A stretch of 64,000 nucleotides of DNA, taken from positions 644,739 through 708,738 of the forward strand of contig NZ_CP016463.1 of the NCBI RefSeq assembly GCF_001713455.1, written 5' to 3'. A program made the position numbers and the translations under genes. The stretch is from Bosea sp. RAC05. Lineage in GTDB: Bacteria; Pseudomonadota; Alphaproteobacteria; Rhizobiales; Beijerinckiaceae. Below are positions 1 to 64,000 of the stretch, piece by piece (the stretch's first letter is position 1; every line of letters begins with the position of its first letter). A model generated the notes under the pieces. The model did not search any database. It had not been told where the DNA came from and saw only the letters and a program-made list of their open reading frames with translations.

Positions 1-114
1 CGCGCCTTTGCGAGTGCGCAACTGAGACCGTGTTCGCTTTAAGTGGGATTCCGAGACCTTCAGTGGAATCCTGGGACTCGTGCCTTCGCTATGCTCAAGC
101 CGGTTTTGGGGATG

Positions 115-149
115 CTTCGGATGGCCCGCGAAGCCGGCGCCATCCGAAG
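115..149 (-). terminator. Strong hairpin downstream of the 172-516 gene
   Basis: An 11-bp perfect inverted repeat (CTTCGGATGGC at 115-125 with GCCATCCGAAG at 139-149) encloses a 13-nt loop that can pair further. It lies 23 nt beyond the stop of the minus-strand gene ending at 172. No clear T-run follows, so this is an intrinsic terminator or mRNA-end stabiliser only by position and stem strength. Confidence 0.5.
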
Positions 150-171
150 ATTCGAGCTATGGCTGACGCGG

Positions 172-516
172 TCAGGCTGGCACGGGAGCCGAGGGAATGC
201 CGGCTGCGTCGCGCACGAGCCGCTCGCCGTCTGTAATCCCGTTGCCGGCGAGGATGAACGCGACCTGTGCTTCCAGACCATCGTTGTTGATCGACGAACC
301 ATACCCCTCGGCGTTCGTGATAGCTGCTTCGGCGCCATCGCCGACCTGGTTGGCGGCCTGCGACCCAAGCGCGGCCGCGCCATCCAGGACAAGCTCATCA
401 AGGCAGCCGTCGTCTGATCCAAATGCACGGATCTCGGCGACGAGCGCGTCGATTGCGCCCTTGTTGATGGCTGCGAAGAGCTCGGTCGAGCTGCGATCGG
501 TTTCGATGAAGTCCAT
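172..516 (-). CDS. Hypothetical small acidic protein
   Basis: A 114-aa protein that I do not recognise. The ATG at 516 is preceded by GGAGCAGGG, a usable ribosome site. The sequence is acidic and alanine-rich (start MDFIETDRSSTELFAAINKG), without signal peptide or transmembrane segment, so probably cytoplasmic. The middle (GAAALGSQAANQVGDGAEAA) is low in complexity and probably helical. It is transcribed away from the 624-848 gene, so the 107 bp between them should hold divergent promoters. It is followed by a strong hairpin at 115-149. No function is proposed. Confidence 0.6.
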   Translation of the reverse strand: MDFIETDRSSTELFAAINKGAIDALVAEIRAFGSDDGCLDELVLDGAAALGSQAANQVGDGAEAAITNAEGYGSSINNDGLEAQVAFILAGNGITDGERLVRDAAGIPSAPVPA

Positions 517-623
517 AGCCCTGCTCCTGTCGTGAGTTCCGAGCTTCCGTCGACATCACGCATGGGACAACGCTGGTGGCTTGCGAGGGCACCGCTCACT
601 GTCGGTCGAACAGGAGATTACCC

Positions 624-848
624 ATGCCGAAGTTCAGCTTTCAGATCACCAAGGACATCACGGCCACCGCCCAGGTCGAGGTGGAAGCCGATACGATCGA
701 GGCCGCCCAGGAGATCGCCCTGAAGCCGTCATGGTTCAACGACCCGGCCAACGCCACGTTCGAGATCGACGACGAGAACCTGGCCCGCAGCGCCTATCTG
801 CCCGATCCGGACGAGTACGAGGAAATCGCGCCGACGCCCTCGCCCTGA
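624..848 (+). CDS. Hypothetical 74-aa acidic protein with PTPSP tail
   Basis: The ATG at 624 follows CAGGAGA at good spacing. The protein begins MPKFSFQITKDITATAQVEV, reads like an alternating-strand fold, and ends in an acidic tail closing with PTPSP. The unrelated gene at 19059 also begins MPKF and ends PSPSP. No signal peptide or membrane segment is present. The stop codon lies in the loop of a small CGCC/GGCG hairpin (841-852). The product converges with ftsH, 13 bp away. Not a family I can name. Confidence 0.7.
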   Translation: MPKFSFQITKDITATAQVEVEADTIEAAQEIALKPSWFNDPANATFEIDDENLARSAYLPDPDEYEEIAPTPSP

Positions 849-861
849 GGCGCCGCAGTCG

Positions 862-2646
862 TCACGCGGCCACGACGAGGCTAGCGTTCGCGCTGGCGGT
901 TGCCTTGCCGACAATGGCCCGCATCTCGTCGCCGCTCAGGGTGTCGACCTCCTCGAAGCGTGCGATGAGAGCGTCGAGTGCGGCCTGGTTATCGCGCAGT
1001 AGCGACAGGGCTCGCACGTAGCGCTCCTGCAGAAGCTGCTCAACCTCCTCGTCAACCCTCTGCTTGGTGTGCTCGGAGATGGTCCGAGCCGAGAACGGAC
1101 TTGCCGTATCGATTCGGCTTGCCATGGTCGAGCCCATCCCGAAACGAGCAACCATGTCACGGGCGATGCGCGTCGCCTCCTGGCTGTCGGCCGCGGCGCC
1201 GCTTGTGATCGCGTCGGGACCGAATTTCAGTTCCTCGGCGGCTCGCCCGGCCATGATCACCACCAGTTCTGCCATCAGCTTGGATTTGCGCAGCAGGATC
1301 CGGTCCTTGATCGGTAGAGCCGCGACGTAGCCGAGGGCGCGACCACGCGCGGCGACAGTCCCCTTGTGGATGGGGTCGCATTCCGGCTGCAGGATGTTGG
1401 CCAACGCATGCCCGGCCTCATGGGCGATGATCGTGGCCATTTCATCCGCATCGATCATGAGGCCGCTCCGATGGTCCCCGCCCAGGAGCTTGGCGTCGCG
1501 TGCTTCCTCGAAGTCCGCCATCCGGACCTGGAAGTCGGAGCGCTTACCGGCCCGCAGAGCCGCTTCGTTCACCAGGGTGGCAAGATCGGCGCCCGAAAAG
1601 CCGGGCGTGCCGCGTGCAAGAATGGCGAAGTCCACGTCGGGCGCGATCTCGACGTCCCTTGCCGACACGGTGAGGATCGCTTCCCTGGCACGCTGGTCGG
1701 GCGCCGGGACCGTGATGTGCATATCGAAGCGACCTGAGCGAACCAGGGCTGGATCGAGCACATCGATGCGGTTCGTGGCGCCGATCACGATGATGCCGGC
1801 GCTCGTTGTCAGGCCGTCGAGCTGCGTGAGGAGTTCGTTCAGCGTGTTGGCGGAGTCGTTTTCGACCGACCCGGAAGTGTCAGATCGCCGTTTACCGACC
1901 GAGTCGATTTCATCGATGAACAGGATGCAGGGTGCCGCCTTGCGAAGCTGCTTGAAGATCGCTCGCACTCGCGCTGCGCCGATACCAGCGAACATCTCCT
2001 GGAAGGACGAACCCGAGACAGCCATGAAGGGAACTCCCGCCTCGCCGGCGACGGCGCGCGCCAGAAGCGTCTTGCCGTTGCCGGGATCACCAGCCAGCAG
2101 GACACCCCTGCGTGGCTTTGCGCCGACAGCCTCGAACTGCTGAGGATCTTTGAGATAGGCCACGACATCCATCAGCGCCTGCTTCCCCTCATCGGCGCCT
2201 GCGACATGTGTGAACAACGTCCGCTCGATTTGCGGCCGGGCCTTCTCGAATGAGCCCATGCGGAACTTGTTGCGTCCCATGCGGACGACAAAAATCACGA
2301 CACCCATCAGCAGGATCATGCCGAGCAGCTGTGCGATCAGCCCGAAAATCGCCAGCGTGAACCCGGCCGCATTGGGAGGTGACGCTGGGAACTCGATATC
2401 GACGCCATTCTTGGCCAGGTCGATGGCCCATATCTGGTTGAGCGGGACACGGATGGTCGCCACCCGCCCGTCCCTGGTCGTGACCACAGCCTGCTGGTCC
2501 TCCCGGACGACGATGGACTTGATCTGGCCCTCCTGCCCGAGGCGAAGCGTCTCGGAAAACGAGAGAGGAGACGCCACCGTCTCGGCAAGAGCCGGCTGCG
2601 ACGCCAGAGCAACACAGACGAGGAGGATATTGAGAAAACGGCGCAT
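862..2646 (-). CDS. ftsH: FtsH-type ATP-dependent zinc metalloprotease
   Basis: A 594-aa membrane-anchored AAA+ protease with FtsH layout: an N-terminal hydrophobic segment (MRRFLNILLVCVALASQPALA), a short periplasmic domain, a second membrane segment at about residues 105-130, an AAA+ module with Walker A GDPGNGKT (186-193) and Walker B ILFIDEID, and the zinc-protease motif HEAGH (His409). FtsH degrades unassembled membrane proteins and some regulators. I start at 2646, not the upstream in-frame codon at 2682, because GAGGATCA precedes it and the signal-like segment then comes first. The length is slightly under the usual 610-650 aa. It sits among unrecognised genes rather than near tilS or folP, suggesting an accessory copy. 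A GGTGGAT word lies about 80 bp upstream. Confidence 0.95.
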   Translation of the reverse strand: MRRFLNILLVCVALASQPALAETVASPLSFSETLRLGQEGQIKSIVVREDQQAVVTTRDGRVATIRVPLNQIWAIDLAKNGVDIEFPASPPNAAGFTLAIFGLIAQLLGMILLMGVVIFVVRMGRNKFRMGSFEKARPQIERTLFTHVAGADEGKQALMDVVAYLKDPQQFEAVGAKPRRGVLLAGDPGNGKTLLARAVAGEAGVPFMAVSGSSFQEMFAGIGAARVRAIFKQLRKAAPCILFIDEIDSVGKRRSDTSGSVENDSANTLNELLTQLDGLTTSAGIIVIGATNRIDVLDPALVRSGRFDMHITVPAPDQRAREAILTVSARDVEIAPDVDFAILARGTPGFSGADLATLVNEAALRAGKRSDFQVRMADFEEARDAKLLGGDHRSGLMIDADEMATIIAHEAGHALANILQPECDPIHKGTVAARGRALGYVAALPIKDRILLRKSKLMAELVVIMAGRAAEELKFGPDAITSGAAADSQEATRIARDMVARFGMGSTMASRIDTASPFSARTISEHTKQRVDEEVEQLLQERYVRALSLLRDNQAALDALIARFEEVDTLSGDEMRAIVGKATASANASLVVAA

Positions 2647-2723
2647 TGATCCTCGGTGGGACTGATACAGTTCGAGGAACAAAATCGCATGGAGGTGGGG
2701 CGAGTTAAAGGATCGTAATCGCT

Positions 2724-2730
2724 ATCCACC
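2724..2730 (-). promoter_or_regulatory. GGTGGAT intergenic word upstream of ftsH
   Basis: Reads AATTCGGTGGAT on the minus strand, about 80 bp before the ftsH start, in the divergent space shared with the kinase-like gene. It is one of nine such sites in the window. A regulatory role is inferred from recurrence and position only. Confidence 0.35.
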
Positions 2731-2807
2731 GAATTTGATCGGCATGATGGTGAACGTGCCGGCGCCTCGTCCTTGTCGATTTCAAGATCGGATAGCACGC
2801 TTGGCTG

Positions 2808-3449
2808 ATGATCCGGACTCACGAATCCGACGCGATTGCCCAGCGACTGGGCCTGGAGATCATGTGTGATCTCGGTTCGGGAGATGATGGCTCAGCCTAC
2901 CTGCTGGAAGACGGTCGGGTTCTGAAACTCACCGGCTCGATGACGGAAGCCGCCATATCCTACGCCTTCTCGCTCCGGGCAAAGCTTCATCCGGCTTTTC
3001 CAGCCATTCACGAAGTGCATTGGTTCAAGAGCTCGGTCGAGATCCAAGGGACACAGCGTGAATTCGTCCGTTACGCGATCCTGAGGGAAGAGATCGCAGA
3101 GGTACTGGAAGATCCCAGCCGAGGCGAAATCGAGCTCTGGCGACGCGCGTCTTCGATGTTCGGGCAGGGTTGGCAGAACAACCAATTCCCGCTGATCGAT
3201 CAGGCGATCGCAATGTGGCCAGGACGCGGGCTGCTCGGACTCTACTCCGGGCTCTTGTGGGCCAGGGTCCACCTGGGGTTCGACATCGGCGATGTGCGTG
3301 GCAGCAATATCGGGCGCCGTGCCGACGGCTCTCTGGTTTTGCGCGATTTCGGGCGTGCTGTATTGCCGGAAGCCGTGCTGGCCTGCGCACGGACACTTGA
3401 GTTCCCTGAAGTCCCCGACGAGCCCGGCATGCTGCCACGTATGGGATGA
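2808..3449 (+). CDS. Protein-kinase-fold protein
   Basis: A compact 213-aa protein with the ordered motifs of the protein-kinase-like fold: glycine loop LGSGDDGSAYLL (about 22-33), VLK lysine (Lys40), a catalytic-loop equivalent with Asp162 and Asn167 (DIGDVRGSN), and a DFG motif (180-182). The spacing of Asp to Asn (+5) matches true kinases. It is shorter than eukaryotic-type Ser/Thr kinases (about 260 aa), as in phage or plasmid kinase-like proteins. It could phosphorylate a protein or a small molecule; the substrate cannot be read from sequence. No membrane segment. It shares a divergent spacer with ftsH and is followed at 3531 by an exported nuclease. Confidence 0.75.
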   Translation: MIRTHESDAIAQRLGLEIMCDLGSGDDGSAYLLEDGRVLKLTGSMTEAAISYAFSLRAKLHPAFPAIHEVHWFKSSVEIQGTQREFVRYAILREEIAEVLEDPSRGEIELWRRASSMFGQGWQNNQFPLIDQAIAMWPGRGLLGLYSGLLWARVHLGFDIGDVRGSNIGRRADGSLVLRDFGRAVLPEAVLACARTLEFPEVPDEPGMLPRMG

Positions 3450-3455
3450 TCCACC
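3449..3455 (+). promoter_or_regulatory. ATCCACC word between kinase and nuclease genes
   Basis: ATCCACC (reverse of GGTGGAT) begins on the last base of the kinase stop codon, about 75 bp before the nuclease start. Its orientation is opposite to most other copies, so it is a weaker member of the set. Confidence 0.25.
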
Positions 3456-3530
3456 GTTATCTTGGTTGGGTGCCGGCTCTGTAGGCGCACCCTCGTTGTT
3501 CCTTTCCTGGCGATCGAGCAAAACCGTCTG

Positions 3531-4373
3531 ATGACATCGCATCGGATCATTGCTTCAATCCTTTTCGTGCTCGCCGCGGCACCGGCGCAGGCGACGGAAT
3601 GCCCAACGCTTTTTCTTGGCGGGCGCCCACCGGAAGTCGCTCAGGAAAGCCTCGCGGCAAAGACGAGACCGCTCTGCTTCAAAGCCTTCTCCGTACTGCA
3701 CTCGGGCGTCACCCGGACAGCCCTGTGGTCGGCCGAGCGCCTGACGCGCGATAGCGTCGGCGATGCGCGGTCTATGGAGCGGGTCAACACTTTCAAAGCA
3801 GAGATGAGGCTGCCGGCCACCGAGCGCGCCGAGTTGTCCGACTACAGCCGATCAGGCTTTGATCGGGGGCACCTGGCGCCGTCTGGCGATATGCCCGATC
3901 CCGAAGCTCAGGACGAGAGCTTCTCGTTGGCGAACATGATCCCGCAGGATCCAGACAACAATCGCAACCTCTGGGCAGCCATCGAAACCGCCGTGCGCGA
4001 TCTCGCGATCCGCTCGGGTGAGGTCTACGTTGTCACTGGCCCGATCTTCAGCGGAACCGATTTGAAGGCGTTGCGAGGCAGGGTGCTCGTGCCCACCCAT
4101 CTGTTCAAGGCGGTCTATGACGGTCGCACGCGCCGCGCCGGCGCCTATATCGCGGAGAATGTACCGGGATTTGGCTGGAAGGCGGTTACGCTGCTCGAAC
4201 TTCAGGGATACACAGGCATCGACGTCTTTCCGGCTTTGCCCGCGCAAGCCAAGGCAAGCCTGATGGATCTGCCTGTGCCGCGGCCGCGCGCCGCGAAATC
4301 GACGCCGTCGAATGAGTCAGCCGGGTCGGTGGCGTGGGATCTGGCGAAGCGCGCGATGAAGGTCTGGCAATGA
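3531..4373 (+). CDS. Exported DNA/RNA non-specific endonuclease (NUC1/NucA type)
   Basis: A 280-aa protein beginning with a signal peptide (MTSHRIIASILFVLAAAPAQA) followed by a beta-beta-alpha-metal nuclease domain. The diagnostic DRGHLAP motif is at 111-117, with His114 as general base, and downstream NMIPQDPDNNRNLW supplies the metal-ligand Asn region. Such enzymes cleave single- and double-stranded DNA and RNA in the periplasm or outside the cell. The start at 3531 is chosen because the signal peptide follows directly; an in-frame codon at 3462 would add 23 unconvincing residues. The stop overlaps the next start (ATGA at 4370-4373), so the pair is translationally coupled. Roles could be nutrient nucleic-acid breakdown or defence; no immunity protein is recognisable. 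Confidence 0.93.
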   Translation: MTSHRIIASILFVLAAAPAQATECPTLFLGGRPPEVAQESLAAKTRPLCFKAFSVLHSGVTRTALWSAERLTRDSVGDARSMERVNTFKAEMRLPATERAELSDYSRSGFDRGHLAPSGDMPDPEAQDESFSLANMIPQDPDNNRNLWAAIETAVRDLAIRSGEVYVVTGPIFSGTDLKALRGRVLVPTHLFKAVYDGRTRRAGAYIAENVPGFGWKAVTLLELQGYTGIDVFPALPAQAKASLMDLPVPRPRAAKSTPSNESAGSVAWDLAKRAMKVWQ

Positions 4374-4627
4374 AGCCGTTTTCGGACGATGGGACATCGA
4401 TCACCATCGGTGACATGACGATCGAGAATGGCGAGTCGGAGGTCGCATTCTTCGGGCAGCTCAAGATCACTGCCGACAAGGCGGGCCTCGACCGCGCAGC
4501 AAAACTCCTTGAGATCGTCACATCGGTCCATGCAGCCTTGGCGAGCAGAGCTGACCTCCCAGACATCATCGAGACTGTCGACGCTGATGCCGTCACGACG
4601 GTCAAGAACCCGTTCGAAGCCCCATAA
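4370..4627 (+). CDS. Hypothetical 85-aa protein coupled to the nuclease gene
   Basis: The ATG overlaps the nuclease stop by four bases. The 85-aa product (MKPFSDDGTSITIGDMTIEN start) is acidic, soluble and unrecognised; its N-terminal half looks like short strands and its middle like one helix (GLDRAAKLLEIVTSVHAAL). Coupling suggests a role linked to the nuclease, such as an inhibitor, but nothing shows this. Its stop codon lies in the loop of a GCCC/GGGC hairpin (4619-4631). Confidence 0.7.
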   Translation: MKPFSDDGTSITIGDMTIENGESEVAFFGQLKITADKAGLDRAAKLLEIVTSVHAALASRADLPDIIETVDADAVTTVKNPFEAP

Positions 4628-4711
4628 GGGCAAAGGCTCGAACCGCACCCTCTCGGTTTCATCACGGCATGGCATCATCCCTGGATCGAATGATCGCAAG
4701 GGACGACAAGG

Positions 4712-5206
4712 ATGCGGCCGGCCAGGATTTCCATGCACGAGCCCCAGTGGTTCGTGTTTCATCAGCGCAGCCACCGCAGCGATGGCAGCGTCGTCAACAT
4801 CGGGCATCTGTCGCGAATCGCAGAGGCCGAGGTCGATCTGCGAAAAGCCCTCGTTCCCGACTGCATCGGCTACATCGGCGCAGGCCATGACCTCGAGGAG
4901 GCCCTGCGCCGCGCTGTCGCCATCGACCAGCATGGCGGCTGGGAGTTCGTCGATCGGGTCAGCCTCGCCGAACTGGACTATCTCGAAATCGGCGCTGGCG
5001 AAGATCGCCGCGGTGAGGCTCGAAGCCTGCTTCCAGAAGCCTTCGTGTCGAGCTCGATGGTCGGGATCCGAACGTCAGACATGGCCAGCCTCGACACGCT
5101 TGGCCGGGCGGGGATCTCCTTCACGGCCGCTGCCTCAACCCTGACTGGGAACGATATGTGGCCCGAGGATCCGATGGATGAGGACGTGGGAGGCCCAACG
5201 CCGTGA
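4712..5206 (+). CDS. Hypothetical 164-aa protein
   Basis: Unrecognised soluble acidic protein. The start at 4712 has GGGACGACAAGG upstream; a second in-frame ATG at 4733 (MHEPQWFVFHQRS) is also possible and would begin at a more protein-like segment. The C-terminus ends in an acidic stretch and GGPTP. Its stop overlaps the GTG start of the next gene (GTGA at 5203-5206), so the two are translationally coupled. Confidence 0.7.
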   Translation: MRPARISMHEPQWFVFHQRSHRSDGSVVNIGHLSRIAEAEVDLRKALVPDCIGYIGAGHDLEEALRRAVAIDQHGGWEFVDRVSLAELDYLEIGAGEDRRGEARSLLPEAFVSSSMVGIRTSDMASLDTLGRAGISFTAAASTLTGNDMWPEDPMDEDVGGPTP

Positions 5207-5589
5207 CCAGGGAACAGCTGGATGCGATCGCATACGCCGATCTGCCTGAAGACATGCAGGTGCTGATCGGGGATTTTCTGGAGCTCGAAGAGGACGACCA
5301 TCCGGCGGCGTTCTTGGTGACCTTGGTGGATGTCGACACCCTTCCCTACGTCGCCCTCGATGAGCGGGATCGGGGTGAAGCTCACGCCAGGGACATGGAT
5401 CTGAGCGAGACCCCGCCCATCCTGATTGCCGATGGCCAGTTTCTCGACGGCAAGCATCGCCTGTTTCAGGCCAGAGAGACCGGCGTCGAGCGCCTGCCTG
5501 CCATCGACCTCTCAGGGATGGTTTCCGCTCACATGCTTCGATGCAACGGCATGGGCGAGATCGCTGTCACAACGACACCCCGCCCCTGA
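5203..5589 (+). CDS. Small ParB/sulfiredoxin-like domain protein
   Basis: A 128-aa protein starting at a GTG that overlaps the previous stop. Residues about 70-100 read PPILIADGQFLDGKHRLFQA, which resembles the DGxHR nucleotide-binding motif of the ParB/sulfiredoxin superfamily (ParB-N, CTPase or nuclease-like folds). No helix-turn-helix follows, so it is not a partition ParB. It may bind or hydrolyse a nucleotide; that is inference from one motif. The first 45 residues are very acidic. It converges with the gene ending at 5599. Confidence 0.65.
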   Translation: MTREQLDAIAYADLPEDMQVLIGDFLELEEDDHPAAFLVTLVDVDTLPYVALDERDRGEAHARDMDLSETPPILIADGQFLDGKHRLFQARETGVERLPAIDLSGMVSAHMLRCNGMGEIAVTTTPRP

Positions 5590-5598
5590 CGTTCACTG

Positions 5599-6069
5599 TC
5601 ACGGACGGGGCTGATTGGCAGCCGGCGAGAAGAAGCGGCCGACGATCTCGTCGACCACGCTCGGGTCGAAGCCGGCCGCTCGAAGCGTGCGCTCGTCGAA
5701 GCTCGGAGAGCCGTGGGTCCAGGGAATTTCGAGCTCCACGCGATCGTCGGGCGCGCCAGTCAGATTGACGATGACGCGTCCGAGCACACGAAGACCTCTT
5801 GAGCGCTCGGTGAAAGCGTCGAAATGACCCCAGAAGCTGACCCCTTCAGCTTCGAGCGCCTTGGCGGCATCGAGCACCCCATGAATGGGCTCGTCATCAT
5901 CGAAGTCGATCGAGAGGGCGGTGCCGGCCGTCACCTCCGAGAGCAGCTCGGCCAACGAATGCTCATGGATACCCGGCAGATCGTCGCTGGTGGCGCCGGC
6001 CTCTTCAAGCGCCGGGCCGAGCCGAGTCATATCTGCAGGCGTCGAGAACAGGATGCTGGCATTGGCCAT
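5599..6069 (-). CDS. Hypothetical 156-aa acidic protein
   Basis: The ATG at 6069 is preceded by GAGGAGAGCCC, a strong ribosome site; the ORF extends further upstream but without support. The product is acidic and soluble, with no recognised domain. The segment GRVIVNLTGAPDDRVELEIP suggests beta strands, and the C-terminal helix-like part (FDPSVVDEIVGRFF) precedes a Pro-ending tail. It lies downstream of sir2 (99-bp gap) on the same strand and could be the last gene of that unit. Confidence 0.75.
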   Translation of the reverse strand: MANASILFSTPADMTRLGPALEEAGATSDDLPGIHEHSLAELLSEVTAGTALSIDFDDDEPIHGVLDAAKALEAEGVSFWGHFDAFTERSRGLRVLGRVIVNLTGAPDDRVELEIPWTHGSPSFDERTLRAAGFDPSVVDEIVGRFFSPAANQPRP

Positions 6070-6167
6070 AGGGCTCTCCTCATGAGGCACCCTGAAATGA
6101 TGCAGCGGGCTTATGCGATGGGCAAATCCCTGTCTCGGCTGCCGGGTGCGCTCTTCCAGTCGCATGT

Positions 6168-6980
6168 TCAGAAGGCGGGGTCGGGTGATCCCTGCTCATG
6201 TTCTGCGGGTCGTTGCAGGGGCGCGCTCATCAACCAGTCGATCAGGTGTTCCAACCTGGCCGCGGTATCGATGGCCCGCCCATGCAGGACATGGTTGAAA
6301 TGACGATCGTCGATATGGACGACTCCATCCTTGTCTCCTCTGTCGGTTGTGAGATTGGACAGGATCGTTCTTGCGCGGGACTTCCTCGCGAGATCACCGA
6401 TCTGGATTACCTGGCCGCTGGTACCGGATACGAGAAGCACGTCCTCGGGGCCGAGTGAGCTCAGCATCTTAAACATTTTCGGGTATTCCGGGGCAGGCTC
6501 GTAAAAGAAGACGACATTGGGCTTCACGCCTCGCCTGGAATTGCAGGCGCAACGGCCACCCTCGGGCCAGGCCTCATAGCCGACGTCCCAGACGCGGCCG
6601 CAGGCGACACATCGCATTTGCGTCAGCCGCCCATGCAAATGGATGACGTCTTCGCATCCAGCCCGCTCGTAAAGGTCATCGACGTTCTGCGTCATGATGA
6701 CCGCCCCATGGCGTTTCTGCAGCCTTGCTGCGAGCTGGTGGGCGGCGTTAGGCGATGCGCTCGCCAGCTGCGCGCGTCGCGCATCGTAGAAGCGATGGAC
6801 GCTGGCGGATCGATCCCGCCATGTGAGGTAGTTTGCGATCTCGTCGACCTTGTGGTTCTCCCACAGGCCGCCGGCATCGCGGAACGTCTGGAGACCACTG
6901 TCGGCGCTGACGCCTGCTCCACTGAACAGAACAAGCCTGCGATCACGCTTCACGAGGTAGCTCCATGACCCAGGCGGCAA
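6168..6980 (-). CDS. Sir2-family NAD-dependent protein deacylase
   Basis: A 270-aa sirtuin with the classic NAD-binding motifs GAGVSADSGLQTFR (about residues 21-34), TQNVDDLYERAG, catalytic HLHG, and a zinc ribbon CVAC...CAC. The zinc pattern is slightly compressed in its second half (CACNS), so metal binding should be checked. Sirtuins remove acyl groups from lysines or act as NAD-consuming effectors in anti-phage systems; the intact zinc module and full length favour the deacylase type. It starts 12 bp after the ATP-grasp gene stop on the same strand, implying co-transcription. The N-terminus (MPPGSWSYLVKRDRRLVLFS) is short, so the start is well placed. Confidence 0.9.
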   Translation of the reverse strand: MPPGSWSYLVKRDRRLVLFSGAGVSADSGLQTFRDAGGLWENHKVDEIANYLTWRDRSASVHRFYDARRAQLASASPNAAHQLAARLQKRHGAVIMTQNVDDLYERAGCEDVIHLHGRLTQMRCVACGRVWDVGYEAWPEGGRCACNSRRGVKPNVVFFYEPAPEYPKMFKMLSSLGPEDVLLVSGTSGQVIQIGDLARKSRARTILSNLTTDRGDKDGVVHIDDRHFNHVLHGRAIDTAARLEHLIDWLMSAPLQRPAEHEQGSPDPAF

Positions 6981-6992
6981 CCCGCAGCTTGC

Positions 6993-8504
6993 TCATTTGC
7001 GAATGCTCGACTGCGTGCTGGAAACCGGCAGCTGGGTCGTGACCCAGGTCCAGCCGCCTTGTCCCTGTCCGGCCGACCGCGACGTCTCGGCGCTGAAGCC
7101 AACCTCTTCCAGCATGCGCGTCAGCCGCAGCCTCAGCGCTTTGCGATCATCCCTCCAATGGAGGTCGCCTGCCAGCGCGTCGGCGATCCGGTCGTAATTG
7201 ACGCCATAGAGACCAGCATTGCGGAACGTGTTGATCTCGATGAGGTCGATCATGTCCCCGTTCGAACCGACGTCGATCACGAAGTTGTCGGGGAGCGCTG
7301 TCAGAGCGCACTCGTCTTCGCGCATAGAGCGCAGGAACTTTCGCACCAGCCTCGTCATGCGCGCGACAAGCGCGCGATCTTCCACGAGCTTGCTCGAACC
7401 ACGATCATAAGGGCCTGGCCCCGCGGCCGGCTGGTCGAGGACTGCCACATGAGGGTCGAGGCGCATCGCATGCGCATCCAGGATCGTCGAGCCCCGATGG
7501 GACGCCGTGGATGCCACGATGCGTCCAGCAACACAGAAGAAGCGATGCTCCGACCGAAACGGGCGGAATTCCTGGACGAGGAACCGCGCCTTGCGGTCAT
7601 CCACAGCCCCTCGCTCCACCAGTCGGATGAAGCTCATGCCCATCGCGGCCAGACAGGCCTTCAGGGCATCATCCGGGCAGTGCACACCGGCAAGATCGAT
7701 AACCCAGGTTCCGCCTTTCAGCCGGCAGTCCTTCAGGAAGGCAAGCGAATGGCCCAGCTTGGCCATATCGGCCAGGACGGCGCCGAGATGCCGCGTTCCT
7801 AGAACCTCCAGAATGGTGCGTGAAGCCGTGGCCAGAAAGGAGGGAAGCGTCCAGTAGGGGTTGACCTGGCGATACCCCTCTTGAACTTCGGCCTCGGCTT
7901 TCTTGCTCAGCCGACGCTTGGTCCGCTGGCCGATGGCGTTCCTGCCGACAATCCAGCTTTGCTTCGTGGAATGGATGAAGAGAGCGAAATGAAGCCCTCT
8001 ACCTGCGAGGGCCAGGGCGACCTTGGCATCCTCAAGGATGTGCTGTTCGCGCGAGCGAGCCTGTTCTGCGGAAAACCGGCCGGCGGCCTCGATCAGGTTT
8101 GCGTCAGAGGATTGTGCCCGGCCCGCCGCGATCCTGCTGCGGCATCGGTCCAAAGCGTCGACAGGAAACGGCTGGCTGGGGGTGGGTTGGTATCCGACGA
8201 TACGGGCGAACTCATCGACATCGTCGACGAGTTCGTGCCAAAGCCTGCGCCAGTCCTCACACAGACGGGTAGCTCTGTCGCCGTAGGCCTTGCCCACCAA
8301 CGCGATGATCTCGGTTGTCGGCAGATGCCTCGCTCGCATCAGCAGCGGCGTGGCGCCATATCCCATCGCCTCGAATTCGGTGTCTTTGGCCAGCGGCAGC
8401 GCGCGAGCCTTCTCCGAAAAGAATGCCCCAGCCGGAAAGTTCTCGAACGGCTGTCTCAGATAGGAAATGGCGGCTTCACCGTCTGAAACTGGCTGATCGT
8501 CCAT
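6993..8504 (-). CDS. ATP-grasp-like protein upstream of sir2
   Basis: A 503-aa protein whose C-terminal third resembles ATP-grasp ligases: ARFLVQEFRPFRSEHRFFC, then FVIDVGSNGDMIDLIEINTF, where paired acidic and Asn residues would bind Mg-ATP. The family match is by motif, not by search. The N-terminal 300 residues are unrecognised; HSTKQSWIVGRNAIGQRTKR is basic. I use the ATG at 8504, following GGGCGGGAC; an in-frame ATG at 8522 adds six residues and cannot be excluded. It is the first gene of a unit with sir2, with a GGTGGAT word about 70 bp upstream. The substrate is unknown; it may join an amine to a carboxylate. Confidence 0.7.
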   Translation of the reverse strand: MDDQPVSDGEAAISYLRQPFENFPAGAFFSEKARALPLAKDTEFEAMGYGATPLLMRARHLPTTEIIALVGKAYGDRATRLCEDWRRLWHELVDDVDEFARIVGYQPTPSQPFPVDALDRCRSRIAAGRAQSSDANLIEAAGRFSAEQARSREQHILEDAKVALALAGRGLHFALFIHSTKQSWIVGRNAIGQRTKRRLSKKAEAEVQEGYRQVNPYWTLPSFLATASRTILEVLGTRHLGAVLADMAKLGHSLAFLKDCRLKGGTWVIDLAGVHCPDDALKACLAAMGMSFIRLVERGAVDDRKARFLVQEFRPFRSEHRFFCVAGRIVASTASHRGSTILDAHAMRLDPHVAVLDQPAAGPGPYDRGSSKLVEDRALVARMTRLVRKFLRSMREDECALTALPDNFVIDVGSNGDMIDLIEINTFRNAGLYGVNYDRIADALAGDLHWRDDRKALRLRLTRMLEEVGFSAETSRSAGQGQGGWTWVTTQLPVSSTQSSIRK

Positions 8505-8559
8505 AGTCCCGCCCGTCGTCATCTGGACGACGGTAGAGGATCTTTTGCGGAACGATCAA

Positions 8560-8856
8560 TCAATCAATTCGGCGATCCACCAATTCCTGCCGGACGACGA
8601 CGACCTGAGCTTCGCTATCGAGATCGTTGGGGCGGCCGACCCATGACACCAGCTTCAGGACCCCGAGGATACCCAGGAACGCGACGAGGAAAACGATCAG
8701 GCCAAGGAGAAGGTCGGACACGGATGCCGCGGGATCGAGCGCGATCAGGCGTGAGAGGCTGCCAAACAGTGGCGCGGCCGCAAACAGTGCGGCAACGATG
8801 AAGGCAACGAGGACCGAGCCGGATCGGCGCTCGGCGAGCGGTTGGGAAACACGCAT
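8560..8856 (-). CDS. Small two-TM membrane protein
   Basis: A 98-aa protein starting at 8856 after CAGGAGATTGCC. Two hydrophobic segments are visible, SGSVLVAFIVAALFAAAPLF (about 12-31) and LLLGLIVFLVAFLGILGVLK (about 50-70), with short polar ends, so a small inner-membrane hairpin protein is likely. The C-terminal tail is charged (SEAQVVVVRQELVDRRID). Same direction as the ATP-grasp gene, 55 bp before it, and the 3' end overlaps the GGTGGAT word at 8575. Function unknown. Confidence 0.7.
   Translation of the reverse strand: MRVSQPLAERRSGSVLVAFIVAALFAAAPLFGSLSRLIALDPAASVSDLLLGLIVFLVAFLGILGVLKLVSWVGRPNDLDSEAQVVVVRQELVDRRID
8575..8581 (-). promoter_or_regulatory. GGTGGAT word upstream of the ATP-grasp/sir2 unit
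   Basis: Reads GAATTGGTGGAT on the minus strand, about 70 bp before the 8504 start. It overlaps the end of the small membrane-protein gene, so coding pressure may explain part of it. A run of ATTGATTGATTGATC follows just downstream. Confidence 0.3.
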
Positions 8857-8978
8857 GGCAATCTCCTGACTGCAGATGTCCATCCTCAACCAGGCTACGG
8901 CGAACTTGATCCCAAACCTCGCCGTGTGGTGGCTTTCAGCCGGTTGGCGCATGCTATAGCTCCTGCGCGGAGCCTGAG

Positions 8979-10391
8979 ATGAAAGTCACGATCCCCTTCG
9001 AGTTCGAGCTCAAGCAACTCTCTCATCAGCGATCGCGCGGCCACTTTCTGCGTTTCGCTGTCGAGAACACGATCGAGGTCGACGTCAGGGAAGTGGATCC
9101 GGCCGATGCGCCTGTCGCGGTCGAGGTCGATCTCGCCGTGGCCGGCGCGGCTCACAGCCACCCCCTTTTTCGCAAAAGTGATACGGCGTCGACGCGAGTG
9201 GTGCGCTGGGTCTCCGGAAATTTCTATGTCGACCAAGGACCTGTCTCGGCGCTTGAGAATGTCCATCTCGGTTGGTCTGAGCCTCATGTCGGACCGTTCC
9301 GGAGAACGCGGTTGCTCCAGGGCGGCACCGAGCGAATGCGGAGGCATGTTTCTGCCTTCGACACGGCGAAAACGAAGGCGAAGGTGGCGGAGGCCGTCGC
9401 TGTCATCCACGAGGCTGTCGACCGGGTCATCGTGGTCGGCGGGCGCGTCATGGAGCAGTGCCCTGAGCCTGTTCGTGTGGTCACTCTTAAAGGCGTCGTC
9501 GGACTTGGCTTCGCCCCCGCAACGCCTGGTGTGGAACTGCCGATCGGCGGGCAGAACCTGCAATCAACATGGGACCACAAATTCGCGCACCTGATCGACC
9601 ATGACGGAGGCGCTCCTGCTGGCGTCAGCGTGCTGATGCCGGAAGTGCTCGGCGGCGACCTCGCTGTCGGGGTCGAGATGCGCGCGCTTCGCGATACACT
9701 GGGCGAGCTCATCCGATGCGCCCAACAACTGCCGCTTCCCAACCTGGTAGCAACCCGACGGCTGCGCGAGGCAGTTGCCGGGGTTTCGGTTCATCCAGAC
9801 GAGCGAGTTATCGAAGCAGTCGAGGCTTTTCTGGCGGCCGGTCGGAACGACCGGCAGTTCGATGCCATGAGGCAGGCATATGATTATGCATATCGGCGTC
9901 ACCCCCATACACGTGAGGATCTTGTCGATATCGCACGCCGAACGACCGCGCAGAGCATGAGCCGATTGGCCGAGATCGTTCCAGCGATGCGCGATCATGT
10001 CGGGCGCCGTCTCTACCAGGCTGAAAGCGCAGACCTGGTCGTCATGCCAGAAAGTCAGGCCGGCATGAGACGCGCTCACACGAAGGGGGAGGTCATGCGT
10101 GCGGCAGTGATTGCCGGTGTCGACCCTGTTGCATTGTTCGACGGAGCTTCGGCAGGCCTGATCGACGTGGTCCTGATCGAGGAAGGGCTTCCCCGAATGC
10201 GGTTCAAGGACGGTCAGGAGTTCAATAGCGGCTTCACCCGAAGCACGATTGTCGGCGTCAGGATCACCGAGCCCGGGCACTCGCCGTCATACCATTTTGC
10301 CCCTATCGCCCACCCTGAAGTGCGGGCCGAGGCGTTGCATACCGCCTATCCCGCGCTGGAGCGCAACCACGGAATGGAGTGCGCGCCATGA
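8979..10391 (+). CDS. Unrecognised 470-aa protein, first of a tandem paralogue pair
   Basis: I do not recognise this family. The protein begins MKVTIPFEFELKQLSHQRSR and is probably cytoplasmic: no signal peptide or TM segment. Its N-terminal 80 residues can be aligned by eye with the next gene (MRISIPHHYEIRMRKPRRR start; TRVVRWVSGNFYVDQG here against ARVVEIDNRLYVERC there), so the two look like diverged duplicates. The middle holds a helical region (TAKTKAKVAEAVAVIHEAVD) and the sequence ends GMECAP. Its stop overlaps the next start by ATGA (10388-10391), so both are made together, possibly as a complex. The divergent 8857-8978 spacer should carry its promoter. Confidence 0.8.
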   Translation: MKVTIPFEFELKQLSHQRSRGHFLRFAVENTIEVDVREVDPADAPVAVEVDLAVAGAAHSHPLFRKSDTASTRVVRWVSGNFYVDQGPVSALENVHLGWSEPHVGPFRRTRLLQGGTERMRRHVSAFDTAKTKAKVAEAVAVIHEAVDRVIVVGGRVMEQCPEPVRVVTLKGVVGLGFAPATPGVELPIGGQNLQSTWDHKFAHLIDHDGGAPAGVSVLMPEVLGGDLAVGVEMRALRDTLGELIRCAQQLPLPNLVATRRLREAVAGVSVHPDERVIEAVEAFLAAGRNDRQFDAMRQAYDYAYRRHPHTREDLVDIARRTTAQSMSRLAEIVPAMRDHVGRRLYQAESADLVVMPESQAGMRRAHTKGEVMRAAVIAGVDPVALFDGASAGLIDVVLIEEGLPRMRFKDGQEFNSGFTRSTIVGVRITEPGHSPSYHFAPIAHPEVRAEALHTAYPALERNHGMECAP

Positions 10392-11887
10392 GGATCTCGA
10401 TCCCGCATCACTATGAAATCCGGATGCGCAAGCCGCGGCGACGCACGCTTGAGAGCGGGTACAACTTCGCAATCGCCGAGGTCGACATTCCTGAGGCGAA
10501 CCTCGGCGATGTGCGTATGGTATTCGAGGTCGCATCCCTTGCCGAGCCCAGCAAGGGATCGCATCGCGCGTTCATGCCGATGATCAACGATGATGGTTCG
10601 CTCCGTCCTGCCCGCGTCGTGGAGATCGACAACCGACTTTACGTCGAGCGCTGCACGGTCGCCGATCTGAACGACATTCCCGCGATGGCAATCGAGCGCT
10701 CGCCCTTCGAGGTCTCGCCTGAGGGCTACTATTCGCACGAGACCATCATGGGCCCGCGCGCTGATGAGCGCGGAAACCTCCCGCGCGTCGCTCTCGGCAG
10801 GGACGAGCTCAACCGCAAATCGGATGAGGGTTTTGCCGAGATCCACGACGATCAGGGTGCGCACAGCGAGACACTGCTGGCCTTGCGCGCCAGCGAGCTG
10901 CGCGTCGTCGATGGCAGCGTTTTCGTACCGGTCGCAGAACCTCGTTTCCTGGTCGTCATCGAGCAGGGTGCCGGTCAAGGCACCGATGCGCCTGAACCCG
11001 ACCGCGTGAAGATCTGTGTCACAGAAAGCGGCCCAAGCCACGCTGCGTTCAGATGCGTCTATGGCGACGAGAGTCGACGGGCATTCGGACTGCAGACGAT
11101 GAGCTTTGCGATCGACCGGTTCGAGCAGGCCAAGGCATACGCTGCCTATCTGCAGGCAATCGTCACCGAAGAGGCGGTTGGGAAAGGCCTTCCCGCGTGC
11201 GAGATGGCCGCGTGGCCGTTGATCGGTGTCATCGATAAGGCATCCGTCCTTTTCGACGCTGATCATGGTATTCGGTGCGCCATTACAGCCGCGCTCTCAC
11301 CCAACCACCTCCTTTCCTACAGTGAAGAAGTTCTGGCGACGTGGGCCGACCTCCGAGATCTCGGCCTCACGGCACGACATGGCACGGCCGCAACCAGGGA
11401 GGCCCTGCGTGCTTTCGGTCAGGCTGCCGAGGCCGATCCCGCGGTGCCGGACTGGTTGAAGACCATGATCCAGATCGCACTGGACGAACATGCCATGGCC
11501 CTGGAGACAGGGCGTGCGTGGCTGGCACCCAGCCCCATTGCCGACACCTACGATGAAGCTGCGACGGCCTGGCAGATCGAAGGGTGGACCAGCCTGCCCC
11601 GTCCAGTCGCTCGCCAGATGATCGCGAGAGGATTCACGCCTGGCGTCGACCGCCTTGTGCTCGCAAAAACGCGCGAGGGGGAAGCCGGCTCGGTGGTGGA
11701 TTTCGCGGCGCCCAAGGCAGCTTTCATCTTCGCTGATGCGGCCTCACCGATTGAGACTGCGAAGCTGAGCGGCAACAATGCTGCCCTGGCTCAACTCGAA
11801 AAGGTTGCCGCCCTTCACTGCGAGCATTCGCGTGAACGCTATCCGGAACTGGGCGGCGACGACCTCGCCGAGCTGCCTGCTCTGTGA
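10388..11887 (+). CDS. Unrecognised 499-aa protein, second of a tandem paralogue pair
   Basis: The ATG at 10388 overlaps the upstream stop and aligns with the paralogue's first residue, so I prefer it to the in-frame codon at 10379. Soluble, acidic, no known motif. Like its neighbour it has an N-terminal strand-rich region followed by a helical half (for example RFEQAKAYAAYLQAIVTEEA). The presence of two diverged copies in one operon suggests a heteromeric assembly. It converges with the 11909-14041 gene with only 21 bp between stops. Confidence 0.8.
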   Translation: MRISIPHHYEIRMRKPRRRTLESGYNFAIAEVDIPEANLGDVRMVFEVASLAEPSKGSHRAFMPMINDDGSLRPARVVEIDNRLYVERCTVADLNDIPAMAIERSPFEVSPEGYYSHETIMGPRADERGNLPRVALGRDELNRKSDEGFAEIHDDQGAHSETLLALRASELRVVDGSVFVPVAEPRFLVVIEQGAGQGTDAPEPDRVKICVTESGPSHAAFRCVYGDESRRAFGLQTMSFAIDRFEQAKAYAAYLQAIVTEEAVGKGLPACEMAAWPLIGVIDKASVLFDADHGIRCAITAALSPNHLLSYSEEVLATWADLRDLGLTARHGTAATREALRAFGQAAEADPAVPDWLKTMIQIALDEHAMALETGRAWLAPSPIADTYDEAATAWQIEGWTSLPRPVARQMIARGFTPGVDRLVLAKTREGEAGSVVDFAAPKAAFIFADAASPIETAKLSGNNAALAQLEKVAALHCEHSRERYPELGGDDLAELPAL

Positions 11888-11908
11888 CCGGCGGCTTCTG
11901 CCGACCCG

Positions 11909-14041
11909 TCAATGAGATCGGGTGAAAGCTGCGCGATAGTGGCTCAGACCGAGACGGTCGAGCTCAGCCTTGAAGTTGTCGAGCCCGGTGGCGAGATCCC
12001 GCTGCATTTCGGCGACCTTCCTGCTCTGCGCAGCGACATGGGCAGGAGATCTGTCTCCCGCCGGGATGGCGTCGAGCCGCTTCTTCTTCCTTAGATCGTA
12101 GGCCGTCATCGCCTCAGCGATGATCTGCGGGTCGAGCCGCGAAAGCCGGAGGAACGCCTCTGAAACGCTTTTGGCGAAGCGATCGCATGCGGCCTTGGCT
12201 GATTGCTGGAGAAGCGGCGCGCCGCTCGAAGCATCGGTGAGAAGGAGATTGTTCTGGGCAACGGTTCCGTTTTTGATGACCAGCCGGCCCTGCACCAGCG
12301 CAATCGTGCTGATCAGATCGGAAATGAACAGCTCGGATGAGCGGATCTCGATCGTCTTGTCGGAGATGATCGCGATCGCGACATCCGTGCCATCAACATC
12401 CAGCACTGTCGACGGATAGCTGAGAGGACCGGACGGCGGTGAATCGATCGGAGCCGGAACGTTCCTGACCTGGTTCCTGGTGAGATGGGCGGTGCTCGCC
12501 TGAACCACGAGCATGCTTTCACAGTGGAGCTTCAGCGTCTCCAGGATCTCACTGAGATAGGCGAGGCTGAGGTTCATCGCGCGATGCCAAGCCAGCCCGT
12601 CAGGAAGCTTGCGCAGGCCTTCCACGCAGTCTTGAACCCTGCCGGCCCAGTCGATGGCATCGAAATTCCGGGTGGCCCTGGCCGTTACCCAGGCATCCTC
12701 GCGCGCTTTCTCCATGGCAAGCTCGATGGCGCTGCCAGTGATGACGCCGTAAAAATTCAAAAAAGAGTCCCACTCGGACGTTGTGCGAGGCGCTCGGTCT
12801 TGGCCAAACCGAACCAAGTGACCGAGATGCGCGCTGCCGAAGCCGTGGGCCGCCCGCGGCGTGACATGCTGGATCGGAGCCAGATCGACATATGATGGCC
12901 TGTGCGTGGTGGTTGCGACACGGGCGTCCGCTTCCGCGATGGCATTTTCGAGCATCCGGATCGGGTTGAACGGATTGCTCGGCTCCACTGAAAGCTCGAA
13001 GTGCAGCAGGTCCACCAGGAGAGGGTGGCGTGATACCAGGTCCCATAGGGGGCCACCCTCGTCGCTGACACGAGCGAGAGTTCCATACATTGAGCTGGTT
13101 GGAGCATGGGCGGCCGCGAGGACTTCAAGGGCGTCGCGATTGAGACAGTCGAATAGACCGAAATGGTCCCCATCGATCACCCTGAAATCGCTGGATGGCC
13201 AATACCCCAAATCGTCCAGGGCATCTGCCAGGCACTCTGCAGATACGCTCTCGCTATCATGGCGCATCTGGCCAATGGAGCGCGCCTCGAGGCCCTCCAT
13301 CTTGCGAGGGTATCTTAGACAGATGATCTCCGAGCCGTCTGATTTGACGAAGAGATGGAAAAACTCCTCGCCCGAAGATCCCGCGGCCTTAGAAGGTGTC
13401 CAAACGACACCCTCGCCATCGGCGCATGTGAAGCGCTCGTGCTGACGCTTGCCGAGATGTCTGGCCATGCTCGCAAGCCGCAATTCGGCGGGAGCCCGTC
13501 CGACGGTTTTCGTTTCGCACGCTGTTGGCTGTGCAATAGCCCAGACGCCGGCGACACGATCATCGGGGATACCCGCCTGTCGCAGCACTTCGATCTGGTG
13601 AGATCTGCGAGCATGCCGTGTCTCGCCGCTCACGAGCTCGTCTTCGAGATGTGATTCTGTCCCAGGCGACAATGCGCTGCCGACCATATCCTGGAGAATG
13701 GCGCTGGCGGCAGCGCTGTCGAATCTGAGTTTCTGCCCGGCCAAAGCCATTCTGAGACGCAAGAATGCGATGTTTTCTGCTGCTAGTGACGGAAAAACGA
13801 AGACGTGAGAGACGCTGTGGGGCGACGTCGGATTCGCCGCCGATTCATCGGGCGCGCCTTTGGCGGGACGCTTGCGCCGGGCAATGGCCTGCTGCGCGCG
13901 TGACGTGCGCTCGGGAGACGGCGCTGGGGTCGTGTTGGTCACTGCACGAGGCATGAGGTGAACACTTTTGCTGGGAGCTGAAGACGAGGTGATATCTGGA
14001 TCGGACGCAGGCGCATCACCCACATCGGCCGGCCTGATCAT
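11909..14041 (-). CDS. Unrecognised 710-aa protein of the BtpA-like operon
   Basis: A long soluble protein with a Pro/Ser-rich N-terminal 70 residues (low complexity) followed by a globular body; no motif I can assign. The C-terminal 60 residues are helical and charged (AAQSRKVAEMQRDLATGLDN), perhaps coiled coil. The ATG at 14041 starts one base after the stop of the preceding gene, which decides the start; the ORF runs open 162 bp further upstream in a frame overlapping that gene. It is the last gene of a three-gene coupled operon (15234 to 11909). Confidence 0.75.
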   Translation of the reverse strand: MIRPADVGDAPASDPDITSSSAPSKSVHLMPRAVTNTTPAPSPERTSRAQQAIARRKRPAKGAPDESAANPTSPHSVSHVFVFPSLAAENIAFLRLRMALAGQKLRFDSAAASAILQDMVGSALSPGTESHLEDELVSGETRHARRSHQIEVLRQAGIPDDRVAGVWAIAQPTACETKTVGRAPAELRLASMARHLGKRQHERFTCADGEGVVWTPSKAAGSSGEEFFHLFVKSDGSEIICLRYPRKMEGLEARSIGQMRHDSESVSAECLADALDDLGYWPSSDFRVIDGDHFGLFDCLNRDALEVLAAAHAPTSSMYGTLARVSDEGGPLWDLVSRHPLLVDLLHFELSVEPSNPFNPIRMLENAIAEADARVATTTHRPSYVDLAPIQHVTPRAAHGFGSAHLGHLVRFGQDRAPRTTSEWDSFLNFYGVITGSAIELAMEKAREDAWVTARATRNFDAIDWAGRVQDCVEGLRKLPDGLAWHRAMNLSLAYLSEILETLKLHCESMLVVQASTAHLTRNQVRNVPAPIDSPPSGPLSYPSTVLDVDGTDVAIAIISDKTIEIRSSELFISDLISTIALVQGRLVIKNGTVAQNNLLLTDASSGAPLLQQSAKAACDRFAKSVSEAFLRLSRLDPQIIAEAMTAYDLRKKKRLDAIPAGDRSPAHVAAQSRKVAEMQRDLATGLDNFKAELDRLGLSHYRAAFTRSH

Positions 14042-14042
14042 C

Positions 14043-14522
14043 TCAGTTGCGTTGGAATCGCATCGCCGACGCCGTCTGCGATATCGAGATCGAGGTTGTG
14101 TTCCGAACGAGCCAACCAAGCTCGTCGGCCCGGTGTCGGCTGACGGCAATGAGTATGATCCGCATCCGCCTGCCGTTGGACAATTCGGTCTGGGGATGAT
14201 CACCAGCGTCCTGGCTCAGATAGGCCGTCGCGTCAGGCATGCTGGGTTCGGGATCGAACGCTGCCGCGAGGCCATTGCCGGCCGCCGACGATCCCGCGGC
14301 GAAGGTCGGCTGTGACCGCGCGGCAGGGAGAGGCGAGAATAGATCGCTGACCGGTACCGCTATCGCGGCCTGCGCGTCGGAGTAAACGGCTTCATCCGAA
14401 GGGCTGGGCTGGCCCGATGCCGCAACGCTGCACAAAGCCACAAGCCACAGCCAGACAATGCCAGCCGAGGCGCTGCGCGATTTCGGGCTCGCGATCACCG
14501 GGCGATCAGCCGGCATCGGCAA
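14043..14522 (-). CDS. Small membrane-anchored or exported protein
   Basis: A 159-aa protein whose N-terminus carries a positively charged lead and a hydrophobic segment (SAGIVWLWLVALCSVAAS, about 19-36), then a polar Ala/Ser/Pro-rich region, suggesting a periplasmic protein or a signal anchor. The start overlaps the 3' end of the BtpA-like gene by 17 bp, and the stop is one base before the next start, so translation is coupled on both sides. No domain recognised. Confidence 0.65.
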   Translation of the reverse strand: MPMPADRPVIASPKSRSASAGIVWLWLVALCSVAASGQPSPSDEAVYSDAQAAIAVPVSDLFSPLPAARSQPTFAAGSSAAGNGLAAAFDPEPSMPDATAYLSQDAGDHPQTELSNGRRMRIILIAVSRHRADELGWLVRNTTSISISQTASAMRFQRN

Positions 14523-15234
14523 GCGCGCCGGCCATTCGGATGCTCTTGGCGAGGCTTATGAATTCAGACAGCCTGGCCGGATCGAAGTGGTGCTCGTCGA
14601 GCAAAACGCCCGTGGCCACGAGGGCGTGGGACAGGTGCGGGGCAAAGTCTGAGATGTTGCCGACCGTAAGGCCACTGGCGCAGGCCAGCGCATCGCCATC
14701 TCCCAGCTGCTCTCTCATCGCGACAATCTTGTCGAGGTGAGGCGCCGAGCCAGTCGCCGAGCCGCTGGTGGTCGGTATGAAGCCGAGCTGGGTGGCGTTG
14801 GCAGCCGCGCGGGCCGGATCCGCCTCATGGGGCTGATATTTGAAAGCCACCGAGGCGAAGACCTGCGGTGCCGGACGCCCCGATCGCACGAGGACGCCGC
14901 GCAGCTCGGCGAGTTCCCGGGTGTCGGTATCAACACCTTGAGAGGTGATGCCTGGACGATCGGTCCAGACAGCGTCGATGCGGCAATCGCAGGCCAGCGA
15001 AAGGCTGAAAGCTTCCCAGAGCGTCATCGAGAGGAAGTTGATCCCGATCCACGCATCAGGTCGCAAAACCCGGATGCTTGCAGCCAGCGGTAGCAGCGCA
15101 GCATCGTCGTCATGATGCGAGATGAGGAAGATGCCATCCGCACCGAGATCGAGGGCGAGTTTGGCCTGTTCCCGACTGAGCCGACCATCGACGTGATGAA
15201 TGACCGGAAGGATGTGGAGCGGTGCGCATTTCAT
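14506..15234 (-). CDS. BtpA/SgcQ-like TIM-barrel protein
   Basis: A 242-aa protein that looks like the BtpA family (TIM barrel related to photosystem-biogenesis BtpA and sugar-operon SgcQ). Supporting segments are LALDLGADGIFLISHHDD, the FIPTTSGSATGSAP loop and GDALACASGLTVGNISDFAP, which match the TSG-ATG and SG-T--N pattern of the family. Biochemical activity is poorly known for the family. An ATG (15234) and an in-frame GTG (15243) are both possible starts; neither has a clear Shine-Dalgarno. It is first in a three-gene operon, with an AAGGATTG word at 15269-15276 pointing towards it. In a non-phototrophic context a metabolic role is more likely. Confidence 0.7.
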   Translation of the reverse strand: MKCAPLHILPVIHHVDGRLSREQAKLALDLGADGIFLISHHDDDAALLPLAASIRVLRPDAWIGINFLSMTLWEAFSLSLACDCRIDAVWTDRPGITSQGVDTDTRELAELRGVLVRSGRPAPQVFASVAFKYQPHEADPARAAANATQLGFIPTTSGSATGSAPHLDKIVAMREQLGDGDALACASGLTVGNISDFAPHLSHALVATGVLLDEHHFDPARLSEFISLAKSIRMAGALADAG

Positions 15235-15268
15235 GGAGATCACGCTAGACCGATCCCAACGAACCTAT

Positions 15269-15276
15269 CAATCCTT
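15269..15276 (-). promoter_or_regulatory. AAGGATTG word upstream of the BtpA-like gene
   Basis: Reads CACAAGGATTGATAGG on the minus strand, 35 bp before the start at 15234. One of six copies at five intergenic loci; TTGATA within it could be a -35 element. Confidence 0.35.
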
Positions 15277-15301
15277 GTGCAATGCACCGCCGCCATGAAT
15301 C

Positions 15302-15308
15302 GGTGGAT
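15302..15308 (+). promoter_or_regulatory. GGTGGAT word before the 15332 gene
   Basis: GAATCGGTGGATACCGGTAT lies 24 bp before the ATG at 15332. Closest of the set to a start codon. AAGGATTA at about 15313-15320 is the likely ribosome site. Confidence 0.35.
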
Positions 15309-15331
15309 ACCGGTATAGAAGGATTACGACT

Positions 15332-15622
15332 ATGAGCCTTGCAGAAATCAGGCGGGCCTATGCAGCGCGCAGCAATACAGAGGCAACCAATGGGCGGCGT
15401 CCTATCAGCGACGTCATCGCGGCACGGGCGGCCTATGTCGACCTTGCACGGAATGTGGTGCATTTTGCGCTGGACGAGCAAGCACTGGACGAGTGGTGGG
15501 ATGCCGAGCGTGCCAACCGCAAGCACCTAGGTATCGAGCATGGCGATCTGTGCTGGGCCGAGCTCGTCTCGATCGTCGAGGCTCATCGCCACCGATTGAT
15601 CGGGCCAGTCATGTCACCGTGA
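15332..15622 (+). CDS. Hypothetical 96-aa protein
   Basis: Starts at 15332 after GAAGGATTACGACT. A mostly helical, soluble, His/Glu-rich protein (for example VVHFALDEQALDEWWDAERA) with no recognised domain. It is divergent from the BtpA-like operon, with both recurring intergenic words in the 97-bp space between them. Ends in Pro (GPVMSP). Confidence 0.7.
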   Translation: MSLAEIRRAYAARSNTEATNGRRPISDVIAARAAYVDLARNVVHFALDEQALDEWWDAERANRKHLGIEHGDLCWAELVSIVEAHRHRLIGPVMSP

Positions 15623-15660
15623 TGGAAAAGCGCGGCGATTGTCCTCGCCGGCGCAATTCG

Positions 15661-16044
15661 TCAGGCGGGGCGCGGCGATTGGGTCCGGGAGAGTACTCCG
15701 TCGACCGCTTTGGATAGATCGTGAAAGCTGAAAGGCTTCGGGAGCTGCAGGGCATCAGGATAATCCGCCATGGCCTGATGCCCACCAGAAGCGAAAATCA
15801 CCGGAATGCCGCGCTGAACCAGCACGTCTGCGACGGGGTAAGTCTGACCGCCGGCCACGTTGAGGTCGAGAATGGCAAAATCGATCTCGTGTTGCTCAGC
15901 CATCTGAAGAGCTTCGGCCACAGACCCTGCGATGCCGCTGATCCCGCAATCCAGGTCGGTCAGCATCTCTTCGATCATCATCGCGATCAGGGCTTCATCC
16001 TCGACGACCAGAGCTCTCGCCCTGTTCCCTTGCGCATCGGTCAC
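15661..16044 (-). CDS. Single-domain response regulator
   Basis: A 127-aa receiver domain and nothing else. Acidic pocket residues Glu15/Asp16 (VVEDEALI), phosphoacceptor Asp60 (FAILDLN), a Ser in the usual Thr/Ser position (IFASGG) and the conserved Lys (LPKPFSF) are all present, so it should be phosphorylated by a histidine kinase. There is no output domain, so it would act by protein contact, as CheY or Spo0F do. No kinase gene is nearby. The form (VVEDEALIAMMIEEML) is typical of alphaproteobacterial stand-alone receivers. It lies downstream of the Thg1-like gene on the same strand. Confidence 0.93.
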   Translation of the reverse strand: MTDAQGNRARALVVEDEALIAMMIEEMLTDLDCGISGIAGSVAEALQMAEQHEIDFAILDLNVAGGQTYPVADVLVQRGIPVIFASGGHQAMADYPDALQLPKPFSFHDLSKAVDGVLSRTQSPRPA

Positions 16045-16110
16045 TGACTGGTCCTCCTACACGACACCGGGGCCGTGCTGTCATCGAGAAGCTGTCGCTG
16101 ATTGGGCTCT

Positions 16111-17100
16111 TCATGCAGCGGATGCATCGGGGTCCCCCTTAGCATCTCCACCATCACGTGTCGCCACGTAGGCTGCAATCAGCCGCAACAACTCCTGGCG
16201 ACGGGAGTCCGGTGGCGTTGCCTCGATGGCGCCAGCGAGAGCTTCGGCCTCAGCCTGAGCCGACACCAAGTCTGCATCATCGCAAATCGTCTTGACACCG
16301 TTGCTGGGTCGCAAAAGCGCATCTTCACCGTCGAAAAGGAACGCAGCCGGGTTCAACAGCTGCCCGATCGGCGGCGTGTCCAGGACCACCACGGGCTGGC
16401 GAACGATCGCACCCTGTGGGCGCCTGGCCGGCGGGATACGCGAGAGCTCAGCCTCTGTCAGCGTCGAGGCCAGAGGCCGGCGCGCGACATAGCAGCCGCG
16501 CCGGAAATGAACCGAAAGCTCGTCATAGGCGACAGAGGCTTGGGACAGCATCAGTCTGACCTCTGAGCGAGACACACCTTGCAGCGCCCGCTGCGGGAAA
16601 TGCGAGCGACCGGCCATGGACATTGAGTTGCGAGACGCATCGAGCTCACGCCAGACAAGAACCGCGACAGCATCGTCGCGTGATGGCACGCAGAAGGCTC
16701 TGCCGTCGAACGCCGGTGGCGATCTTCGGCAAAGGTCCGGCCAATGATGAAGCCCCTTTTGCACGAAGAAGCTCGTTGCGATCGCGGCGGCCGCGGTTGC
16801 GAGTTTGTGGAGGCGGCCGTCGAACGGGCGCGGTCCTCGATCAAGGAAGATCAGCGAAATCTCGTCGCTTTGCGTGAAAGCAAGATGGGCCCCCAGTCGC
16901 CCGACAAGGTAGCGGGACGTCTCGATCATGAGGCCACCCAGAGCGGGGTCGTAGGGCTTCATCATCGAGCGGGTGAAACGGGAAAAGCCCATGCCGTCGA
17001 TTCTGATGACGGCAACCTGGCCGGGCTGGGCCCGTCGATCAGTCTCGGAGCGTTCGAAGGCCTTGATGCGATCCCCCAAAGGATCGTTGCGTGGCGGCAT
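16111..17100 (-). CDS. Thg1-family 3'-5' nucleotide polymerase (tRNA-His guanylyltransferase-like)
   Basis: A 329-aa protein with the Thg1 signature: VAVIRIDGMGFSRF (metal ligand Asp35), KPYDPALGGLM, and FTQSDEISLIF (Asp79, Glu80), followed by the family block AFDGRAFCVPSRDDAVAVL and WRELDASRNSMS. Thg1 adds nucleotides to the 5' end of tRNA in the 3'-5' direction. In bacteria, where G-1 of tRNA-His is usually gene-encoded, Thg1-like proteins are rare and mostly repair truncated tRNA 5' ends. The length slightly exceeds yeast Thg1 (237 aa) and human THG1L (298 aa), with an extra C-terminal helical tail. AGGTGA precedes the ATG at 17100. Confidence 0.9.
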   Translation of the reverse strand: MPPRNDPLGDRIKAFERSETDRRAQPGQVAVIRIDGMGFSRFTRSMMKPYDPALGGLMIETSRYLVGRLGAHLAFTQSDEISLIFLDRGPRPFDGRLHKLATAAAAIATSFFVQKGLHHWPDLCRRSPPAFDGRAFCVPSRDDAVAVLVWRELDASRNSMSMAGRSHFPQRALQGVSRSEVRLMLSQASVAYDELSVHFRRGCYVARRPLASTLTEAELSRIPPARRPQGAIVRQPVVVLDTPPIGQLLNPAAFLFDGEDALLRPSNGVKTICDDADLVSAQAEAEALAGAIEATPPDSRRQELLRLIAAYVATRDGGDAKGDPDASAA

Positions 17101-17336
17101 GGTTCACCTGCGGATTTTCGTTTGGGGCGGCGGCAAGACACTAACGCCTCAAGGACAACTCGCCAATCGATCCTTCGCCTCGTTTGGGTCACTCCTTTTT
17201 GTACGAAAGGGTAAATCGTTCAAATGCTCGATGATTTAGGATTGCCATCCATGGATTTCGTTCGAATTGTCATGAAACGGGTAATCCCGGCTTCTAGCTT
17301 CATCGCTATCACGATTCCTCCACAAGGGGCCAAGTT
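17101..17336. other. Divergent 236-bp spacer between thg1-like gene and paralogue pair
   Basis: No ORF of note. It contains a TAGGATTG word at 17237-17244 and an A/T-richer stretch at 17180-17240, so it probably holds promoters in both directions. I could not fix -35 and -10 boxes with confidence. Confidence 0.4.
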
Positions 17337-18125
17337 GTGATCCTCGATACGGCAAAGCGATACATCATCGTCATCCGCGCGCCTGAGCTCGGTCATCCTT
17401 TCAGTGATGGCGGCTGGCATGTCGTGAGCGAATGCCCGACGTACCACGCAATGCGGTCAAGGATGACCGACATCGCCTGCAGCGTCGTCGGCGTTGGTGT
17501 CGATGCCTTGCTGATAAAGGGCGAGGATGCCATTGGCGGCAAAGTCGTTCTTCGGTCGCTGATGGCCCGGGTCAGCGATAAGAATCTCCCTGCGCTCGAC
17601 GAGATTGCCAGGGACGATGATGCAGATCTGCGCGGCTTTAATCTCCTCGTCGAGGCCAGCAATCAGCGCTACAATACGGCGCTTTGGCGAAAATACCTTG
17701 AAAGCGGTGCGTTCGAGGGGCTGCCTTCCGAAGTCGTGTCGCTTTTGAAGCGGATGATCCCGCGGTCTGTCATCGAGCCTCCGAAGCTGTCTCCGCTGGA
17801 GTGGCTGCGGACGACCAGGGGCTACAGCGTGTGCGCCGCCATCCTGCTCGCCGTCGTCGCGACCGGCATGGTGGCGCGGGCGAGCTCGACGCCGGAGGCA
17901 GCTCGGCCGCTGACGGCGGCGGAAGAGCGTTCCATCAAGGAATGGCGCGCCGGGGCCTATGACATTCTGCAGAGAAATCCGGAGACGGGCTGGGTCCGTC
18001 GCGTACGGGTCTATCCTGACGGGACGCGCAAGATCGTTCCCGATACCGGGAGTTACTACTATCTCGGTCAGAAACTTCCGGTCGTCGAAATGAGGGCCGG
18101 CGAAACGATCCTTGGATTGGATTGA
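17337..18125 (+). CDS. Single-TM protein, first of a tandem paralogue pair
   Basis: A 262-aa protein with a GTG start preceded by CACAAGGGG. The N-terminal 150 residues are cytosolic and begin KRYIIVIRAPELGHPFSDGG; a single TM segment follows at about 165-185 (GYSVCAAILLAVVATGMVAR), then a short outer domain with VRRVRVYPDGTRKIV. The next gene repeats all these blocks (KRYLTVVRAPDFGAPFDDGA and VRTRVYPDGRVEVV), so they are paralogues. Topology suggests an inner-membrane protein with a cytoplasmic domain. Family unknown to me. Confidence 0.8.
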   Translation: MILDTAKRYIIVIRAPELGHPFSDGGWHVVSECPTYHAMRSRMTDIACSVVGVGVDALLIKGEDAIGGKVVLRSLMARVSDKNLPALDEIARDDDADLRGFNLLVEASNQRYNTALWRKYLESGAFEGLPSEVVSLLKRMIPRSVIEPPKLSPLEWLRTTRGYSVCAAILLAVVATGMVARASSTPEAARPLTAAEERSIKEWRAGAYDILQRNPETGWVRRVRVYPDGTRKIVPDTGSYYYLGQKLPVVEMRAGETILGLD

Positions 18126-18130
18126 TCTCG

Positions 18131-18176
18131 CATTCCTTCGAATGAAGACAATCCAATCGATACCTTCAAGGATTGT
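18131..18176. repeat. Hairpin plus ACAATCC/GGATTGT inverted repeat
   Basis: CATTC-CTTC-GAATG (18131-18144) is followed by ACAATCC (18148-18154) and its inverted partner GGATTGT (18170-18176), spaced by 15 nt. It lies between the two paralogues. The right arm contains an AAGGATTG word (18168-18175) 46 bp before the next start. It could be a terminator for the first gene and an operator for the second. Confidence 0.4.
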
Positions 18177-18221
18177 TTTCAAGTTTTGCTGTATCGGTGC
18201 ATCGGAACCGGAGATCGTGTT

Positions 18222-19001
18222 GTGTCCAAGCCTTCTTTCAAGCGCTATCTGACCGTGGTTCGTGCGCCGGATTTTGGGGCACCCTTCGACGATGGTGCAT
18301 GGCATCTCATCGTGGAAAGCGATGATCACGACAAGGTTCGTTCTACGACCATCAGCATTATCCCCTGGATCGACGATATCGGTGCAGAAGCGATGATGTT
18401 GAAGGTGGTTGAAGGGAAGAGCCGTGGCTCCTTCGCTTTCAAGCCCGTCGTCATGAAGAAGCGCGATGATCTGGCTGTGCCGGCGCCCGAGGACATCGTC
18501 CGAAACGACGCCGAGGAGCTGCGCAATTTCACCGTCGTCATCGAAGCCAGCCGGGTGCGTTTCAATCCGAAGGGATGGGTCGAGTTCCTGGAGCGCAATC
18601 CCATCGAAACGCTTCCGCAGAAGGTTCAGCAGGCCATTCAGAGACTGGTCCCGGTTATCCGCGGCCTGCCGCGGGCGGCGCCGGCTCGGCCGGGGCTGCG
18701 CCAGTGGCTGACGAGCGCCACGGGTGCGTGGACGATGGCAGGAGCGCTTTCGGTGATTGCGATCACCTCAATCGCCGCGGTCGTCCTTGTCTCGAACCAC
18801 AACGCGGAGAAAGATGCCGCGATGATGGCGATGATGCAGAAGTATCGCGAGGGCGCCGTCGACATCGTCAAGATGGATGGTTTTCGATCCCCGCAATGGG
18901 TCCGCACGCGTGTCTATCCTGACGGTCGGGTGGAAGTGGTCGAGCGAGAGATCGACCGGTGGGCAAACGAGGTGTTCAACCGACGCAAGTCGCTGAATTG
19001 A
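18222..19001 (+). CDS. Single-TM protein, second of a tandem paralogue pair
   Basis: A 259-aa paralogue of the previous gene. I start at the GTG at 18222 (GTGTCCAAGCCT), which mirrors the GTG start of the first copy and sits after CCGGAG. The cytosolic domain starts KRYLTVVRAPDFGAPFDDGA; a TM segment lies at about 177-200 (AGALSVIAITSIAAVVLVS), and the C-terminal outer part contains WVRTRVYPDGRVEVVE. It has its own upstream AAGGATTG word, so it may be separately controlled. Function unknown. Confidence 0.8.
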   Translation: MSKPSFKRYLTVVRAPDFGAPFDDGAWHLIVESDDHDKVRSTTISIIPWIDDIGAEAMMLKVVEGKSRGSFAFKPVVMKKRDDLAVPAPEDIVRNDAEELRNFTVVIEASRVRFNPKGWVEFLERNPIETLPQKVQQAIQRLVPVIRGLPRAAPARPGLRQWLTSATGAWTMAGALSVIAITSIAAVVLVSNHNAEKDAAMMAMMQKYREGAVDIVKMDGFRSPQWVRTRVYPDGRVEVVEREIDRWANEVFNRRKSLN

Positions 19002-19058
19002 GTTTGTTGGGTTCACCTTGCTCCGGTAGGGTGATCCCAGCAGCTCGTCGAGGGGTCC

Positions 19059-19460
19059 ATGCCAAAGTTCGATTTCGCCAAGAGTTGCGCCTATGACGTC
19101 GCTCAGAAGCGCGCCTTCCATGCCGCGGCCACGAAGGTTCTCCGCCACCTTGCTGTCGAGCTCGACTTCAAGCCGGGCACGTTCGAGCTGCGGTCCAACA
19201 TGGGTGGCATCGCCGTGTCCGGTGAAATCACGCTTCACCACAAGGACGTCTACATCCAAGTCAGTCAGAGCACGATCGGCCTGAACAAGGGCAACGGGGT
19301 TCTGATCCGCACCTGCGAGGGAATGAAGGACTACTCAGGCGGTCCCAACAATTTCCTGACCTATGACGTCCTCGAAGACGTGGAAGCGCTGGCCGACCAG
19401 GTTCGCCACATCCAGCCAAAGTTCGTCGACGAGGACGTGGTGCCGTCTCCTTCTCCCTGA
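19059..19460 (+). CDS. Hypothetical 133-aa protein
   Basis: Starts at 19059 (MPKFDFAKSCAYDVAQKR) without a strong ribosome site. The body looks like an alternating beta protein (AVSGEITLHHKDVYIQVSQS). It ends DEDVVPSPSP. Soluble, no recognised domain. Its stop is 12 bp from the convergent gene; GGTGCC (19439-19444) and GGCACC (19462-19467) could form a weak shared terminator around the stop. Confidence 0.7.
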   Translation: MPKFDFAKSCAYDVAQKRAFHAAATKVLRHLAVELDFKPGTFELRSNMGGIAVSGEITLHHKDVYIQVSQSTIGLNKGNGVLIRTCEGMKDYSGGPNNFLTYDVLEDVEALADQVRHIQPKFVDEDVVPSPSP

Positions 19461-19471
19461 AGGCACCCTCG

Positions 19472-20395
19472 TCAGACTGAGAGATCGACCTTGTAGTAGG
19501 TCGGCAGGACATCTTCGCCGGCATGGGTCTTGTAGCCGATCAGCAGGCGCGGAATCACCACGACATGGCCATTCGGGTAGGTGCGTCGATGCGATCGGCG
19601 CCAGTGGAGTCGGGGTGAAGAGCGCAGGCCGTCGCCAGCAGTGTCCCCCTCGGAGCGCATCCGCTTGGCGATGTCTTTCGGGATGACGGACACGATCGAA
19701 TAGGCCGGTATTGCTGCCTTGCCCTTGAGCAGGCGCGACTTGTTCAGCTTCGCAGGCGCGTCGACTTTGTCGAATGATGTGCTGCGTGACGACAGCATCA
19801 GGATCAGCCAGCAGGCGAACCCGGTCTCACCAGTGATGCGGCTGCTGTCGTTGTATCCGAGCATGGCGGCTCGCTCGCGGGCGACCCCAAGCGGGTCTGT
19901 CGCATCGATGTGAAGTCGGTCCTCGCCGGGAACCGAAACGATCCGCCAGATCTCACCCGAAAAATCGCAATACTCTTTCACCTCGCGACCGCCCAGATCG
20001 ACCGGCGCCGGCATGTGAACCGTCCGGATCGGACGGACTTCGAACCCTGCCGGAATCTTCTCGATCAGGAAGCCAAAAGTCTCGCGATGCCCCTGCTCCT
20101 GGACCATGACGGTGGCCTCGAACCAGCATAGGTCGAACGGCAGAGGGATCAGGCCCTCGATGAACATCTCCTGCTCCTCGGCCTCAAGGCCCGGCAGGTC
20201 GAGCGATCCCTCTCCGTCATAGCTGACGGGCAGGGATTCGAACTTGAAGACGTGCGCCGCTTCCATCTTGCGGGCATAGGCCGTCACAGCGCCGCGCGCG
20301 GCGGTCTCAGACACGCCTTGCCCAGTGCACATGACCGGAATACCGCCTTCTGCAGATCGGCAGCCATCGATGATGCGGTGGAAGTACATGAGCAT
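19472..20395 (-). CDS. Hypothetical phage-type 307-aa protein
   Basis: Soluble, with a C-terminal PRLHWRRSHRRTYPNG segment of a type that I associate with uncharacterised phage and prophage proteins; I cannot name a function. The N-terminal half is acidic (SLDLPGLEAEEQEMF). An in-frame ATG two codons on (20389) is an alternative start. It is divergent from the HAD gene; the 150-bp spacer carries a GGTGGAT word and an 18-bp near-palindrome. Confidence 0.7.
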   Translation of the reverse strand: MLMYFHRIIDGCRSAEGGIPVMCTGQGVSETAARGAVTAYARKMEAAHVFKFESLPVSYDGEGSLDLPGLEAEEQEMFIEGLIPLPFDLCWFEATVMVQEQGHRETFGFLIEKIPAGFEVRPIRTVHMPAPVDLGGREVKEYCDFSGEIWRIVSVPGEDRLHIDATDPLGVARERAAMLGYNDSSRITGETGFACWLILMLSSRSTSFDKVDAPAKLNKSRLLKGKAAIPAYSIVSVIPKDIAKRMRSEGDTAGDGLRSSPRLHWRRSHRRTYPNGHVVVIPRLLIGYKTHAGEDVLPTYYKVDLSV

Positions 20396-20456
20396 GGCCT
20401 AGCTCTCCGAATTCCCTCTTGCAAGCGCACCAGGCTGGCGCCCGCCCGAGGGAATT

Positions 20457-20463
20457 GGTGGAT
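20457..20463 (+). promoter_or_regulatory. GGTGGAT word before the HAD/pyrG unit
   Basis: Reads GAATTGGTGGATAGAG on the plus strand, 83 bp before the HAD start at 20546. It matches the copies at 8575 and 56510 over GAATTGGTGGAT. Confidence 0.4.
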
Positions 20464-20486
20464 AGAGCCCATCGCATCATCTTGCA

Positions 20487-20504
20487 GGATCGATGAATCG
20501 ATCC
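20487..20504. repeat. GGATCGAT palindrome in the divergent spacer
   Basis: GGATCGAT and its exact inverted copy ATCGATCC are separated by two bases, 42 bp before the HAD start. A symmetrical site this good in a divergent spacer suggests a dimeric repressor site, though none has been identified. Confidence 0.35.
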
Positions 20505-20545
20505 ATTGATGTTCTCATCCCTGCCGACGATTCTGTCGTCGGAGG

Positions 20546-21163
20546 ATGTCGCCAGTGGAATCGTCACAACTGATTTTGGATGCAGACGGCGTTCTGCTCG
20601 ACTTCGTCGCAGGGTTCGATGCCTTCATGCGCAGGCAAGGCCACCAGGCTGCAATCCCGCTCCATACATCGCGTGACTACAGTCTGGGCGATCTGTGGCC
20701 GGACATGTCGTGGCCCGATCGTCTGGCGCTCATGCACCAGTTCATGGCCGACGAGAGTTTCTCGGCCGTCCCCCATATCGAAGGGGCCTATGATGCTGTG
20801 AGGATGATCCGCCGGGAGCACCCTGGCATCAAGATCTCTGCGGTCACGGCGATCGGCAGCAACCCGGCTGCCCGCGCTGCTCGCCGAGCCAACCTGCGCG
20901 AATTCGGCATCGAGGACGTGACTTTCGTGCCGATGGCCGGGTCCAAGGCTGACGAACTGTTCCGGTTCTCTCCCGGCGCGGTCTACGTCGACGATCTGCC
21001 TGGCCATGTCGATGACGGGATCGCGGCAGGTCATCGCTCCTATCTTTTCCGCCAGCCTCACAACGCGGGAACGACACGTCTTCCGACGCTTCGCGACTGG
21101 GCCGACGGGATCAATGTCGTCCTGTGTGATCTTTCGAGCCCGGTTCTCGAACCGGCGTTCTGA
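20546..21163 (+). CDS. HAD-superfamily 5'-nucleotidase-like phosphatase
   Basis: A 205-aa HAD protein with motif I DADGVLLDF (Asp12 nucleophile, Asp14 acid/base), motif II Thr in ISAVTAIG, a Lys in GSKADELF and motif IV VYVDDLPGHVDDG. The layout resembles 5'(3')-deoxyribonucleotidases found in phages and bacteria. Likely substrate: a nucleoside monophosphate (inference). It is 24 bp before pyrG and in the same direction, so the two genes may act together on pyrimidine nucleotides. Three in-frame codons near the start are possible; the ATG at 20546 follows GGAGGATGTCG closely. Confidence 0.8.
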   Translation: MSPVESSQLILDADGVLLDFVAGFDAFMRRQGHQAAIPLHTSRDYSLGDLWPDMSWPDRLALMHQFMADESFSAVPHIEGAYDAVRMIRREHPGIKISAVTAIGSNPAARAARRANLREFGIEDVTFVPMAGSKADELFRFSPGAVYVDDLPGHVDDGIAAGHRSYLFRQPHNAGTTRLPTLRDWADGINVVLCDLSSPVLEPAF

Positions 21164-22819
<1,656 letters not shown>

Positions 22820-23017
22820 GGGCATTGCGCGCGACGTCGCTAATCGATCCTGCAAGAATCAAAGCAACCCGCGTTCTTGGCGTGCATGGATTGATCCAGC
22901 GCGCTTGCTGGATTCGCGCAACAGTCTCTGGTTTAATGACTCAGTAATTCGCAAGGTGGGCAATCGTCGATCTGAAACGGCGATTTGATCCTGCGATCTT
23001 GCTGTGGGGACTGTCGC

Positions 23018-26000
23018 ATGCGTTTTGGGTTCAGGTTCTTCGGCGTCGCCGCCGTGATCTCAGCGACCGTGGCTGGGGCCATAGCTGCAGACACGCCATA
23101 CTTCCGCGCGGGCCGGGTCAGCGAACCGGTCGAGAACCCGGCCCTTCTGCAGATCGATGCGCCTGGTGCATTGTTCACGCGCCGCATCAACGCCGAGGCT
23201 GCCATCCCAGCGCCTGTCGTGCGCAACAATGCGGGGCCTTTCACCTGGAGCGTCGAATCGGGCCCTCTGCCTGCAGGGACGAACCTCGGGCCCGCCGGCG
23301 ACATAACCGGCCGCCCGACCACTCCGGGCTTCTTCGGTGGAATCCGCGTCCGCGGCTATACACGCGACGGAAAATCCGGCGTGTCGGGAGCCTATGCGGT
23401 CTCGGTCATCGGCATGCCGTCAATCGGCTACGTCAATCTCACGACGTCCGTAACCCAGACCGTTCGTCTCGGCCCAAACCTGACCAACATTGCAGGCCCT
23501 GCGACCTATTTGCTGTCGGGTACGCTGCCGGCTGGCGTCACTCACGCCAATGGAGTGCTCACGGGCAAACCAACCGCGCCTGGCGTCTATGACAATCTCA
23601 GGGTCACCGTAACCGACTTCGACAATGTGCAGGCGACTTCGCAGCCGTTCAGGCTGACAATCGTCGAGGCTGCCGTGGACGTGGCCGTGCTCGACGGCGC
23701 GGGTCGCGTGGATCTTCCCTTCAATCTGCCGATAGCAGCAGCTGGTCTGACAGGGCCGGTCACCTGGTCGCTGGATGCAGGCCGGCTGCCCGAGGGTATC
23801 GAAATTGATCAGAACGGGGCTTTGGCGGGGACGCCGCGCGTTGCGGGTGCGAGCTCGGGCTTGATCCTCAAGGGTGTCGACGCAAATGGGCTGACCGCCT
23901 GGTCGAATGCGTTTTCGATCACGATCGGCGAGGCGTCGATTTCGTATCGATCGGCCAGCGCATCATTGGGGACACCCTACTCGCTCGCGCCGGAAGCCGT
24001 CGGGATCCAGTCGGGCGCTCGCTGGATGCTCAGCAGGGGTTCGCTGCCGACAGGACTTCATCTGTCGGACGCAACCGGGACGATCTCAGGAACGCCAACC
24101 GTCGAGCAGGTCGCATCGGGCCTGGTCGTGGACGTCGTGGATGTCGGTGGAACCTACCGATCGCAGCCCTTCAGCATTTCGGTCATTGCCGACACGCTCG
24201 CCATCACCAGTGCCTCGAACCTCCGGACAAGGCTCGCCAGCCCCTTCGAGACGGCATTGGTGGCCAGCAATGCGACAGGCGCGACGACGTGGGCTCTGGC
24301 CGCAGGCGAGCTGCCGACAGGGCTAGCCGTCGAGCCCGCGAGCGGCAAGATCGCCGGCACGCCCACCGAGGTGAAGACTGCCTCGGGCATCGTCCTCGAG
24401 GCGACGGACGCGATCGGGTTGAAGGGCAGGTCTGCTCCGATGACCATTGCGGTGATCCCTCAGCCGGAAGCGCGCGCCCAGCCTGTCTACACATTGCGGC
24501 GTGGCGTGGCTTCGGCGATCAAGGTCGAGGCGCTCAACGTCCTTGGTCAGGAAGACTGGCAGCCGTCGACCCAGTTGATCACGCCAGGCGTCACGCTCGA
24601 CAAGCAGGGTCGGCTGGTCGGAACACCTACGACCTTGTCGGTCGTCAACAACATCCAGGCCACTGTCACCGACACCGCCGACGGCGCTTCTGGAACGTCA
24701 GCTCCATTCTCCGTCAAGGTCGAGGATTACCAGGAAGCATTCTCGATCACCGGCGTTTGGGACCGCTACAGTGTTCGCGTCGGCAAGGCGATTTCGATGA
24801 CGGCCCCAACCGCCGGTCCCGCGGCTGGATCGGTCAATTGGCGCCTGGCCACCGGTGCGCTTCCGCAGGGTCTCGGCGTCGAGGTCAGCACTGGCAAGAT
24901 CGTCGGGATTGCCGCTTCGGTGGGATCCGCCACCGGCCTGAGGATGGCGGCAACAGACGGCACGTCGAATGCCGAATCCAACCCCTTCTCCGTCACAGTT
25001 GCGCCGACACTGCAGGCCTCGATGCCGGCGGTCACGAAGGGCAAGCGTGGTGACGCCTTCAGTGCGGCGCCAACCGTCGTCGGCCAGATCGGGAATCTGA
25101 CCTGGACCATCTCGGGCGGGCAGTTGCCGCCGGGCCTGTCGTTCGACAGCACGAGTGGCAGGGTGTCTGGTGTTCCGACACTGGCGGCGAACTACCCGTA
25201 TCTGATCTTCACGGTCACCGACAGCTTCGATGGGGCGTCTGCCCAGACCCCGCCTGTGGCCATTGAGATCGACCCTGGGCTCATCGTTCGCGGACCCTCG
25301 TCTCTCAATGGAAAGTCCGGCGTGCCGTTCGATACAGGATCAGATTTCCAGGTCGATGGCGCCACCCAGCCTCTGACCTGGCAGTTGGTCAGTGGGACGC
25401 TGCCGGCCGGTCTCAATGTCAATTCGGCCCTCGGGTCCATTGCAGGAACGCCGACGACGGAGGAGACCCAGAACAACCTTCAGCTTCAGGTCACGGACGC
25501 GAAAGGGCTTGTCGGGAGGACCAAGCCGTTCAGCATCGCGATCACGGGCGGGCTGCGCGCAATCGCGGCTCCGTTACAGATTTTCCAGGTCAACAAGGCT
25601 TATGGCTTCACGCCGAAGGCCGAGAATGCCGTTGGCAATGTCGTCTGGTCGATCGACAGCGGAGCGTTGCCTCCTGGCCTCGCCTTCAGCGCTGGGACCG
25701 GGCGGATCTCAGGTGTGCCAACCGCGACTGGTGACTGGAGAGGGATCAAGCTGCGGGTTACGGATTCGACGACGGCCACAGCGCTCACCATTCCTTTTAC
25801 CATTCAGGTGGTGAGCGGAGTCTCGCTGACGCTCGCCAGGGATTCGACGGTGACGGGCCGCTTGGGATCGGCCGTCAATCTGCCCCCGCCTAACGTGACG
25901 GGTGGCATCGGCAAGCTGACCTTCGACTGGGCGCCGGCTGTCCCGACACAGTCGGGTTTTGTCCTGAACGCCGATACCGGTGCTGTGACAGGTACACTGC

Positions 26001-27964
26001 CGCGCGATTCCTGGTGGTGGAACCTGCGCGTCACCGACGAGGCCGGTTCGACAGATCAGAAGTCGTACATGGTCGATTCAAACCCCAACGTCCAAAACGA
26101 TGGCGGAGGCGTCGGCGGAGGCCAGAAGGAGCGGTCAGGGCAGGTCGGCGACTATTTCGAGTTCTATAGCGGGACGCAAAACAAGCCATACGTGTTCTAT
26201 CATCTGGGAACGCTGTCGTTCCATGTCGGGTCAGGCACGCTTCCGGCCTGGGCTCGGCTGGATCCTGCGACCGGACAAATTTCGGGTACGCCCGACGTCG
26301 TTGGCGTCACTGTTGTCGATGTGATCGCCTGCGATAGTTACGATGGGAATTGCGACGGAGCCCTTCACACCATCACGATCACGGATCGGCGTGGACCGGG
26401 GGGCAACACATATCTGTCCGGCCGCGAATGGACTGAGTTCCGTCGTCCCAACGTGATCACTGTCCCTGCTGGCTTCACGCAGGCAAGCGCTTCGATCCAT
26501 TACCCGCAGTACGACACCCGGATTGGCCTTGATAATGCCAAAACGGGCTTCGCGGTCGGCTTGCCGCGGCCGGGCTTCTGGAAAAACTTCGAAGTCAGGC
26601 ACAGCAAAAACGATGCAGGGAAGACCGTCACGAGCTCGCAGTTTTTCGACATCGACATCGCAGCCGACCTCGACATCGACAATCGGTACCAGACCGTTTG
26701 CGTCAGGACCGGCGCGCCGTTCGAGTTTCCGACACCCAAGGTCACCGGGCAAAGGGGCAATCTGACCTTCGCCATGACCGATTACACCAAGACGCCCTAT
26801 CAGCTGCCAGCAGGCCTGTCTTTCGACACCGCGACCGGCATCCTGTCCGGAACACCGACGGCTCCGTGGGAGATGAGCGGCGTACGCTTCAGCGTCACCG
26901 ATGATTGGGACGGCGACACCTTCTACTACGAGCAGAAGGTCAACATTCGAGCGCCTCTGGCCATGTCCATTGGACCGGAAGTCAGGAGTGCGCGGGTAGG
27001 CGATTTTGTCTTCCAGAGCCTAAGCATCACCGGCTGGGGGAGCAGCGGCACAAAAATTTCCGTCAAGTCAGGATCGTTGCCCAAGGGTCTGTCTGCGACA
27101 TATTATGCAGGCTACATCTACGGCACGATCGAGGAAGCGGGGGTTCACTCGGCCGTCATTGAAATCGAGGACACAGGCTGCGACAACGCCAAGGTCGAAG
27201 CGGTTGTCAATTTCAATGTCACCCCGCGCCTGTATGCGACATCCGAAGAGAAGGTCTACGCTCGCGTCGGTGTCACGGCTCGAACCAATCCGGCGCCTCA
27301 GGCGAAATACGCCGGTACGCCTCTGACCTGGTCTCACTATGCAGGCACGATGCCCAACGGGATGTCGGTGGACCAGACGACCGGGCAGTTTGTCGGCAAG
27401 CCGGTGGTCTCGGGCACCTACAACAACCTCCAGGTGAAGGCCGTCGACCCCACTGGCAGTGCTCAAACGAACCGGTTCTCGCTTGTCGTCAATCCAGGAC
27501 CGACGATCCGGCTGAGCTCGGTCCGCTTCGATTATCACGTCCAGTCCGTCGTCGGGATCTATCCCTCCGTCACCAATGTGGTCGGAGCGACGTCATGGTC
27601 GTTGACGGGTACGTTGCCGCCTGGGTTGTCGTTCGACCCTGCAACCGGTTCGATCACCGGAACGGCTCAGGCTCAGGCCAATGTAAATCTCTCGATGTCT
27701 CTCATTGATTCCGAGGGCGCCGTTGCAGATCCTGTTGCGTTCCAGATCGTGATCGATCCTGTCCCAGTCGGGAAGTGGAACCCTTATCAGGCCATCAGCT
27801 GCCGCAACGGAGACGGTCGCTGGGCCTGCGTGCAGGTCTATCGCTGCACGACGGGCTATTGCGCCGATGCAGACCCATCAGGCCACATCTGTGCGACTGA
27901 CGGGGCAACGAATGGCGGGCCGGGCGTACCGATGTGCTACGGGGTGTTTTCCCCGGTGGAGTGA
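23018..27964 (+). CDS. Exported giant protein of about 17 putative-Ig (He_PIG) repeats
   Basis: A 1648-aa protein with a signal peptide (MRFGFRFFGVAAVISATVAG) followed by PYFRAG and about 17 tandem domains of roughly 85-95 aa. Each carries the He_PIG core, for example WSIDSGALPPGLAFSAGTGR followed by ISGVPT. Repeat 11 and the one at about 26450-26600 are degenerate. The last 65 residues are different: Cys-rich (six Cys), ending near VPMCYGVFSPVE, perhaps a disulfide-bonded cap. Such Cadherin/Ig-like repeat proteins act at the cell surface in adhesion or ligand binding. I start at 23018 since the signal peptide follows; an in-frame TTG at 22985 is less likely. No sortase, T1SS or autotransporter domain is seen. 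Confidence 0.9.
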   Translation: MRFGFRFFGVAAVISATVAGAIAADTPYFRAGRVSEPVENPALLQIDAPGALFTRRINAEAAIPAPVVRNNAGPFTWSVESGPLPAGTNLGPAGDITGRPTTPGFFGGIRVRGYTRDGKSGVSGAYAVSVIGMPSIGYVNLTTSVTQTVRLGPNLTNIAGPATYLLSGTLPAGVTHANGVLTGKPTAPGVYDNLRVTVTDFDNVQATSQPFRLTIVEAAVDVAVLDGAGRVDLPFNLPIAAAGLTGPVTWSLDAGRLPEGIEIDQNGALAGTPRVAGASSGLILKGVDANGLTAWSNAFSITIGEASISYRSASASLGTPYSLAPEAVGIQSGARWMLSRGSLPTGLHLSDATGTISGTPTVEQVASGLVVDVVDVGGTYRSQPFSISVIADTLAITSASNLRTRLASPFETALVASNATGATTWALAAGELPTGLAVEPASGKIAGTPTEVKTASGIVLEATDAIGLKGRSAPMTIAVIPQPEARAQPVYTLRRGVASAIKVEALNVLGQEDWQPSTQLITPGVTLDKQGRLVGTPTTLSVVNNIQATVTDTADGASGTSAPFSVKVEDYQEAFSITGVWDRYSVRVGKAISMTAPTAGPAAGSVNWRLATGALPQGLGVEVSTGKIVGIAASVGSATGLRMAATDGTSNAESNPFSVTVAPTLQASMPAVTKGKRGDAFSAAPTVVGQIGNLTWTISGGQLPPGLSFDSTSGRVSGVPTLAANYPYLIFTVTDSFDGASAQTPPVAIEIDPGLIVRGPSSLNGKSGVPFDTGSDFQVDGATQPLTWQLVSGTLPAGLNVNSALGSIAGTPTTEETQNNLQLQVTDAKGLVGRTKPFSIAITGGLRAIAAPLQIFQVNKAYGFTPKAENAVGNVVWSIDSGALPPGLAFSAGTGRISGVPTATGDWRGIKLRVTDSTTATALTIPFTIQVVSGVSLTLARDSTVTGRLGSAVNLPPPNVTGGIGKLTFDWAPAVPTQSGFVLNADTGAVTGTLPRDSWWWNLRVTDEAGSTDQKSYMVDSNPNVQNDGGGVGGGQKERSGQVGDYFEFYSGTQNKPYVFYHLGTLSFHVGSGTLPAWARLDPATGQISGTPDVVGVTVVDVIACDSYDGNCDGALHTITITDRRGPGGNTYLSGREWTEFRRPNVITVPAGFTQASASIHYPQYDTRIGLDNAKTGFAVGLPRPGFWKNFEVRHSKNDAGKTVTSSQFFDIDIAADLDIDNRYQTVCVRTGAPFEFPTPKVTGQRGNLTFAMTDYTKTPYQLPAGLSFDTATGILSGTPTAPWEMSGVRFSVTDDWDGDTFYYEQKVNIRAPLAMSIGPEVRSARVGDFVFQSLSITGWGSSGTKISVKSGSLPKGLSATYYAGYIYGTIEEAGVHSAVIEIEDTGCDNAKVEAVVNFNVTPRLYATSEEKVYARVGVTARTNPAPQAKYAGTPLTWSHYAGTMPNGMSVDQTTGQFVGKPVVSGTYNNLQVKAVDPTGSAQTNRFSLVVNPGPTIRLSSVRFDYHVQSVVGIYPSVTNVVGATSWSLTGTLPPGLSFDPATGSITGTAQAQANVNLSMSLIDSEGAVADPVAFQIVIDPVPVGKWNPYQAISCRNGDGRWACVQVYRCTTGYCADADPSGHICATDGATNGGPGVPMCYGVFSPVE

Positions 27965-27991
27965 GGGGCGAGCTGAGGGCTCGGCCCTCAC
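27961..27991. terminator. Bidirectional terminator between giant gene and lipoprotein gene
   Basis: GTGAGGGGCGAGC (27961-27973), loop TGAGG, then GCTCGGCCCTCAC (27979-27991): a 13-bp stem with one mismatch. It starts on the last coding bases of the giant gene and lies 25 bp beyond the stop of the convergent lipoprotein gene, so it can serve both. Confidence 0.7.
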
Positions 27992-28016
27992 TCCGTCTCC
28001 AGCGGGTGCGCAGGTG

Positions 28017-28958
28017 TCAGTGTCTCAGCTGATGCCCAGCAAACTGGAGTGACGTCACGCGCCAAGGGCCGCCAGTGCCTATCAGCGCTGATTTCCACGA
28101 CGAGACGGCATTCGTCCATGAGACCGGAGCCTCTCCAGGACGGAACTCCGTCGTGATCTGCATCCCTGCTCCAGCGGGAATCGGCGCACCCGTTTCGGGC
28201 GACCTGATCAGAACCGCCTCGGATGGACGGGTGATATCGACGGTTATCTCCGCCGACATCAGGGAAGCCCCCGGGAGCCATGCTTGCAGGTCCAAAAACC
28301 TGGCCATTTCGCCGATGCTGCGAGGAGCGATCGCGCCTGTCAGGCTGAGGCTGCCGCTCACTTTCGCGATGTCCGATGTGAACGTCGCATAGGCGATGTT
28401 GCCGTCGAGGACCTTTGCAGTCGCATGACCGAAAAGTCCGCCCGTCCCATCGGATTGAGCGGCCGAGCGAAGACCGTTCAGCGAGAGATCGATGTCGTCG
28501 CCGGGGCCAAAGGCCAGCGTTGCCGTCTCCATCGTCGAGATGCGGCCTCCGTGGTCAACCGTGATACCGGACAACCTCATTGCCTCGAACGGTCGTCGCG
28601 TCCGTTCAGAAGTCGGATTGACGACATCGGCATCGAGTGCCTGGAGCGAGCCGAGCTTCAGGCCGGTCATTTTGATCGAGTTCCATCGAACAGATCCCGC
28701 CGGCGTCGAGGTCTTCGAGGCAACGAGGTTCTCGGCTTCGAATGCCGAGCCAAACTGGTCGGTTCCTCTGAGTGCCTGGATGTCGGTGGTCGAGCCGTGC
28801 GTCTTTGCGGACCGATACGACAGATCCTTTAGACCCAGCGATTGCAGGGTCTGCATGAGGCCACGATCAACGGATCTGTCGGAGCAGCCAGCCAGGCTCG
28901 ACACGAGAACGCAGGCAATCAGAGGCAGGGCTGTCTGGGGCAATCTCATCTTGGTCAT
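28017..28958 (-). CDS. Predicted lipoprotein
   Basis: A 313-aa protein with a lipoprotein signal (PLIACVLVSSLAGC), the Cys at about residue 25 being the lipidation site. The body looks beta-rich with repeated Asp/Asn/Thr turns (for example DDIDLSLNGLRSAA), like an outer-membrane-attached protein. No domain recognised. In-frame ATGs at 28958 and 28949 are both possible; neither has a strong ribosome site. It is convergent with the exported giant, whose product it may meet in the envelope. A GGTGGAT word lies about 75 bp upstream. Confidence 0.8.
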   Translation of the reverse strand: MTKMRLPQTALPLIACVLVSSLAGCSDRSVDRGLMQTLQSLGLKDLSYRSAKTHGSTTDIQALRGTDQFGSAFEAENLVASKTSTPAGSVRWNSIKMTGLKLGSLQALDADVVNPTSERTRRPFEAMRLSGITVDHGGRISTMETATLAFGPGDDIDLSLNGLRSAAQSDGTGGLFGHATAKVLDGNIAYATFTSDIAKVSGSLSLTGAIAPRSIGEMARFLDLQAWLPGASLMSAEITVDITRPSEAVLIRSPETGAPIPAGAGMQITTEFRPGEAPVSWTNAVSSWKSALIGTGGPWRVTSLQFAGHQLRH

Positions 28959-29030
28959 CTTTCGTCAGACGGCCAAGGGTAGAAGTCACATGGCAGGGGC
29001 GCAACGAATGCGTGGCCAATCGATCGTGCA

Positions 29031-29037
29031 ATCCACC
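29031..29037 (-). promoter_or_regulatory. GGTGGAT word upstream of the lipoprotein gene
   Basis: Reads ATTTTGGTGGATTGCACG on the minus strand, about 75 bp before the 28958 start. It includes GGATTG, the core shared with the other intergenic word. Confidence 0.35.
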
Positions 29038-29049
29038 AAAATGGCCCGT

Positions 29050-29388
29050 CTAACGGGGGGAGCGTGCCGTATTGGGGTCATCCAGAGAAGGATCTCGACG
29101 CAAGGAACGCCGGGTCGAAACAGCCGTAGCCGGATCACCGAGCGTGCCGGTTGCCCGGCGATTATGGACCATGCAGCCGAGCTGCCGATAGCTGACGCCG
29201 ACAGCTCCGAGCTTCAACGCTCGCTCTCGGTTTGACTGGCAGATGTCGTAATGATCGCCCTGGAACCAGCGTCGGGAGACGCCCAATGCATCGGCCATCC
29301 GATGGAGTTCGGCATCCGTATCAGCGACCATGTGGGACATGCGCATTCCCCGATAGGGCGCTAACATGTTGTCAACATAAACTGTCAT
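29050..29388 (-). CDS. DUF4031 family protein
   Basis: A 112-aa protein with the DUF4031 pattern: MTVYVDNMLAPYRGMRMSHM, then LHRMADALGVSRRWFQGDHY and the YDICQSNRERALKLGA block. The function of DUF4031 is unknown; members occur in phages and diverse bacteria. The start at 29388 is fixed by where the family begins; 38 further upstream codons are open but do not look like the family. No clear ribosome site. The C-terminal 20 residues after NRRATGTLG are variable and basic. Confidence 0.85.
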   Translation of the reverse strand: MTVYVDNMLAPYRGMRMSHMVADTDAELHRMADALGVSRRWFQGDHYDICQSNRERALKLGAVGVSYRQLGCMVHNRRATGTLGDPATAVSTRRSLRRDPSLDDPNTARSPR

Positions 29389-29541
29389 TTGCAGCAACGT
29401 TACATGTCCAAGATAAGTGGCGTAGTAGACGGGTTCGTTTAGATCGATCTCGACCAGTGTGCTGCATGAGGTTGCAACCAACGAGGACCGAGCTGCGGTC
29501 ACTCCGGTTTTGAGAAAGACCGTGGCTGACTGTGACCGGTG

Positions 29542-29556
29542 GTCTCACGGTGAGAC
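29542..29556. repeat. Hairpin GTCTCA-CGG-TGAGAC
   Basis: Perfect 6-bp stem with a 3-nt loop in the gene-poor region, about 150 bp upstream of the DUF4031 start on the minus strand. Confidence 0.4.
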
Positions 29557-29620
29557 TGACCATGCGGGTGCCGGGAATTTCACGGCATTGGGTCGGCATT
29601 CGTAAACCAGACCTGCTTGA

Positions 29621-29650
29621 GGCCGCTATGGGGAGGTTCCCCTCGCGGCC
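29621..29650. ncRNA. Candidate structured RNA: long interrupted hairpin
   Basis: GGCCGC (29621-29626) pairs with GCGGCC (29645-29650), and inside it GGGGA (29630-29634) pairs with TCCCC (29638-29642) around a GGT loop; a 3/2-nt internal loop separates the stems. The 11 G+C-rich pairs outside any gene suggest a structured transcript or terminator. It is not a recognised RNA family. Confidence 0.3.
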
Positions 29651-30011
29651 CGATTGGTGCATAGAGTACATCATTAGGGTGAAACCGAAAGTGCAAGGAT
29701 AAGAACGGCAATTCCGGTTCTTGTGTTGGTGGGCCTCTTTATTTGGCGAGCCAGCACGCGAGTGAGTCCGGGGGCAAATGTCATTCAGGAAAACCGGCTT
29801 CGCATTTCGGCTTATTGCCCAAAGGTTGAGCACGGATTGAGTTGGTTCTAAACGGAACTAACTTGTCTCGTTCCCAAACTTGGGTCATAGCGGCCGAGTG
29901 AGTGTGCCGACCATGAGCTCAATCAATGCTTGGGCTGCGTGACGCGTCGTTATGGTAAGTTGAAATACGTCTCGTCCGATAACCGCATCGCGTGATGAGG
30001 GGCCAGCGCTT

Positions 30012-31085
30012 TTGATTGATCGCCGCAGCAAGTCCAAGGGGACCTCGCTGGATGCTCTCCGGCAGGCAAACGATGTCGTACGGGCGTGCGACGAGCAGAT
30101 TGCTCTTTTTTCGGACGACGAACTTGCGGCCGGCCGCCTGCTGGAGGGATTTCTCCTGCGTCGCGATCTCGATGCCGTCGCAGAAATGCTCCAGGCCAAC
30201 CCGACCGTGTTCTTCGTCGGACGCAGGAAGTCGCCCAAACCCTACACGCCTCGCAGTGTCAGGGAGACGCTGGAACTGGGTGCCATGGCGAGGTCAGAGC
30301 GATCGAACCGGCTCCTGCCGCGCTATGTCATGCACACATTCACCCGCGACCGTCACACGACACTGTTCGGCAGAGCCCCTTACGTGGCCTCACAGCAGGT
30401 CGGAGAGACGATGATTTCGTTGCGGCGGGACAACCCCTTGCCCCTCGATACGGTCTGGTCGATCGCTCTTGCCGGCATCGGCATGCTGGCGCTGATGATC
30501 CTGCCGATCTCCCGTTTTCCAGACAGGGCAATCGCGGTGCCATTGCCTCATGGTCTTCTGCTTGGGCATCTGACAACGGAGTACGACGGCTCGGCGGCTA
30601 GAGACGTGCAGCTCAATCGCGCCACCGAGCTGACAAGTGGTGGCATCGTCGAGCACCCATATGTCCCATCGCCTATGGCTGTCGATCCTGAAACCGGCGA
30701 CATCTGGGTCTTTCAGGCAGAAACATACCTTCTGACGAAGGACTTCGATGCCGGGCAGAGGGCCCTCTACGAAACGCTCGTGGCCTTTCAGGACAGGCTC
30801 GCCGAATGCGTGAAGCTGCTGGGGCTGTCGTGCATCTTCCCCCAGCACGGCGATTGCGTGCGGCTGATGCGGCCAGAGACGGGCATGATGCTGCGCATCG
30901 AGCGTGCAAGGGCAGAGATGGTCGAACTCCTCCTGTCGCCGGGAATTGCGCAGGCGATGGGCAACGAGGTTCTCCCGGAGCTCGCGCCCGTCCTCGAGGC
31001 CGTCCGGATCAAGTCCGACAGCACGACCGATCAGGTGGCGGAGTTGATCCGGAACGCAGGCGGGACCGCCCAGGGACTGCGCTGA
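30012..31085 (+). CDS. Hypothetical 357-aa protein with one hydrophobic segment
   Basis: Unrecognised. Starts at a TTG (30012) after GATGAGGGG; no in-frame ATG occurs before about residue 59, so the TTG is likely. The N-terminal 60 residues are helical (RQANDVVRACDEQIALFSDD). A hydrophobic stretch at about 149-167 (WSIALAGIGMLALMILPIS) could be a TM segment or buried core. The C-terminal half is again helical. It converges with the 31093 gene with 7 bp between stops. Confidence 0.7.
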   Translation: MIDRRSKSKGTSLDALRQANDVVRACDEQIALFSDDELAAGRLLEGFLLRRDLDAVAEMLQANPTVFFVGRRKSPKPYTPRSVRETLELGAMARSERSNRLLPRYVMHTFTRDRHTTLFGRAPYVASQQVGETMISLRRDNPLPLDTVWSIALAGIGMLALMILPISRFPDRAIAVPLPHGLLLGHLTTEYDGSAARDVQLNRATELTSGGIVEHPYVPSPMAVDPETGDIWVFQAETYLLTKDFDAGQRALYETLVAFQDRLAECVKLLGLSCIFPQHGDCVRLMRPETGMMLRIERARAEMVELLLSPGIAQAMGNEVLPELAPVLEAVRIKSDSTTDQVAELIRNAGGTAQGLR

Positions 31086-31092
31086 CGGGAAG

Positions 31093-32283
31093 CTATATCG
31101 AAAGTTCGTTGAGATCCGGATCGACCACCGATCGGGCCCTCGGTCGAAGATCGAGCTCGGGCCGCTGAGCCATCACCGGGATCAATTCGTTTTTCATATA
31201 GGTCCGGAGCGTCAGCCGCTCATTGGGGATGGTGGCCATAAAGGCTTCCACCGCGTCGAACATCTCGACCGGGTTACCCTCTTCGGGATCCCATTGGCCG
31301 AGCTTGGAGCGCATCTCGATCCAGGCGAGCAGCGATTCATCGGGCAACAGCGGAAAGTCGGTCCCGGCCGCATCGGTGACGATCCCCTGAAGGGACTTCA
31401 TCGCGCAGTGTGTCCGGTCGAAGTCGACATAGTCGCGATCGACCTGATCAACGATGACGTTGTCGGGCCCGATCACGTGAATGCGGGCGCGCCCGCGAAT
31501 TGCATCACGGAACTGCTCGAACTGTCGACGCTCGTCGATGCTGAACCAGGCGGCTCCGTGAAACCGGCCTTCCGACAGCTCGCGATGGAAGCTGGTCACG
31601 ACCGCGCCTGAGACCCGACGAACACGATAGCACGGCGGGTCGACCCGCTCGTAGAGCCGGCCACCGCTGACGAGGAAATCATTGCGCAGCAGTTCGCGAA
31701 CGGCTTCCTCTGCCTCCGGCTTGCCGCTGGAGATCACCTCCTTGGCAGTGTTCAGGGAGAAAACCTGGCTGCCTGGGAAAGTCGGCATGCCACGGAAGCG
31801 GATCACGATTGGATCCGATTTGCCTTTCTCCTCGACGGCACGATCCAGCCAGTGAAGGTAGCCCCTCGTAGGCTCGGCTTCCCCGGTTCGGGATCCCCAA
31901 TCCTGCAGAAGCGGGAGGAAATGAGGATCCGCTCTGTGGTTCGGGTGGACGCCACCCCGCAGACGAAGGGAAATTCGCTCATGGAAGCGCTCGCGGCTGT
32001 AGTGCCAGCAGTCGCGCCAGAGCTTGCCGTCGTGTCCATGCAGGACCAGTGCTTCAGACCGCACTTGATTGTAAGCACCGGCCCCGCGGTTCTCGAAATG
32101 CCTGGTCAGGCGCTCGTCTTCTTTCTCGTCGACGACGCGAGCTGAAAGAGCGTTCGGGCGATCCAGTGTGGGAACGTCCCGCAACTCAACGGTCAGCGTA
32201 TCGGAGAAGCGTTCGGTCTTCGGCGTGCGTGCGCGAAGCGGGACATAGGTCACGGGGTACTCATAGAGGACTTTCGCGCGCAT
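31093..32283 (-). CDS. Hypothetical 396-aa protein
   Basis: A soluble, Arg/Glu-rich protein without a recognised domain. The ATG at 32283 (MRAKVLYEYPVTYVPLRART) follows CCGGAGTG; 15 further codons upstream are open but unsupported. The mix of basic and acidic patches (for example RDAIRGRARIHVIGPDNVIV) would fit a nucleic-acid- or protein-binding protein but does not show it. Divergent from the HerA-like gene across a 169-bp spacer. Confidence 0.75.
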   Translation of the reverse strand: MRAKVLYEYPVTYVPLRARTPKTERFSDTLTVELRDVPTLDRPNALSARVVDEKEDERLTRHFENRGAGAYNQVRSEALVLHGHDGKLWRDCWHYSRERFHERISLRLRGGVHPNHRADPHFLPLLQDWGSRTGEAEPTRGYLHWLDRAVEEKGKSDPIVIRFRGMPTFPGSQVFSLNTAKEVISSGKPEAEEAVRELLRNDFLVSGGRLYERVDPPCYRVRRVSGAVVTSFHRELSEGRFHGAAWFSIDERRQFEQFRDAIRGRARIHVIGPDNVIVDQVDRDYVDFDRTHCAMKSLQGIVTDAAGTDFPLLPDESLLAWIEMRSKLGQWDPEEGNPVEMFDAVEAFMATIPNERLTLRTYMKNELIPVMAQRPELDLRPRARSVVDPDLNELSI

Positions 32284-32401
32284 CGGACACTCCGGCAATC
32301 TGCTCGACCTTAGCCAAGCTTCAAGCAAGGCAATAGTGGGCGGCGATCAAGTCCAATCCAGTCGGGGACGAGCGACCAGGGCATGTTGCCTCTAACGCCC
32401 A

Positions 32402-32428
32402 AAGGATTGCATGACTTGATCCTTGGAC
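32402..32428 (+). promoter_or_regulatory. AAGGATTG word and inverted ATCCTTGG before the HerA-like gene
   Basis: AAGGATTG (32402-32409) is followed after 10 nt by ATCCTTGG, its partial inverted copy, 25-50 bp before the start at 32453. The AAGGAT/ATCCTT symmetry suggests a protein-binding site. Confidence 0.4.
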
Positions 32429-32452
32429 GAATCGGGTCAGGATTGCCGTGAC

Positions 32453-33964
32453 ATGAAGATCGAAGTCGAACTGGGGCTGACTGCCGAACGGGCCGGTTCA
32501 CCGGCGCCGGCCATCATCGACGTCGAGGAACTCCTGGCGACACGTCTACTGGTCCAGGGCAACTCGGGATCGGGTAAATCCCATCTCCTGCGGCGACTGA
32601 TCGAGCAGAGCGCGCCGCATGTTCAGCAGGTGATCATCGATCCCGAAGGCGACTTCACCAGTCTGGCCGACATCTACGGTCACGTCGTCGTCGACGCCAA
32701 CCGCAGCGAGGCCGAGCTCGAAGCCATCGCAAACCGCATTCGCGAGCACCGCGTCTCCTGTGTCCTCAATCTCGACAGCCTCGAGGTGGACATGCAGATG
32801 AAAGCGGCGGCGATGTTCCTCAACACCCTGTTCGATGCGCCCCGTGAAATGTGGTACCCGGTCCTGGTCGTCGTCGACGAGGCCCAGCTCTTCGCGCCCG
32901 CGGCCGCCGGCGACGTATCCGAGGAAGCTCGGAAGGTTTCCCTGGCCGCGATGACCAACCTGATGTGCCGCGGCCGCAAGCGTGGCCTCGCTGGCGTCAT
33001 CGCCACCCAGCGCCTGGCCAAGCTCGCCAAAAACGTCGCGGCTGAAGCGTCCAACTTCCTGATGGGCCGCACCTTCCTCGATATCGACATGGCCCGAGCA
33101 TCGGATTTGCTCGGTCTCGATCGCGGCAAGTCCGAGATGTTCCGGGAACTCGAACGCGGCCACTTCATCGCGCTCGGCCCGGCTCTGTCCCGGCGACCGC
33201 TCCCGATCAAAGTCGGAAGCGTCGAGACGGCTGCTCGCGGATCGACCCCCAAGCTGACGCCGCCACCGGCGCCGGCGGGAGACGAGGCGCGCGACATGAT
33301 CCTGGCGAGCCTTCCGATGCCGACCGCCCGCCCCGCCCGCCGGCCGGCGCCTCCGCCATCGGTCTCGACAGACGACCTGCTGGCTGTCGTCGAACGCGAA
33401 AAGGCAAGCGAACAGATCGACGATACGGTCGATCCCGTCGCAGTCGAGCAGCGCGAAGCCACCCTGCGTAGCATCCTATCGGAGATCATGTCGGATCCCG
33501 AAGCGGCCTATCGTCCCGAAGGCGTTCTCTACCAGGATTTCCTGGTCCATTGCCGCATCAAGCGTGTCGGTGGGGCAAAGCCGGATCTGGCAGCGTTTCG
33601 CGGCTACCTGACGGTCGCGCGTGCTGGCGTCGACAGCGAAGTGGCAGGAACGCCCGAATGGGAGCGCGCGATGACCGTCGCAGCAGAGGTTCCTGAGGAG
33701 CTCAAGAGCATCTACCTCCTGCTTGCGCGCGCTGCGATGGACAAGCAGGCGTGCCCATCCGACCTCGATGTCGCCAGGGTCTGTGGCAGCCATTCTCCGA
33801 GCCGGGCTCGCAATCGCATCCAGCAGCTCGAAAAGGGGACCTTCATCGTCATCCGCAAGGACATGAAGGGTCAGCGGATCGTTGCTCTCCCGGATCTCGG
33901 CTGGGAGACGCTGGCTGGTAATCCTGACGCGCCGGCGCGCGAACCTCTGCTCGCTGCCGTCTGA
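32453..33964 (+). CDS. HerA-like (DUF87) ATPase
   Basis: A 503-aa hexameric-type DNA-translocase ATPase of the HerA/FtsK superfamily. Walker A GNSGSGKS (36-43), Walker B VVVDEAQLF (Asp142, Glu143) and the sensor block GLAGVIATQRLAKLAKN are clear. The region 265-330 is a Pro/Ala-rich linker; the C-terminal 120 residues resemble a helical winged-helix-like module (SPSRARNRIQQLEKGTFIVI). HerA pumps DNA for end resection (with NurA) or in defence systems (with Sir2 or nucleases). No NurA neighbour is visible. The start at 32453 is chosen because it begins the conserved protein; an upstream in-frame TTG (32423) lies inside the presumed regulatory site. Confidence 0.9.
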   Translation: MKIEVELGLTAERAGSPAPAIIDVEELLATRLLVQGNSGSGKSHLLRRLIEQSAPHVQQVIIDPEGDFTSLADIYGHVVVDANRSEAELEAIANRIREHRVSCVLNLDSLEVDMQMKAAAMFLNTLFDAPREMWYPVLVVVDEAQLFAPAAAGDVSEEARKVSLAAMTNLMCRGRKRGLAGVIATQRLAKLAKNVAAEASNFLMGRTFLDIDMARASDLLGLDRGKSEMFRELERGHFIALGPALSRRPLPIKVGSVETAARGSTPKLTPPPAPAGDEARDMILASLPMPTARPARRPAPPPSVSTDDLLAVVEREKASEQIDDTVDPVAVEQREATLRSILSEIMSDPEAAYRPEGVLYQDFLVHCRIKRVGGAKPDLAAFRGYLTVARAGVDSEVAGTPEWERAMTVAAEVPEELKSIYLLLARAAMDKQACPSDLDVARVCGSHSPSRARNRIQQLEKGTFIVIRKDMKGQRIVALPDLGWETLAGNPDAPAREPLLAAV

Positions 33965-33966
33965 TC

Positions 33967-33974
33967 AAGGATTG
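33967..33974 (+). promoter_or_regulatory. AAGGATTG word after the HerA-like gene
   Basis: AAGGATTGCTCGATAAACC begins three bases after the HerA stop and points to the leader ORF and gene at 34092. TTGCTC and ATATGC with 17-bp spacing could be -35 and -10 boxes. Confidence 0.4.
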
Positions 33975-34040
33975 CTCGATAAACCTTGGTTGTGATATGC
34001 CCGGCTCGCAGCCAGTGCGCTGTCTGAAGGAGAGAGCGCG

Positions 34041-34067
34041 ATGAACGAGGCCAGCCACTTCCGTTAG
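34041..34067 (+). CDS. Possible 8-codon leader peptide (MNEASHFR)
   Basis: ATG at 34041 follows AAGGAGAG at ideal spacing, and the ORF stops at TAG (34065-34067), 24 bp before the next gene. Its stop codon lies in the 5' arm of a hairpin (34063-34081). Too short to judge as a protein; proposed as a leader ORF from its ribosome site and position. Confidence 0.35.
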   Translation: MNEASHFR

Positions 34068-34081
34068 TGACCATCACTGAC
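34063..34081 (+). promoter_or_regulatory. Hairpin next to the ribosome site of the 34092 gene
   Basis: GTTAGTGA (34063-34070), loop CCA, TCACTGAC (34074-34081): an 8-bp stem with one G-U pair. It overlaps the leader stop and ends one base before GGAG, the ribosome site of the following gene. Could couple leader translation to downstream initiation. Confidence 0.35.
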
Positions 34082-34091
34082 GGAGACCACA

Positions 34092-34643
34092 ATGACCACC
34101 CAGAACTGGCGCCATATCGGGATCGTCGAGATCCGCGATCGAAATGGCGCGCGCCGGCAGTACTCCAATCTTGCGGAGGCACTGACTGATTTCGGCTGGG
34201 CTCGTATCAACGCATTCCTGATCCGGCACGAAGGCGATCACCGCCTCGATGACGGCTCGGTACGGCCGCCACCCTGGCGGATCGTCGATGAGCTCGGGCT
34301 CGACATACCCGACGCGTTGATCCGACGCGAATTCGACAGCCTTCAGCTTCGGCAGATGGTGAAGTGGGCCTGGGCGATCAGGCTCTGCCCCGAGATCCCG
34401 GCTGGAGAGTTCCGACGCTCCCCCGTCCCGCGCACCGGAAAGCGCCATCGCTACTGCTGGTATCGCTCCATCCGGACGACCCAGGAGAAGCGGGCCCGAG
34501 CTGCGCTGGAAACCGACGATGAGGCAATCGAAGGCGGATATGCCATCCGCCAGCGCCGCGTCGGCTTGCCTTCGAGCTGGGACGACCAGCATCGGCACGT
34601 CTCCCGGTCATGGAAGGATCATCGGCGTACGCGTTGGAAGTGA
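34092..34643 (+). CDS. Hypothetical 183-aa basic protein
   Basis: Starts at 34092 after CGGAGACCACA. Arg-rich, especially the C-terminal third (IRQRRVGLPSSWDDQHRHVS, ending HRRTRWK), so nucleic-acid binding is possible. The N-terminus (TTQNWRHIGIVEIRDRNGAR) looks like strands. No known domain. It may be controlled by the leader ORF and hairpin upstream. Confidence 0.7.
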   Translation: MTTQNWRHIGIVEIRDRNGARRQYSNLAEALTDFGWARINAFLIRHEGDHRLDDGSVRPPPWRIVDELGLDIPDALIRREFDSLQLRQMVKWAWAIRLCPEIPAGEFRRSPVPRTGKRHRYCWYRSIRTTQEKRARAALETDDEAIEGGYAIRQRRVGLPSSWDDQHRHVSRSWKDHRRTRWK

Positions 34644-34667
34644 GGGGCTCTTGCCGGCGCCGGTCGC

Positions 34668-35060
34668 TCAAGCCGTCGGCGCTGGAACACGGTTGAGGGC
34701 CACTTGCCTGACGACCAAGGCCACCATCGCCCTTGCGATCTGAGGACCATTTGGCTCACTCGGACGCCAGCCCCTGACCATCATCTGGTCGAGCGCCTCA
34801 ACGAGCAAATCGGCGGGACTTGAGCTGAGATCGTCCTGCACCGACGATGCGAGTGCGACAGCGGCATCGATCGACCCGGTGAACCTCGGCGATGCCTTGT
34901 CCCTCTTGGAGCCGATCATGCACATGCCCAGGAGCCCTTTTGGCTCGTCTGCCCAGGGAGCAAGGTCGAGGGCCCACGCGATGGCCCAGTCGAGCGCACG
35001 GTCCTCGCCTGAACCGGCTTCGAGACAGCTCAGGATCTCTTCTGCGTCTTCTGAGGTCAT
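34668..35060 (-). CDS. Hypothetical 130-aa protein
   Basis: ATG at 35060 (MTSEDAEEILSCLEAGSGED). Mostly helical and soluble, with a Trp-rich patch DWAIAWALDLAPWADEPKGL. Not recognised. Further upstream codons in frame are arginine/proline-rich and look non-coding. The gene is the first of a row of four small minus-strand genes between 34668 and 36102 when read 3' to 5' on the map. Confidence 0.65.
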   Translation of the reverse strand: MTSEDAEEILSCLEAGSGEDRALDWAIAWALDLAPWADEPKGLLGMCMIGSKRDKASPRFTGSIDAAVALASSVQDDLSSSPADLLVEALDQMMVRGWRPSEPNGPQIARAMVALVVRQVALNRVPAPTA

Positions 35061-35085
35061 CGTGTTATGCCGCCAATGCTGGTCG

Positions 35086-35092
35086 GGTGGAT
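35086..35092 (+). promoter_or_regulatory. GGTGGAT word at 35086
   Basis: GGGTGGATTGAGAGAAGCG on the plus strand, closely matching 36125 (GGTGGATTGAGAGGCTG), but here it lies upstream of a minus-strand gene in the opposite orientation. Confidence 0.25.
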
Positions 35093-35112
35093 TGAGAGAA
35101 GCGTGACGCCGG

Positions 35113-35307
35113 TCAGGTCTTTTCGGCGTAGCGTCTGGCGACATAGTCATTGCCGACGGCCGCGGTGACGGTGGGTGTCTCACCAACCTTGTAAGGTCCG
35201 ATCGGGCGCACGATACGGATCGTCATCATCGGGCTGGCCGCGACGAAGCGCGCATGTCGTTCGCGGCGGTCTTGCCAGTTTCGGTCGCGATCTTGATCGG
35301 TCGTCAT
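35113..35307 (-). CDS. Hypothetical 64-aa protein
   Basis: Small, charged N-terminus (MTTDQDRDRNWQDRRERHAR) then a likely beta section (MMTIRIVRPIGPYKVGETPT). Codon use and the mix of residues look protein-like, but there is no strong ribosome site and no family match. Positioned in a same-strand row of small genes. Confidence 0.55.
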   Translation of the reverse strand: MTTDQDRDRNWQDRRERHARFVAASPMMTIRIVRPIGPYKVGETPTVTAAVGNDYVARRYAEKT

Positions 35308-35366
35308 TGGCTCGCGGTCCTGAGGTTTATGGGGATGAGCGGGCAGCGGGGCGGCGACCAGCTCTC

Positions 35367-35621
35367 TCAGCGAGAGAGGCCGGGAGACCTGTAGCTCTCG
35401 ATCGGCTTGACCTCTTCACCGAGGTGCTTGGAGAGCGCCTCGTTTCCTGAATCGGTCAGCTCGAAATTGTCGCTGAAAGATGTGCTGTGCTTGATGACGA
35501 AGCCATTCTCAAGCGCCCACTTGATCGGCGCATAGGATGCGTCCATCGGCTGGCGTCCGTTGTTGCGCAAATCGAGAAGGATCTCGATGCGGGCATTCGT
35601 GAACTTGGGCGCGGCGGTCAT
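35367..35621 (-). CDS. Small winged-helix-like protein
   Basis: An 84-aa protein starting at 35621 after CCGGAGTTTGCC. The pattern (ARIEILLDLRNNGRQPMDAS, then LENGFVIKHSTSFSDNFELT, then DSGNEALSKHL) resembles a winged helix of the type with a tDSG-ea-- wing, suggesting a small DNA-binding or regulatory protein. That is inference from pattern. A 20-codon upstream extension is open but not needed. Confidence 0.65.
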   Translation of the reverse strand: MTAAPKFTNARIEILLDLRNNGRQPMDASYAPIKWALENGFVIKHSTSFSDNFELTDSGNEALSKHLGEEVKPIESYRSPGLSR

Positions 35622-35670
35622 GGCAAACTCCGGGTGAGCGAAATCAATGTCGCAGGATTCCTCGAAAGCG

Positions 35671-36102
35671 TCACGGACCAAAGGCTGGGCCCTCTGCGAT
35701 CAAGGCCTCGATCTCGGGGGTGATCGTGATCCCGAGCGATGACAGGCCGGTGCGCAGGCGATGTGCTTCCTGCCTTCTGCGATCGGCTTCGACCTCGCAA
35801 TCGGGGTAGACGCGTGGCCTTGAGGGGTGAACCACCCGATCCAGCTTGCCCATGGCGCGATCATGCACGCTGCCTGGAAACCGGGCGATCGACTCGTAGG
35901 CAGCCTTGCACGCTGCCATCATCCTCGCATTGTCGGCCTTGAGCTTGAGAATGTCTCGATCCGCCTGCCTCAGCAGGGGTTCGACCTGGTCCCCGACCAG
36001 CTGCTGTAGCTTCAGCAGGGCTCGTTTCGACTGAAATTCGTCGGTCAGAGACAGTGATGCCTCTCTAATCTCTGCAAGTAAGTTCGAGATTTGAGACGAC
36101 AT
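35671..36102 (-). CDS. Hypothetical coiled-coil-like protein
   Basis: A 143-aa protein that is largely alpha-helical: ISNLLAEIREASLSLTDEFQ and VEPLLRQADRDILKLKADNA have heptad-like spacing, so a coiled coil is likely. The C-terminal part (CEVEADRRRQEAHRLRTGLS) is charged and ends in Pro. ATG at 36102 preferred over a TTG four codons upstream. Divergent from the RecF-like ATPase gene, with a GGTGGAT word between. Confidence 0.65.
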   Translation of the reverse strand: MSSQISNLLAEIREASLSLTDEFQSKRALLKLQQLVGDQVEPLLRQADRDILKLKADNARMMAACKAAYESIARFPGSVHDRAMGKLDRVVHPSRPRVYPDCEVEADRRRQEAHRLRTGLSSLGITITPEIEALIAEGPAFGP

Positions 36103-36124
36103 GACTGCTGGCAAGGTTCGTTAT

Positions 36125-36131
36125 GGTGGAT
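36125..36131 (+). promoter_or_regulatory. GGTGGAT word before the RecF/OLD-type ATPase
   Basis: TTATGGTGGATTGAGAGG on the plus strand, 84 bp before the start at 36216. TTGAGA here and TATGAA 16 bp further on could be -35 and -10 boxes. Confidence 0.4.
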
Positions 36132-36215
36132 TGAGAGGCTGACGAGATTGACTATGAAGGATCAATTTCGGAACACCAGTGTTGCGCGCTTTGTGCAATC
36201 GGGAACCCCCAAAAA

Positions 36216-37091
36216 ATGATCTCCGGGATCAAGTTCAGGCGGCTGAAGCTTCCCAAGCAGCGCTCGCTATCAGACGAGCTGCCGCATGGCGCATGGGCCC
36301 TTGATCTGCCGGCAATCGCCGACCGCGGTGGCGCCATCACGTTCAAGCCAGGCCTGAACATCCTGTTTGGCCCCAACGGGTGCGGAAAGTCGACAATCCT
36401 GACGACGCTTGCAGCTCACATGCTGGCGCTCCAGACCGGTGAGAGCCTGATCTCCTATGACTCGCTGCGAGAGACGATGGGAAAGTCGATCTCGCATTTC
36501 GGCAGGCGGGGCGCAGGCAAGCCGGACCCGGTTGCAGCCACTGTCAGCCACGATGGGCAACCGGTCCTGTATGGTGCTCCTGGCAAACTGCTGATCGGCA
36601 ATGATCGTACCTTCGATACCTCGTTCCTGGAGAACTATGATGCCGGGGACGGGATCGTGCGGGGAACTGTCCGCTCGCACGGTTCCCGAGCGCTCGCGCT
36701 GTCACAAAGCCCGCTCCGGGCTCTTCTCGGGCAGAGGAAGATGGCAGACTCGGTTCTGATCGCCAGCAGTGGGCGCCGAGACATGCTCAACAGCACCTGG
36801 CAGGCAATTTACGACATCGCCGCGAAGATGCTTGAGCCTACCATCGCGAAGGGCCAGCCCACCGTTCTGCTCGACGAGCCCGACTCGCACCTGTCACTCC
36901 TGATGCAGGCGAGCATCTGGCGCGACATCATTGGATCCCCGGCTGCAGCCGAACGCTGCCAGATCATCGTTGCAACCCACTCGCCTTTCGCCCTGGCGAT
37001 CCCGCATGCCAACCTCATCGGCCTCCCAGATAGCTACGCCGCAGCTTGCAAGCAGGCGGTCGCCCAGCTTTCGTCGGGTCTGGGCGCATAA
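36216..37091 (+). CDS. RecF/OLD-type AAA ATPase
   Basis: A 291-aa stand-alone ATPase head of the ABC/SMC/RecF class: Walker A FGPNGCGKST (51-60), Walker B TVLLDEPDSHLS (Asp220, Glu221) and the switch-His motif IIVATHSPFAL. The insert between the two motifs is short, so no long coiled coil, and there is no TOPRIM domain as in OLD nucleases. Such single-head ATPases often accompany a nuclease or effector in defence operons; none is directly adjacent. The N-terminal ISGIKFRRLKLPKQ strand is typical of this class. Confidence 0.88.
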   Translation: MISGIKFRRLKLPKQRSLSDELPHGAWALDLPAIADRGGAITFKPGLNILFGPNGCGKSTILTTLAAHMLALQTGESLISYDSLRETMGKSISHFGRRGAGKPDPVAATVSHDGQPVLYGAPGKLLIGNDRTFDTSFLENYDAGDGIVRGTVRSHGSRALALSQSPLRALLGQRKMADSVLIASSGRRDMLNSTWQAIYDIAAKMLEPTIAKGQPTVLLDEPDSHLSLLMQASIWRDIIGSPAAAERCQIIVATHSPFALAIPHANLIGLPDSYAAACKQAVAQLSSGLGA

Positions 37092-37117
37092 TCGCAGCCC
37101 GTCAGCCGAAGCGAAAT

Positions 37118-37144
37118 CCAATCCTTCAGTTTTCGAAGGATTGG
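37118..37144. repeat. Perfect 10-bp inverted repeat made of AAGGATTG words
   Basis: CCAATCCTTC (37118-37127), loop AGTTTTC, GAAGGATTGG (37135-37144). It sits between the ATPase gene and the giant repeat gene, 89 bp before the latter, and could be an operator or a terminator. It is the only place where two AAGGATTG words face each other perfectly. Confidence 0.5.
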
Positions 37145-37232
37145 CCGTTGATAAAAGGAGTGAAGTAAGCGCTTTTCCTTTTCATTCAGATCCTATCCAG
37201 CTATCCTTGCGTGAGAATCCGAGGGTAGTTGA

Positions 37233-40200
37233 ATGTTTCGGCGAATTGTCAGTGTCGTTCTTGCAGCCGCAATTGCGCTGGAGCCGGTGGCGGCTGCCGC
37301 GCAGCAGATGCCGTACTATCGGCATAACCGCACGACCTACGCCGGGCCCGTCACGCCTCCGACCCCGACGAACCCCACCAATACGGATCCTGTCCGCGGC
37401 ACAGGTGAGCTGGCGATCTATCTGCCGGTGCAGGTTCGAGCGCGCTACGGCGTGCCCTTCTCGCTGCAGCTGCGCGCTCAGAATGGCGAGGGCGACGTCA
37501 CCTGGACTAGCGTCGGAACGGCGCTTCCAGAGGGTCTGACATTCAATCCGTCGACAGGCTTTCTGACCGGCGTTCCCACCCGCATTCAGACCTCTCCGAA
37601 GGCAAGGTTTGCGGGCGTCGACGCGACGGGCAAGACCGGAGAGAGCCCGTCTCTTATCATTGATGTCCAGCCTGTTCCGTCCGTTGCGGTCGAGGCGGTC
37701 TATACGGGGCAAACCGGCACCGATCTCGCGATCCGGCCGGTGGCTTCGCCAGTCTTCGGTTCGCAGGCCTGGACCCTCGCCGGTAATCTGCCGCTTGGAC
37801 TGAGCCTCGATCCGAACACAGGGCGGATTACCGGCACTCCGCGCCAGCAGGGCACCTATGCGAACCTGAAGCTGTCAGTGACCGATGCTGACGGTGCTTC
37901 TGGCACATCCGCGGCGTTCACCATCAACGTCACGTCGAACATCGCGATCACCGGGCTGCCCTCCAAGATTCCGGCGCGTCTGGCGAGAGCCATGACCCCT
38001 GTTCGCGTCTTCGCAAGCGGGACGCCGGGCCCCTATCAGTGGTCGGTCTCGGCGGAGGGCGCCTCTCTCCCCGAGGGTCTCGCTCTCAATCCGACAACGG
38101 GTGCGATTTCCGGCACACCGGTCGCCAGCGGGTCGACGTCAGGCGTCGCCCTTCGCATCGTGGACACACGGACGGGCGAGAGCACGATCTCTCCGCCCTT
38201 CACCGTTGCGGTGGCAGATGCGCCGTCGATTTCGGTCGCGGCAAGCTACACGGTCCGTCAGGGGCGAGGCAGCGTCGTCAATCTGGTCCCGGTCGGAAAC
38301 AATCTGCTGGCCGGCGGCTATTGGTCGACGACATCCAAGCCGCCCGGGTATGGGTTCGAGTATTCGACCGGGGCGATCACAGGGCCAACTGGATCCATCG
38401 CCAGCTACGCCGGCATCACCTTCAAGGTCATCGACATGTTCGATGGCGCCTCGGCCACTTCCAGCGCCACGACGCTCAATATCTGGCCGGAGCTGACAGT
38501 GGGTGGGCCTGCAATCCCCGCAGCCAAGGTCGACACCCCATTCTCGATGCAGCCGCCGGTGGCGTCCGGGCTGATGGGTGTGCCGACTTGGTCGGTTATT
38601 GGTGCGCTTCCCGAAGGACTGACCCTCAACCCAGCGACCGGGGTGATTACCGGCACTCCCACGAAGGTCAGTCGCCTTCGGGTTTCAATGTCGCTCGTCG
38701 ACGGCGCCGACAAGGCGACAGCTTCGACCATCCCCTTCGACATCAACATCCAGCCCGAGGATGCCGAACTTCCATTCGAGATCGTCGGCGTGCCTGCCCA
38801 GATCCCGGGCGTAACCGAGCGCTTCATGTCGTTCACGCCGACGGTAACCGGTGCGAAGGGTGCCGTCACATGGAGCCTGGTCGGTACACTCCCGAGCTGG
38901 GCGCTGTTTGAGCCTTCGACGGGTTCCATCGCGGGCGTACCCACGACAACTGGTGTCACGTCTGGGCTTGTCCTGTCCGTGTCCGACGCATCCACTGGCG
39001 CTACGGTGTCATCCAGCCCCTTCGCGTTGGAGATCACGCCAAATGCGCCAATGACAGTGGCGATCGCGGAGAGCATGCAGGGTGAGGTCGCCGAGACCTT
39101 CGCTGGTGCGAGCCCCGTAGTCCGGAACAGCCGTGGCACAACAAGTTTTGCGCTTGCTGCAGGGCACGCCCCCGAAGGCTTGCAGCTGAACCCGGAGACA
39201 GGCTCGTTCCAGGGCATCCCGGAGATCTCGGGAACGGTTTCAGGCCTCTCCATTCTCGCCACCGACAATTTCGGCAGCGCCGCGGTTTCAAATCCGTTCG
39301 CCGTCAATGTGGCTCCGTCGGCGACAAGCCCGGTCGCGACAATGGCCTCGAGGACCGCGACGACGCATGAGCCGTTTTCAGCCGCGCCTTCGGCCAGGAA
39401 CGCCTTCGCACCGCTTACTTGGGTACTCGAAAGCGGATCCCTGCCATCCTGGGCTACGTTCAACCCGACGACCGGGGCCATCAGTGGAACGCCTCCGCAG
39501 ACGGGATTGAGCGGCCCATTCGTGCTCAAGGTCACGGACCGGTTCGGACGCGCCGCCAGGACGTCAGAATTTTCGATCTCGACGGTGGATGCTCCGGCCT
39601 TCTCGATCTCGATGGCTCCGACCGTTTACGGGGTGGCCGGAAGCACGTTCATCGAAAGACCGATCGTCATCGGTGCCAAAGGCGCGACCACCTTCACGCT
39701 GACGGCAGGGACGCTGCCCGCTGGATTGATCCTCAGCCCGGACACTGGTGCGATCAATGGTTCGCCCAATGCCTCAGGGCTCACGAATGGTCTGAGGATT
39801 TCGGCGAGGGACACGACCAACGCTGTCGTCTCGACCGATGCCTTCAGCATTTCGGTCTCGCCCTCGCCCCTCAAGGTCTCGGAATACCCAAGCGAGCTGC
39901 GCTCGACGTATCAGGTCGCCTACATCGCGCCCCGGCCTCAGGTTTCGGGAATCGTTGGTTCCGCGGTCTGGACACTTGCGAACGGCACGCTTCCGTCCTG
40001 GGCCACGCTCGATAGCGAGACTGGCCAGATCAGCGGAACGCCGGATGCTGTTGCGACCGCCTCGGGCCTGCGCTTGCGCGTGGCCGACAGCAACGGGACG
40101 AACGCGACGACCGGTTTCTTCTCGCTGATTGCGGCGCGCCCGACATTGTCAGCCGGCTCTCATGGAGCATTGGCCTATCATACCGGCGAACCGACCACGA

Positions 40201-43200
40201 TCCCGGCCCCGGCCGCGAGAGGCGTGGTCGGGGCCCCGACATGGACATTGACGTCTGGCACGCTGCCGGTTGGCCTGGCCCTCGATCCTTCGACGGGTGT
40301 GATCAGCGGCGCTGTCGCTTCACCGTTGACGGCCAGCAATCTCATCCTGACGGTTCGCGATGCTTTCGACGGTGCGACCGCTTCGACACCCGCCTTCAGC
40401 ATCGCCATGCTGGGCGCGCCGGTGGTGACCGTTCTTCCCACCTATCAGGGGTCGCGGGGTGCATCATTCGAGGCATTGCCCGCGGTCACCAATGCAATCG
40501 GTGCACAGGCCTGGACGCTGGTGTCCGGTAGCCTGCCGGCCTGGGCGACATTCGACGCCACCACCGGTCGGATTGGAGGCACGCCACAGGAAGTGTCCAG
40601 CGCGACGGGGCTGATCGTGCGGATGACCGACGCCACCGGCGCCGTGGCGCAGTCGGAGCCGTTTTCGATTGTCGTCGGCGCCGGCATGTATGCGACGACG
40701 CAGAGCACGACCTACAATCCTCGCGTCGGGATCGCGTTTGCGACTGACGCCCCGCAGGTCTTCAAGAATGCGGGTGCGGTGACCTGGAGCATCGCATCCG
40801 GGTCGCTTCCCGCATGGGCCACGCTCAATGTCGCGACCGGCATCATCTCCGGCACGGCGGACGCCCCATCCAAGTTCACGATCGTCCTTCGGCTGACCGA
40901 TGCGTCGTCGGCTTCGGCAACCACACAGCCACTCACCTTCGATGCGACGGGTGTCCCCGTTGTCAGCATCGCCTCGAAGTCCCTGCGTGTCGGCGCGCCG
41001 CTCACCTTGGCGCCGGTGGTGACGGGGGCTGTCGGCGAGCAGTTCTGGCAGGTGGTATCGGGTACGCTGCCAGCCTGGATGAAGTTGGACGCCAGGACAG
41101 GTCTCCTGACCGGTTCTCCGACCGAGATCGGCAGCGTCACCCTCGCCCTGCAGGTGCGGGATGAGGATGGCGCCGTCGGGACCAGCGCCGCTTTCACGAT
41201 CACGGTGACACCCGGTCTGACGATCGCCGGCAAAGCGCCGAGCTATGGCGGCCGCATCAATCAGCTGTTCTCGATGGCGCCCGTCACGATCGGAAACGCC
41301 CAGGGAGCCCTGTCCTGGACCATGGCCATCGGGTCCGGCATGCCTGGCGGGCTGATCTACAACGAGTCCAACGGTACGCTGAGCGGAAGGCCGACCAACT
41401 CGGGCACCATGACGGCAAACCTGGTCGTGAGGGATGCGTCTGATCAGGCGACACTGAACGTTTCGCTCAACCTGGTCATCGCTCAGGAACTCACGATCTC
41501 CGAGCCGGTCACGGCGTCCTTCCATGAAGGACAGGCCTTCGCGACGAGGGCCCTGGCTGTCACAGGCCAGCGCGGGACGCTCAGCTGGAAGCTTGTCGGC
41601 GGCACCCTGCCGGCCTGGGCTACCTTCGCAACCGAAACCGGCATCATCTCTGGCACAGCACCGAACGCGATCACGTCCGTCGGGCCGCTTGTCATCACCG
41701 TCACCGACAGTGAAGACCAGATCACGTCGCCTTCGGTGTCCTTCTCGATCGAAATCATCCCAGGGCTCGGCGTGGCCAACCTGCCGACGAGCTTCTCAGC
41801 TCGCTTCGGCACCCTCTTCACCAGCGCCAGACCAACAGCGGTGAGCCCTGTCGGGGCGCCGGTGTGGTCATGGGGCCAGGGGTCTGCCCCGCCGGCATGG
41901 CTGAATCTAGATCCTGCGACCGGCATCCTCTCAGGCACGCCCGTCGCCTTGGGTTCGTTCTCCGGCCTCACCCTCGTCGTCAAGGACGCGACCAATCAGA
42001 TCGCATCGTCCGCGCCATTCACGCTCAGTGTCTTCAGCCAGCCGTCGATCGCAGTGTCCGAATCGACGCTCAAGCGGCGCGTTGGAGACATGGTCTCGAT
42101 CACGTCGACAGCAACTGGCCTGTCGGGCACGCCTCGCTGGTCGGTCGTCCTTCAGCCCGGCAGCGATCCGATCCCGGCCGGTCTCGTCTTCAATGAGCAG
42201 ACCGGCAGTCTGAGCGGGACGCCGACCGCAGCTGGATCGGCATTCTTCCTGATCCGGGTCGTCGATGGCCAAGACCTGGCGATGGCCGAATCGCAGATGA
42301 TCTCCTTGACGGTCTCGCCGGCCTTCTCGCTCACCGGGATGGCGAGCTCGTATTTCGGGCGCGTCGGCGAATTCCTGATCCTTGATCAGCCCACCGCCCA
42401 GGGGCAGGCCGGGCAAGGCGTGGCCTATTCGTTCACGCTTCGCGAAGGCGTTCTTCCGGCTGGATTCGGCATGGTCGACAACACGACCGGCTTGATCCGC
42501 GGCGTTCCATCGCTGCCGCTTCAGACGACCATCGGAACGCTGTCTGCGACGGACAGCTTCGACCAGAAGACGGCCGCGACATCGTTCACCATCGGGATCC
42601 GGCCGGCGCTGTCCGTGGCGGGTGTCACCGATGTCGCCTTGCGCAACGACCAGGCGGTCGGAACGTCCACGTTCACACCGGCAGCCCAGAACCTGTTCTA
42701 TCCCGGAACGGCGCAGTGGACGTTGTCGGGCACTCTGCCCAACGGTGTCACGTTCAACTCGTCCAATGGCACGCTCTCGGGAACACCGACAGGGTATGCC
42801 GCATCGCAGACCTTCGCCGGGCTGACGCTCACCCTGAAAGATCCCACCGATGGATCCCAGGTGACGTCGGCGCCCTTCAAGGTGACGGTCAACACCGGGA
42901 TTTCGATCCAGACGACGCAGCCCAGCTACACGGTCCGAGCAGGCCGGCAGTTCGTCGCGGCCGCTCCGACCATCAGCGGGCTGAGCGGAACCGGAACGTG
43001 GTCTATCGTAACGCGAGCCGGTACCGCCCTGCCCTACACGATCGCAGCCAATGGCGCGGTCACGGTGAGCCCAAGCGCAGCGGCTAATGGTGGCTGGGCT
43101 TACGATCTGATCGTGACGGACCCGGTCGACGGAAACACCAGTGCCGTCACCATCACGGCTACCGTCGCGCCAGTGACCGTTCTGGCCTATCAGGGAAACA

Positions 43201-43901
43201 CGGCCGTTGCGCCCGGCCAGCAGGTGTCGATCCCGGCCAGTGTCTCCAACAATCGCGGGGCGCTCCAGTTCTCGCTGGCTTCGGGCGCACTTCCGGCCGG
43301 CATCACACTCGACGGAACGACCGGACTGATCTCGGGATCGAGCTCGGCGCTCGGCTCGGTGACAGTGACCGTCAAGGCCATCGACATCGACGGTTACGAA
43401 GCGGTTTCAGGTGCCGTGCGCATCGCAGTTTCGAACGCGCCTGACGTCTTTGTGGGCGGCATTCCGTCCGGGAAGATCGGGAAGCCCTTCGTTCTCGCTC
43501 CTACGACCAATGCCGCATCCGTGACATGGTCGATGACCGGAACGCTTCCGGCGGGACTGAGCTTCAATTCTGCGACCGGAGCGATTACCGGGCAGCCGAC
43601 GGCTGTTGGCACGTCCGGATCCATCGTTATCAGCGCGCGGAATACCGCAACCTCGGTGACGGGGCATCCGAGTCCTTCACGATCACGGTGGTACCCGGCA
43701 ACGCGATCTCGGTCGCTAGCGAGGCTGCAAAATGGCGCCAGGGACTGGCCGCGTCGACCAAGCTGTCGATTGCCAACGCAGTGGGTGCTGTCAGCTGGAC
43801 GATCACGGGTGGCGTGCTGCCGGCCGGCGTCTCGCTTAACAGCCAGACAGGCGAGATTTCCGGCCTGCCGACCCAATTCGGGCCCCATAGCGTCAGCCTG
43901 A
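37233..43901 (+). CDS. Giant exported He_PIG repeat protein, N-terminal part (frameshifted)
   Basis: Signal peptide MFRRIVSVVLAAAIALEPVA followed by QQMPYYRHN and 23 tandem putative-Ig domains of about 85-90 aa, for example WTLTSGTLPVGLALDPSTGV followed by ISG. A Pro/Thr linker at about residues 37-55 follows the signal. The reading frame is sound up to SARNTATSVTG at the G4 run 43661-43664; beyond it, the last 79 codons are Arg/Pro/Ser-rich and not repeat-like. Adding one G there continues the repeat (SVTGASESFTITVV) into the 43526-48709 frame. Together they would form one protein of about 3825 aa with some 39 repeats. Likely an adhesin-like surface or envelope protein. Either a true frameshift, programmed -1 slippage on GGGG, or an assembly error. 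Confidence 0.88.
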   Translation: MFRRIVSVVLAAAIALEPVAAAAQQMPYYRHNRTTYAGPVTPPTPTNPTNTDPVRGTGELAIYLPVQVRARYGVPFSLQLRAQNGEGDVTWTSVGTALPEGLTFNPSTGFLTGVPTRIQTSPKARFAGVDATGKTGESPSLIIDVQPVPSVAVEAVYTGQTGTDLAIRPVASPVFGSQAWTLAGNLPLGLSLDPNTGRITGTPRQQGTYANLKLSVTDADGASGTSAAFTINVTSNIAITGLPSKIPARLARAMTPVRVFASGTPGPYQWSVSAEGASLPEGLALNPTTGAISGTPVASGSTSGVALRIVDTRTGESTISPPFTVAVADAPSISVAASYTVRQGRGSVVNLVPVGNNLLAGGYWSTTSKPPGYGFEYSTGAITGPTGSIASYAGITFKVIDMFDGASATSSATTLNIWPELTVGGPAIPAAKVDTPFSMQPPVASGLMGVPTWSVIGALPEGLTLNPATGVITGTPTKVSRLRVSMSLVDGADKATASTIPFDINIQPEDAELPFEIVGVPAQIPGVTERFMSFTPTVTGAKGAVTWSLVGTLPSWALFEPSTGSIAGVPTTTGVTSGLVLSVSDASTGATVSSSPFALEITPNAPMTVAIAESMQGEVAETFAGASPVVRNSRGTTSFALAAGHAPEGLQLNPETGSFQGIPEISGTVSGLSILATDNFGSAAVSNPFAVNVAPSATSPVATMASRTATTHEPFSAAPSARNAFAPLTWVLESGSLPSWATFNPTTGAISGTPPQTGLSGPFVLKVTDRFGRAARTSEFSISTVDAPAFSISMAPTVYGVAGSTFIERPIVIGAKGATTFTLTAGTLPAGLILSPDTGAINGSPNASGLTNGLRISARDTTNAVVSTDAFSISVSPSPLKVSEYPSELRSTYQVAYIAPRPQVSGIVGSAVWTLANGTLPSWATLDSETGQISGTPDAVATASGLRLRVADSNGTNATTGFFSLIAARPTLSAGSHGALAYHTGEPTTIPAPAARGVVGAPTWTLTSGTLPVGLALDPSTGVISGAVASPLTASNLILTVRDAFDGATASTPAFSIAMLGAPVVTVLPTYQGSRGASFEALPAVTNAIGAQAWTLVSGSLPAWATFDATTGRIGGTPQEVSSATGLIVRMTDATGAVAQSEPFSIVVGAGMYATTQSTTYNPRVGIAFATDAPQVFKNAGAVTWSIASGSLPAWATLNVATGIISGTADAPSKFTIVLRLTDASSASATTQPLTFDATGVPVVSIASKSLRVGAPLTLAPVVTGAVGEQFWQVVSGTLPAWMKLDARTGLLTGSPTEIGSVTLALQVRDEDGAVGTSAAFTITVTPGLTIAGKAPSYGGRINQLFSMAPVTIGNAQGALSWTMAIGSGMPGGLIYNESNGTLSGRPTNSGTMTANLVVRDASDQATLNVSLNLVIAQELTISEPVTASFHEGQAFATRALAVTGQRGTLSWKLVGGTLPAWATFATETGIISGTAPNAITSVGPLVITVTDSEDQITSPSVSFSIEIIPGLGVANLPTSFSARFGTLFTSARPTAVSPVGAPVWSWGQGSAPPAWLNLDPATGILSGTPVALGSFSGLTLVVKDATNQIASSAPFTLSVFSQPSIAVSESTLKRRVGDMVSITSTATGLSGTPRWSVVLQPGSDPIPAGLVFNEQTGSLSGTPTAAGSAFFLIRVVDGQDLAMAESQMISLTVSPAFSLTGMASSYFGRVGEFLILDQPTAQGQAGQGVAYSFTLREGVLPAGFGMVDNTTGLIRGVPSLPLQTTIGTLSATDSFDQKTAATSFTIGIRPALSVAGVTDVALRNDQAVGTSTFTPAAQNLFYPGTAQWTLSGTLPNGVTFNSSNGTLSGTPTGYAASQTFAGLTLTLKDPTDGSQVTSAPFKVTVNTGISIQTTQPSYTVRAGRQFVAAAPTISGLSGTGTWSIVTRAGTALPYTIAANGAVTVSPSAAANGGWAYDLIVTDPVDGNTSAVTITATVAPVTVLAYQGNTAVAPGQQVSIPASVSNNRGALQFSLASGALPAGITLDGTTGLISGSSSALGSVTVTVKAIDIDGYEAVSGAVRIAVSNAPDVFVGGIPSGKIGKPFVLAPTTNAASVTWSMTGTLPAGLSFNSATGAITGQPTAVGTSGSIVISARNTATSVTGHPSPSRSRWYPATRSRSLARLQNGARDWPRRPSCRLPTQWVLSAGRSRVACCRPASRLTARQARFPACRPNSGPIASA

Positions 43902-46900
43902 GAACGGTCGACGCTGAAGGAGCTGTCGCGACCTATTCCTACAGCCTGAACACTGCGGTTGGCCCGACGGTCAATTACGGTACGGTGAGCATGCGTCCGG
44001 GCGTGACGGCATCAGTCACTCCCATTGCGCAGAACCTGGCAGGAACGGCGACCTTCGAGATCCGCTCGGGCTCTCTTCCCACGGGCCTGGCCTTCAACAC
44101 ATCCACGGGCTCGATCTCCGGCACGCCCGAGCAGGCGACATCTTCTCCGGTCGCGCTGCGTGTCCGCATTACGGACGCCGACGGAGCATTCGGCGAGACC
44201 TCGTTCTCGCTGGTCGTGAGCGCCAATGCATTCGTCGTCGACGCCGGTGGTTCGTCGTTTGCGGCCACAGTCGGGCAGCCGTTCTCGCTGCAGCCGGTTG
44301 CCTACCTGCAGACTCAGGCGGTCAATCAGTATGTCGTCTGGGCGGTTCAGGGGAAACTGCCGGTCGGATTGAAGTTCGACACCATCACGGGACGGATCAC
44401 AGGAACGCCGGCACCAGACACGGCCGGGACCACGACCTTCAGCATCTCGGCGACCTACAATTCTCAGTCATCGAGCACGTCCAACCTGACGCTTGTGGTC
44501 ACAGATCGAGTTGCGCCGACTGCCTCTTTCGGCGCGGCCACCTACAGCGCGCGCCGGGGTGAAGCGTTCTCCATCCAGCCGACGTCGCAGAACACGGTCG
44601 GCACGACCATCTGGTATCTCGCATCGGGAACGCTGCCGACCGGCATGTCGCTCAACGAGCAGACGGGCGTCTTGTCTGGAGCGCCGTCGAGGAATGGCCC
44701 GTTCACCTTCGCGCTGAAGGTGGCGGACGTCAGCAAGATCGCCACGACGCAAAGCGTCACTGTCACGGTTCAGGACGGGATGTCGGTCGCCTTCACGGAG
44801 GTGACCTCCAACACGCGCGTGGGCAAGATCTATCTCGCCAATGCCACCGTGACAGGCGCCAGCGGCGCCGTGACCTGGAGCGTCACGCAAGGCACCCTGC
44901 CGACGGGTCTCTCAATCAACCCGCTCAACGGCACGATCGCCGGGGCCCCAGCTCAGACTGGCACCTGGAAGATGACGGTGCGGGCGCTCGATGAGACAGG
45001 CGCTTCGAAAGAGGTTCCTGTATCGATCGCCGTCGGATCGGGACCAAGCGTGGGCGTGATCTCGCAGCAGACAGCCCTCGTCGGGGCCGCCTACTCCCTC
45101 ACACCTTCATCGTCATCGACGGTGCCAACCCTTCAGTGGGCGGTGGAAGGAACACTGCCTGCTGGGCTCGCGCTCTCCAATCCGTCGACCGGAGCTATCA
45201 CGGGTACGCCGACGACGGCGGGCACTTCCAACGATCTCAGGTTGGTCTTGACCGACGGCGATGGTCTCGTCGCCAAATCGGCTGTCTTCTCGATCACCGT
45301 CGCGCCGGCATCGGCCGCCCTGACCGCGACGATGCCTCCGACCGTCAACTTTGTGCAGGGTCAGTCGGGATCGGTCTCGGCGACGGTCGCAGGCGCGATC
45401 GGTCCGACGCAGTCCTATGCAATCCAGCTCCACGGCTACAACCCGAACCGGGGGGGATACTTCTGGAACGATCTGACCCAGGCCGGCGCTCCGCTGCTGC
45501 CGGCCGGCTTGTCGTTCAACACATCGACTGGCGTCCTCTCCGGCACGCCGACGACCACACTGCAGGCTGCTTCGGCCTATCGGATCGTCGTGACGGATAA
45601 TCGCTCGCCTGCTGTTGCGGTGACCTCCAATCAGTTCGTCATCGCGATCGCGCCTTGGCAGCCGATCGTGGTGAACGTCTCGCCGAACTATGCGCTGACC
45701 CGCGGTCAGGAGTTCAGCATTGCGCCGGCAGTGTCCGGCAATGTTGGAACGACGTCCTACACGCTGCAGGTTTACGCCTGGAACTCCGCCAACCAGGTGT
45801 CTCGATGGAATGACCTGGGAACCAACGGAACGCCGTCACTCGTCAGCGGGATGAGTTTTTCGACGACGACAGGTGTGCTGTCGGGAACCATTTCGGTTGC
45901 CAATCCGACTTCGTCAGGCATCATCAGCTATCGCATCGTTGCGCGAGATGGTCGCAACGAGATCGGGACTTCGAGGCAGTTTACCCTGGCCCTTGCCGAT
46001 TGGGCCCAGCCCACGGTCACCGTACCGCGCGCACAGCAGCTGACCAGGGGCCAGCCCATCGAGATCGTTCCGACGGTGACAAACGTCATCGGCTCGAAGT
46101 CGTTCGTGCTCCAGATTTACGGCTACAACCAGAACTCGGGATCCTATTTCTGGAATATGGCCGGTCAGACTGGAGCTCCGACCTTGCCGGTCGGACTGTC
46201 GTTTGACGCAACCACGGGCACGATCTCGGGAACTCCAACGACAGCGACAGGAAACTCGAACGCAAGCGCCTACCGGGTCGTGATGAACGAAATCCGGGAC
46301 GGCCAGACGATCAGTGTCCAGTCCAATCAGATGGTCTTCACCTACGCTGACTGGGTGCTTCCCGCGATCTCGATCGATCAGACCGTCTCCGTCACGCGTG
46401 GTTCGCCCGCTGCGATCACGCCGACTGTCACGGGCGTTTCGGGGACAGTGACCTATGTGCTCGACGTCTACGGCTACAATAGTGCGAACGGCACGAATGC
46501 ATGGAGCCGTATCGGTCAGAACGGTGCTCCAACACTGCCGGACGGACTGACTTTCAACAGCAGCACGGGTGCGATCACCGGAGTGCCGAACGGCAGCTTT
46601 AGCGCTTACGCTCAAGCATTTCGCATCAGTGGAACCGAGACGCGGTCGGGGCAGTCGAACACCTTCAGCTCCAACAGCTTCACGATCGCGGTCAGCGATT
46701 GGCCAGCGCCGACATTGGTCTATCCCAACCGCACGCTCTTCGTGGTGAACCAGCCGCTCGTGGTGCAGCCTGAGATCACAGGCCTCGTCGGGACTGCTCA
46801 GTATGTGCTCATGGTCTATGGGTATAATTCGGGCAATGGCACGAACCAGTGGATGAACCTGAACCAGTCGGGTGCGCCAACGGTTCATCCAGGGCTTTCG

Positions 46901-48709
46901 TTCAACTCATCGACGGGTGTCATTTCTGGAACGCCGACAGCCCTGTCGACCAATCCTCCCGGTGCCTATCGGGTGACCATGACCGAAACCAGGGTCATCA
47001 ATGGCACCAACCAGACGCGGACCGTGACATCCAAGCAGTTCACGCTGGCAGGTTCGGCAGCGGCCTCGACAGCGCCTGCACTGGCTTATGGGGTGAATGG
47101 AACGATCGCAGGGACGGTCAATGGCGCTCTCGACGCTGGGCCCACGTTGACCAACGCGACGGCTGTGTCTGGCCCCTACTCCGTGCAGACATCCACGACG
47201 ACCACGGTCAATCAAACGGGAGATTACACGGCCACAACGCTTCCAAGCGGCGTCTCATTCAACACCTCGACGGGGCGTTTCACAGCCACGTCTATCGCAC
47301 CCGCGGCTGTCGGTAACTGGCGCGGTTACAGGGTGTGCGCGCCGACCGCGTCGGGAACGGCTTGCACGCCCGAAATCGTGTTTGCGATCGCGGATCGTCC
47401 AGCGGTGACGATGCAGCTGCCGACCTATGTCGATGCCTTGCTGCGCGAATCCGTCTCGGTGACGCCGGTCATCCAGAATGCTGTCGGGGCGGTGACCTTC
47501 ACCCTGGCCTTCAACAGCATTCCGGCCGCGGCCGCCGCCAACGGCGAGGTGATCCAGGGCACGCTGCCATCGGGCCTTGCTTTCGACGCCGCCACCGGCA
47601 CGATTTCGGGTGCGCCCACCGTGTCGGGTGTCTTCCGCGGCTACAAGATCACCGCGAGAGACAGCCAGGGCACCTCCTACGCAGCCACTAGCGGTGAGAT
47701 CATCTTCAGGATTGCTCCTGCAGCAGCCTTCACGGTGTCGGTGCCTGCTGCGACACAATGGCAGCAGGGCGCTGCTGTGGCCATTCAGCCAACGGCCGTA
47801 AATGCCTACGGGACCGTGACCTGGAACGCCAACCTCACCCAGAACATGGGAGGGGTCGCAGACGGAGTGACCACCTTCATCGGCGCGCTCCCCACGGGGC
47901 TGAGCTATACCGCTGCAACCGGTTCGATCTCGGGTACGGTGGCCTACTCTGTCGCGCCAGGGACCTATCGTGGCTATCAGATCTGCGGAAGGGACGAGTC
48001 GAGCCGCAATGCCTGCTCGCCTGAGTTCGCCATCCTGATCAAGGCCAGGCCGGCCCTGACCATCAGCGCGCCCGCAATCGTCTATGCGAGACCGGGCGAA
48101 GCTGTGACCGTGAACCCGGTGGTCGCCAACGCGATCGGCGCCATGACCTGGGCGGCCAACCTGACCTTCAACGCCAGCACTGCGCAGAGCTCGCCGGGTG
48201 AGACGCAGACCTCGTCTCTGCCAAACGGTCTCAGCTATTCGAGTACCACAGGCGTAATCTCCGGGACCTTGGCGGCGAATGTCGCAACGGGTCGCTGGCG
48301 AGGCTACAAGGTCGCCGGCCGTGATACGGCCACCGCGAGCAATGTGACCTCGGACGAGATTATCTTCGAGATCAGCCCGGCCGATCCGCTCGTCATATCG
48401 CAGCCGCTGATGCTCGATCTCGTCCGCGGTCAGCCATTCACGCTGACACCAAGGGTCAGCGGCGCAATGGGCTCGCTGACATGGGACACGAACCTCACGA
48501 CCCGGTCTACCAGCGCGATCGACGGATCAAATGGGGATATCGTGCAGAGCGCTCTGCCCGGCGGCCTCATCTATGCCGCTTCGGGGGGTGTGATTTCCGG
48601 GACTGTGAGCGCAACAGCGACGGTTGGACGGTGGCGCGGCTACAAGGTCTGCGCGAGCGACGCTCGCGGCAGGGTCTGCAGCGATGAGTTCACCTTGAAC
48701 GTGCGCTGA
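43526..48709 (+). CDS. Giant exported He_PIG repeat protein, C-terminal part (frameshifted)
   Basis: The true continuation of the 37233 gene in another frame; residues before GASESFTITVV (about 43660) are out-of-frame noise, and no signal peptide occurs here, so this is not an independent gene. It contains six more ordinary repeats, then five longer repeats (about 110-120 aa) with GYN/YAWN and two-line insertions (for example SFVLQIYGYNQNSGSYFWN), then five of a third type ending in RGYK (for example GRWRGYKVCASDARGR). It ends in a plain repeat (DEFTLNVR) without Cys-rich cap, anchor or T1SS signal. A hairpin follows at 48715. Confidence 0.85.
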   Translation: MVDDRNASGGTELQFCDRSDYRAADGCWHVRIHRYQRAEYRNLGDGASESFTITVVPGNAISVASEAAKWRQGLAASTKLSIANAVGAVSWTITGGVLPAGVSLNSQTGEISGLPTQFGPHSVSLRTVDAEGAVATYSYSLNTAVGPTVNYGTVSMRPGVTASVTPIAQNLAGTATFEIRSGSLPTGLAFNTSTGSISGTPEQATSSPVALRVRITDADGAFGETSFSLVVSANAFVVDAGGSSFAATVGQPFSLQPVAYLQTQAVNQYVVWAVQGKLPVGLKFDTITGRITGTPAPDTAGTTTFSISATYNSQSSSTSNLTLVVTDRVAPTASFGAATYSARRGEAFSIQPTSQNTVGTTIWYLASGTLPTGMSLNEQTGVLSGAPSRNGPFTFALKVADVSKIATTQSVTVTVQDGMSVAFTEVTSNTRVGKIYLANATVTGASGAVTWSVTQGTLPTGLSINPLNGTIAGAPAQTGTWKMTVRALDETGASKEVPVSIAVGSGPSVGVISQQTALVGAAYSLTPSSSSTVPTLQWAVEGTLPAGLALSNPSTGAITGTPTTAGTSNDLRLVLTDGDGLVAKSAVFSITVAPASAALTATMPPTVNFVQGQSGSVSATVAGAIGPTQSYAIQLHGYNPNRGGYFWNDLTQAGAPLLPAGLSFNTSTGVLSGTPTTTLQAASAYRIVVTDNRSPAVAVTSNQFVIAIAPWQPIVVNVSPNYALTRGQEFSIAPAVSGNVGTTSYTLQVYAWNSANQVSRWNDLGTNGTPSLVSGMSFSTTTGVLSGTISVANPTSSGIISYRIVARDGRNEIGTSRQFTLALADWAQPTVTVPRAQQLTRGQPIEIVPTVTNVIGSKSFVLQIYGYNQNSGSYFWNMAGQTGAPTLPVGLSFDATTGTISGTPTTATGNSNASAYRVVMNEIRDGQTISVQSNQMVFTYADWVLPAISIDQTVSVTRGSPAAITPTVTGVSGTVTYVLDVYGYNSANGTNAWSRIGQNGAPTLPDGLTFNSSTGAITGVPNGSFSAYAQAFRISGTETRSGQSNTFSSNSFTIAVSDWPAPTLVYPNRTLFVVNQPLVVQPEITGLVGTAQYVLMVYGYNSGNGTNQWMNLNQSGAPTVHPGLSFNSSTGVISGTPTALSTNPPGAYRVTMTETRVINGTNQTRTVTSKQFTLAGSAAASTAPALAYGVNGTIAGTVNGALDAGPTLTNATAVSGPYSVQTSTTTTVNQTGDYTATTLPSGVSFNTSTGRFTATSIAPAAVGNWRGYRVCAPTASGTACTPEIVFAIADRPAVTMQLPTYVDALLRESVSVTPVIQNAVGAVTFTLAFNSIPAAAAANGEVIQGTLPSGLAFDAATGTISGAPTVSGVFRGYKITARDSQGTSYAATSGEIIFRIAPAAAFTVSVPAATQWQQGAAVAIQPTAVNAYGTVTWNANLTQNMGGVADGVTTFIGALPTGLSYTAATGSISGTVAYSVAPGTYRGYQICGRDESSRNACSPEFAILIKARPALTISAPAIVYARPGEAVTVNPVVANAIGAMTWAANLTFNASTAQSSPGETQTSSLPNGLSYSSTTGVISGTLAANVATGRWRGYKVAGRDTATASNVTSDEIIFEISPADPLVISQPLMLDLVRGQPFTLTPRVSGAMGSLTWDTNLTTRSTSAIDGSNGDIVQSALPGGLIYAASGGVISGTVSATATVGRWRGYKVCASDARGRVCSDEFTLNVR
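43661..43664 (+). other. Frameshift point in the giant repeat gene
   Basis: The run GGGG in GTGACGGGGCATCC. In the first frame the codons are ACG GGG CAT; slipping back one base, or adding one G, gives ACG GGG GCA TCC (T-G-A-S), which restores the repeat. The repeats on each side fit only across such a shift. Confidence 0.85.
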
Positions 48710-48714
48710 TGCAT

Positions 48715-48745
48715 CTGAGGTGCTCTGCGGAGCAGGACACCTCAG
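48715..48745 (+). terminator. Terminator of the giant repeat gene
   Basis: CTGAGGTG (48715-48722) pairs with CACCTCAG (48738-48745), and GCTC/GAGC inside can pair too. It begins six bases after the giant gene stop. No T-run. Confidence 0.6.
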
Positions 48746-48803
48746 TCTGGCGAGCCTGACTTTCATTGCCGGGAGGGTATCCGTGCATCGAGAGGAGATC
48801 ACG

Positions 48804-48986
48804 GTGACCCCATCAACGGCAATCGAGGCGCTGGTCGCCCAGGCAAACGCGGAAGAGGGATCTCCCGGGTTCCACGTCACGGCTCGGTTTCAGGATGGCA
48901 GTGTCATCGACGCGCCGATTCTGGACCATGGCCCGAACTGGATGAGGGTCGCGGAAATCGTGGAAGACGGTTTTTCGTCGACCTGA
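48804..48986 (+). CDS. Hypothetical 60-aa protein
   Basis: Small acidic protein starting at a GTG (48804) after AGAGGAGATCAC; an in-frame GTG at 48783 after GGGAGGGTATCC is a good alternative. The body (FHVTARFQDGSVIDAPILDH) reads like a small beta barrel. No family recognised. Lies between the giant gene and the convergent cold-shock gene. Confidence 0.55.
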   Translation: MTPSTAIEALVAQANAEEGSPGFHVTARFQDGSVIDAPILDHGPNWMRVAEIVEDGFSST

Positions 48987-49133
48987 CAGGTGCGGCGCTG
49001 TCGATCAACTGGGCGCCCGGCCTGTCCTATGTGTCAGGACCACTCTTCGCCGGCGTGGTCCCAATGGAGCCGGCGGTTCCGGCACCGAAATTTTGATGGA
49101 TCAGCTCAGTCCCGCACGAAAGCGCGACTGACG

Positions 49134-49343
49134 TCAGGCCGAGCGCAGATTGACGGCGCTCTCCTTGCCGGATTTGCGGTCGGCTTCGAGCTCATAGGTG
49201 AGCTTCTGACCTTCGATCAGATCCCGCATTCCGGCGCGCTCGACAGCGCTGATGTGAACGAAAACGTCCTTGCCGCCTGCATCGGGCGTGATGAACCCGT
49301 ACCCCTTGGTCGAGTTGAACCATTTCACAGTTCCGGTGGCCAT
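49134..49343 (-). CDS. Cold-shock-domain protein (CspA family)
   Basis: A 69-aa single cold-shock domain with RNP1 GYGFITP and RNP2 DVFVHIS motifs, preceded by ATGTVKWFN. It binds single-stranded RNA or DNA and acts as an RNA chaperone. The ATG at 49343 begins the domain; nine further codons upstream are open but do not belong. CAGGATTGAG lies 5-14 bp upstream and includes an AGGA ribosome site. Full family length and all aromatic RNA-contact residues look intact. Confidence 0.96.
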
Positions 49344-49500
49344 CGGTCTCAATCCTGTCCTGCCTAACAATGGCCAAACCTACCGTGCACCAGCGCGGCT
49401 GTCGAGGATATCGCCGGGCCGCGGGCAGAGGCCCAAAATGCTGGGGATCGAGCCGCAGTGAATTGTAGTATCCGTCCTCGATCGACGGCATAAGGGCGCC

Positions 49501-50184
49501 ATGAAAAACGGAAACCAACCGCTGGGGATCAAGGATCTTTCAGCGTTCGACCGCTTGGTCGTCATCGATTTCGAGGGAACCGGGAAGCGGGTCCCGACAC
49601 CAGACGAAATGAGGGTGGCCCCCGTCGGCTTTCGCCCGCCTGGATCGATCATCGAGATCGGTGCGGTCGAGCTGCTCCGCCAGGACGATCGCTGGGAGAA
49701 GGGGCGGACCTACCATACGATGGTCAACCCGGAGGGCCCCGTCGAACGGCGGGCAATTCAGATACACGGGATCCATGAGACCAGGCTGAAGGACGCGCCT
49801 CGTTTCGCCGAGGTCTTCGAGCCGTTCTCGCGCTTCATCGGCAGCGCCGGCATCATTGCTCACGCCTATGAGAACGAGCGGCTCTATCTCGATTATGAGT
49901 TCGCGCGCCTGGGGCGCACCAACTGGGGTGACGAGGCCTATCCGATCGGCCGGTGGCTCTGCACGCAGCGGGCCTTCGCTCGGCAGTTCAACCAGACGTC
50001 AAAGAGCCTCGACGTCGTCTGCGACAAGCTCTGGCTCGACCGGTCGGAAAGGGATTTCCATGGTGCACTCCTCGACGCTGATCTCACCGCCGACGTTCTG
50101 GTGATGCTCGAACTTATGGCCTTGCATGGCTACGATGTAGAAACGGCAAGGGGGCTGTCTCTCGGCCTAACCGCTCTCTGCTGA
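49501..50184 (+). CDS. DnaQ-like 3'-5' exonuclease
   Basis: A 227-aa DEDD-type exonuclease. Exo I VVIDFEGTG (Asp23, Glu25), with FEGTG where DnaQ has TETTG; then IIEIGAVELL, IHGIHETRLKDAP, Exo II HAYENERLYLDYE and Exo III HGALLDADLTADVLVM (His and Asp). It resembles epsilon/DnaQ and RNase T relatives, with a longer C-terminal helix. A role in proofreading or in RNA/DNA trimming is possible; no polymerase gene is near. The start at 49501 is the first ATG with a plausible context; no strong ribosome site. Confidence 0.9.
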   Translation: MKNGNQPLGIKDLSAFDRLVVIDFEGTGKRVPTPDEMRVAPVGFRPPGSIIEIGAVELLRQDDRWEKGRTYHTMVNPEGPVERRAIQIHGIHETRLKDAPRFAEVFEPFSRFIGSAGIIAHAYENERLYLDYEFARLGRTNWGDEAYPIGRWLCTQRAFARQFNQTSKSLDVVCDKLWLDRSERDFHGALLDADLTADVLVMLELMALHGYDVETARGLSLGLTALC

Positions 50185-50197
50185 AAGGAACTGGCCT

Positions 50198-50602
50198 GTG
50201 AAGACCGAGCTGGAGCTGGACGACGGGAAGTGGCTCGAACTGGAAACGGCCGAGGACGGCCGGATGGTCGATAAAATCGGCGAGACGTTCATCAGCGTCT
50301 GGTTCAATCATGAGCTGAAGCTGAGAAGGCGTCCGAAACCGGGATTTTCTCCGTCTCGATTTTTTGCCTTTCAGACCCATTCTGGAGAAATGCCGGTGAT
50401 GATGGGAATTGGCGAAAGTCACGGGATGCTGGCTAACAACGGCAAGCACATCGCCGGCTTTCGCAATCAGGATCCGTTTCCGGCCTATGCAAGTCATGTT
50501 GAGGCCATGGGGAAGCACCTCGGCATCGAGCTCGACGAGCGGCATTACTTCGCAAGCCGCCGATCCCGGCGTGATGATGAGCCAACTTCGCCGAGCCCGT
50601 GA
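50198..50602 (+). CDS. Hypothetical 134-aa protein with TSPSP tail
   Basis: GTG start at 50198 after GAAAGGAACTGG, 13 bp beyond the exonuclease stop, so the two are probably co-transcribed. A soluble, mixed-charge protein with a basic patch (ELKLRRRPKPGFSPSRFFAF) and an acidic SPSP ending. Not recognised. Its stop codon is in the loop of an 8-bp hairpin. Confidence 0.7.
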   Translation: MKTELELDDGKWLELETAEDGRMVDKIGETFISVWFNHELKLRRRPKPGFSPSRFFAFQTHSGEMPVMMGIGESHGMLANNGKHIAGFRNQDPFPAYASHVEAMGKHLGIELDERHYFASRRSRRDDEPTSPSP

Positions 50603-50610
50603 GGGCTTGG
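50591..50610. terminator. Bidirectional hairpin around the stop at 50602
   Basis: CCGAGCCC (50591-50598), loop GTGA, GGGCTTGG (50603-50610): eight pairs, one G-U. The TGA stop is in the loop. It separates convergent genes (next stop at 50623) and could serve both. Confidence 0.55.
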
Positions 50611-50622
50611 TCCAACCTATGA

Positions 50623-51105
50623 TCAACCGGAAGTGATCTCGACGTAATTGCGGTGCAGCCAGCCGCTACGACACGGACCCTCATAGGCCCTGCGTGTGCG
50701 GATCGCGCTGCCGAGCTGTCCGCAATCATCGAAGGTCTGCCCTCGGCCGGGATAGATCACTGCTTGCCAAGGGCCTTCGCTTCCGCAGACTAAGATCGGA
50801 TCCCCGTTGAAGAGGCGATCCATTTCGAAATAGGGCGCACCACCCGGCCCGGAGCGGACCGAAAGAAAGCCGCTTTTGGGGTCTTCCGCGCGCTTTGGAC
50901 CAAGCCGGGCGACCACGCCTGAGGAAGGACAAGCGTCGAACTGCGGGTTTCCGCCGATCATGACTGGGACGCGCTTCGACTGGGCCTGCGCTGGGAAAGT
51001 CGACGCAGTCAGGAGAATGGCAAGGACGGACCCTACGGCTCGCGCGGCGGGGGACAGGCGACGGTCTCTGGTTAGCACGAAATGGATCCCTATCTCGCTG
51101 CGCAT
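50623..51105 (-). CDS. Exported bacterial SH3-like protein
   Basis: A 160-aa protein with a signal peptide (VGSVLAILLTASTFPAQAQS; the lead residues before it are long) followed by an SH3-like domain: SVRSGPGGAPYFEMDRLFNG, DPILVCGSEGPWQAVIYPG and GPCRSGWLHRNYVEIT. Four Cys residues may form disulfides. SH3-like modules bind peptidoglycan or proteins in the periplasm. It is the last gene of the minus-strand operon that begins with the DotL-like gene, with a 75-bp gap before it. Confidence 0.75.
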   Translation of the reverse strand: MRSEIGIHFVLTRDRRLSPAARAVGSVLAILLTASTFPAQAQSKRVPVMIGGNPQFDACPSSGVVARLGPKRAEDPKSGFLSVRSGPGGAPYFEMDRLFNGDPILVCGSEGPWQAVIYPGRGQTFDDCGQLGSAIRTRRAYEGPCRSGWLHRNYVEITSG

Positions 51106-51180
51106 TCGACCCCTACCGCATCTTGCAGCTTGCGCATATGCGAGGCGAGGCTTCGCTCAACTCCGGTGCCAGGGAAGTCC

Positions 51181-52875
51181 TCAGTTGCCGCGATAACGCT
51201 GCTCACGCCACGGATCCCCGTAGTTATGGTAGCCTCGCGTCTCCCAATAGCCGGGCTCATCGTCCGAGCTGAAACGGATGGCTTTGAGCCATTTGGCGCT
51301 CTTCCAGAAATACAGGTGCGGGATGACGAGGCGCAGCGGGGCGCCGTGCACGCGGGTCAGGGGGCGGCCCTCCCAGCTATGGGCGAGCAGGCAGCCAGCC
51401 CTGGTGAAGTCATCGAGAGGCAGGTTGGTCGTGTAGCCGTCGCAGGAGATCAGCTGGACGTATCTGACCGATTGACCAGGACGGATGAGCGCGATGAGGT
51501 CGGCGGTCGAAATGCCTTCCCACGCGTTGTCATATCTCGACCACGATGTGACGCAGTGAATGTCCGAGACGCTTGATGTCTGAGGCAGGTCGAGGATCTC
51601 CTGCCAGGTGAAAGATTGCGGAGCTTCGACATCGCCGGAGACCTCGAGGCGCCAGGTGTTCATGTCGATGTAGGGCTTGGGCCCAAGGTCGAGCACAGGC
51701 CACGATTCAGTCAGGTGCTGTCCGGGCGGCAATCGCTCCGTGGACGGGTCAGAGCGTCGGCCGGTCAAGAACCGCCCCTCCTCCGCCCAGCGCAGTTTCG
51801 TTTCAGCGAGCTTGGAACTCTGGATATCGCTGGCTTCCGGTCCGCGGGCATCCACCCTCGCCACCTCTGCGGGCTTCGACCGCCAGGCCTTGAACCGGTC
51901 AACTGCGATCCGGACCATGTCGCCGATCGAGGGCCACGGCTTCGAGATTGGCTGTGACCACTCACGCTGAAACAGGCGCTGCTGCTCATCGATGTCATCG
52001 ATGCGCTTGAGCATCGCCTCATCCACACCGCGTGCAATCCGGTCGAAGGCGATGGTCTCCTCGGGATCCCAGACCGGGATAGAAGCAAGATAGGAGGCCG
52101 GGTCGACGACGGGCTTGATCGACGTCTGGGACTGCAGGGCCGTCTCGCGGACGGCCGGCGGTACCTTCGCCAGTGCTTGCTCGGCGAGCCCGTCGGGAAT
52201 CCCGAACATAGCTTCCGCGATCGCGCCCGCGATGGCCGCCTGGGTATCGGCATCGCCGCCGATGGACACAGCGTTTCTGATGGCGTCCTCGAACGATGAA
52301 GCCTCCAGGGCGCAGATCAATGCTTCAGGAACGCTGATCCAGGACTTGAGCTCGAAAATGCAGGTTGATCGAACCTGGTCGACGCTGCGGCTGAGATCGT
52401 AACCGGACTTCTCCGTGACGATCGCCCTGATCTGCGAACTCGAATATCCCGCCCTGGCGAGGTAGATCGCAAGCGTCGTCGCCTGGGCGCCCCGGACGCC
52501 TTCTGGATGATTGTGGGTTGGCAGTGCCGACAGCCGGGCAAGCTCCAAAGCGTGATGCAGATCACGCGCGAGCCAAGCCGCCGGCGACACTCGCATCGAG
52601 GCGCCGTTGCCCCAGGAGCCATAGGCCGGAAGAAGCTCCGGGCTGGATGCCCAGCTCCAGAAGCCGGGTCCGTAGCTCGTCACGTACTCGTTGGCGTACT
52701 CCTTCAGCCTCGCGGCAAGATCGACGCCATCGATAATGGCGGCAGCGACCGCGACAGTCAGGATCGTGTCGTCGGTGTAGATGCTGCCCTCGTCGAAGAG
52801 GTCGAACTCCTTCGACTTGATCGGGGCAAACTCACGCGAGCTGCCGACCACATCGCCGATTATCGCGCCGAGCAT
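51181..52875 (-). CDS. ADP-ribosylglycohydrolase fused to a sulfite-oxidase-type molybdopterin domain
   Basis: One uninterrupted 564-aa ORF. Residues 1-240: ADP-ribosylglycohydrolase (DraG/ARH) fold, with GAIIGDVVGSSREF, metal ligands in YTDDTILTVAVA, HNHPEGVRGAQATTLAIYLA and IGGDADTQAAIAGAIAEA. Residues about 240-385 are a linker that I cannot assign. Residues 385-564: a sulfite-oxidase-family molybdopterin domain with molybdenum-ligand Cys441 (SDIHCVTSWSRYDNAW) and the RVHGAPLRLVIPHLYFWKSA block. Both active-site sets look complete. Its start overlaps the ISL3-like gene by 16 bp, so it is translationally coupled. No Moco chaperone or heme domain is nearby. The combination is unusual to my knowledge. 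Confidence 0.88.
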   Translation of the reverse strand: MLGAIIGDVVGSSREFAPIKSKEFDLFDEGSIYTDDTILTVAVAAAIIDGVDLAARLKEYANEYVTSYGPGFWSWASSPELLPAYGSWGNGASMRVSPAAWLARDLHHALELARLSALPTHNHPEGVRGAQATTLAIYLARAGYSSSQIRAIVTEKSGYDLSRSVDQVRSTCIFELKSWISVPEALICALEASSFEDAIRNAVSIGGDADTQAAIAGAIAEAMFGIPDGLAEQALAKVPPAVRETALQSQTSIKPVVDPASYLASIPVWDPEETIAFDRIARGVDEAMLKRIDDIDEQQRLFQREWSQPISKPWPSIGDMVRIAVDRFKAWRSKPAEVARVDARGPEASDIQSSKLAETKLRWAEEGRFLTGRRSDPSTERLPPGQHLTESWPVLDLGPKPYIDMNTWRLEVSGDVEAPQSFTWQEILDLPQTSSVSDIHCVTSWSRYDNAWEGISTADLIALIRPGQSVRYVQLISCDGYTTNLPLDDFTRAGCLLAHSWEGRPLTRVHGAPLRLVIPHLYFWKSAKWLKAIRFSSDDEPGYWETRGYHNYGDPWREQRYRGN

Positions 52876-54032
52876 GAGCCAATCCTTCCTGCGTTCTCAT
52901 CTCTGGCCATGAACGAGGCCACCGTCTGGACGGCGTCTTCGAGAAGACGCTTGCCAACAGGGCGATCAAAGGAATCCATCGAAAGGGTGAGCCCCGGTGC
53001 CGGTTCAGTGGCCGGGGTTTCGATCAAAAGGATAGCTCTGAGCACAGAACCGGCGGCGCGCGGCCGCGCCGACAGAATGGCGTCCTTCAGCCTCGTCATC
53101 ACGCGCCACGGTTCGTCCACCCAGCGCAAGGCCAAGCCCGCCTCGATGACATCTCGCCAGGCCACCAGGAAGCGCTGCAGCCCTGCCCCGGCCGAGCCGT
53201 TGTTGAGAGTGGTTTCGGCCAGCCGGAACAGCGCATTCCGCTCTGCCCCGGCGTCGAGCTTGAGTGCGTCGAGCAGCATGTTCTTGGCTGACAGCAGCGC
53301 CTGCAGAGCGTTCGGCCACGCCCAGATCGCCTCGGTATCATCCGCTGACAGAACATTCGCATCCGTGTCGAAGAGGTCCGGGTCGATGCGCGAGTTTGCT
53401 CCCGCAGCAATCGCCGCGGTGCGTGCCGCCATGAAGCTCTTCGCCGCCACCTGGCGAACCGCCCTGCGAGCCTCTGAGACGGCCATCGCCGGCACCGCCG
53501 CTCCGAAAGCCTCGCGAACCTCGATCAGAGACCGGCCGTCGAACTCAACGAAGACGTGCGTCGCGGAGCCCTCCGCTTTCGAGGCCCACTCTTTCAGGGT
53601 AGCCCGGTCTTCGAGAACCTCGACCAACGAGCCATCATCAGCGTCAGCGAGCATGATCCGCTGTCGGCCGGCCGTCGAAAAGCCGAGGGCGAGAGTGATG
53701 TCGGCAAGCCGGTGCTCTGTTTCGCAGTGGATATCGACCCACCGCGAGAGAGCCTTGTCGACCGTCTTCTCGGGGCAGGAGAGAGCCGCAGCAGCTCCGT
53801 CGATGCCCCGGGAAATGGCCAGATGAGAGATGTGTTCAAGCGCCTCATGTTCGATCTGAGGAGGAGGATCCGCATGAACGTGGCCACAGATGCAGCGCCA
53901 GCGCTGCACGTCGACCTTACGCCTAACGGCTCTCTCGCCCTCAATCCCCAGACACACGCGAGGGCGTTTGCCGTATGAGACCGAGGACAAGCTGGCGCAT
54001 CGAGGGCATTCCTTGGGGAGGAACTGGCGCAT
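52860..54032 (-). CDS. ISL3-transposase-like protein, probably domesticated
   Basis: A 390-aa protein with an ISL3-like layout: N-terminal zinc ribbon (CPRC at about 11-14 and the second pair CICGH), a helix-turn-helix-like region (ISRGIDGAAAALSCPEKTVD), then a DDE-like part (RQRIMLADADDGSLVEVLED). The catalytic positions look altered: where ISL3 enzymes have D-RFH this reads SEARRAV. There are no terminal repeats, and it lies inside an operon, two bases after the DotM-like stop and overlapping the fusion gene. So a mobile enzyme is unlikely; a DNA-binding accessory protein is more likely (inference). ATG at 54032; a TTG six bases up is in frame. Confidence 0.65.
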   Translation of the reverse strand: MRQFLPKECPRCASLSSVSYGKRPRVCLGIEGERAVRRKVDVQRWRCICGHVHADPPPQIEHEALEHISHLAISRGIDGAAAALSCPEKTVDKALSRWVDIHCETEHRLADITLALGFSTAGRQRIMLADADDGSLVEVLEDRATLKEWASKAEGSATHVFVEFDGRSLIEVREAFGAAVPAMAVSEARRAVRQVAAKSFMAARTAAIAAGANSRIDPDLFDTDANVLSADDTEAIWAWPNALQALLSAKNMLLDALKLDAGAERNALFRLAETTLNNGSAGAGLQRFLVAWRDVIEAGLALRWVDEPWRVMTRLKDAILSARPRAAGSVLRAILLIETPATEPAPGLTLSMDSFDRPVGKRLLEDAVQTVASFMARDENAGRIGSCSAR

Positions 54033-54034
54033 AA

Positions 54035-54892
54035 TCAACCGTCATCCAGATTGGTCGACTGAGAGGCCGGTCGGGAATGTGTGCTGACTTCCTCATTCTC
54101 GATGTGGATGGAGACGGCAGAAATCGCGCCCAGGACTGCGAGCTCTACCTCTGGGGTGCGGATAGCTTTGCCTGCTGCCCGCTCCGCCATATAGTGTGCA
54201 ATCGGGCCCGCACCTTCGGCGAAATAGACCCGTCTGCCGACGTTCGTGATGGCGTACCAGAGGCCGCGGTCAACGGCCTTGAGCCACCTGAGGTCGCAGC
54301 TCGCAAGCCCGCTTCCGACAAAGGCAGCAATCAGTCTGGTCACGTCGCTTCCGTGGAAAACCTCCAGGTCGCCGTAGAGACTGGTCGTCGTCGTGGGGCA
54401 GAATTCGTATTTGAAGTATGTGAGGCCGGGCATGTAGACTTTGTCCATGCCGTCGCTCGGCGTCGTGTAGACCCCTTTCAAACAATCCAGAGCGGCGAGA
54501 TTGCCCGTCTTTGCCCAGTGGAAGGCAATCATCAAACTCTCGTACAGAGCAGGCGAAACGGGACGCCTGACCTGTGCCGAAAAGGCATTCCGCAGGATCA
54601 TCTCATTGCGCAGGTCGCCGGCCCCCGAGCTCCCGTGACGATCCAGGAATTCGGAGACGTTCAGGTGGATGTCGGGCTTAACCGCACCCGACTGAACCAC
54701 TGCCTTTGAGTGCTCATAATCCCCGTTGCCGGCCACGGCCGCGGCTGCGATCCCAAGGCCCCCGACGACCAATGCAGTGGACCAATTATCCGAGCTGATG
54801 AACTGAGACAGGATCAGGTGGACGGCTGGAGTAGCGATCAAGCCGCCAACAAAGCCGGCGAGTATCTGCTTGGGATAGATCTGAATTTCCAT
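54035..54892 (-). CDS. DotM/IcmP-like type IV coupling-complex protein
   Basis: A 285-aa inner-membrane protein with two N-terminal hydrophobic segments (KQILAGFVGGLIATPAVHLI and STALVVGGLGIAAAAVAG), then a cytosolic domain resembling DotM/IcmP (and TrbA of IncI plasmids): FHWAKTGNLAALDCL, then CDLRWLKAVDRGLWYAITNV, GRRVYFAEGAGPIAHYMAE. DotM sits with DotL in the coupling complex and helps recognise substrates. Starts 11 bp after the DotL-like stop. The rest of a Dot/Icm or MPF-I apparatus is not in the window. The C-terminus is Ser/Asn-rich. Confidence 0.78.
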   Translation of the reverse strand: MEIQIYPKQILAGFVGGLIATPAVHLILSQFISSDNWSTALVVGGLGIAAAAVAGNGDYEHSKAVVQSGAVKPDIHLNVSEFLDRHGSSGAGDLRNEMILRNAFSAQVRRPVSPALYESLMIAFHWAKTGNLAALDCLKGVYTTPSDGMDKVYMPGLTYFKYEFCPTTTTSLYGDLEVFHGSDVTRLIAAFVGSGLASCDLRWLKAVDRGLWYAITNVGRRVYFAEGAGPIAHYMAERAAGKAIRTPEVELAVLGAISAVSIHIENEEVSTHSRPASQSTNLDDG

Positions 54893-54903
54893 GACGATTT
54901 CTT

Positions 54904-56403
54904 TCAGATCTTCGCGGGCGTGATGGAAGATGCGGGGGCCGGGAATGCAAGTCCAATTTCGAGCGAATGGCCGCTCAAATCGACCTTTGGAATGGACGGG
55001 AAAAGAGATGAGAGTGGCTGGCTGCTCGATCCATGCCTCTGCAGAGACGCGACGCCTGAGCCATGGAACGTCATGCGGGTACCGACCTGAGCCAGGAAGG
55101 TGTCGCTTTCCCGGCCGCGCGCAGCGGCTTCATGAGAGTAAGCAGCGATGATCGCCAGATTGGGGATGCGCGCGCCATTTGAGAATCCCTTCATCGGGTT
55201 GGAGACACCCTCAAGGAACAGATAGAATGGCGTGGTCTGCTGAAGTGTCTTCTGCTGATTAGGCCCGACCTGCAAAGCAATTGCGTTTCTGGCGCAGGAG
55301 ATGACGATCGAAGCCAGTTTGCCGCAATCCTCTGAGACCTTCTCCAGGCAGGGAAGAAGAACGATCAAAATGCGCTTGTTCTTGATGACGTCGCGCATGT
55401 CGATGTCATTCTCGTTGTCGAGAAAAATGTGACCGTAGACGTCGGCCAGCGAGCCCATGATCCTGGTGAACTGCATCTCCAGGTAACCGTGCTGGTCGAG
55501 CGTGGTCTGGGCCTGCTTGTAATCCTTCTCCTCGACATAGCCGGGCAGCGAGGTCAGGTAGCTCTGCAGCGACTTGCGGATGTGCGCCGGGAGGTCAGGG
55601 TTCTTCTTGAGGTTGGTGAGGTCGATGATGCGCTTCAGATTGAGATAGTCGCGGATGGTGCCGACGTTGAGGTCGACCACGTTCTGGTCGCGCAGATAGG
55701 TCAGGGCGCGCATCACACCGGAGATCATCGCAACCGCTCGGCCCTTCCACATGCCACCATCGCCGACGTCATCCATCAGCGAGACGATCATTTGGGTGAG
55801 GGCATCGGAAGCTCCGATACCGAAAGGATTCAAGCTGTTGGAGATAAACTTGCCTTCGGTCCAGGATAGATCCCGGTTACCAGTCATGAAGTTGAGCACG
55901 AGGAAATCGTCCTCGCGACCAGCACTGACGGCGCTGGCATAGAGCTTTGCGTACTGAGAGACATCTCCAGTCCCGTCGACATAGATCACACCTCCACCTG
56001 CAGCGATGGCTTCATGGGCCATTCCGAGCATTTGCTCGCGCTTGCCGTCTGCAGTGCTACCGATGATGGCGATATGCTCTGTGGCCTGCTGGCGACCCAT
56101 GCGGATTGGCATCGAAGAAACCCGATCGTGGCCCAGAACCAAGCCGTGAGGATCGTTCGGTGCGGCCGCCGAGCTATGGCTCTTGAGCTTCGAAAAGAAT
56201 GCGATCAGGCCGTTTGAAGTCGAGAAACCCGGCTTTCCAACGACGTGGAGGCTCAAGGCGGTAGCTCCGAGGATTGCGGTCCAGAGAGCGATCTGCGGGA
56301 ACAGGAGGGTGATGACCGCAAGCCCGGTCAATGTGGCGATGGTCGACTGGCGGCTCTTCATCAGCGCGAAGGCGGCCTCGATTGCCTGGTTGAGAATGGT
56401 CAT
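54904..56403 (-). CDS. DotL/IcmO-like coupling protein with altered Walker motifs
   Basis: A 499-aa protein with two N-terminal TM segments (about 23-53), then a DotL/TrbC-type (VirD4 superfamily) domain: EHIAIIGSTADGKREQMLGM, GGGVIYVDGTGDVSQYAKLY, SNSLNPFGIGASDALTQMI, GGMWKGRAVAMISGVMRAL, YGHIFLDNENDIDMRDVI and NKRILIVLLPCLEKVSEDCG. Walker A reads GSTADGKR (115-122), lacking the final Thr/Ser; the Walker B region reads YLFLEGV (394-400) instead of hhhhDE. So ATP hydrolysis may be lost. It lacks the long C-terminal tail of DotL. Start 56403 has GGAAGGACATC. It heads a five-gene operon with the DotM-like gene next. Confidence 0.8.
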   Translation of the reverse strand: MTILNQAIEAAFALMKSRQSTIATLTGLAVITLLFPQIALWTAILGATALSLHVVGKPGFSTSNGLIAFFSKLKSHSSAAAPNDPHGLVLGHDRVSSMPIRMGRQQATEHIAIIGSTADGKREQMLGMAHEAIAAGGGVIYVDGTGDVSQYAKLYASAVSAGREDDFLVLNFMTGNRDLSWTEGKFISNSLNPFGIGASDALTQMIVSLMDDVGDGGMWKGRAVAMISGVMRALTYLRDQNVVDLNVGTIRDYLNLKRIIDLTNLKKNPDLPAHIRKSLQSYLTSLPGYVEEKDYKQAQTTLDQHGYLEMQFTRIMGSLADVYGHIFLDNENDIDMRDVIKNKRILIVLLPCLEKVSEDCGKLASIVISCARNAIALQVGPNQQKTLQQTTPFYLFLEGVSNPMKGFSNGARIPNLAIIAAYSHEAAARGRESDTFLAQVGTRMTFHGSGVASLQRHGSSSQPLSSLFPSIPKVDLSGHSLEIGLAFPAPASSITPAKI

Positions 56404-56675
56404 GATGTCCTTCCGGAGTTGATTCCGGATTCATCCTGTCTGATTTGATGGATCACCATAGCCATTCATTGAAACATGAACACCGGCCCCCGAATCAGGT
56501 TGGCGATCAATCCACCAATTCGTTTCAATCCTACCCAGACCTGCATTCCAACCAATGGAAAAGGCTCAAAATCGGTGGTTCAGTTAACTATCCCCGATGG
56601 ATTGGGCGTCTCTCCCTTCATCCAACGCGACGATCTTGATATGTGTGACGCTCGACGTCCTGCAGGGTTGATTGA
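56404..56675. other. Divergent 272-bp spacer between DotL-like and DUF2339 genes
   Basis: No gene seen. A/T-richer than the surroundings at 56450-56590. Contains the GGTGGAT word at 56510-56516 (minus strand). Promoters for both directions probably lie here. Confidence 0.4.
56510..56516 (-). promoter_or_regulatory. GGTGGAT word upstream of the DotL-like operon
   Basis: GAATTGGTGGATTGATCG on the minus strand, 107 bp before the start at 56403. It shares GAATTGGTGGAT with 8575 and 20457. Confidence 0.4.
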
Positions 56676-59408
56676 ATGCTTGTTCTGGTAATCGTCGGGC
56701 TTCTTGCCCTCGCGGCCGTCATGGTCAGCAAGCTCTCGGCGATCGAGAAGGCTCTGACCGACCTGGTTGCCAGCAACACCCGGACAGCAGACAGGATCGC
56801 CGATCTCGAAGCGGCGGTCTCTGGTCTTCGAGGAAGCAAGGTTCCTGCCCCAGACCAAGATCAACAGGCCGACCTTGCGGCGAAACCCGCCCCGTCACCG
56901 GATGCATTGCTCACGGTGGCGATGGCAGCAGCGCCTCTTCCAGAGGAAGTCGCGACAGTGGCGGTGCCCGTCGAAACACCGTCCGATGCGAAAGAGGCCG
57001 AGCTGCCCCTGCCTCCGACGAAGTGGGCCTACTCTCCGTCACCTCCTTCCCCCATCGAAGAAGCTCCTGCGGCGGTCGACAACACCCCGGAACCTGCCGC
57101 CAAATTCTGGCGCGGCTTCGACCCCATGCGTTGGGCTATCTGGGTCGGCGGCATCGCCCTCGCGCTGGGCGGCATGTTCCTGATCAAGCAGATGGCCGAA
57201 GTCGGGCTGTTTGGGCCTCGCTTCCGCATCATCATGGGCATTGTTTTCGCGGTGGCGCTGGTCTGGTTCGGCGATCGCTTGCGCCGCGGCATCGGCAAGC
57301 TGGACGCCGATCCTCTGATCGGATCGGTCGTTACTGGCGCCGGCCTCGTGATGGGCTACGCCGTCGTGTATGCGGCTCACGCAATCTATGGCTTCATCGG
57401 GCCAACCCTGGCTCTGGTGGTTCTCGGCGCTGTGGCCGTGGGCTCCGTTCTTCTGGCCGCACGCCATACCATCTGGATCGGGCTGGTCGGTTTGCTCGGT
57501 GCCTACGCAGCACCGGTCGTGTTGGCTCCCGTCGGCCTCGCCAATCTGCAACTGCTGGTCTATCTCGCCTTCCTGACCGCGGCGATCCACGTCATCGCCA
57601 GGCTCCAGTCGTCGATCCTTTTGAGCCAGGTTGCGGGGGCGGCCGCTGGGTTGTGGACGTTTGCGTTCCTCGCAGCCGGGACGCATTGGCTCCAGGCAAC
57701 CCACGCCCTCATTCAGTCGCTGATGGCTGCCGTCTTCCTTGTGGTCCTGCCATTGCGGGCTCGGCCGGCAGGAGAGCCTTATGACCGTGGCGGCGCCCCC
57801 TGGTCCTATCCGCTCGCGGCCATCGCGTTTTTCGCCATCGGCTTGGCTCATGTCCAAGGCGGGGTGGTCGGGCCGACCACCGCAGTCGGTATCGTCGCCG
57901 TCATCGGGCTGTTTACCGCCTCGGCCTTTTTCGAAGAACTTGCCGTTGCAGCGATCCTCGCCCCGGCGGCGTCTGTGCTGATGGCCTGGAACTGGCCACA
58001 TCCGGACTTCGGTGTGCCGATGGGGTATGCGGCATTCTCGGCATTGGTGGCGATCGCGGGCTTTGCGTCGGTCTATCAGCGCGTGAGGCGTTGGCAGACC
58101 GACGTCGACATCATGAAGGCAGTCTGCGTCGCCGTGGTCGGTTTCCCGATCATCGCGATCCTGATCCCGATGGCCTGGGCGCGACACGGCGTTGAACTGC
58201 CGGCGCCATTCTATGGCCTGTCGATGCTCATCGTCGCTCTGGTCTGCGCTGGTACGGCGCTGGCCATCAGAACGGAAGAGATCAGGAAGGCTGGCACCAT
58301 GCGCATTGGCGAGTGGTTCCTGCTCGCCGCCCCTGTCCTGGCAGCCCACAGCGCCTTCATCGGGCTCGGGCGGACGTGGATACCGGCCGCTGTCGCTGTC
58401 ATCGCATCTGCGACCCTCTACGGCGCCCGTCACGTCGACTGCAGGCGCCTCTGGGGTGCTGGCGCCCTGGTCGCTGGTGTGTCGAGCGTCGCCGGCCTGG
58501 GTTTCTTCGCCTACACTGCATCTCAAGGCTTCCCTGGGCTTCCGGTCATTGTGCCGATGCTCGGCCTTTCGGGCGCCATCCTGCTGCTGACTGCCCGCTT
58601 CGTTGCGAGGTCGCTCAATGAGCCCTGGCGCTCGATCCTGGATGGATCGGCAACGGCCCTGCTGCTTTCGTTTGCGATGGCGCTCGTGCATCTGGCATCC
58701 GGCTCGCTTGCTCCCGAGCATGGCCGCTGGATTCTGCTGGAGGCGGCGTCGCATTTCGTGGTCATCGCCACGGCGACGTTCATGATCGCGCGCATCGCGG
58801 CAGAACGGCCGAGCGTGTTCATCAACGTGGCGCTCGTGTTGGCTCGGATCTGGCTTGCGCTCCACGGAGCGGTTGGCCTGCTCGTCCTGGCGAACCCCTG
58901 GTACAGCGGCGAGCCCGTGGTCGGCTGGCCGATCGTCAACTCCCTGACCGCCGGCTACCTGATCCCCGCCGCCGTGCTGTTCTACTTCCGCAGGAAGCTG
59001 CCGGGCGACAACCGGATGGCACTCATCTGGGGTGTCACGGCCAGCCTGCTATGCCTGGCCTGGGCCACGCTGAGCGTGAGGTTCGCCTTTGCCGGGGCAG
59101 ATCTCACCGGCTGGAGCTTCACCGAGGCAGAGACGACAGCCTATTCGGTGGTCTGGGTGCTCTGCGGGATTGCGGCTACGGTGATCGGCACGATCCGCGG
59201 CGTCCGCGAGCTCAGCCTTCTTGGGTCGGCGCTCCTGATGTTCGCGACGTGCAAGGTTTTCCTCGTCGACATGCGCCATGTCGGCGGCATGCTTCGCGCG
59301 CTGTCATTCATGGGCCTTGGCATCAGCCTCATCGCGATCGCGATCTTCGTCCGCTGGATGGACAAGATCCGCATACGCTCTGCGACGCTCGCTGAAGAGA
59401 AATACTGA
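56676..59408 (+). CDS. DUF2339 polytopic membrane protein
   Basis: A 910-aa protein with an N-terminal TM (MLVLVIVGLLALAAVMVSK), a short coiled coil (LSAIEKALTDLVASNTRTAD), a Pro/Ala-rich linker to about residue 145, and then the DUF2339 body: FWRGFDPMRWAIWVGGIALA followed by some 25 hydrophobic segments to the end. The family is of unknown function and very hydrophobic. Length matches. The C-terminus SATLAEEKY is cytosolic or periplasmic depending on TM count. Inverted repeat GCTCCTG/CAGGAGC follows (59411-59441). Confidence 0.9.
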   Translation: MLVLVIVGLLALAAVMVSKLSAIEKALTDLVASNTRTADRIADLEAAVSGLRGSKVPAPDQDQQADLAAKPAPSPDALLTVAMAAAPLPEEVATVAVPVETPSDAKEAELPLPPTKWAYSPSPPSPIEEAPAAVDNTPEPAAKFWRGFDPMRWAIWVGGIALALGGMFLIKQMAEVGLFGPRFRIIMGIVFAVALVWFGDRLRRGIGKLDADPLIGSVVTGAGLVMGYAVVYAAHAIYGFIGPTLALVVLGAVAVGSVLLAARHTIWIGLVGLLGAYAAPVVLAPVGLANLQLLVYLAFLTAAIHVIARLQSSILLSQVAGAAAGLWTFAFLAAGTHWLQATHALIQSLMAAVFLVVLPLRARPAGEPYDRGGAPWSYPLAAIAFFAIGLAHVQGGVVGPTTAVGIVAVIGLFTASAFFEELAVAAILAPAASVLMAWNWPHPDFGVPMGYAAFSALVAIAGFASVYQRVRRWQTDVDIMKAVCVAVVGFPIIAILIPMAWARHGVELPAPFYGLSMLIVALVCAGTALAIRTEEIRKAGTMRIGEWFLLAAPVLAAHSAFIGLGRTWIPAAVAVIASATLYGARHVDCRRLWGAGALVAGVSSVAGLGFFAYTASQGFPGLPVIVPMLGLSGAILLLTARFVARSLNEPWRSILDGSATALLLSFAMALVHLASGSLAPEHGRWILLEAASHFVVIATATFMIARIAAERPSVFINVALVLARIWLALHGAVGLLVLANPWYSGEPVVGWPIVNSLTAGYLIPAAVLFYFRRKLPGDNRMALIWGVTASLLCLAWATLSVRFAFAGADLTGWSFTEAETTAYSVVWVLCGIAATVIGTIRGVRELSLLGSALLMFATCKVFLVDMRHVGGMLRALSFMGLGISLIAIAIFVRWMDKIRIRSATLAEEKY

Positions 59409-59410
59409 CA

Positions 59411-59441
59411 GCTCCTGACACAAAGTGGCATGCCCAGGAGC
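59411..59441 (+). terminator. Possible terminator after DUF2339
   Basis: GCTCCTG (59411-59417) and CAGGAGC (59435-59441) form a 7-bp stem with a 17-nt loop, starting three bases after the stop. Moderate. Confidence 0.4.
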
Positions 59442-59473
59442 ATCATGTCGTAACTTGGCGATCGGGGGCTGAA

Positions 59474-62140
59474 GTGAAAACAGAGCGCAGAACACTGATC
59501 GCCCACGGGCGGATGGCCATGCGTGCCATTCGCGTCGATCTCGCGAAGATGGGCGTCTTCGGTACCGCCGTCATGACCTTCGAGCAGGCAGCAGCTCGGT
59601 TGGCCGGCGGCTTCTCGCGCGGCATCGACAACGACACCCTGACAGGCGCGATCCATGAGGTTCTTCCGACGACCGATCTCGGTGAACTCGACGCGATCAA
59701 GCTGCTGCCGGGGATGACCAGCGCTGCCGCCGAGACGCTTCACAAGGTCTGGCGCTCCGGCCTCGACCTGCAGGCGCGCGCGGGCGAGCATCCGCGCATC
59801 GCCGCCATGGCCGCGCTGGAGCAGGCCGTGATCACCCGGCTGCCGGCCGGGATGCTGCGTCCCTGCGACTTGGTCGAGCGCGCCATCTCGCGCATTGCTC
59901 ACGCGCCAGCCGTGCTCGGCAGTGTCGAGATTATCGGCCAGACCGAGATGTCGCCATGCTGGCGGCCGCTGTTGCTGGCTTTGACAAAGCATGTCCGCGT
60001 CATCTGGCAGGCTGGGCCTCGTCACACCCCGGACTGGCTGGATGAAAGCGGCGTCGAGGTTTTCCGTTCCGGGCCGACGTCCCCGTCCATTTCGAGTGTC
60101 AGCACGGCCACTGCGCTCCACGAGGTCGTCGAGGCGATCCGATGGGCCCGAGAACTGGTCGCATCCGGGCGCGCCAAGCCGTCTGAGATCGCAATCGCGG
60201 CCGCGAGCCCGGCCGATTACGACGATCACATGCTGACGCTGCGCAGCGACGCCAACCTCGACATTCGCTTTGTTCACGGCACGAGCGCCATGGCGACGCG
60301 TGATGGTCAGGCTGCAGCCGCTCTCGCTGACATCCTGTCGCGTGGACTCGGCCAAGCCCGGCTGCGGCGTCTGGCGTCCCTGTGCCGGGATACAGGCATG
60401 TTTGCCGGCCTGCCTGAAGGCTGGATGCGCATCCTCCCAGAAGACGCGCCTCTGTCGTCTCAGGCAGCGTGGACACGCTTCCTCGCCCAGCTGAAGGCCG
60501 ACGACTGGCCGGACGGTGTCGACCACGCTTCCCAGCTCGGCGCGATCATCAGGATGCTCGGCGGCGGGCTGCCCAAGGCTGAGGAGATCGGTCGCGAGAT
60601 CCTGCCCAAGCCTGCCCTGCGGATCTGGCTCAAGGCGCTGGAGAACGGGCCGGCCGTCGCCATCCCGATCACGCTCAGCGGGATCCGGATCGACGACAGT
60701 GCGCAGGCGCCGGCATCGATTGCCTGGATGCCGGCATCGGCCCTTTCGGCAAGCCCGCGCCGCTTCGTGCGGCTGCTCGGCCTGACCTCGCGCGCTTGGC
60801 CGAGGCTGGCTTCCGAAGATCGCCTCCTGCCCGACCACATCATCCCCAGCACCCAGATCGACCCTCTGCCGATCGGGATCGCAGATCGACGTGATTTTGA
60901 GACCATCCTGGCGACAACGCGCTCGGAGGTCGTCCTGTCGCGGCCGCGGCGCGACGGCGAAGGCCGCATGCTCGGCAAGAGCCCGCTGCTGCACGGACTG
61001 CCCGGCGAGGACATCTATCTCCAGCGCAACCGCACGCCGGCGCATGCAATGAGCGAAGTCGATCGTCTCGCGGCCAGGGTCGACGAGTTCCGGACCACTC
61101 CGCTCGCCACCTCCGCCGAGGCCTGCTGGATCGACTGGCACACCCCTGAGATCACGCCCCATGACGGGCTGGTCCGTGCAGACCACCCTGCCCTCGATTT
61201 CGTCCTGGCGCGCAATCAGTCCGCCACCTCGCTGCGCAAGCTGCTGCGCGACCCGCTGGGCTTCGTCTGGCGCTATGGTCTCGGGCTTAAGTCGCCGCGC
61301 ATGGGTACCGAGCCGCTCACGCTCGACAACCGTGGCTATGGCGAGATCCTCCATGCCACGCTGGACGGCGCCGTGAAGCGCCTCGAGGCGGCCGGCGGGT
61401 TGGCAGGCGCCAGCCCGGAACAGGTTCATGTTGCGATCCGCGCGGCCGCTGGAGAGGTCGCCTCGCAGTTCGAAGCGACCCAGGCCGTGCCACCGCCGGC
61501 GATCTGGATACGCACGCTCGACGATGTGCGCGATCTGGCTGCCGTTGCCATCCGGCCCCAGGGCGAAGATCCGCTGCCGGGGCAGAAGAGTTATGCCGAG
61601 GTGCCGTTCGCGCGAGCCGATCATGAGGCGTCGGCGACGATGCCCTGGGACCCGACGAAGCCCGTCCGGATCCCGAGTGTCGGCTTCCTGATCTCCGGCT
61701 TCATCGACCGCCTCGATCTGGCCGGCGACCACAGCGTCGCCCGCGTCAGCGATTACAAGACCGGCAAGCCGCCCAAGGAAGGCGAGCCCTTCATCATCAA
61801 TGGCGGCAAGGAGCTCCAGCGCTGCCTCTATGCCTTCGCCGTGAAGGTGCTGCTGGGCGACGAGGTCGAGGTCGAAGCCGTGCTGCGCTACCCGCGCTCG
61901 GGCCGCATCGTTGCCCTGGAGAACGCCAACACAACGCTCGGCGAAGTGGCCAGCTATCTGGCAACCGCCAGGGACAACCTGAAGTCAGGGCAAGCACTGC
62001 CCGGGCCCGACACCGCCGATCAGTACAACGACCTACTCTTCGCCCTGCCGGCGAACGCGAAGAATGGATACCAGCCGCGGAAGCAAGCCGCTTCGACAGC
62101 GATGCTCGGGCCGGCGGCCGCAGTCTGGGAGGCCCTTTGA
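59474..62140 (+). CDS. AddB-like PD-(D/E)XK nuclease
   Basis: An 888-aa protein. GTG start at 59474 after GGGGGCTGAA; an internal ATG at 59513 (MAMRAIRVDL) is an alternative. The C-terminal 250 residues form a PD-(D/E)XK nuclease: GFIDRLDLAGDHSVARVSDY with DYKTGK, then LQRCLYAFAVKVLLGD. The N-terminal two thirds resemble the inactive-helicase scaffold of AddB/RexB-like proteins but have no Walker motifs. Paired directly with a UvrD-type helicase (ATGA overlap at 62140), as addB-addA are. Function by analogy: resection of double-strand ends. Confidence 0.83.
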   Translation: MKTERRTLIAHGRMAMRAIRVDLAKMGVFGTAVMTFEQAAARLAGGFSRGIDNDTLTGAIHEVLPTTDLGELDAIKLLPGMTSAAAETLHKVWRSGLDLQARAGEHPRIAAMAALEQAVITRLPAGMLRPCDLVERAISRIAHAPAVLGSVEIIGQTEMSPCWRPLLLALTKHVRVIWQAGPRHTPDWLDESGVEVFRSGPTSPSISSVSTATALHEVVEAIRWARELVASGRAKPSEIAIAAASPADYDDHMLTLRSDANLDIRFVHGTSAMATRDGQAAAALADILSRGLGQARLRRLASLCRDTGMFAGLPEGWMRILPEDAPLSSQAAWTRFLAQLKADDWPDGVDHASQLGAIIRMLGGGLPKAEEIGREILPKPALRIWLKALENGPAVAIPITLSGIRIDDSAQAPASIAWMPASALSASPRRFVRLLGLTSRAWPRLASEDRLLPDHIIPSTQIDPLPIGIADRRDFETILATTRSEVVLSRPRRDGEGRMLGKSPLLHGLPGEDIYLQRNRTPAHAMSEVDRLAARVDEFRTTPLATSAEACWIDWHTPEITPHDGLVRADHPALDFVLARNQSATSLRKLLRDPLGFVWRYGLGLKSPRMGTEPLTLDNRGYGEILHATLDGAVKRLEAAGGLAGASPEQVHVAIRAAAGEVASQFEATQAVPPPAIWIRTLDDVRDLAAVAIRPQGEDPLPGQKSYAEVPFARADHEASATMPWDPTKPVRIPSVGFLISGFIDRLDLAGDHSVARVSDYKTGKPPKEGEPFIINGGKELQRCLYAFAVKVLLGDEVEVEAVLRYPRSGRIVALENANTTLGEVASYLATARDNLKSGQALPGPDTADQYNDLLFALPANAKNGYQPRKQAASTAMLGPAAAVWEAL

Positions 62141-64000
62141 TGACCGTCGTGACAAGGAACCTCCCCGACCAGGCCAACCGCATCATTGCGATGACGGCCC
62201 ATGACCGCTCGCTGCTCGTCGAGGCAGGCGCCGGCTCGGGGAAGACCGCGATCATGGCTGGCCGCGTCGCCATGATGCTGGTCGCGGGTATCCGGCCGCG
62301 CCACATCGCAGCCGTCACATTCACCGAGCTCGCTGCGAGCGAGCTGCTCGCCCGTGTTCGTCAGTTCGTCGACGAGCTCCTGGCCGGTCGCATTCCCGTC
62401 GAGCTTGCCAGCGTCATCCATGGCGAACTCGACAGCCAGCAGAAGACCAATCTGGATCGCGCAGGCCAGGAGATCGATGAGATCACCTGCTCGACCATCC
62501 ACGGCTTCTGCCAGCGGCTGATCAAGCCCTACCCGGCCGAGGCCAACATCGACCCCGGCGCCTCGGTGGCCGACCGCAACGATGCCGACTTCGTCTTCAT
62601 GGATCTGCGCGATGCTTGGATCCGGGATCGGCTCGGCGCCAATGGCAGTCCGCTCCTCATCGAGATGGTCGCGGTCGATCCCAACGAGACGCTCAGCGCA
62701 ATCGAGCGGGTGTCCGACTGCATGCGCCGCTCGCGCGAGTTGATGCCGCCTCCGTCGCGTCCGATTGCCGGACCCGCGTCCACCTTCCGATCTGCGGTCG
62801 CAGCGCTGCGCGCGTTCCTCGATACGGCACCATGCATCGAGCCCGACCTCACGGGCATCGTCACCGCCTTCGAGACGCTGGCGGCCGCTGTCGCGCCGGC
62901 CGAGCAGGATGAGGGGCCTGCGGTTCTGGTTCGGCTCGTCAATGAAGCGCCAAGTGAAGATCTCTGCACAACGACCGGCGGATTCAGGGCTTATCGGCGC
63001 AAAGGCGCGTGGACGGCGGCGGCTGCGAAGGCTTCGCTCTCGAAGGCCGAGGGCGAGCGCCTCTTCAATGAGGTCGATGCGCTCTACAAGGCGGCCGGCG
63101 AAGCCTGGACTGACCTCGTCTCGAATGCGGCCGGTCGACTGCTGACTGCGCTCATGACCGAGCTGCAGCCGCTGATCGAGCAGTTCCGTACCTACAAGCG
63201 CGACGCCGCGTTGCTGGACTTCGACGACCTGATCGAGGCCGCGCGCAACCTGCTGCGCAACCACGAGGCTGTCCGTCAGGCGTTGGCCAACCGCTATGCC
63301 CACGTCCTGGTCGACGAGTTTCAGGACACCGACCCCCTCCAGTCGGAAATCTTCTGGAGGCTCTGCGGAGAGGATGTCGACGGCTCTGGTGACTGGTCGA
63401 CGCGAGCCCTTCGGCCCGGCGCCTTGTTCCTCGTCGGTGACCCAAAGCAGGCGATCTACCGCTTCCGCGGCGCCGATGTCCGGGCCTATGTCGCCGCGCG
63501 CGAGGCCATCGCGGCTCAAGACCCGGCCAACGTGCTCTCGATCGCGACGAACTTCCGCTCGTGCCGCTCGATCCTGGAGTTCGTGAACGGGCGGTTCGAG
63601 ACACCCCTCTCCACCGCCAACAATCAGCCAGGCTTCACCGCTCTCGACCACTGGCATGCCGATCGCGGTACGCATCCATGCGTCGCAGCTCTCGATTTCG
63701 AGGGGCCAGCCGAGAAGAACGCTGAAGCCAGCAAGGCAGCCGAGGCCGAAGCAGTGGCCGAGCTGTGCGCCAGACTGATCGGCAGCCACCAGGTACACGA
63801 CCACAAGACCGGCGAGACCAGGCTTTGTCGCCCCGGAGACATCGCTCTCCTGGCCCCGACCGGGAACGGCCTCTGGCGCTTCGAGGAGGCGCTGGAGCGC
63901 CGCGGCGTTCCTGTCGCGACGCAGGCCGGCAAAGGCTTCTTCTGGCGCCAGGAGATCCAGGACCTGATCGCACTGACACGGGTGCTCGCCGATCCGCGCG
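62140..64000 (+). CDS. UvrD/AddA-type helicase (partial, runs off window)
   Basis: The first 620 residues of a superfamily 1A helicase. Walker A VEAGAGSGKTAIM (about 28-40), motif Ia AAVTFTELAASEL, Walker B VLVDEFQDTDPLQ, motif III LVGDPKQAIYRFRGAD and motif IV start NFRS are clear. The insert between Ia and II is long (about 250 aa), as in AddA. ATG overlaps the nuclease stop. The end with motifs V, VI and any nuclease domain is beyond the window. Likely partner of the preceding gene in DNA break processing. Confidence 0.9.
   Translation, partial: MTVVTRNLPDQANRIIAMTAHDRSLLVEAGAGSGKTAIMAGRVAMMLVAGIRPRHIAAVTFTELAASELLARVRQFVDELLAGRIPVELASVIHGELDSQQKTNLDRAGQEIDEITCSTIHGFCQRLIKPYPAEANIDPGASVADRNDADFVFMDLRDAWIRDRLGANGSPLLIEMVAVDPNETLSAIERVSDCMRRSRELMPPPSRPIAGPASTFRSAVAALRAFLDTAPCIEPDLTGIVTAFETLAAAVAPAEQDEGPAVLVRLVNEAPSEDLCTTTGGFRAYRRKGAWTAAAAKASLSKAEGERLFNEVDALYKAAGEAWTDLVSNAAGRLLTALMTELQPLIEQFRTYKRDAALLDFDDLIEAARNLLRNHEAVRQALANRYAHVLVDEFQDTDPLQSEIFWRLCGEDVDGSGDWSTRALRPGALFLVGDPKQAIYRFRGADVRAYVAAREAIAAQDPANVLSIATNFRSCRSILEFVNGRFETPLSTANNQPGFTALDHWHADRGTHPCVAALDFEGPAEKNAEASKAAEAEAVAELCARLIGSHQVHDHKTGETRLCRPGDIALLAPTGNGLWRFEEALERRGVPVATQAGKGFFWRQEIQDLIALTRVLADPR

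What the first reader, a model, noticed from the sequence alone, without database searches (positions are those of the whole stretch)
51181..52875. ADP-ribosylglycohydrolase and sulfite-oxidase molybdopterin domain in one protein
A single open frame joins a complete-looking DraG/ARH domain to a complete-looking small sulfite-oxidase-type domain (Cys441), with a 145-aa unassigned linker. These families handle unrelated chemistry (removing ADP-ribose; Moco redox). The gene is translationally coupled within a DotL/DotM-like operon. It may reverse an ADP-ribose mark and sense or do redox chemistry on the same partner. To my knowledge such a fusion is not standard.
Basis: partly seen in the sequence, partly recalled or inferred. 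Interest (0 to 1): 0.7.

Follow-up and report, generated by a model that had tools for sequence, protein, structure and literature searches.

The report
Rare ADP-ribosyl hydrolase–molybdenum enzyme fusion
One bacterial protein joins a complete ADP-ribose-removing enzyme to a complete small molybdenum redox enzyme; the joint is real and is found in four related proteins too, but what the two halves do together is not known.

Summary
The fusion is real. Minus-strand ORF 52875-51181 (564 aa) carries PF03747 (residues 1-226, E 1.5e-30) and PF00174 (399-544, E 3.8e-38) in one frame. It is not a local frame error: four further protein clusters have the same architecture, 63-66% identical over the full length. 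Both halves of the five proteins form one clade with the same branching order, which points to one fusion event. Catalytic residues are kept in both halves. Most of the "145-aa linker" is the DraG tail plus the N-terminus of the stand-alone Mo enzyme. The architecture is rare: it was seen only in this genome in samples of the genus, family, order, class and phylum. Best reading: a bifunctional enzyme, an ARH/DraG-fold ADP-ribosyl hydrolase tethered to a YuiH-type Mo oxidoreductase. Activity of either half, and any coupling between them, is untested; the model is weak at the loop just after the Mo-ligand cysteine.

The parts
51181..52875 (-). whole fusion gene, 564 aa
   Evidence: RBS-like AGGAAGGA 7 nt before the ATG (read from the sequence printed)
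52105..52875 (-). residues 1-257: ADP-ribosylglycohydrolase (ARH/DraG) domain; metal-site residues T34 D35 D36 and D208 D210 T211
51874..52104 (-). residues 258-334: C-terminal tail of the ARH/DraG part, two predicted helices (271-307, 317-333)
   Evidence: 46 of 111 DraG relatives align past residue 270, 65 do not; helices in the model
51805..51873 (-). residues 335-357: low-confidence tether; 301-351 is the least conserved stretch among the fusions (mean identity 29%)
   Evidence: pLDDT under 50; regional identities
51184..51822 (-). residues 352-564: complete YuiH-type sulfite-oxidase-like Mo domain (PF00174 at 399-544)
51553..51555 (-). Cys441 codon, expected Mo ligand
   Evidence: C in 31 of 31 rows; ligand role inferred from the family; residues 442-444 have pLDDT under 50
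51442..51444 (-). Cys478 codon, a cysteine found in the fused proteins only
   Evidence: 5 of 5 fusions, 0 of 95 stand-alone relatives
52860..54032 (-). upstream gene, about 390 aa, cysteine pairs at the N-terminus (zinc-ribbon-like by eye), no family; overlaps the fusion gene by 16 nt
   Evidence: no Pfam match; 2 hits in the protein set, one of them itself; 1 of 67 genus genomes; ATG start read (ORF listing gave a TTG at 54038)
54035..54892 (-). DotM/IcmP-like protein, 285 aa
   Evidence: PF23127 DotM_C, E 6.3e-21
54904..56403 (-). DotL/VirD4-like ATPase, 499 aa (name inferred)
   Evidence: no Pfam hit; 64% identity over residues 89-376 to a larger frame on the same contig; weak HerA model match, E 0.0018

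Best explanation
It is one bifunctional enzyme. The N-terminal half is a two-metal ADP-ribosyl hydrolase of the ARH/DraG fold that removes ADP-ribose from a protein or a small molecule. The C-terminal half is a full-length YuiH-type molybdenum-cofactor oxidoreductase, with Cys441 as Mo ligand and with neither a haem domain nor a dimerisation domain found by Pfam, probably acting on a sulfur oxyanion or an oxidised sulfur compound. The halves fold separately and are held by a short flexible tether (pLDDT under 50 at 335-357), so they work as tethered neighbours, not as one active site. Shown: the frame, the domains, conserved catalytic residues, a joint kept in five proteins whose halves share one history, the two predicted folds. 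Inferred: that both halves are active, that the protein is cytosolic (the chain starts with the ARH domain; no signal-peptide tool was run), the flexibility of the tether, the substrates, and any coupling.
Against: No activity has been measured for either half. Seven Mo-domain positions set all five fusions apart from the 95 stand-alone proteins (S378, E390, K400, Y402, C478, A512, E540), two of them beside conserved motifs: C478 before DGYTTN and A512 where 94 of 95 have G. The branch leading to the fused Mo domains is long (0.54 against 0.28 for the hydrolase half), so the chemistry may have changed or been lost; 1xdq has A at the 512 position, so A alone does not exclude cofactor binding. 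The model is weak just after Cys441 (442-444 under 50) and over about 331-400, so the Mo site is not confirmed by structure. Only five clusters are known, and the contigs of the other four (longest 3,210 to 64,855 bases) could not be read.
Confidence: 0.6

Rival explanations
1. The hydrolase is the working half and the Mo domain is a sensor or a binding module (for cofactor, sulfite or an oxidant) that controls it or brings it to a partner.
For: The Mo domain changed more before the five split than the hydrolase (branch 0.54 against 0.28) and has a cysteine found in 0 of 95 stand-alone relatives. A 'Pterin Binding Protein' (7kos) is among the PDB sequence matches (E 0.00083).
Against: Of the positions that are at least 95% one letter in the stand-alone set, one search lists six where the five fusions do not all agree with it, and only one (512) is changed in all five; Cys441 and its motif are kept. 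The tether is predicted with low confidence and so probably flexible, which does not favour direct control.
Confidence: 0.2
2. Fortuitous joining of two unrelated enzymes; both work, with no functional link.
For: No DraG gene in the held flanks of 80 stand-alone Mo loci; the own genome carries both families apart; sporadic distribution.
Against: The joint has been kept while the window protein and the other four diverged to 63-66% identity, with the domain order and the catalytic residues kept and the length within 562-567 aa.
Confidence: 0.17
3. Artefact: a lost stop codon or a frameshift joined two genes in this assembly only.
For: None found.
Against: Four further full-length proteins; the genome search reads the same frame without stops.
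Confidence: 0.01

Closest known systems
ARH3 / DraG family ADP-ribosyl hydrolases (PF03747)
   Different: Carries a C-terminal Mo enzyme. It scores far below the NCBIfam cut-offs for nitrogenase DraG (40 against 337.05 bits) and Tri1 (33.8 against 490).
YuiH-type 'sulfite oxidase-like oxidoreductase' (PF00174 only; the name YuiH is recalled, the product name is as annotated)
   Same: Whole length; 46-63% identity (best segment) in the 80 genome loci listed, which are mostly Alphaproteobacteria by their titles; motifs.
   Different: Fused to a hydrolase; seven positions, among them Cys478 and Ala512, set the fused group apart.
Bacterial MsrP/YedY (1xdq), sulfite dehydrogenase, SoxCD, sulfite oxidase, assimilatory nitrate reductase
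   Different: NCBIfam equivalog cut-offs missed (MsrP 68.3 against 207 bits, SoxC 32.2 against 420, SorA 28.5 against 600, SorT 25.8 against 570); Pfam shows no second domain after PF00174.
ARG-centred operons proposed to counter viral ADP-ribosylation (PMC9503650; find passages and section 3.8 read)
   Same: An ARG domain with no ADP-ribosyltransferase among the 20 window genes scanned with Pfam.
   Different: The section names phosphatases, Nudix or WYL regulators, chaperones and ARPP as partners; no Pfam match to a phosphatase, Nudix or WYL domain in the three neighbours of the run; chaperone types and ARPP were not tested. A Sir2 gene lies about 44 kb away. The word molybdopterin does not occur in the paper's main text.

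Membership tests
ADP-ribosylglycohydrolase family (PF03747) | Pfam match over the gathering score | tested here: met
   107.3 bits against 26.2
ADP-ribosylglycohydrolase family (PF03747) | two-metal site residues (TDD ... DxDT) | tested here: met
   T34 D35 D36 in 46 of 47 rows, one gap; D208 D210 T211 in 47 of 47
ADP-ribosylglycohydrolase family (PF03747) | hydrolysis of an ADP-ribosyl bond | not testable with these tools
   needs protein
Nitrogenase-specific DraG (TIGR02662) | curated equivalog cut-off | tested here: not met
   40 against 337.05 bits
Nitrogenase-specific DraG (TIGR02662) | partner transferase DraT in the genome | tested here: inconclusive
   no match, but none of the 14 control genomes rang either
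Oxidoreductase molybdopterin-binding domain (PF00174) | Pfam match over the gathering score | tested here: met
   131.2 bits against 24
Oxidoreductase molybdopterin-binding domain (PF00174) | Mo-ligand cysteine | tested here: met
   Cys441, C in 31 of 31 rows; ligand role from the family
Oxidoreductase molybdopterin-binding domain (PF00174) | bound molybdenum cofactor | not testable with these tools
   needs protein; MoaC present in the genome
YuiH-type stand-alone enzymes | whole-length similarity including the N-terminal stretch before PF00174 | tested here: met
   local matches begin at residue 281-355 and end at 561-564 in 80 of 80 loci; the 95 of 95 lean on pieces cut at residue 346 and are not independent
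MsrP (NF003767) | curated equivalog cut-off | tested here: not met
   68.3 against 207 bits
Known anti-phage defence families (PADLOC-DB 2.0.0) | model match | tested here: not met
   0 families for the fusion at E up to 0.01

The most novel reading that the evidence does not exclude
A redox-coupled eraser: the Mo domain (with the fusion-specific Cys478) senses or produces a sulfur redox state and thereby gates, or acts on the same partner as, the removal of ADP-ribose by the other half; this would tie molybdenum-dependent redox chemistry to ADP-ribose signalling, possibly in a setting connected with a DotL/DotM-like transfer system.
Probability: 0.15. Interest if true: 0.75.

Novelty: new variant of a known kind. 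Interest (0 to 1): 0.42.

Why it matters
Fusions kept by evolution often mark working partners (general knowledge). I found no paper that settles the substrate of the YuiH-type Mo enzymes, and the target of this ARH/DraG-fold half is unknown; a kept fusion of the two gives one protein in which a link between molybdenum redox chemistry and ADP-ribose removal can be tested directly.

Tried and rejected
Frameshift or assembly artefact: rejected by four further full-length proteins. A genuine unknown 145-aa domain between the two: rejected, the stretch is tail, short tether and the N-terminus of the Mo protein. Origin by joining the resident copies: the own stand-alone Mo protein groups with a Bosea protein (L064; 100/98), not with the fusions, and the own stand-alone DraG lies outside the fusion group on a long branch, whose place is unsure. 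A DraG-YuiH gene pair as a forerunner of the fusion: none in the held flanks of 80 loci. A known defence gene: no PADLOC match for the fusion. Relation of the upstream gene to the protein behind another DotL-like gene on the same contig (L120): only a weak N-terminal likeness, BLASTP E 0.36 and hhalign probability 0.44%, so not claimed. DraT in the genome: no match but no control rang, so nothing is concluded. DotM distribution in the genus was not obtained. The upstream gene has no match in the plasmid collection; 25 kb around the fusion have no plasmid record with 80% cover, only short pieces in 14 records.

Literature: 'ADP-ribosylglycohydrolase' + 'sulfite oxidase' + 'fusion' gave 0 papers; 'ADP-ribosylhydrolase' + 'bacterial' + 'domain architecture' + 'molybdopterin' gave 0; 'ADP-ribosylglycohydrolase' + 'fused' + 'bacteria' + 'DraG' gave 4, of which I saw the listing and, for PMC9503650, passages and section 3.8. 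'YuiH' + 'molybdopterin' gave 1 (listing only); 'sulfite oxidase-like oxidoreductase' gave 1 (PMC7661421, one passage read); one search gave 10 (listing only, apart from passages of PMC3511301); one search gave 1, one search gave 2 (listing only). The library is open-licence papers only, so absence there is not absence in print.

The surroundings of the four further proteins could not be read: no metagenome scans were allowed. Rows dropped: from the DraG tree P0006, P0007, P0008, P0042 and P0098 (over 550 aa, several with repeated domains) and from the Mo tree P0029 (repeated domain). Alignment A2 (73 rows) holds the 5 fusions, 42 one-domain DraG proteins, P0037 and 25 of the 80 Mo loci; several rows have short stray stretches outside their domain.

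Full report
What is there. The ORF at 51181-52875 is on the minus strand and encodes 564 aa without a break. Pfam finds ADP_ribosyl_GH at residues 1-226 (E 1.5e-30) and Oxidored_molyb at 399-544 (E 3.8e-38), both far over the curated cut-offs. NCBIfam equivalogs (MsrP, nitrogenase DraG, Tri1, SoxC, SorA, SorT) are matched only far below their cut-offs, so each half belongs to the broad family but meets none of these named models.

Is it real. A search of about 5.8 billion clustered proteins found four further clusters with the same two domains in the same order, 562-567 aa, 63-66% identical over 100% of the query (domains checked). They stand for 16 member sequences; their sources are ena, lgn and jgi and no organism is named. 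A second search with the alignment of all five showed no further one among the 120 listed of 422; scores fall from 1162 to 419 bits after the fourth. In trees of the two halves the five fusions form one group each time (112 rows, support 100/99; 35 rows, 100/100) with the same inner order, the window protein outside and (P0002,P0004) beside (P0003,P0005); one inner DraG fork has weak SH-aLRT support (99/53). The simplest reading is one fusion event, inherited as a unit.

How rare. With the five-protein alignment only the window's own genome had the fusion among 67 genomes of the genus, 248 of the family, 397 of the order, 385 of the class and 398 of the phylum. These samples overlap and each count includes the own genome; the last four are draws from larger groups. 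Among 638 matching plasmid records none had one place covering 80% of the query. The 10 viral relatives match the DraG half only, in a scan with two DraG patterns.

Active sites. T34, D35, D36 are kept in 46 of 47 rows (one gap) and D208, D210, T211 in 47 of 47; D438, H440, C441, R447, D449 and N450 in 31 of 31. Y549 aligns to chain position 322 of 1sox by equal-length ranges, which I recall as the active-site tyrosine of chicken sulfite oxidase. Seven positions set the fused Mo domains apart from 95 stand-alone ones; the most telling are Cys478 (5 of 5 against 0 of 95) and Ala512 (5 of 5, where 94 of 95 have Gly). MoaC is in the genome.

Surroundings. The window is bases 644739-708738 of contig C1, which is 708,738 bases long; the second contig has 4,911,382. 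Two genomes of the same genus have contigs of the same length as named Bosea records (G202:C7 and NZ_SLZF01000007.1, 440,259; G225:C20 and NZ_LGSZ01000035.1, 67,397), so the genus is very probably Bosea. Upstream of the fusion, on the same strand, lie a gene of about 390 aa without a family, overlapping the fusion by 16 nt, a DotM_C protein, and a DotL-like ATPase with a larger relative on the same contig. The 390-aa gene is found in 1 of 67 genus genomes and has one other relative, 82% identical, on a contig of 30,270 bases; since no fusion above 66% identity was found in the same protein set, that relative may lack the fusion, but its contig was not read. A Bosea plasmid, pANAM02, has genes annotated as DotD/TraH, a T2SS/T4P/T4SS ATPase and IcmT/TraK near a DotM match (41.7% identity over 33% of the query), yet PLSDB types that plasmid as non-mobilizable. 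A transfer setting for the window's genes is therefore a guess, and I did not search the own contig for the other transfer genes.

Leads on function. A paper on Sinorhizobium meliloti states, as data not shown, that SMb20584, listed among further sulfite-oxidising enzymes, is up-regulated with taurine (PMC3511301, passages read). The YuiH-type gene of an S. meliloti pSymB lies next to pobA; that it is SMb20584 is my inference from recalled gene order. A Gordonia transcriptome names a 'sulfite oxidase-like oxidoreductase' as higher with three organic sulfur substrates than with sulfate (PMC7661421, one passage read); its relation to the present domain was not tested. A review of ADP-ribose systems (PMC9503650, passages and section 3.8 read) describes ARG-centred operons with phosphatases, chaperones and Nudix or WYL regulators; Pfam shows no phosphatase, Nudix or WYL match in the neighbours here.

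Judgement. The most likely reading is a tethered bifunctional enzyme with two working halves (0.6). A non-catalytic or sensing Mo half (0.2) and a joint without functional meaning (0.17) remain open. The finding is a new domain combination, well supported as a fact and unexplained as a function.

Noticed in passing
window 52860-54032: Orphan gene with N-terminal cysteine pairs between the DotM-like gene and the fusion; one relative besides itself among the 7995 candidates scored.
   Followed up: partly
L120 8018-10707 (G000:C1 about 170,017-172,706): A second DotL-like ATPase gene followed at once by a 367-aa protein with N-terminal cysteine pairs, an arrangement like the one upstream of the fusion; the likeness of the two cysteine-pair proteins is not significant.
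   Followed up: partly
window 37233-48709: Two very large frames (2222 aa; 1727 aa) that overlap by 376 bases in different frames; the second has 16 putative Ig (He_PIG) stretches.
   Followed up: no
window 21188-22819: A CTP synthase gene (543 aa, both domains) on the 709-kb contig, which suggests that it may carry core genes.
   Followed up: no
window 6168-6953: A Sir2-family gene (PF02146, E 1.4e-35) on the same contig, about 44 kb from the fusion.
   Followed up: no
window 32453-33964 and 36216-37091: A HerA-like ATPase (best PADLOC match E 3.8e-17) and an ATPase with partial matches to 95 defence-system ATPase models (best E 1.6e-15).
   Followed up: no
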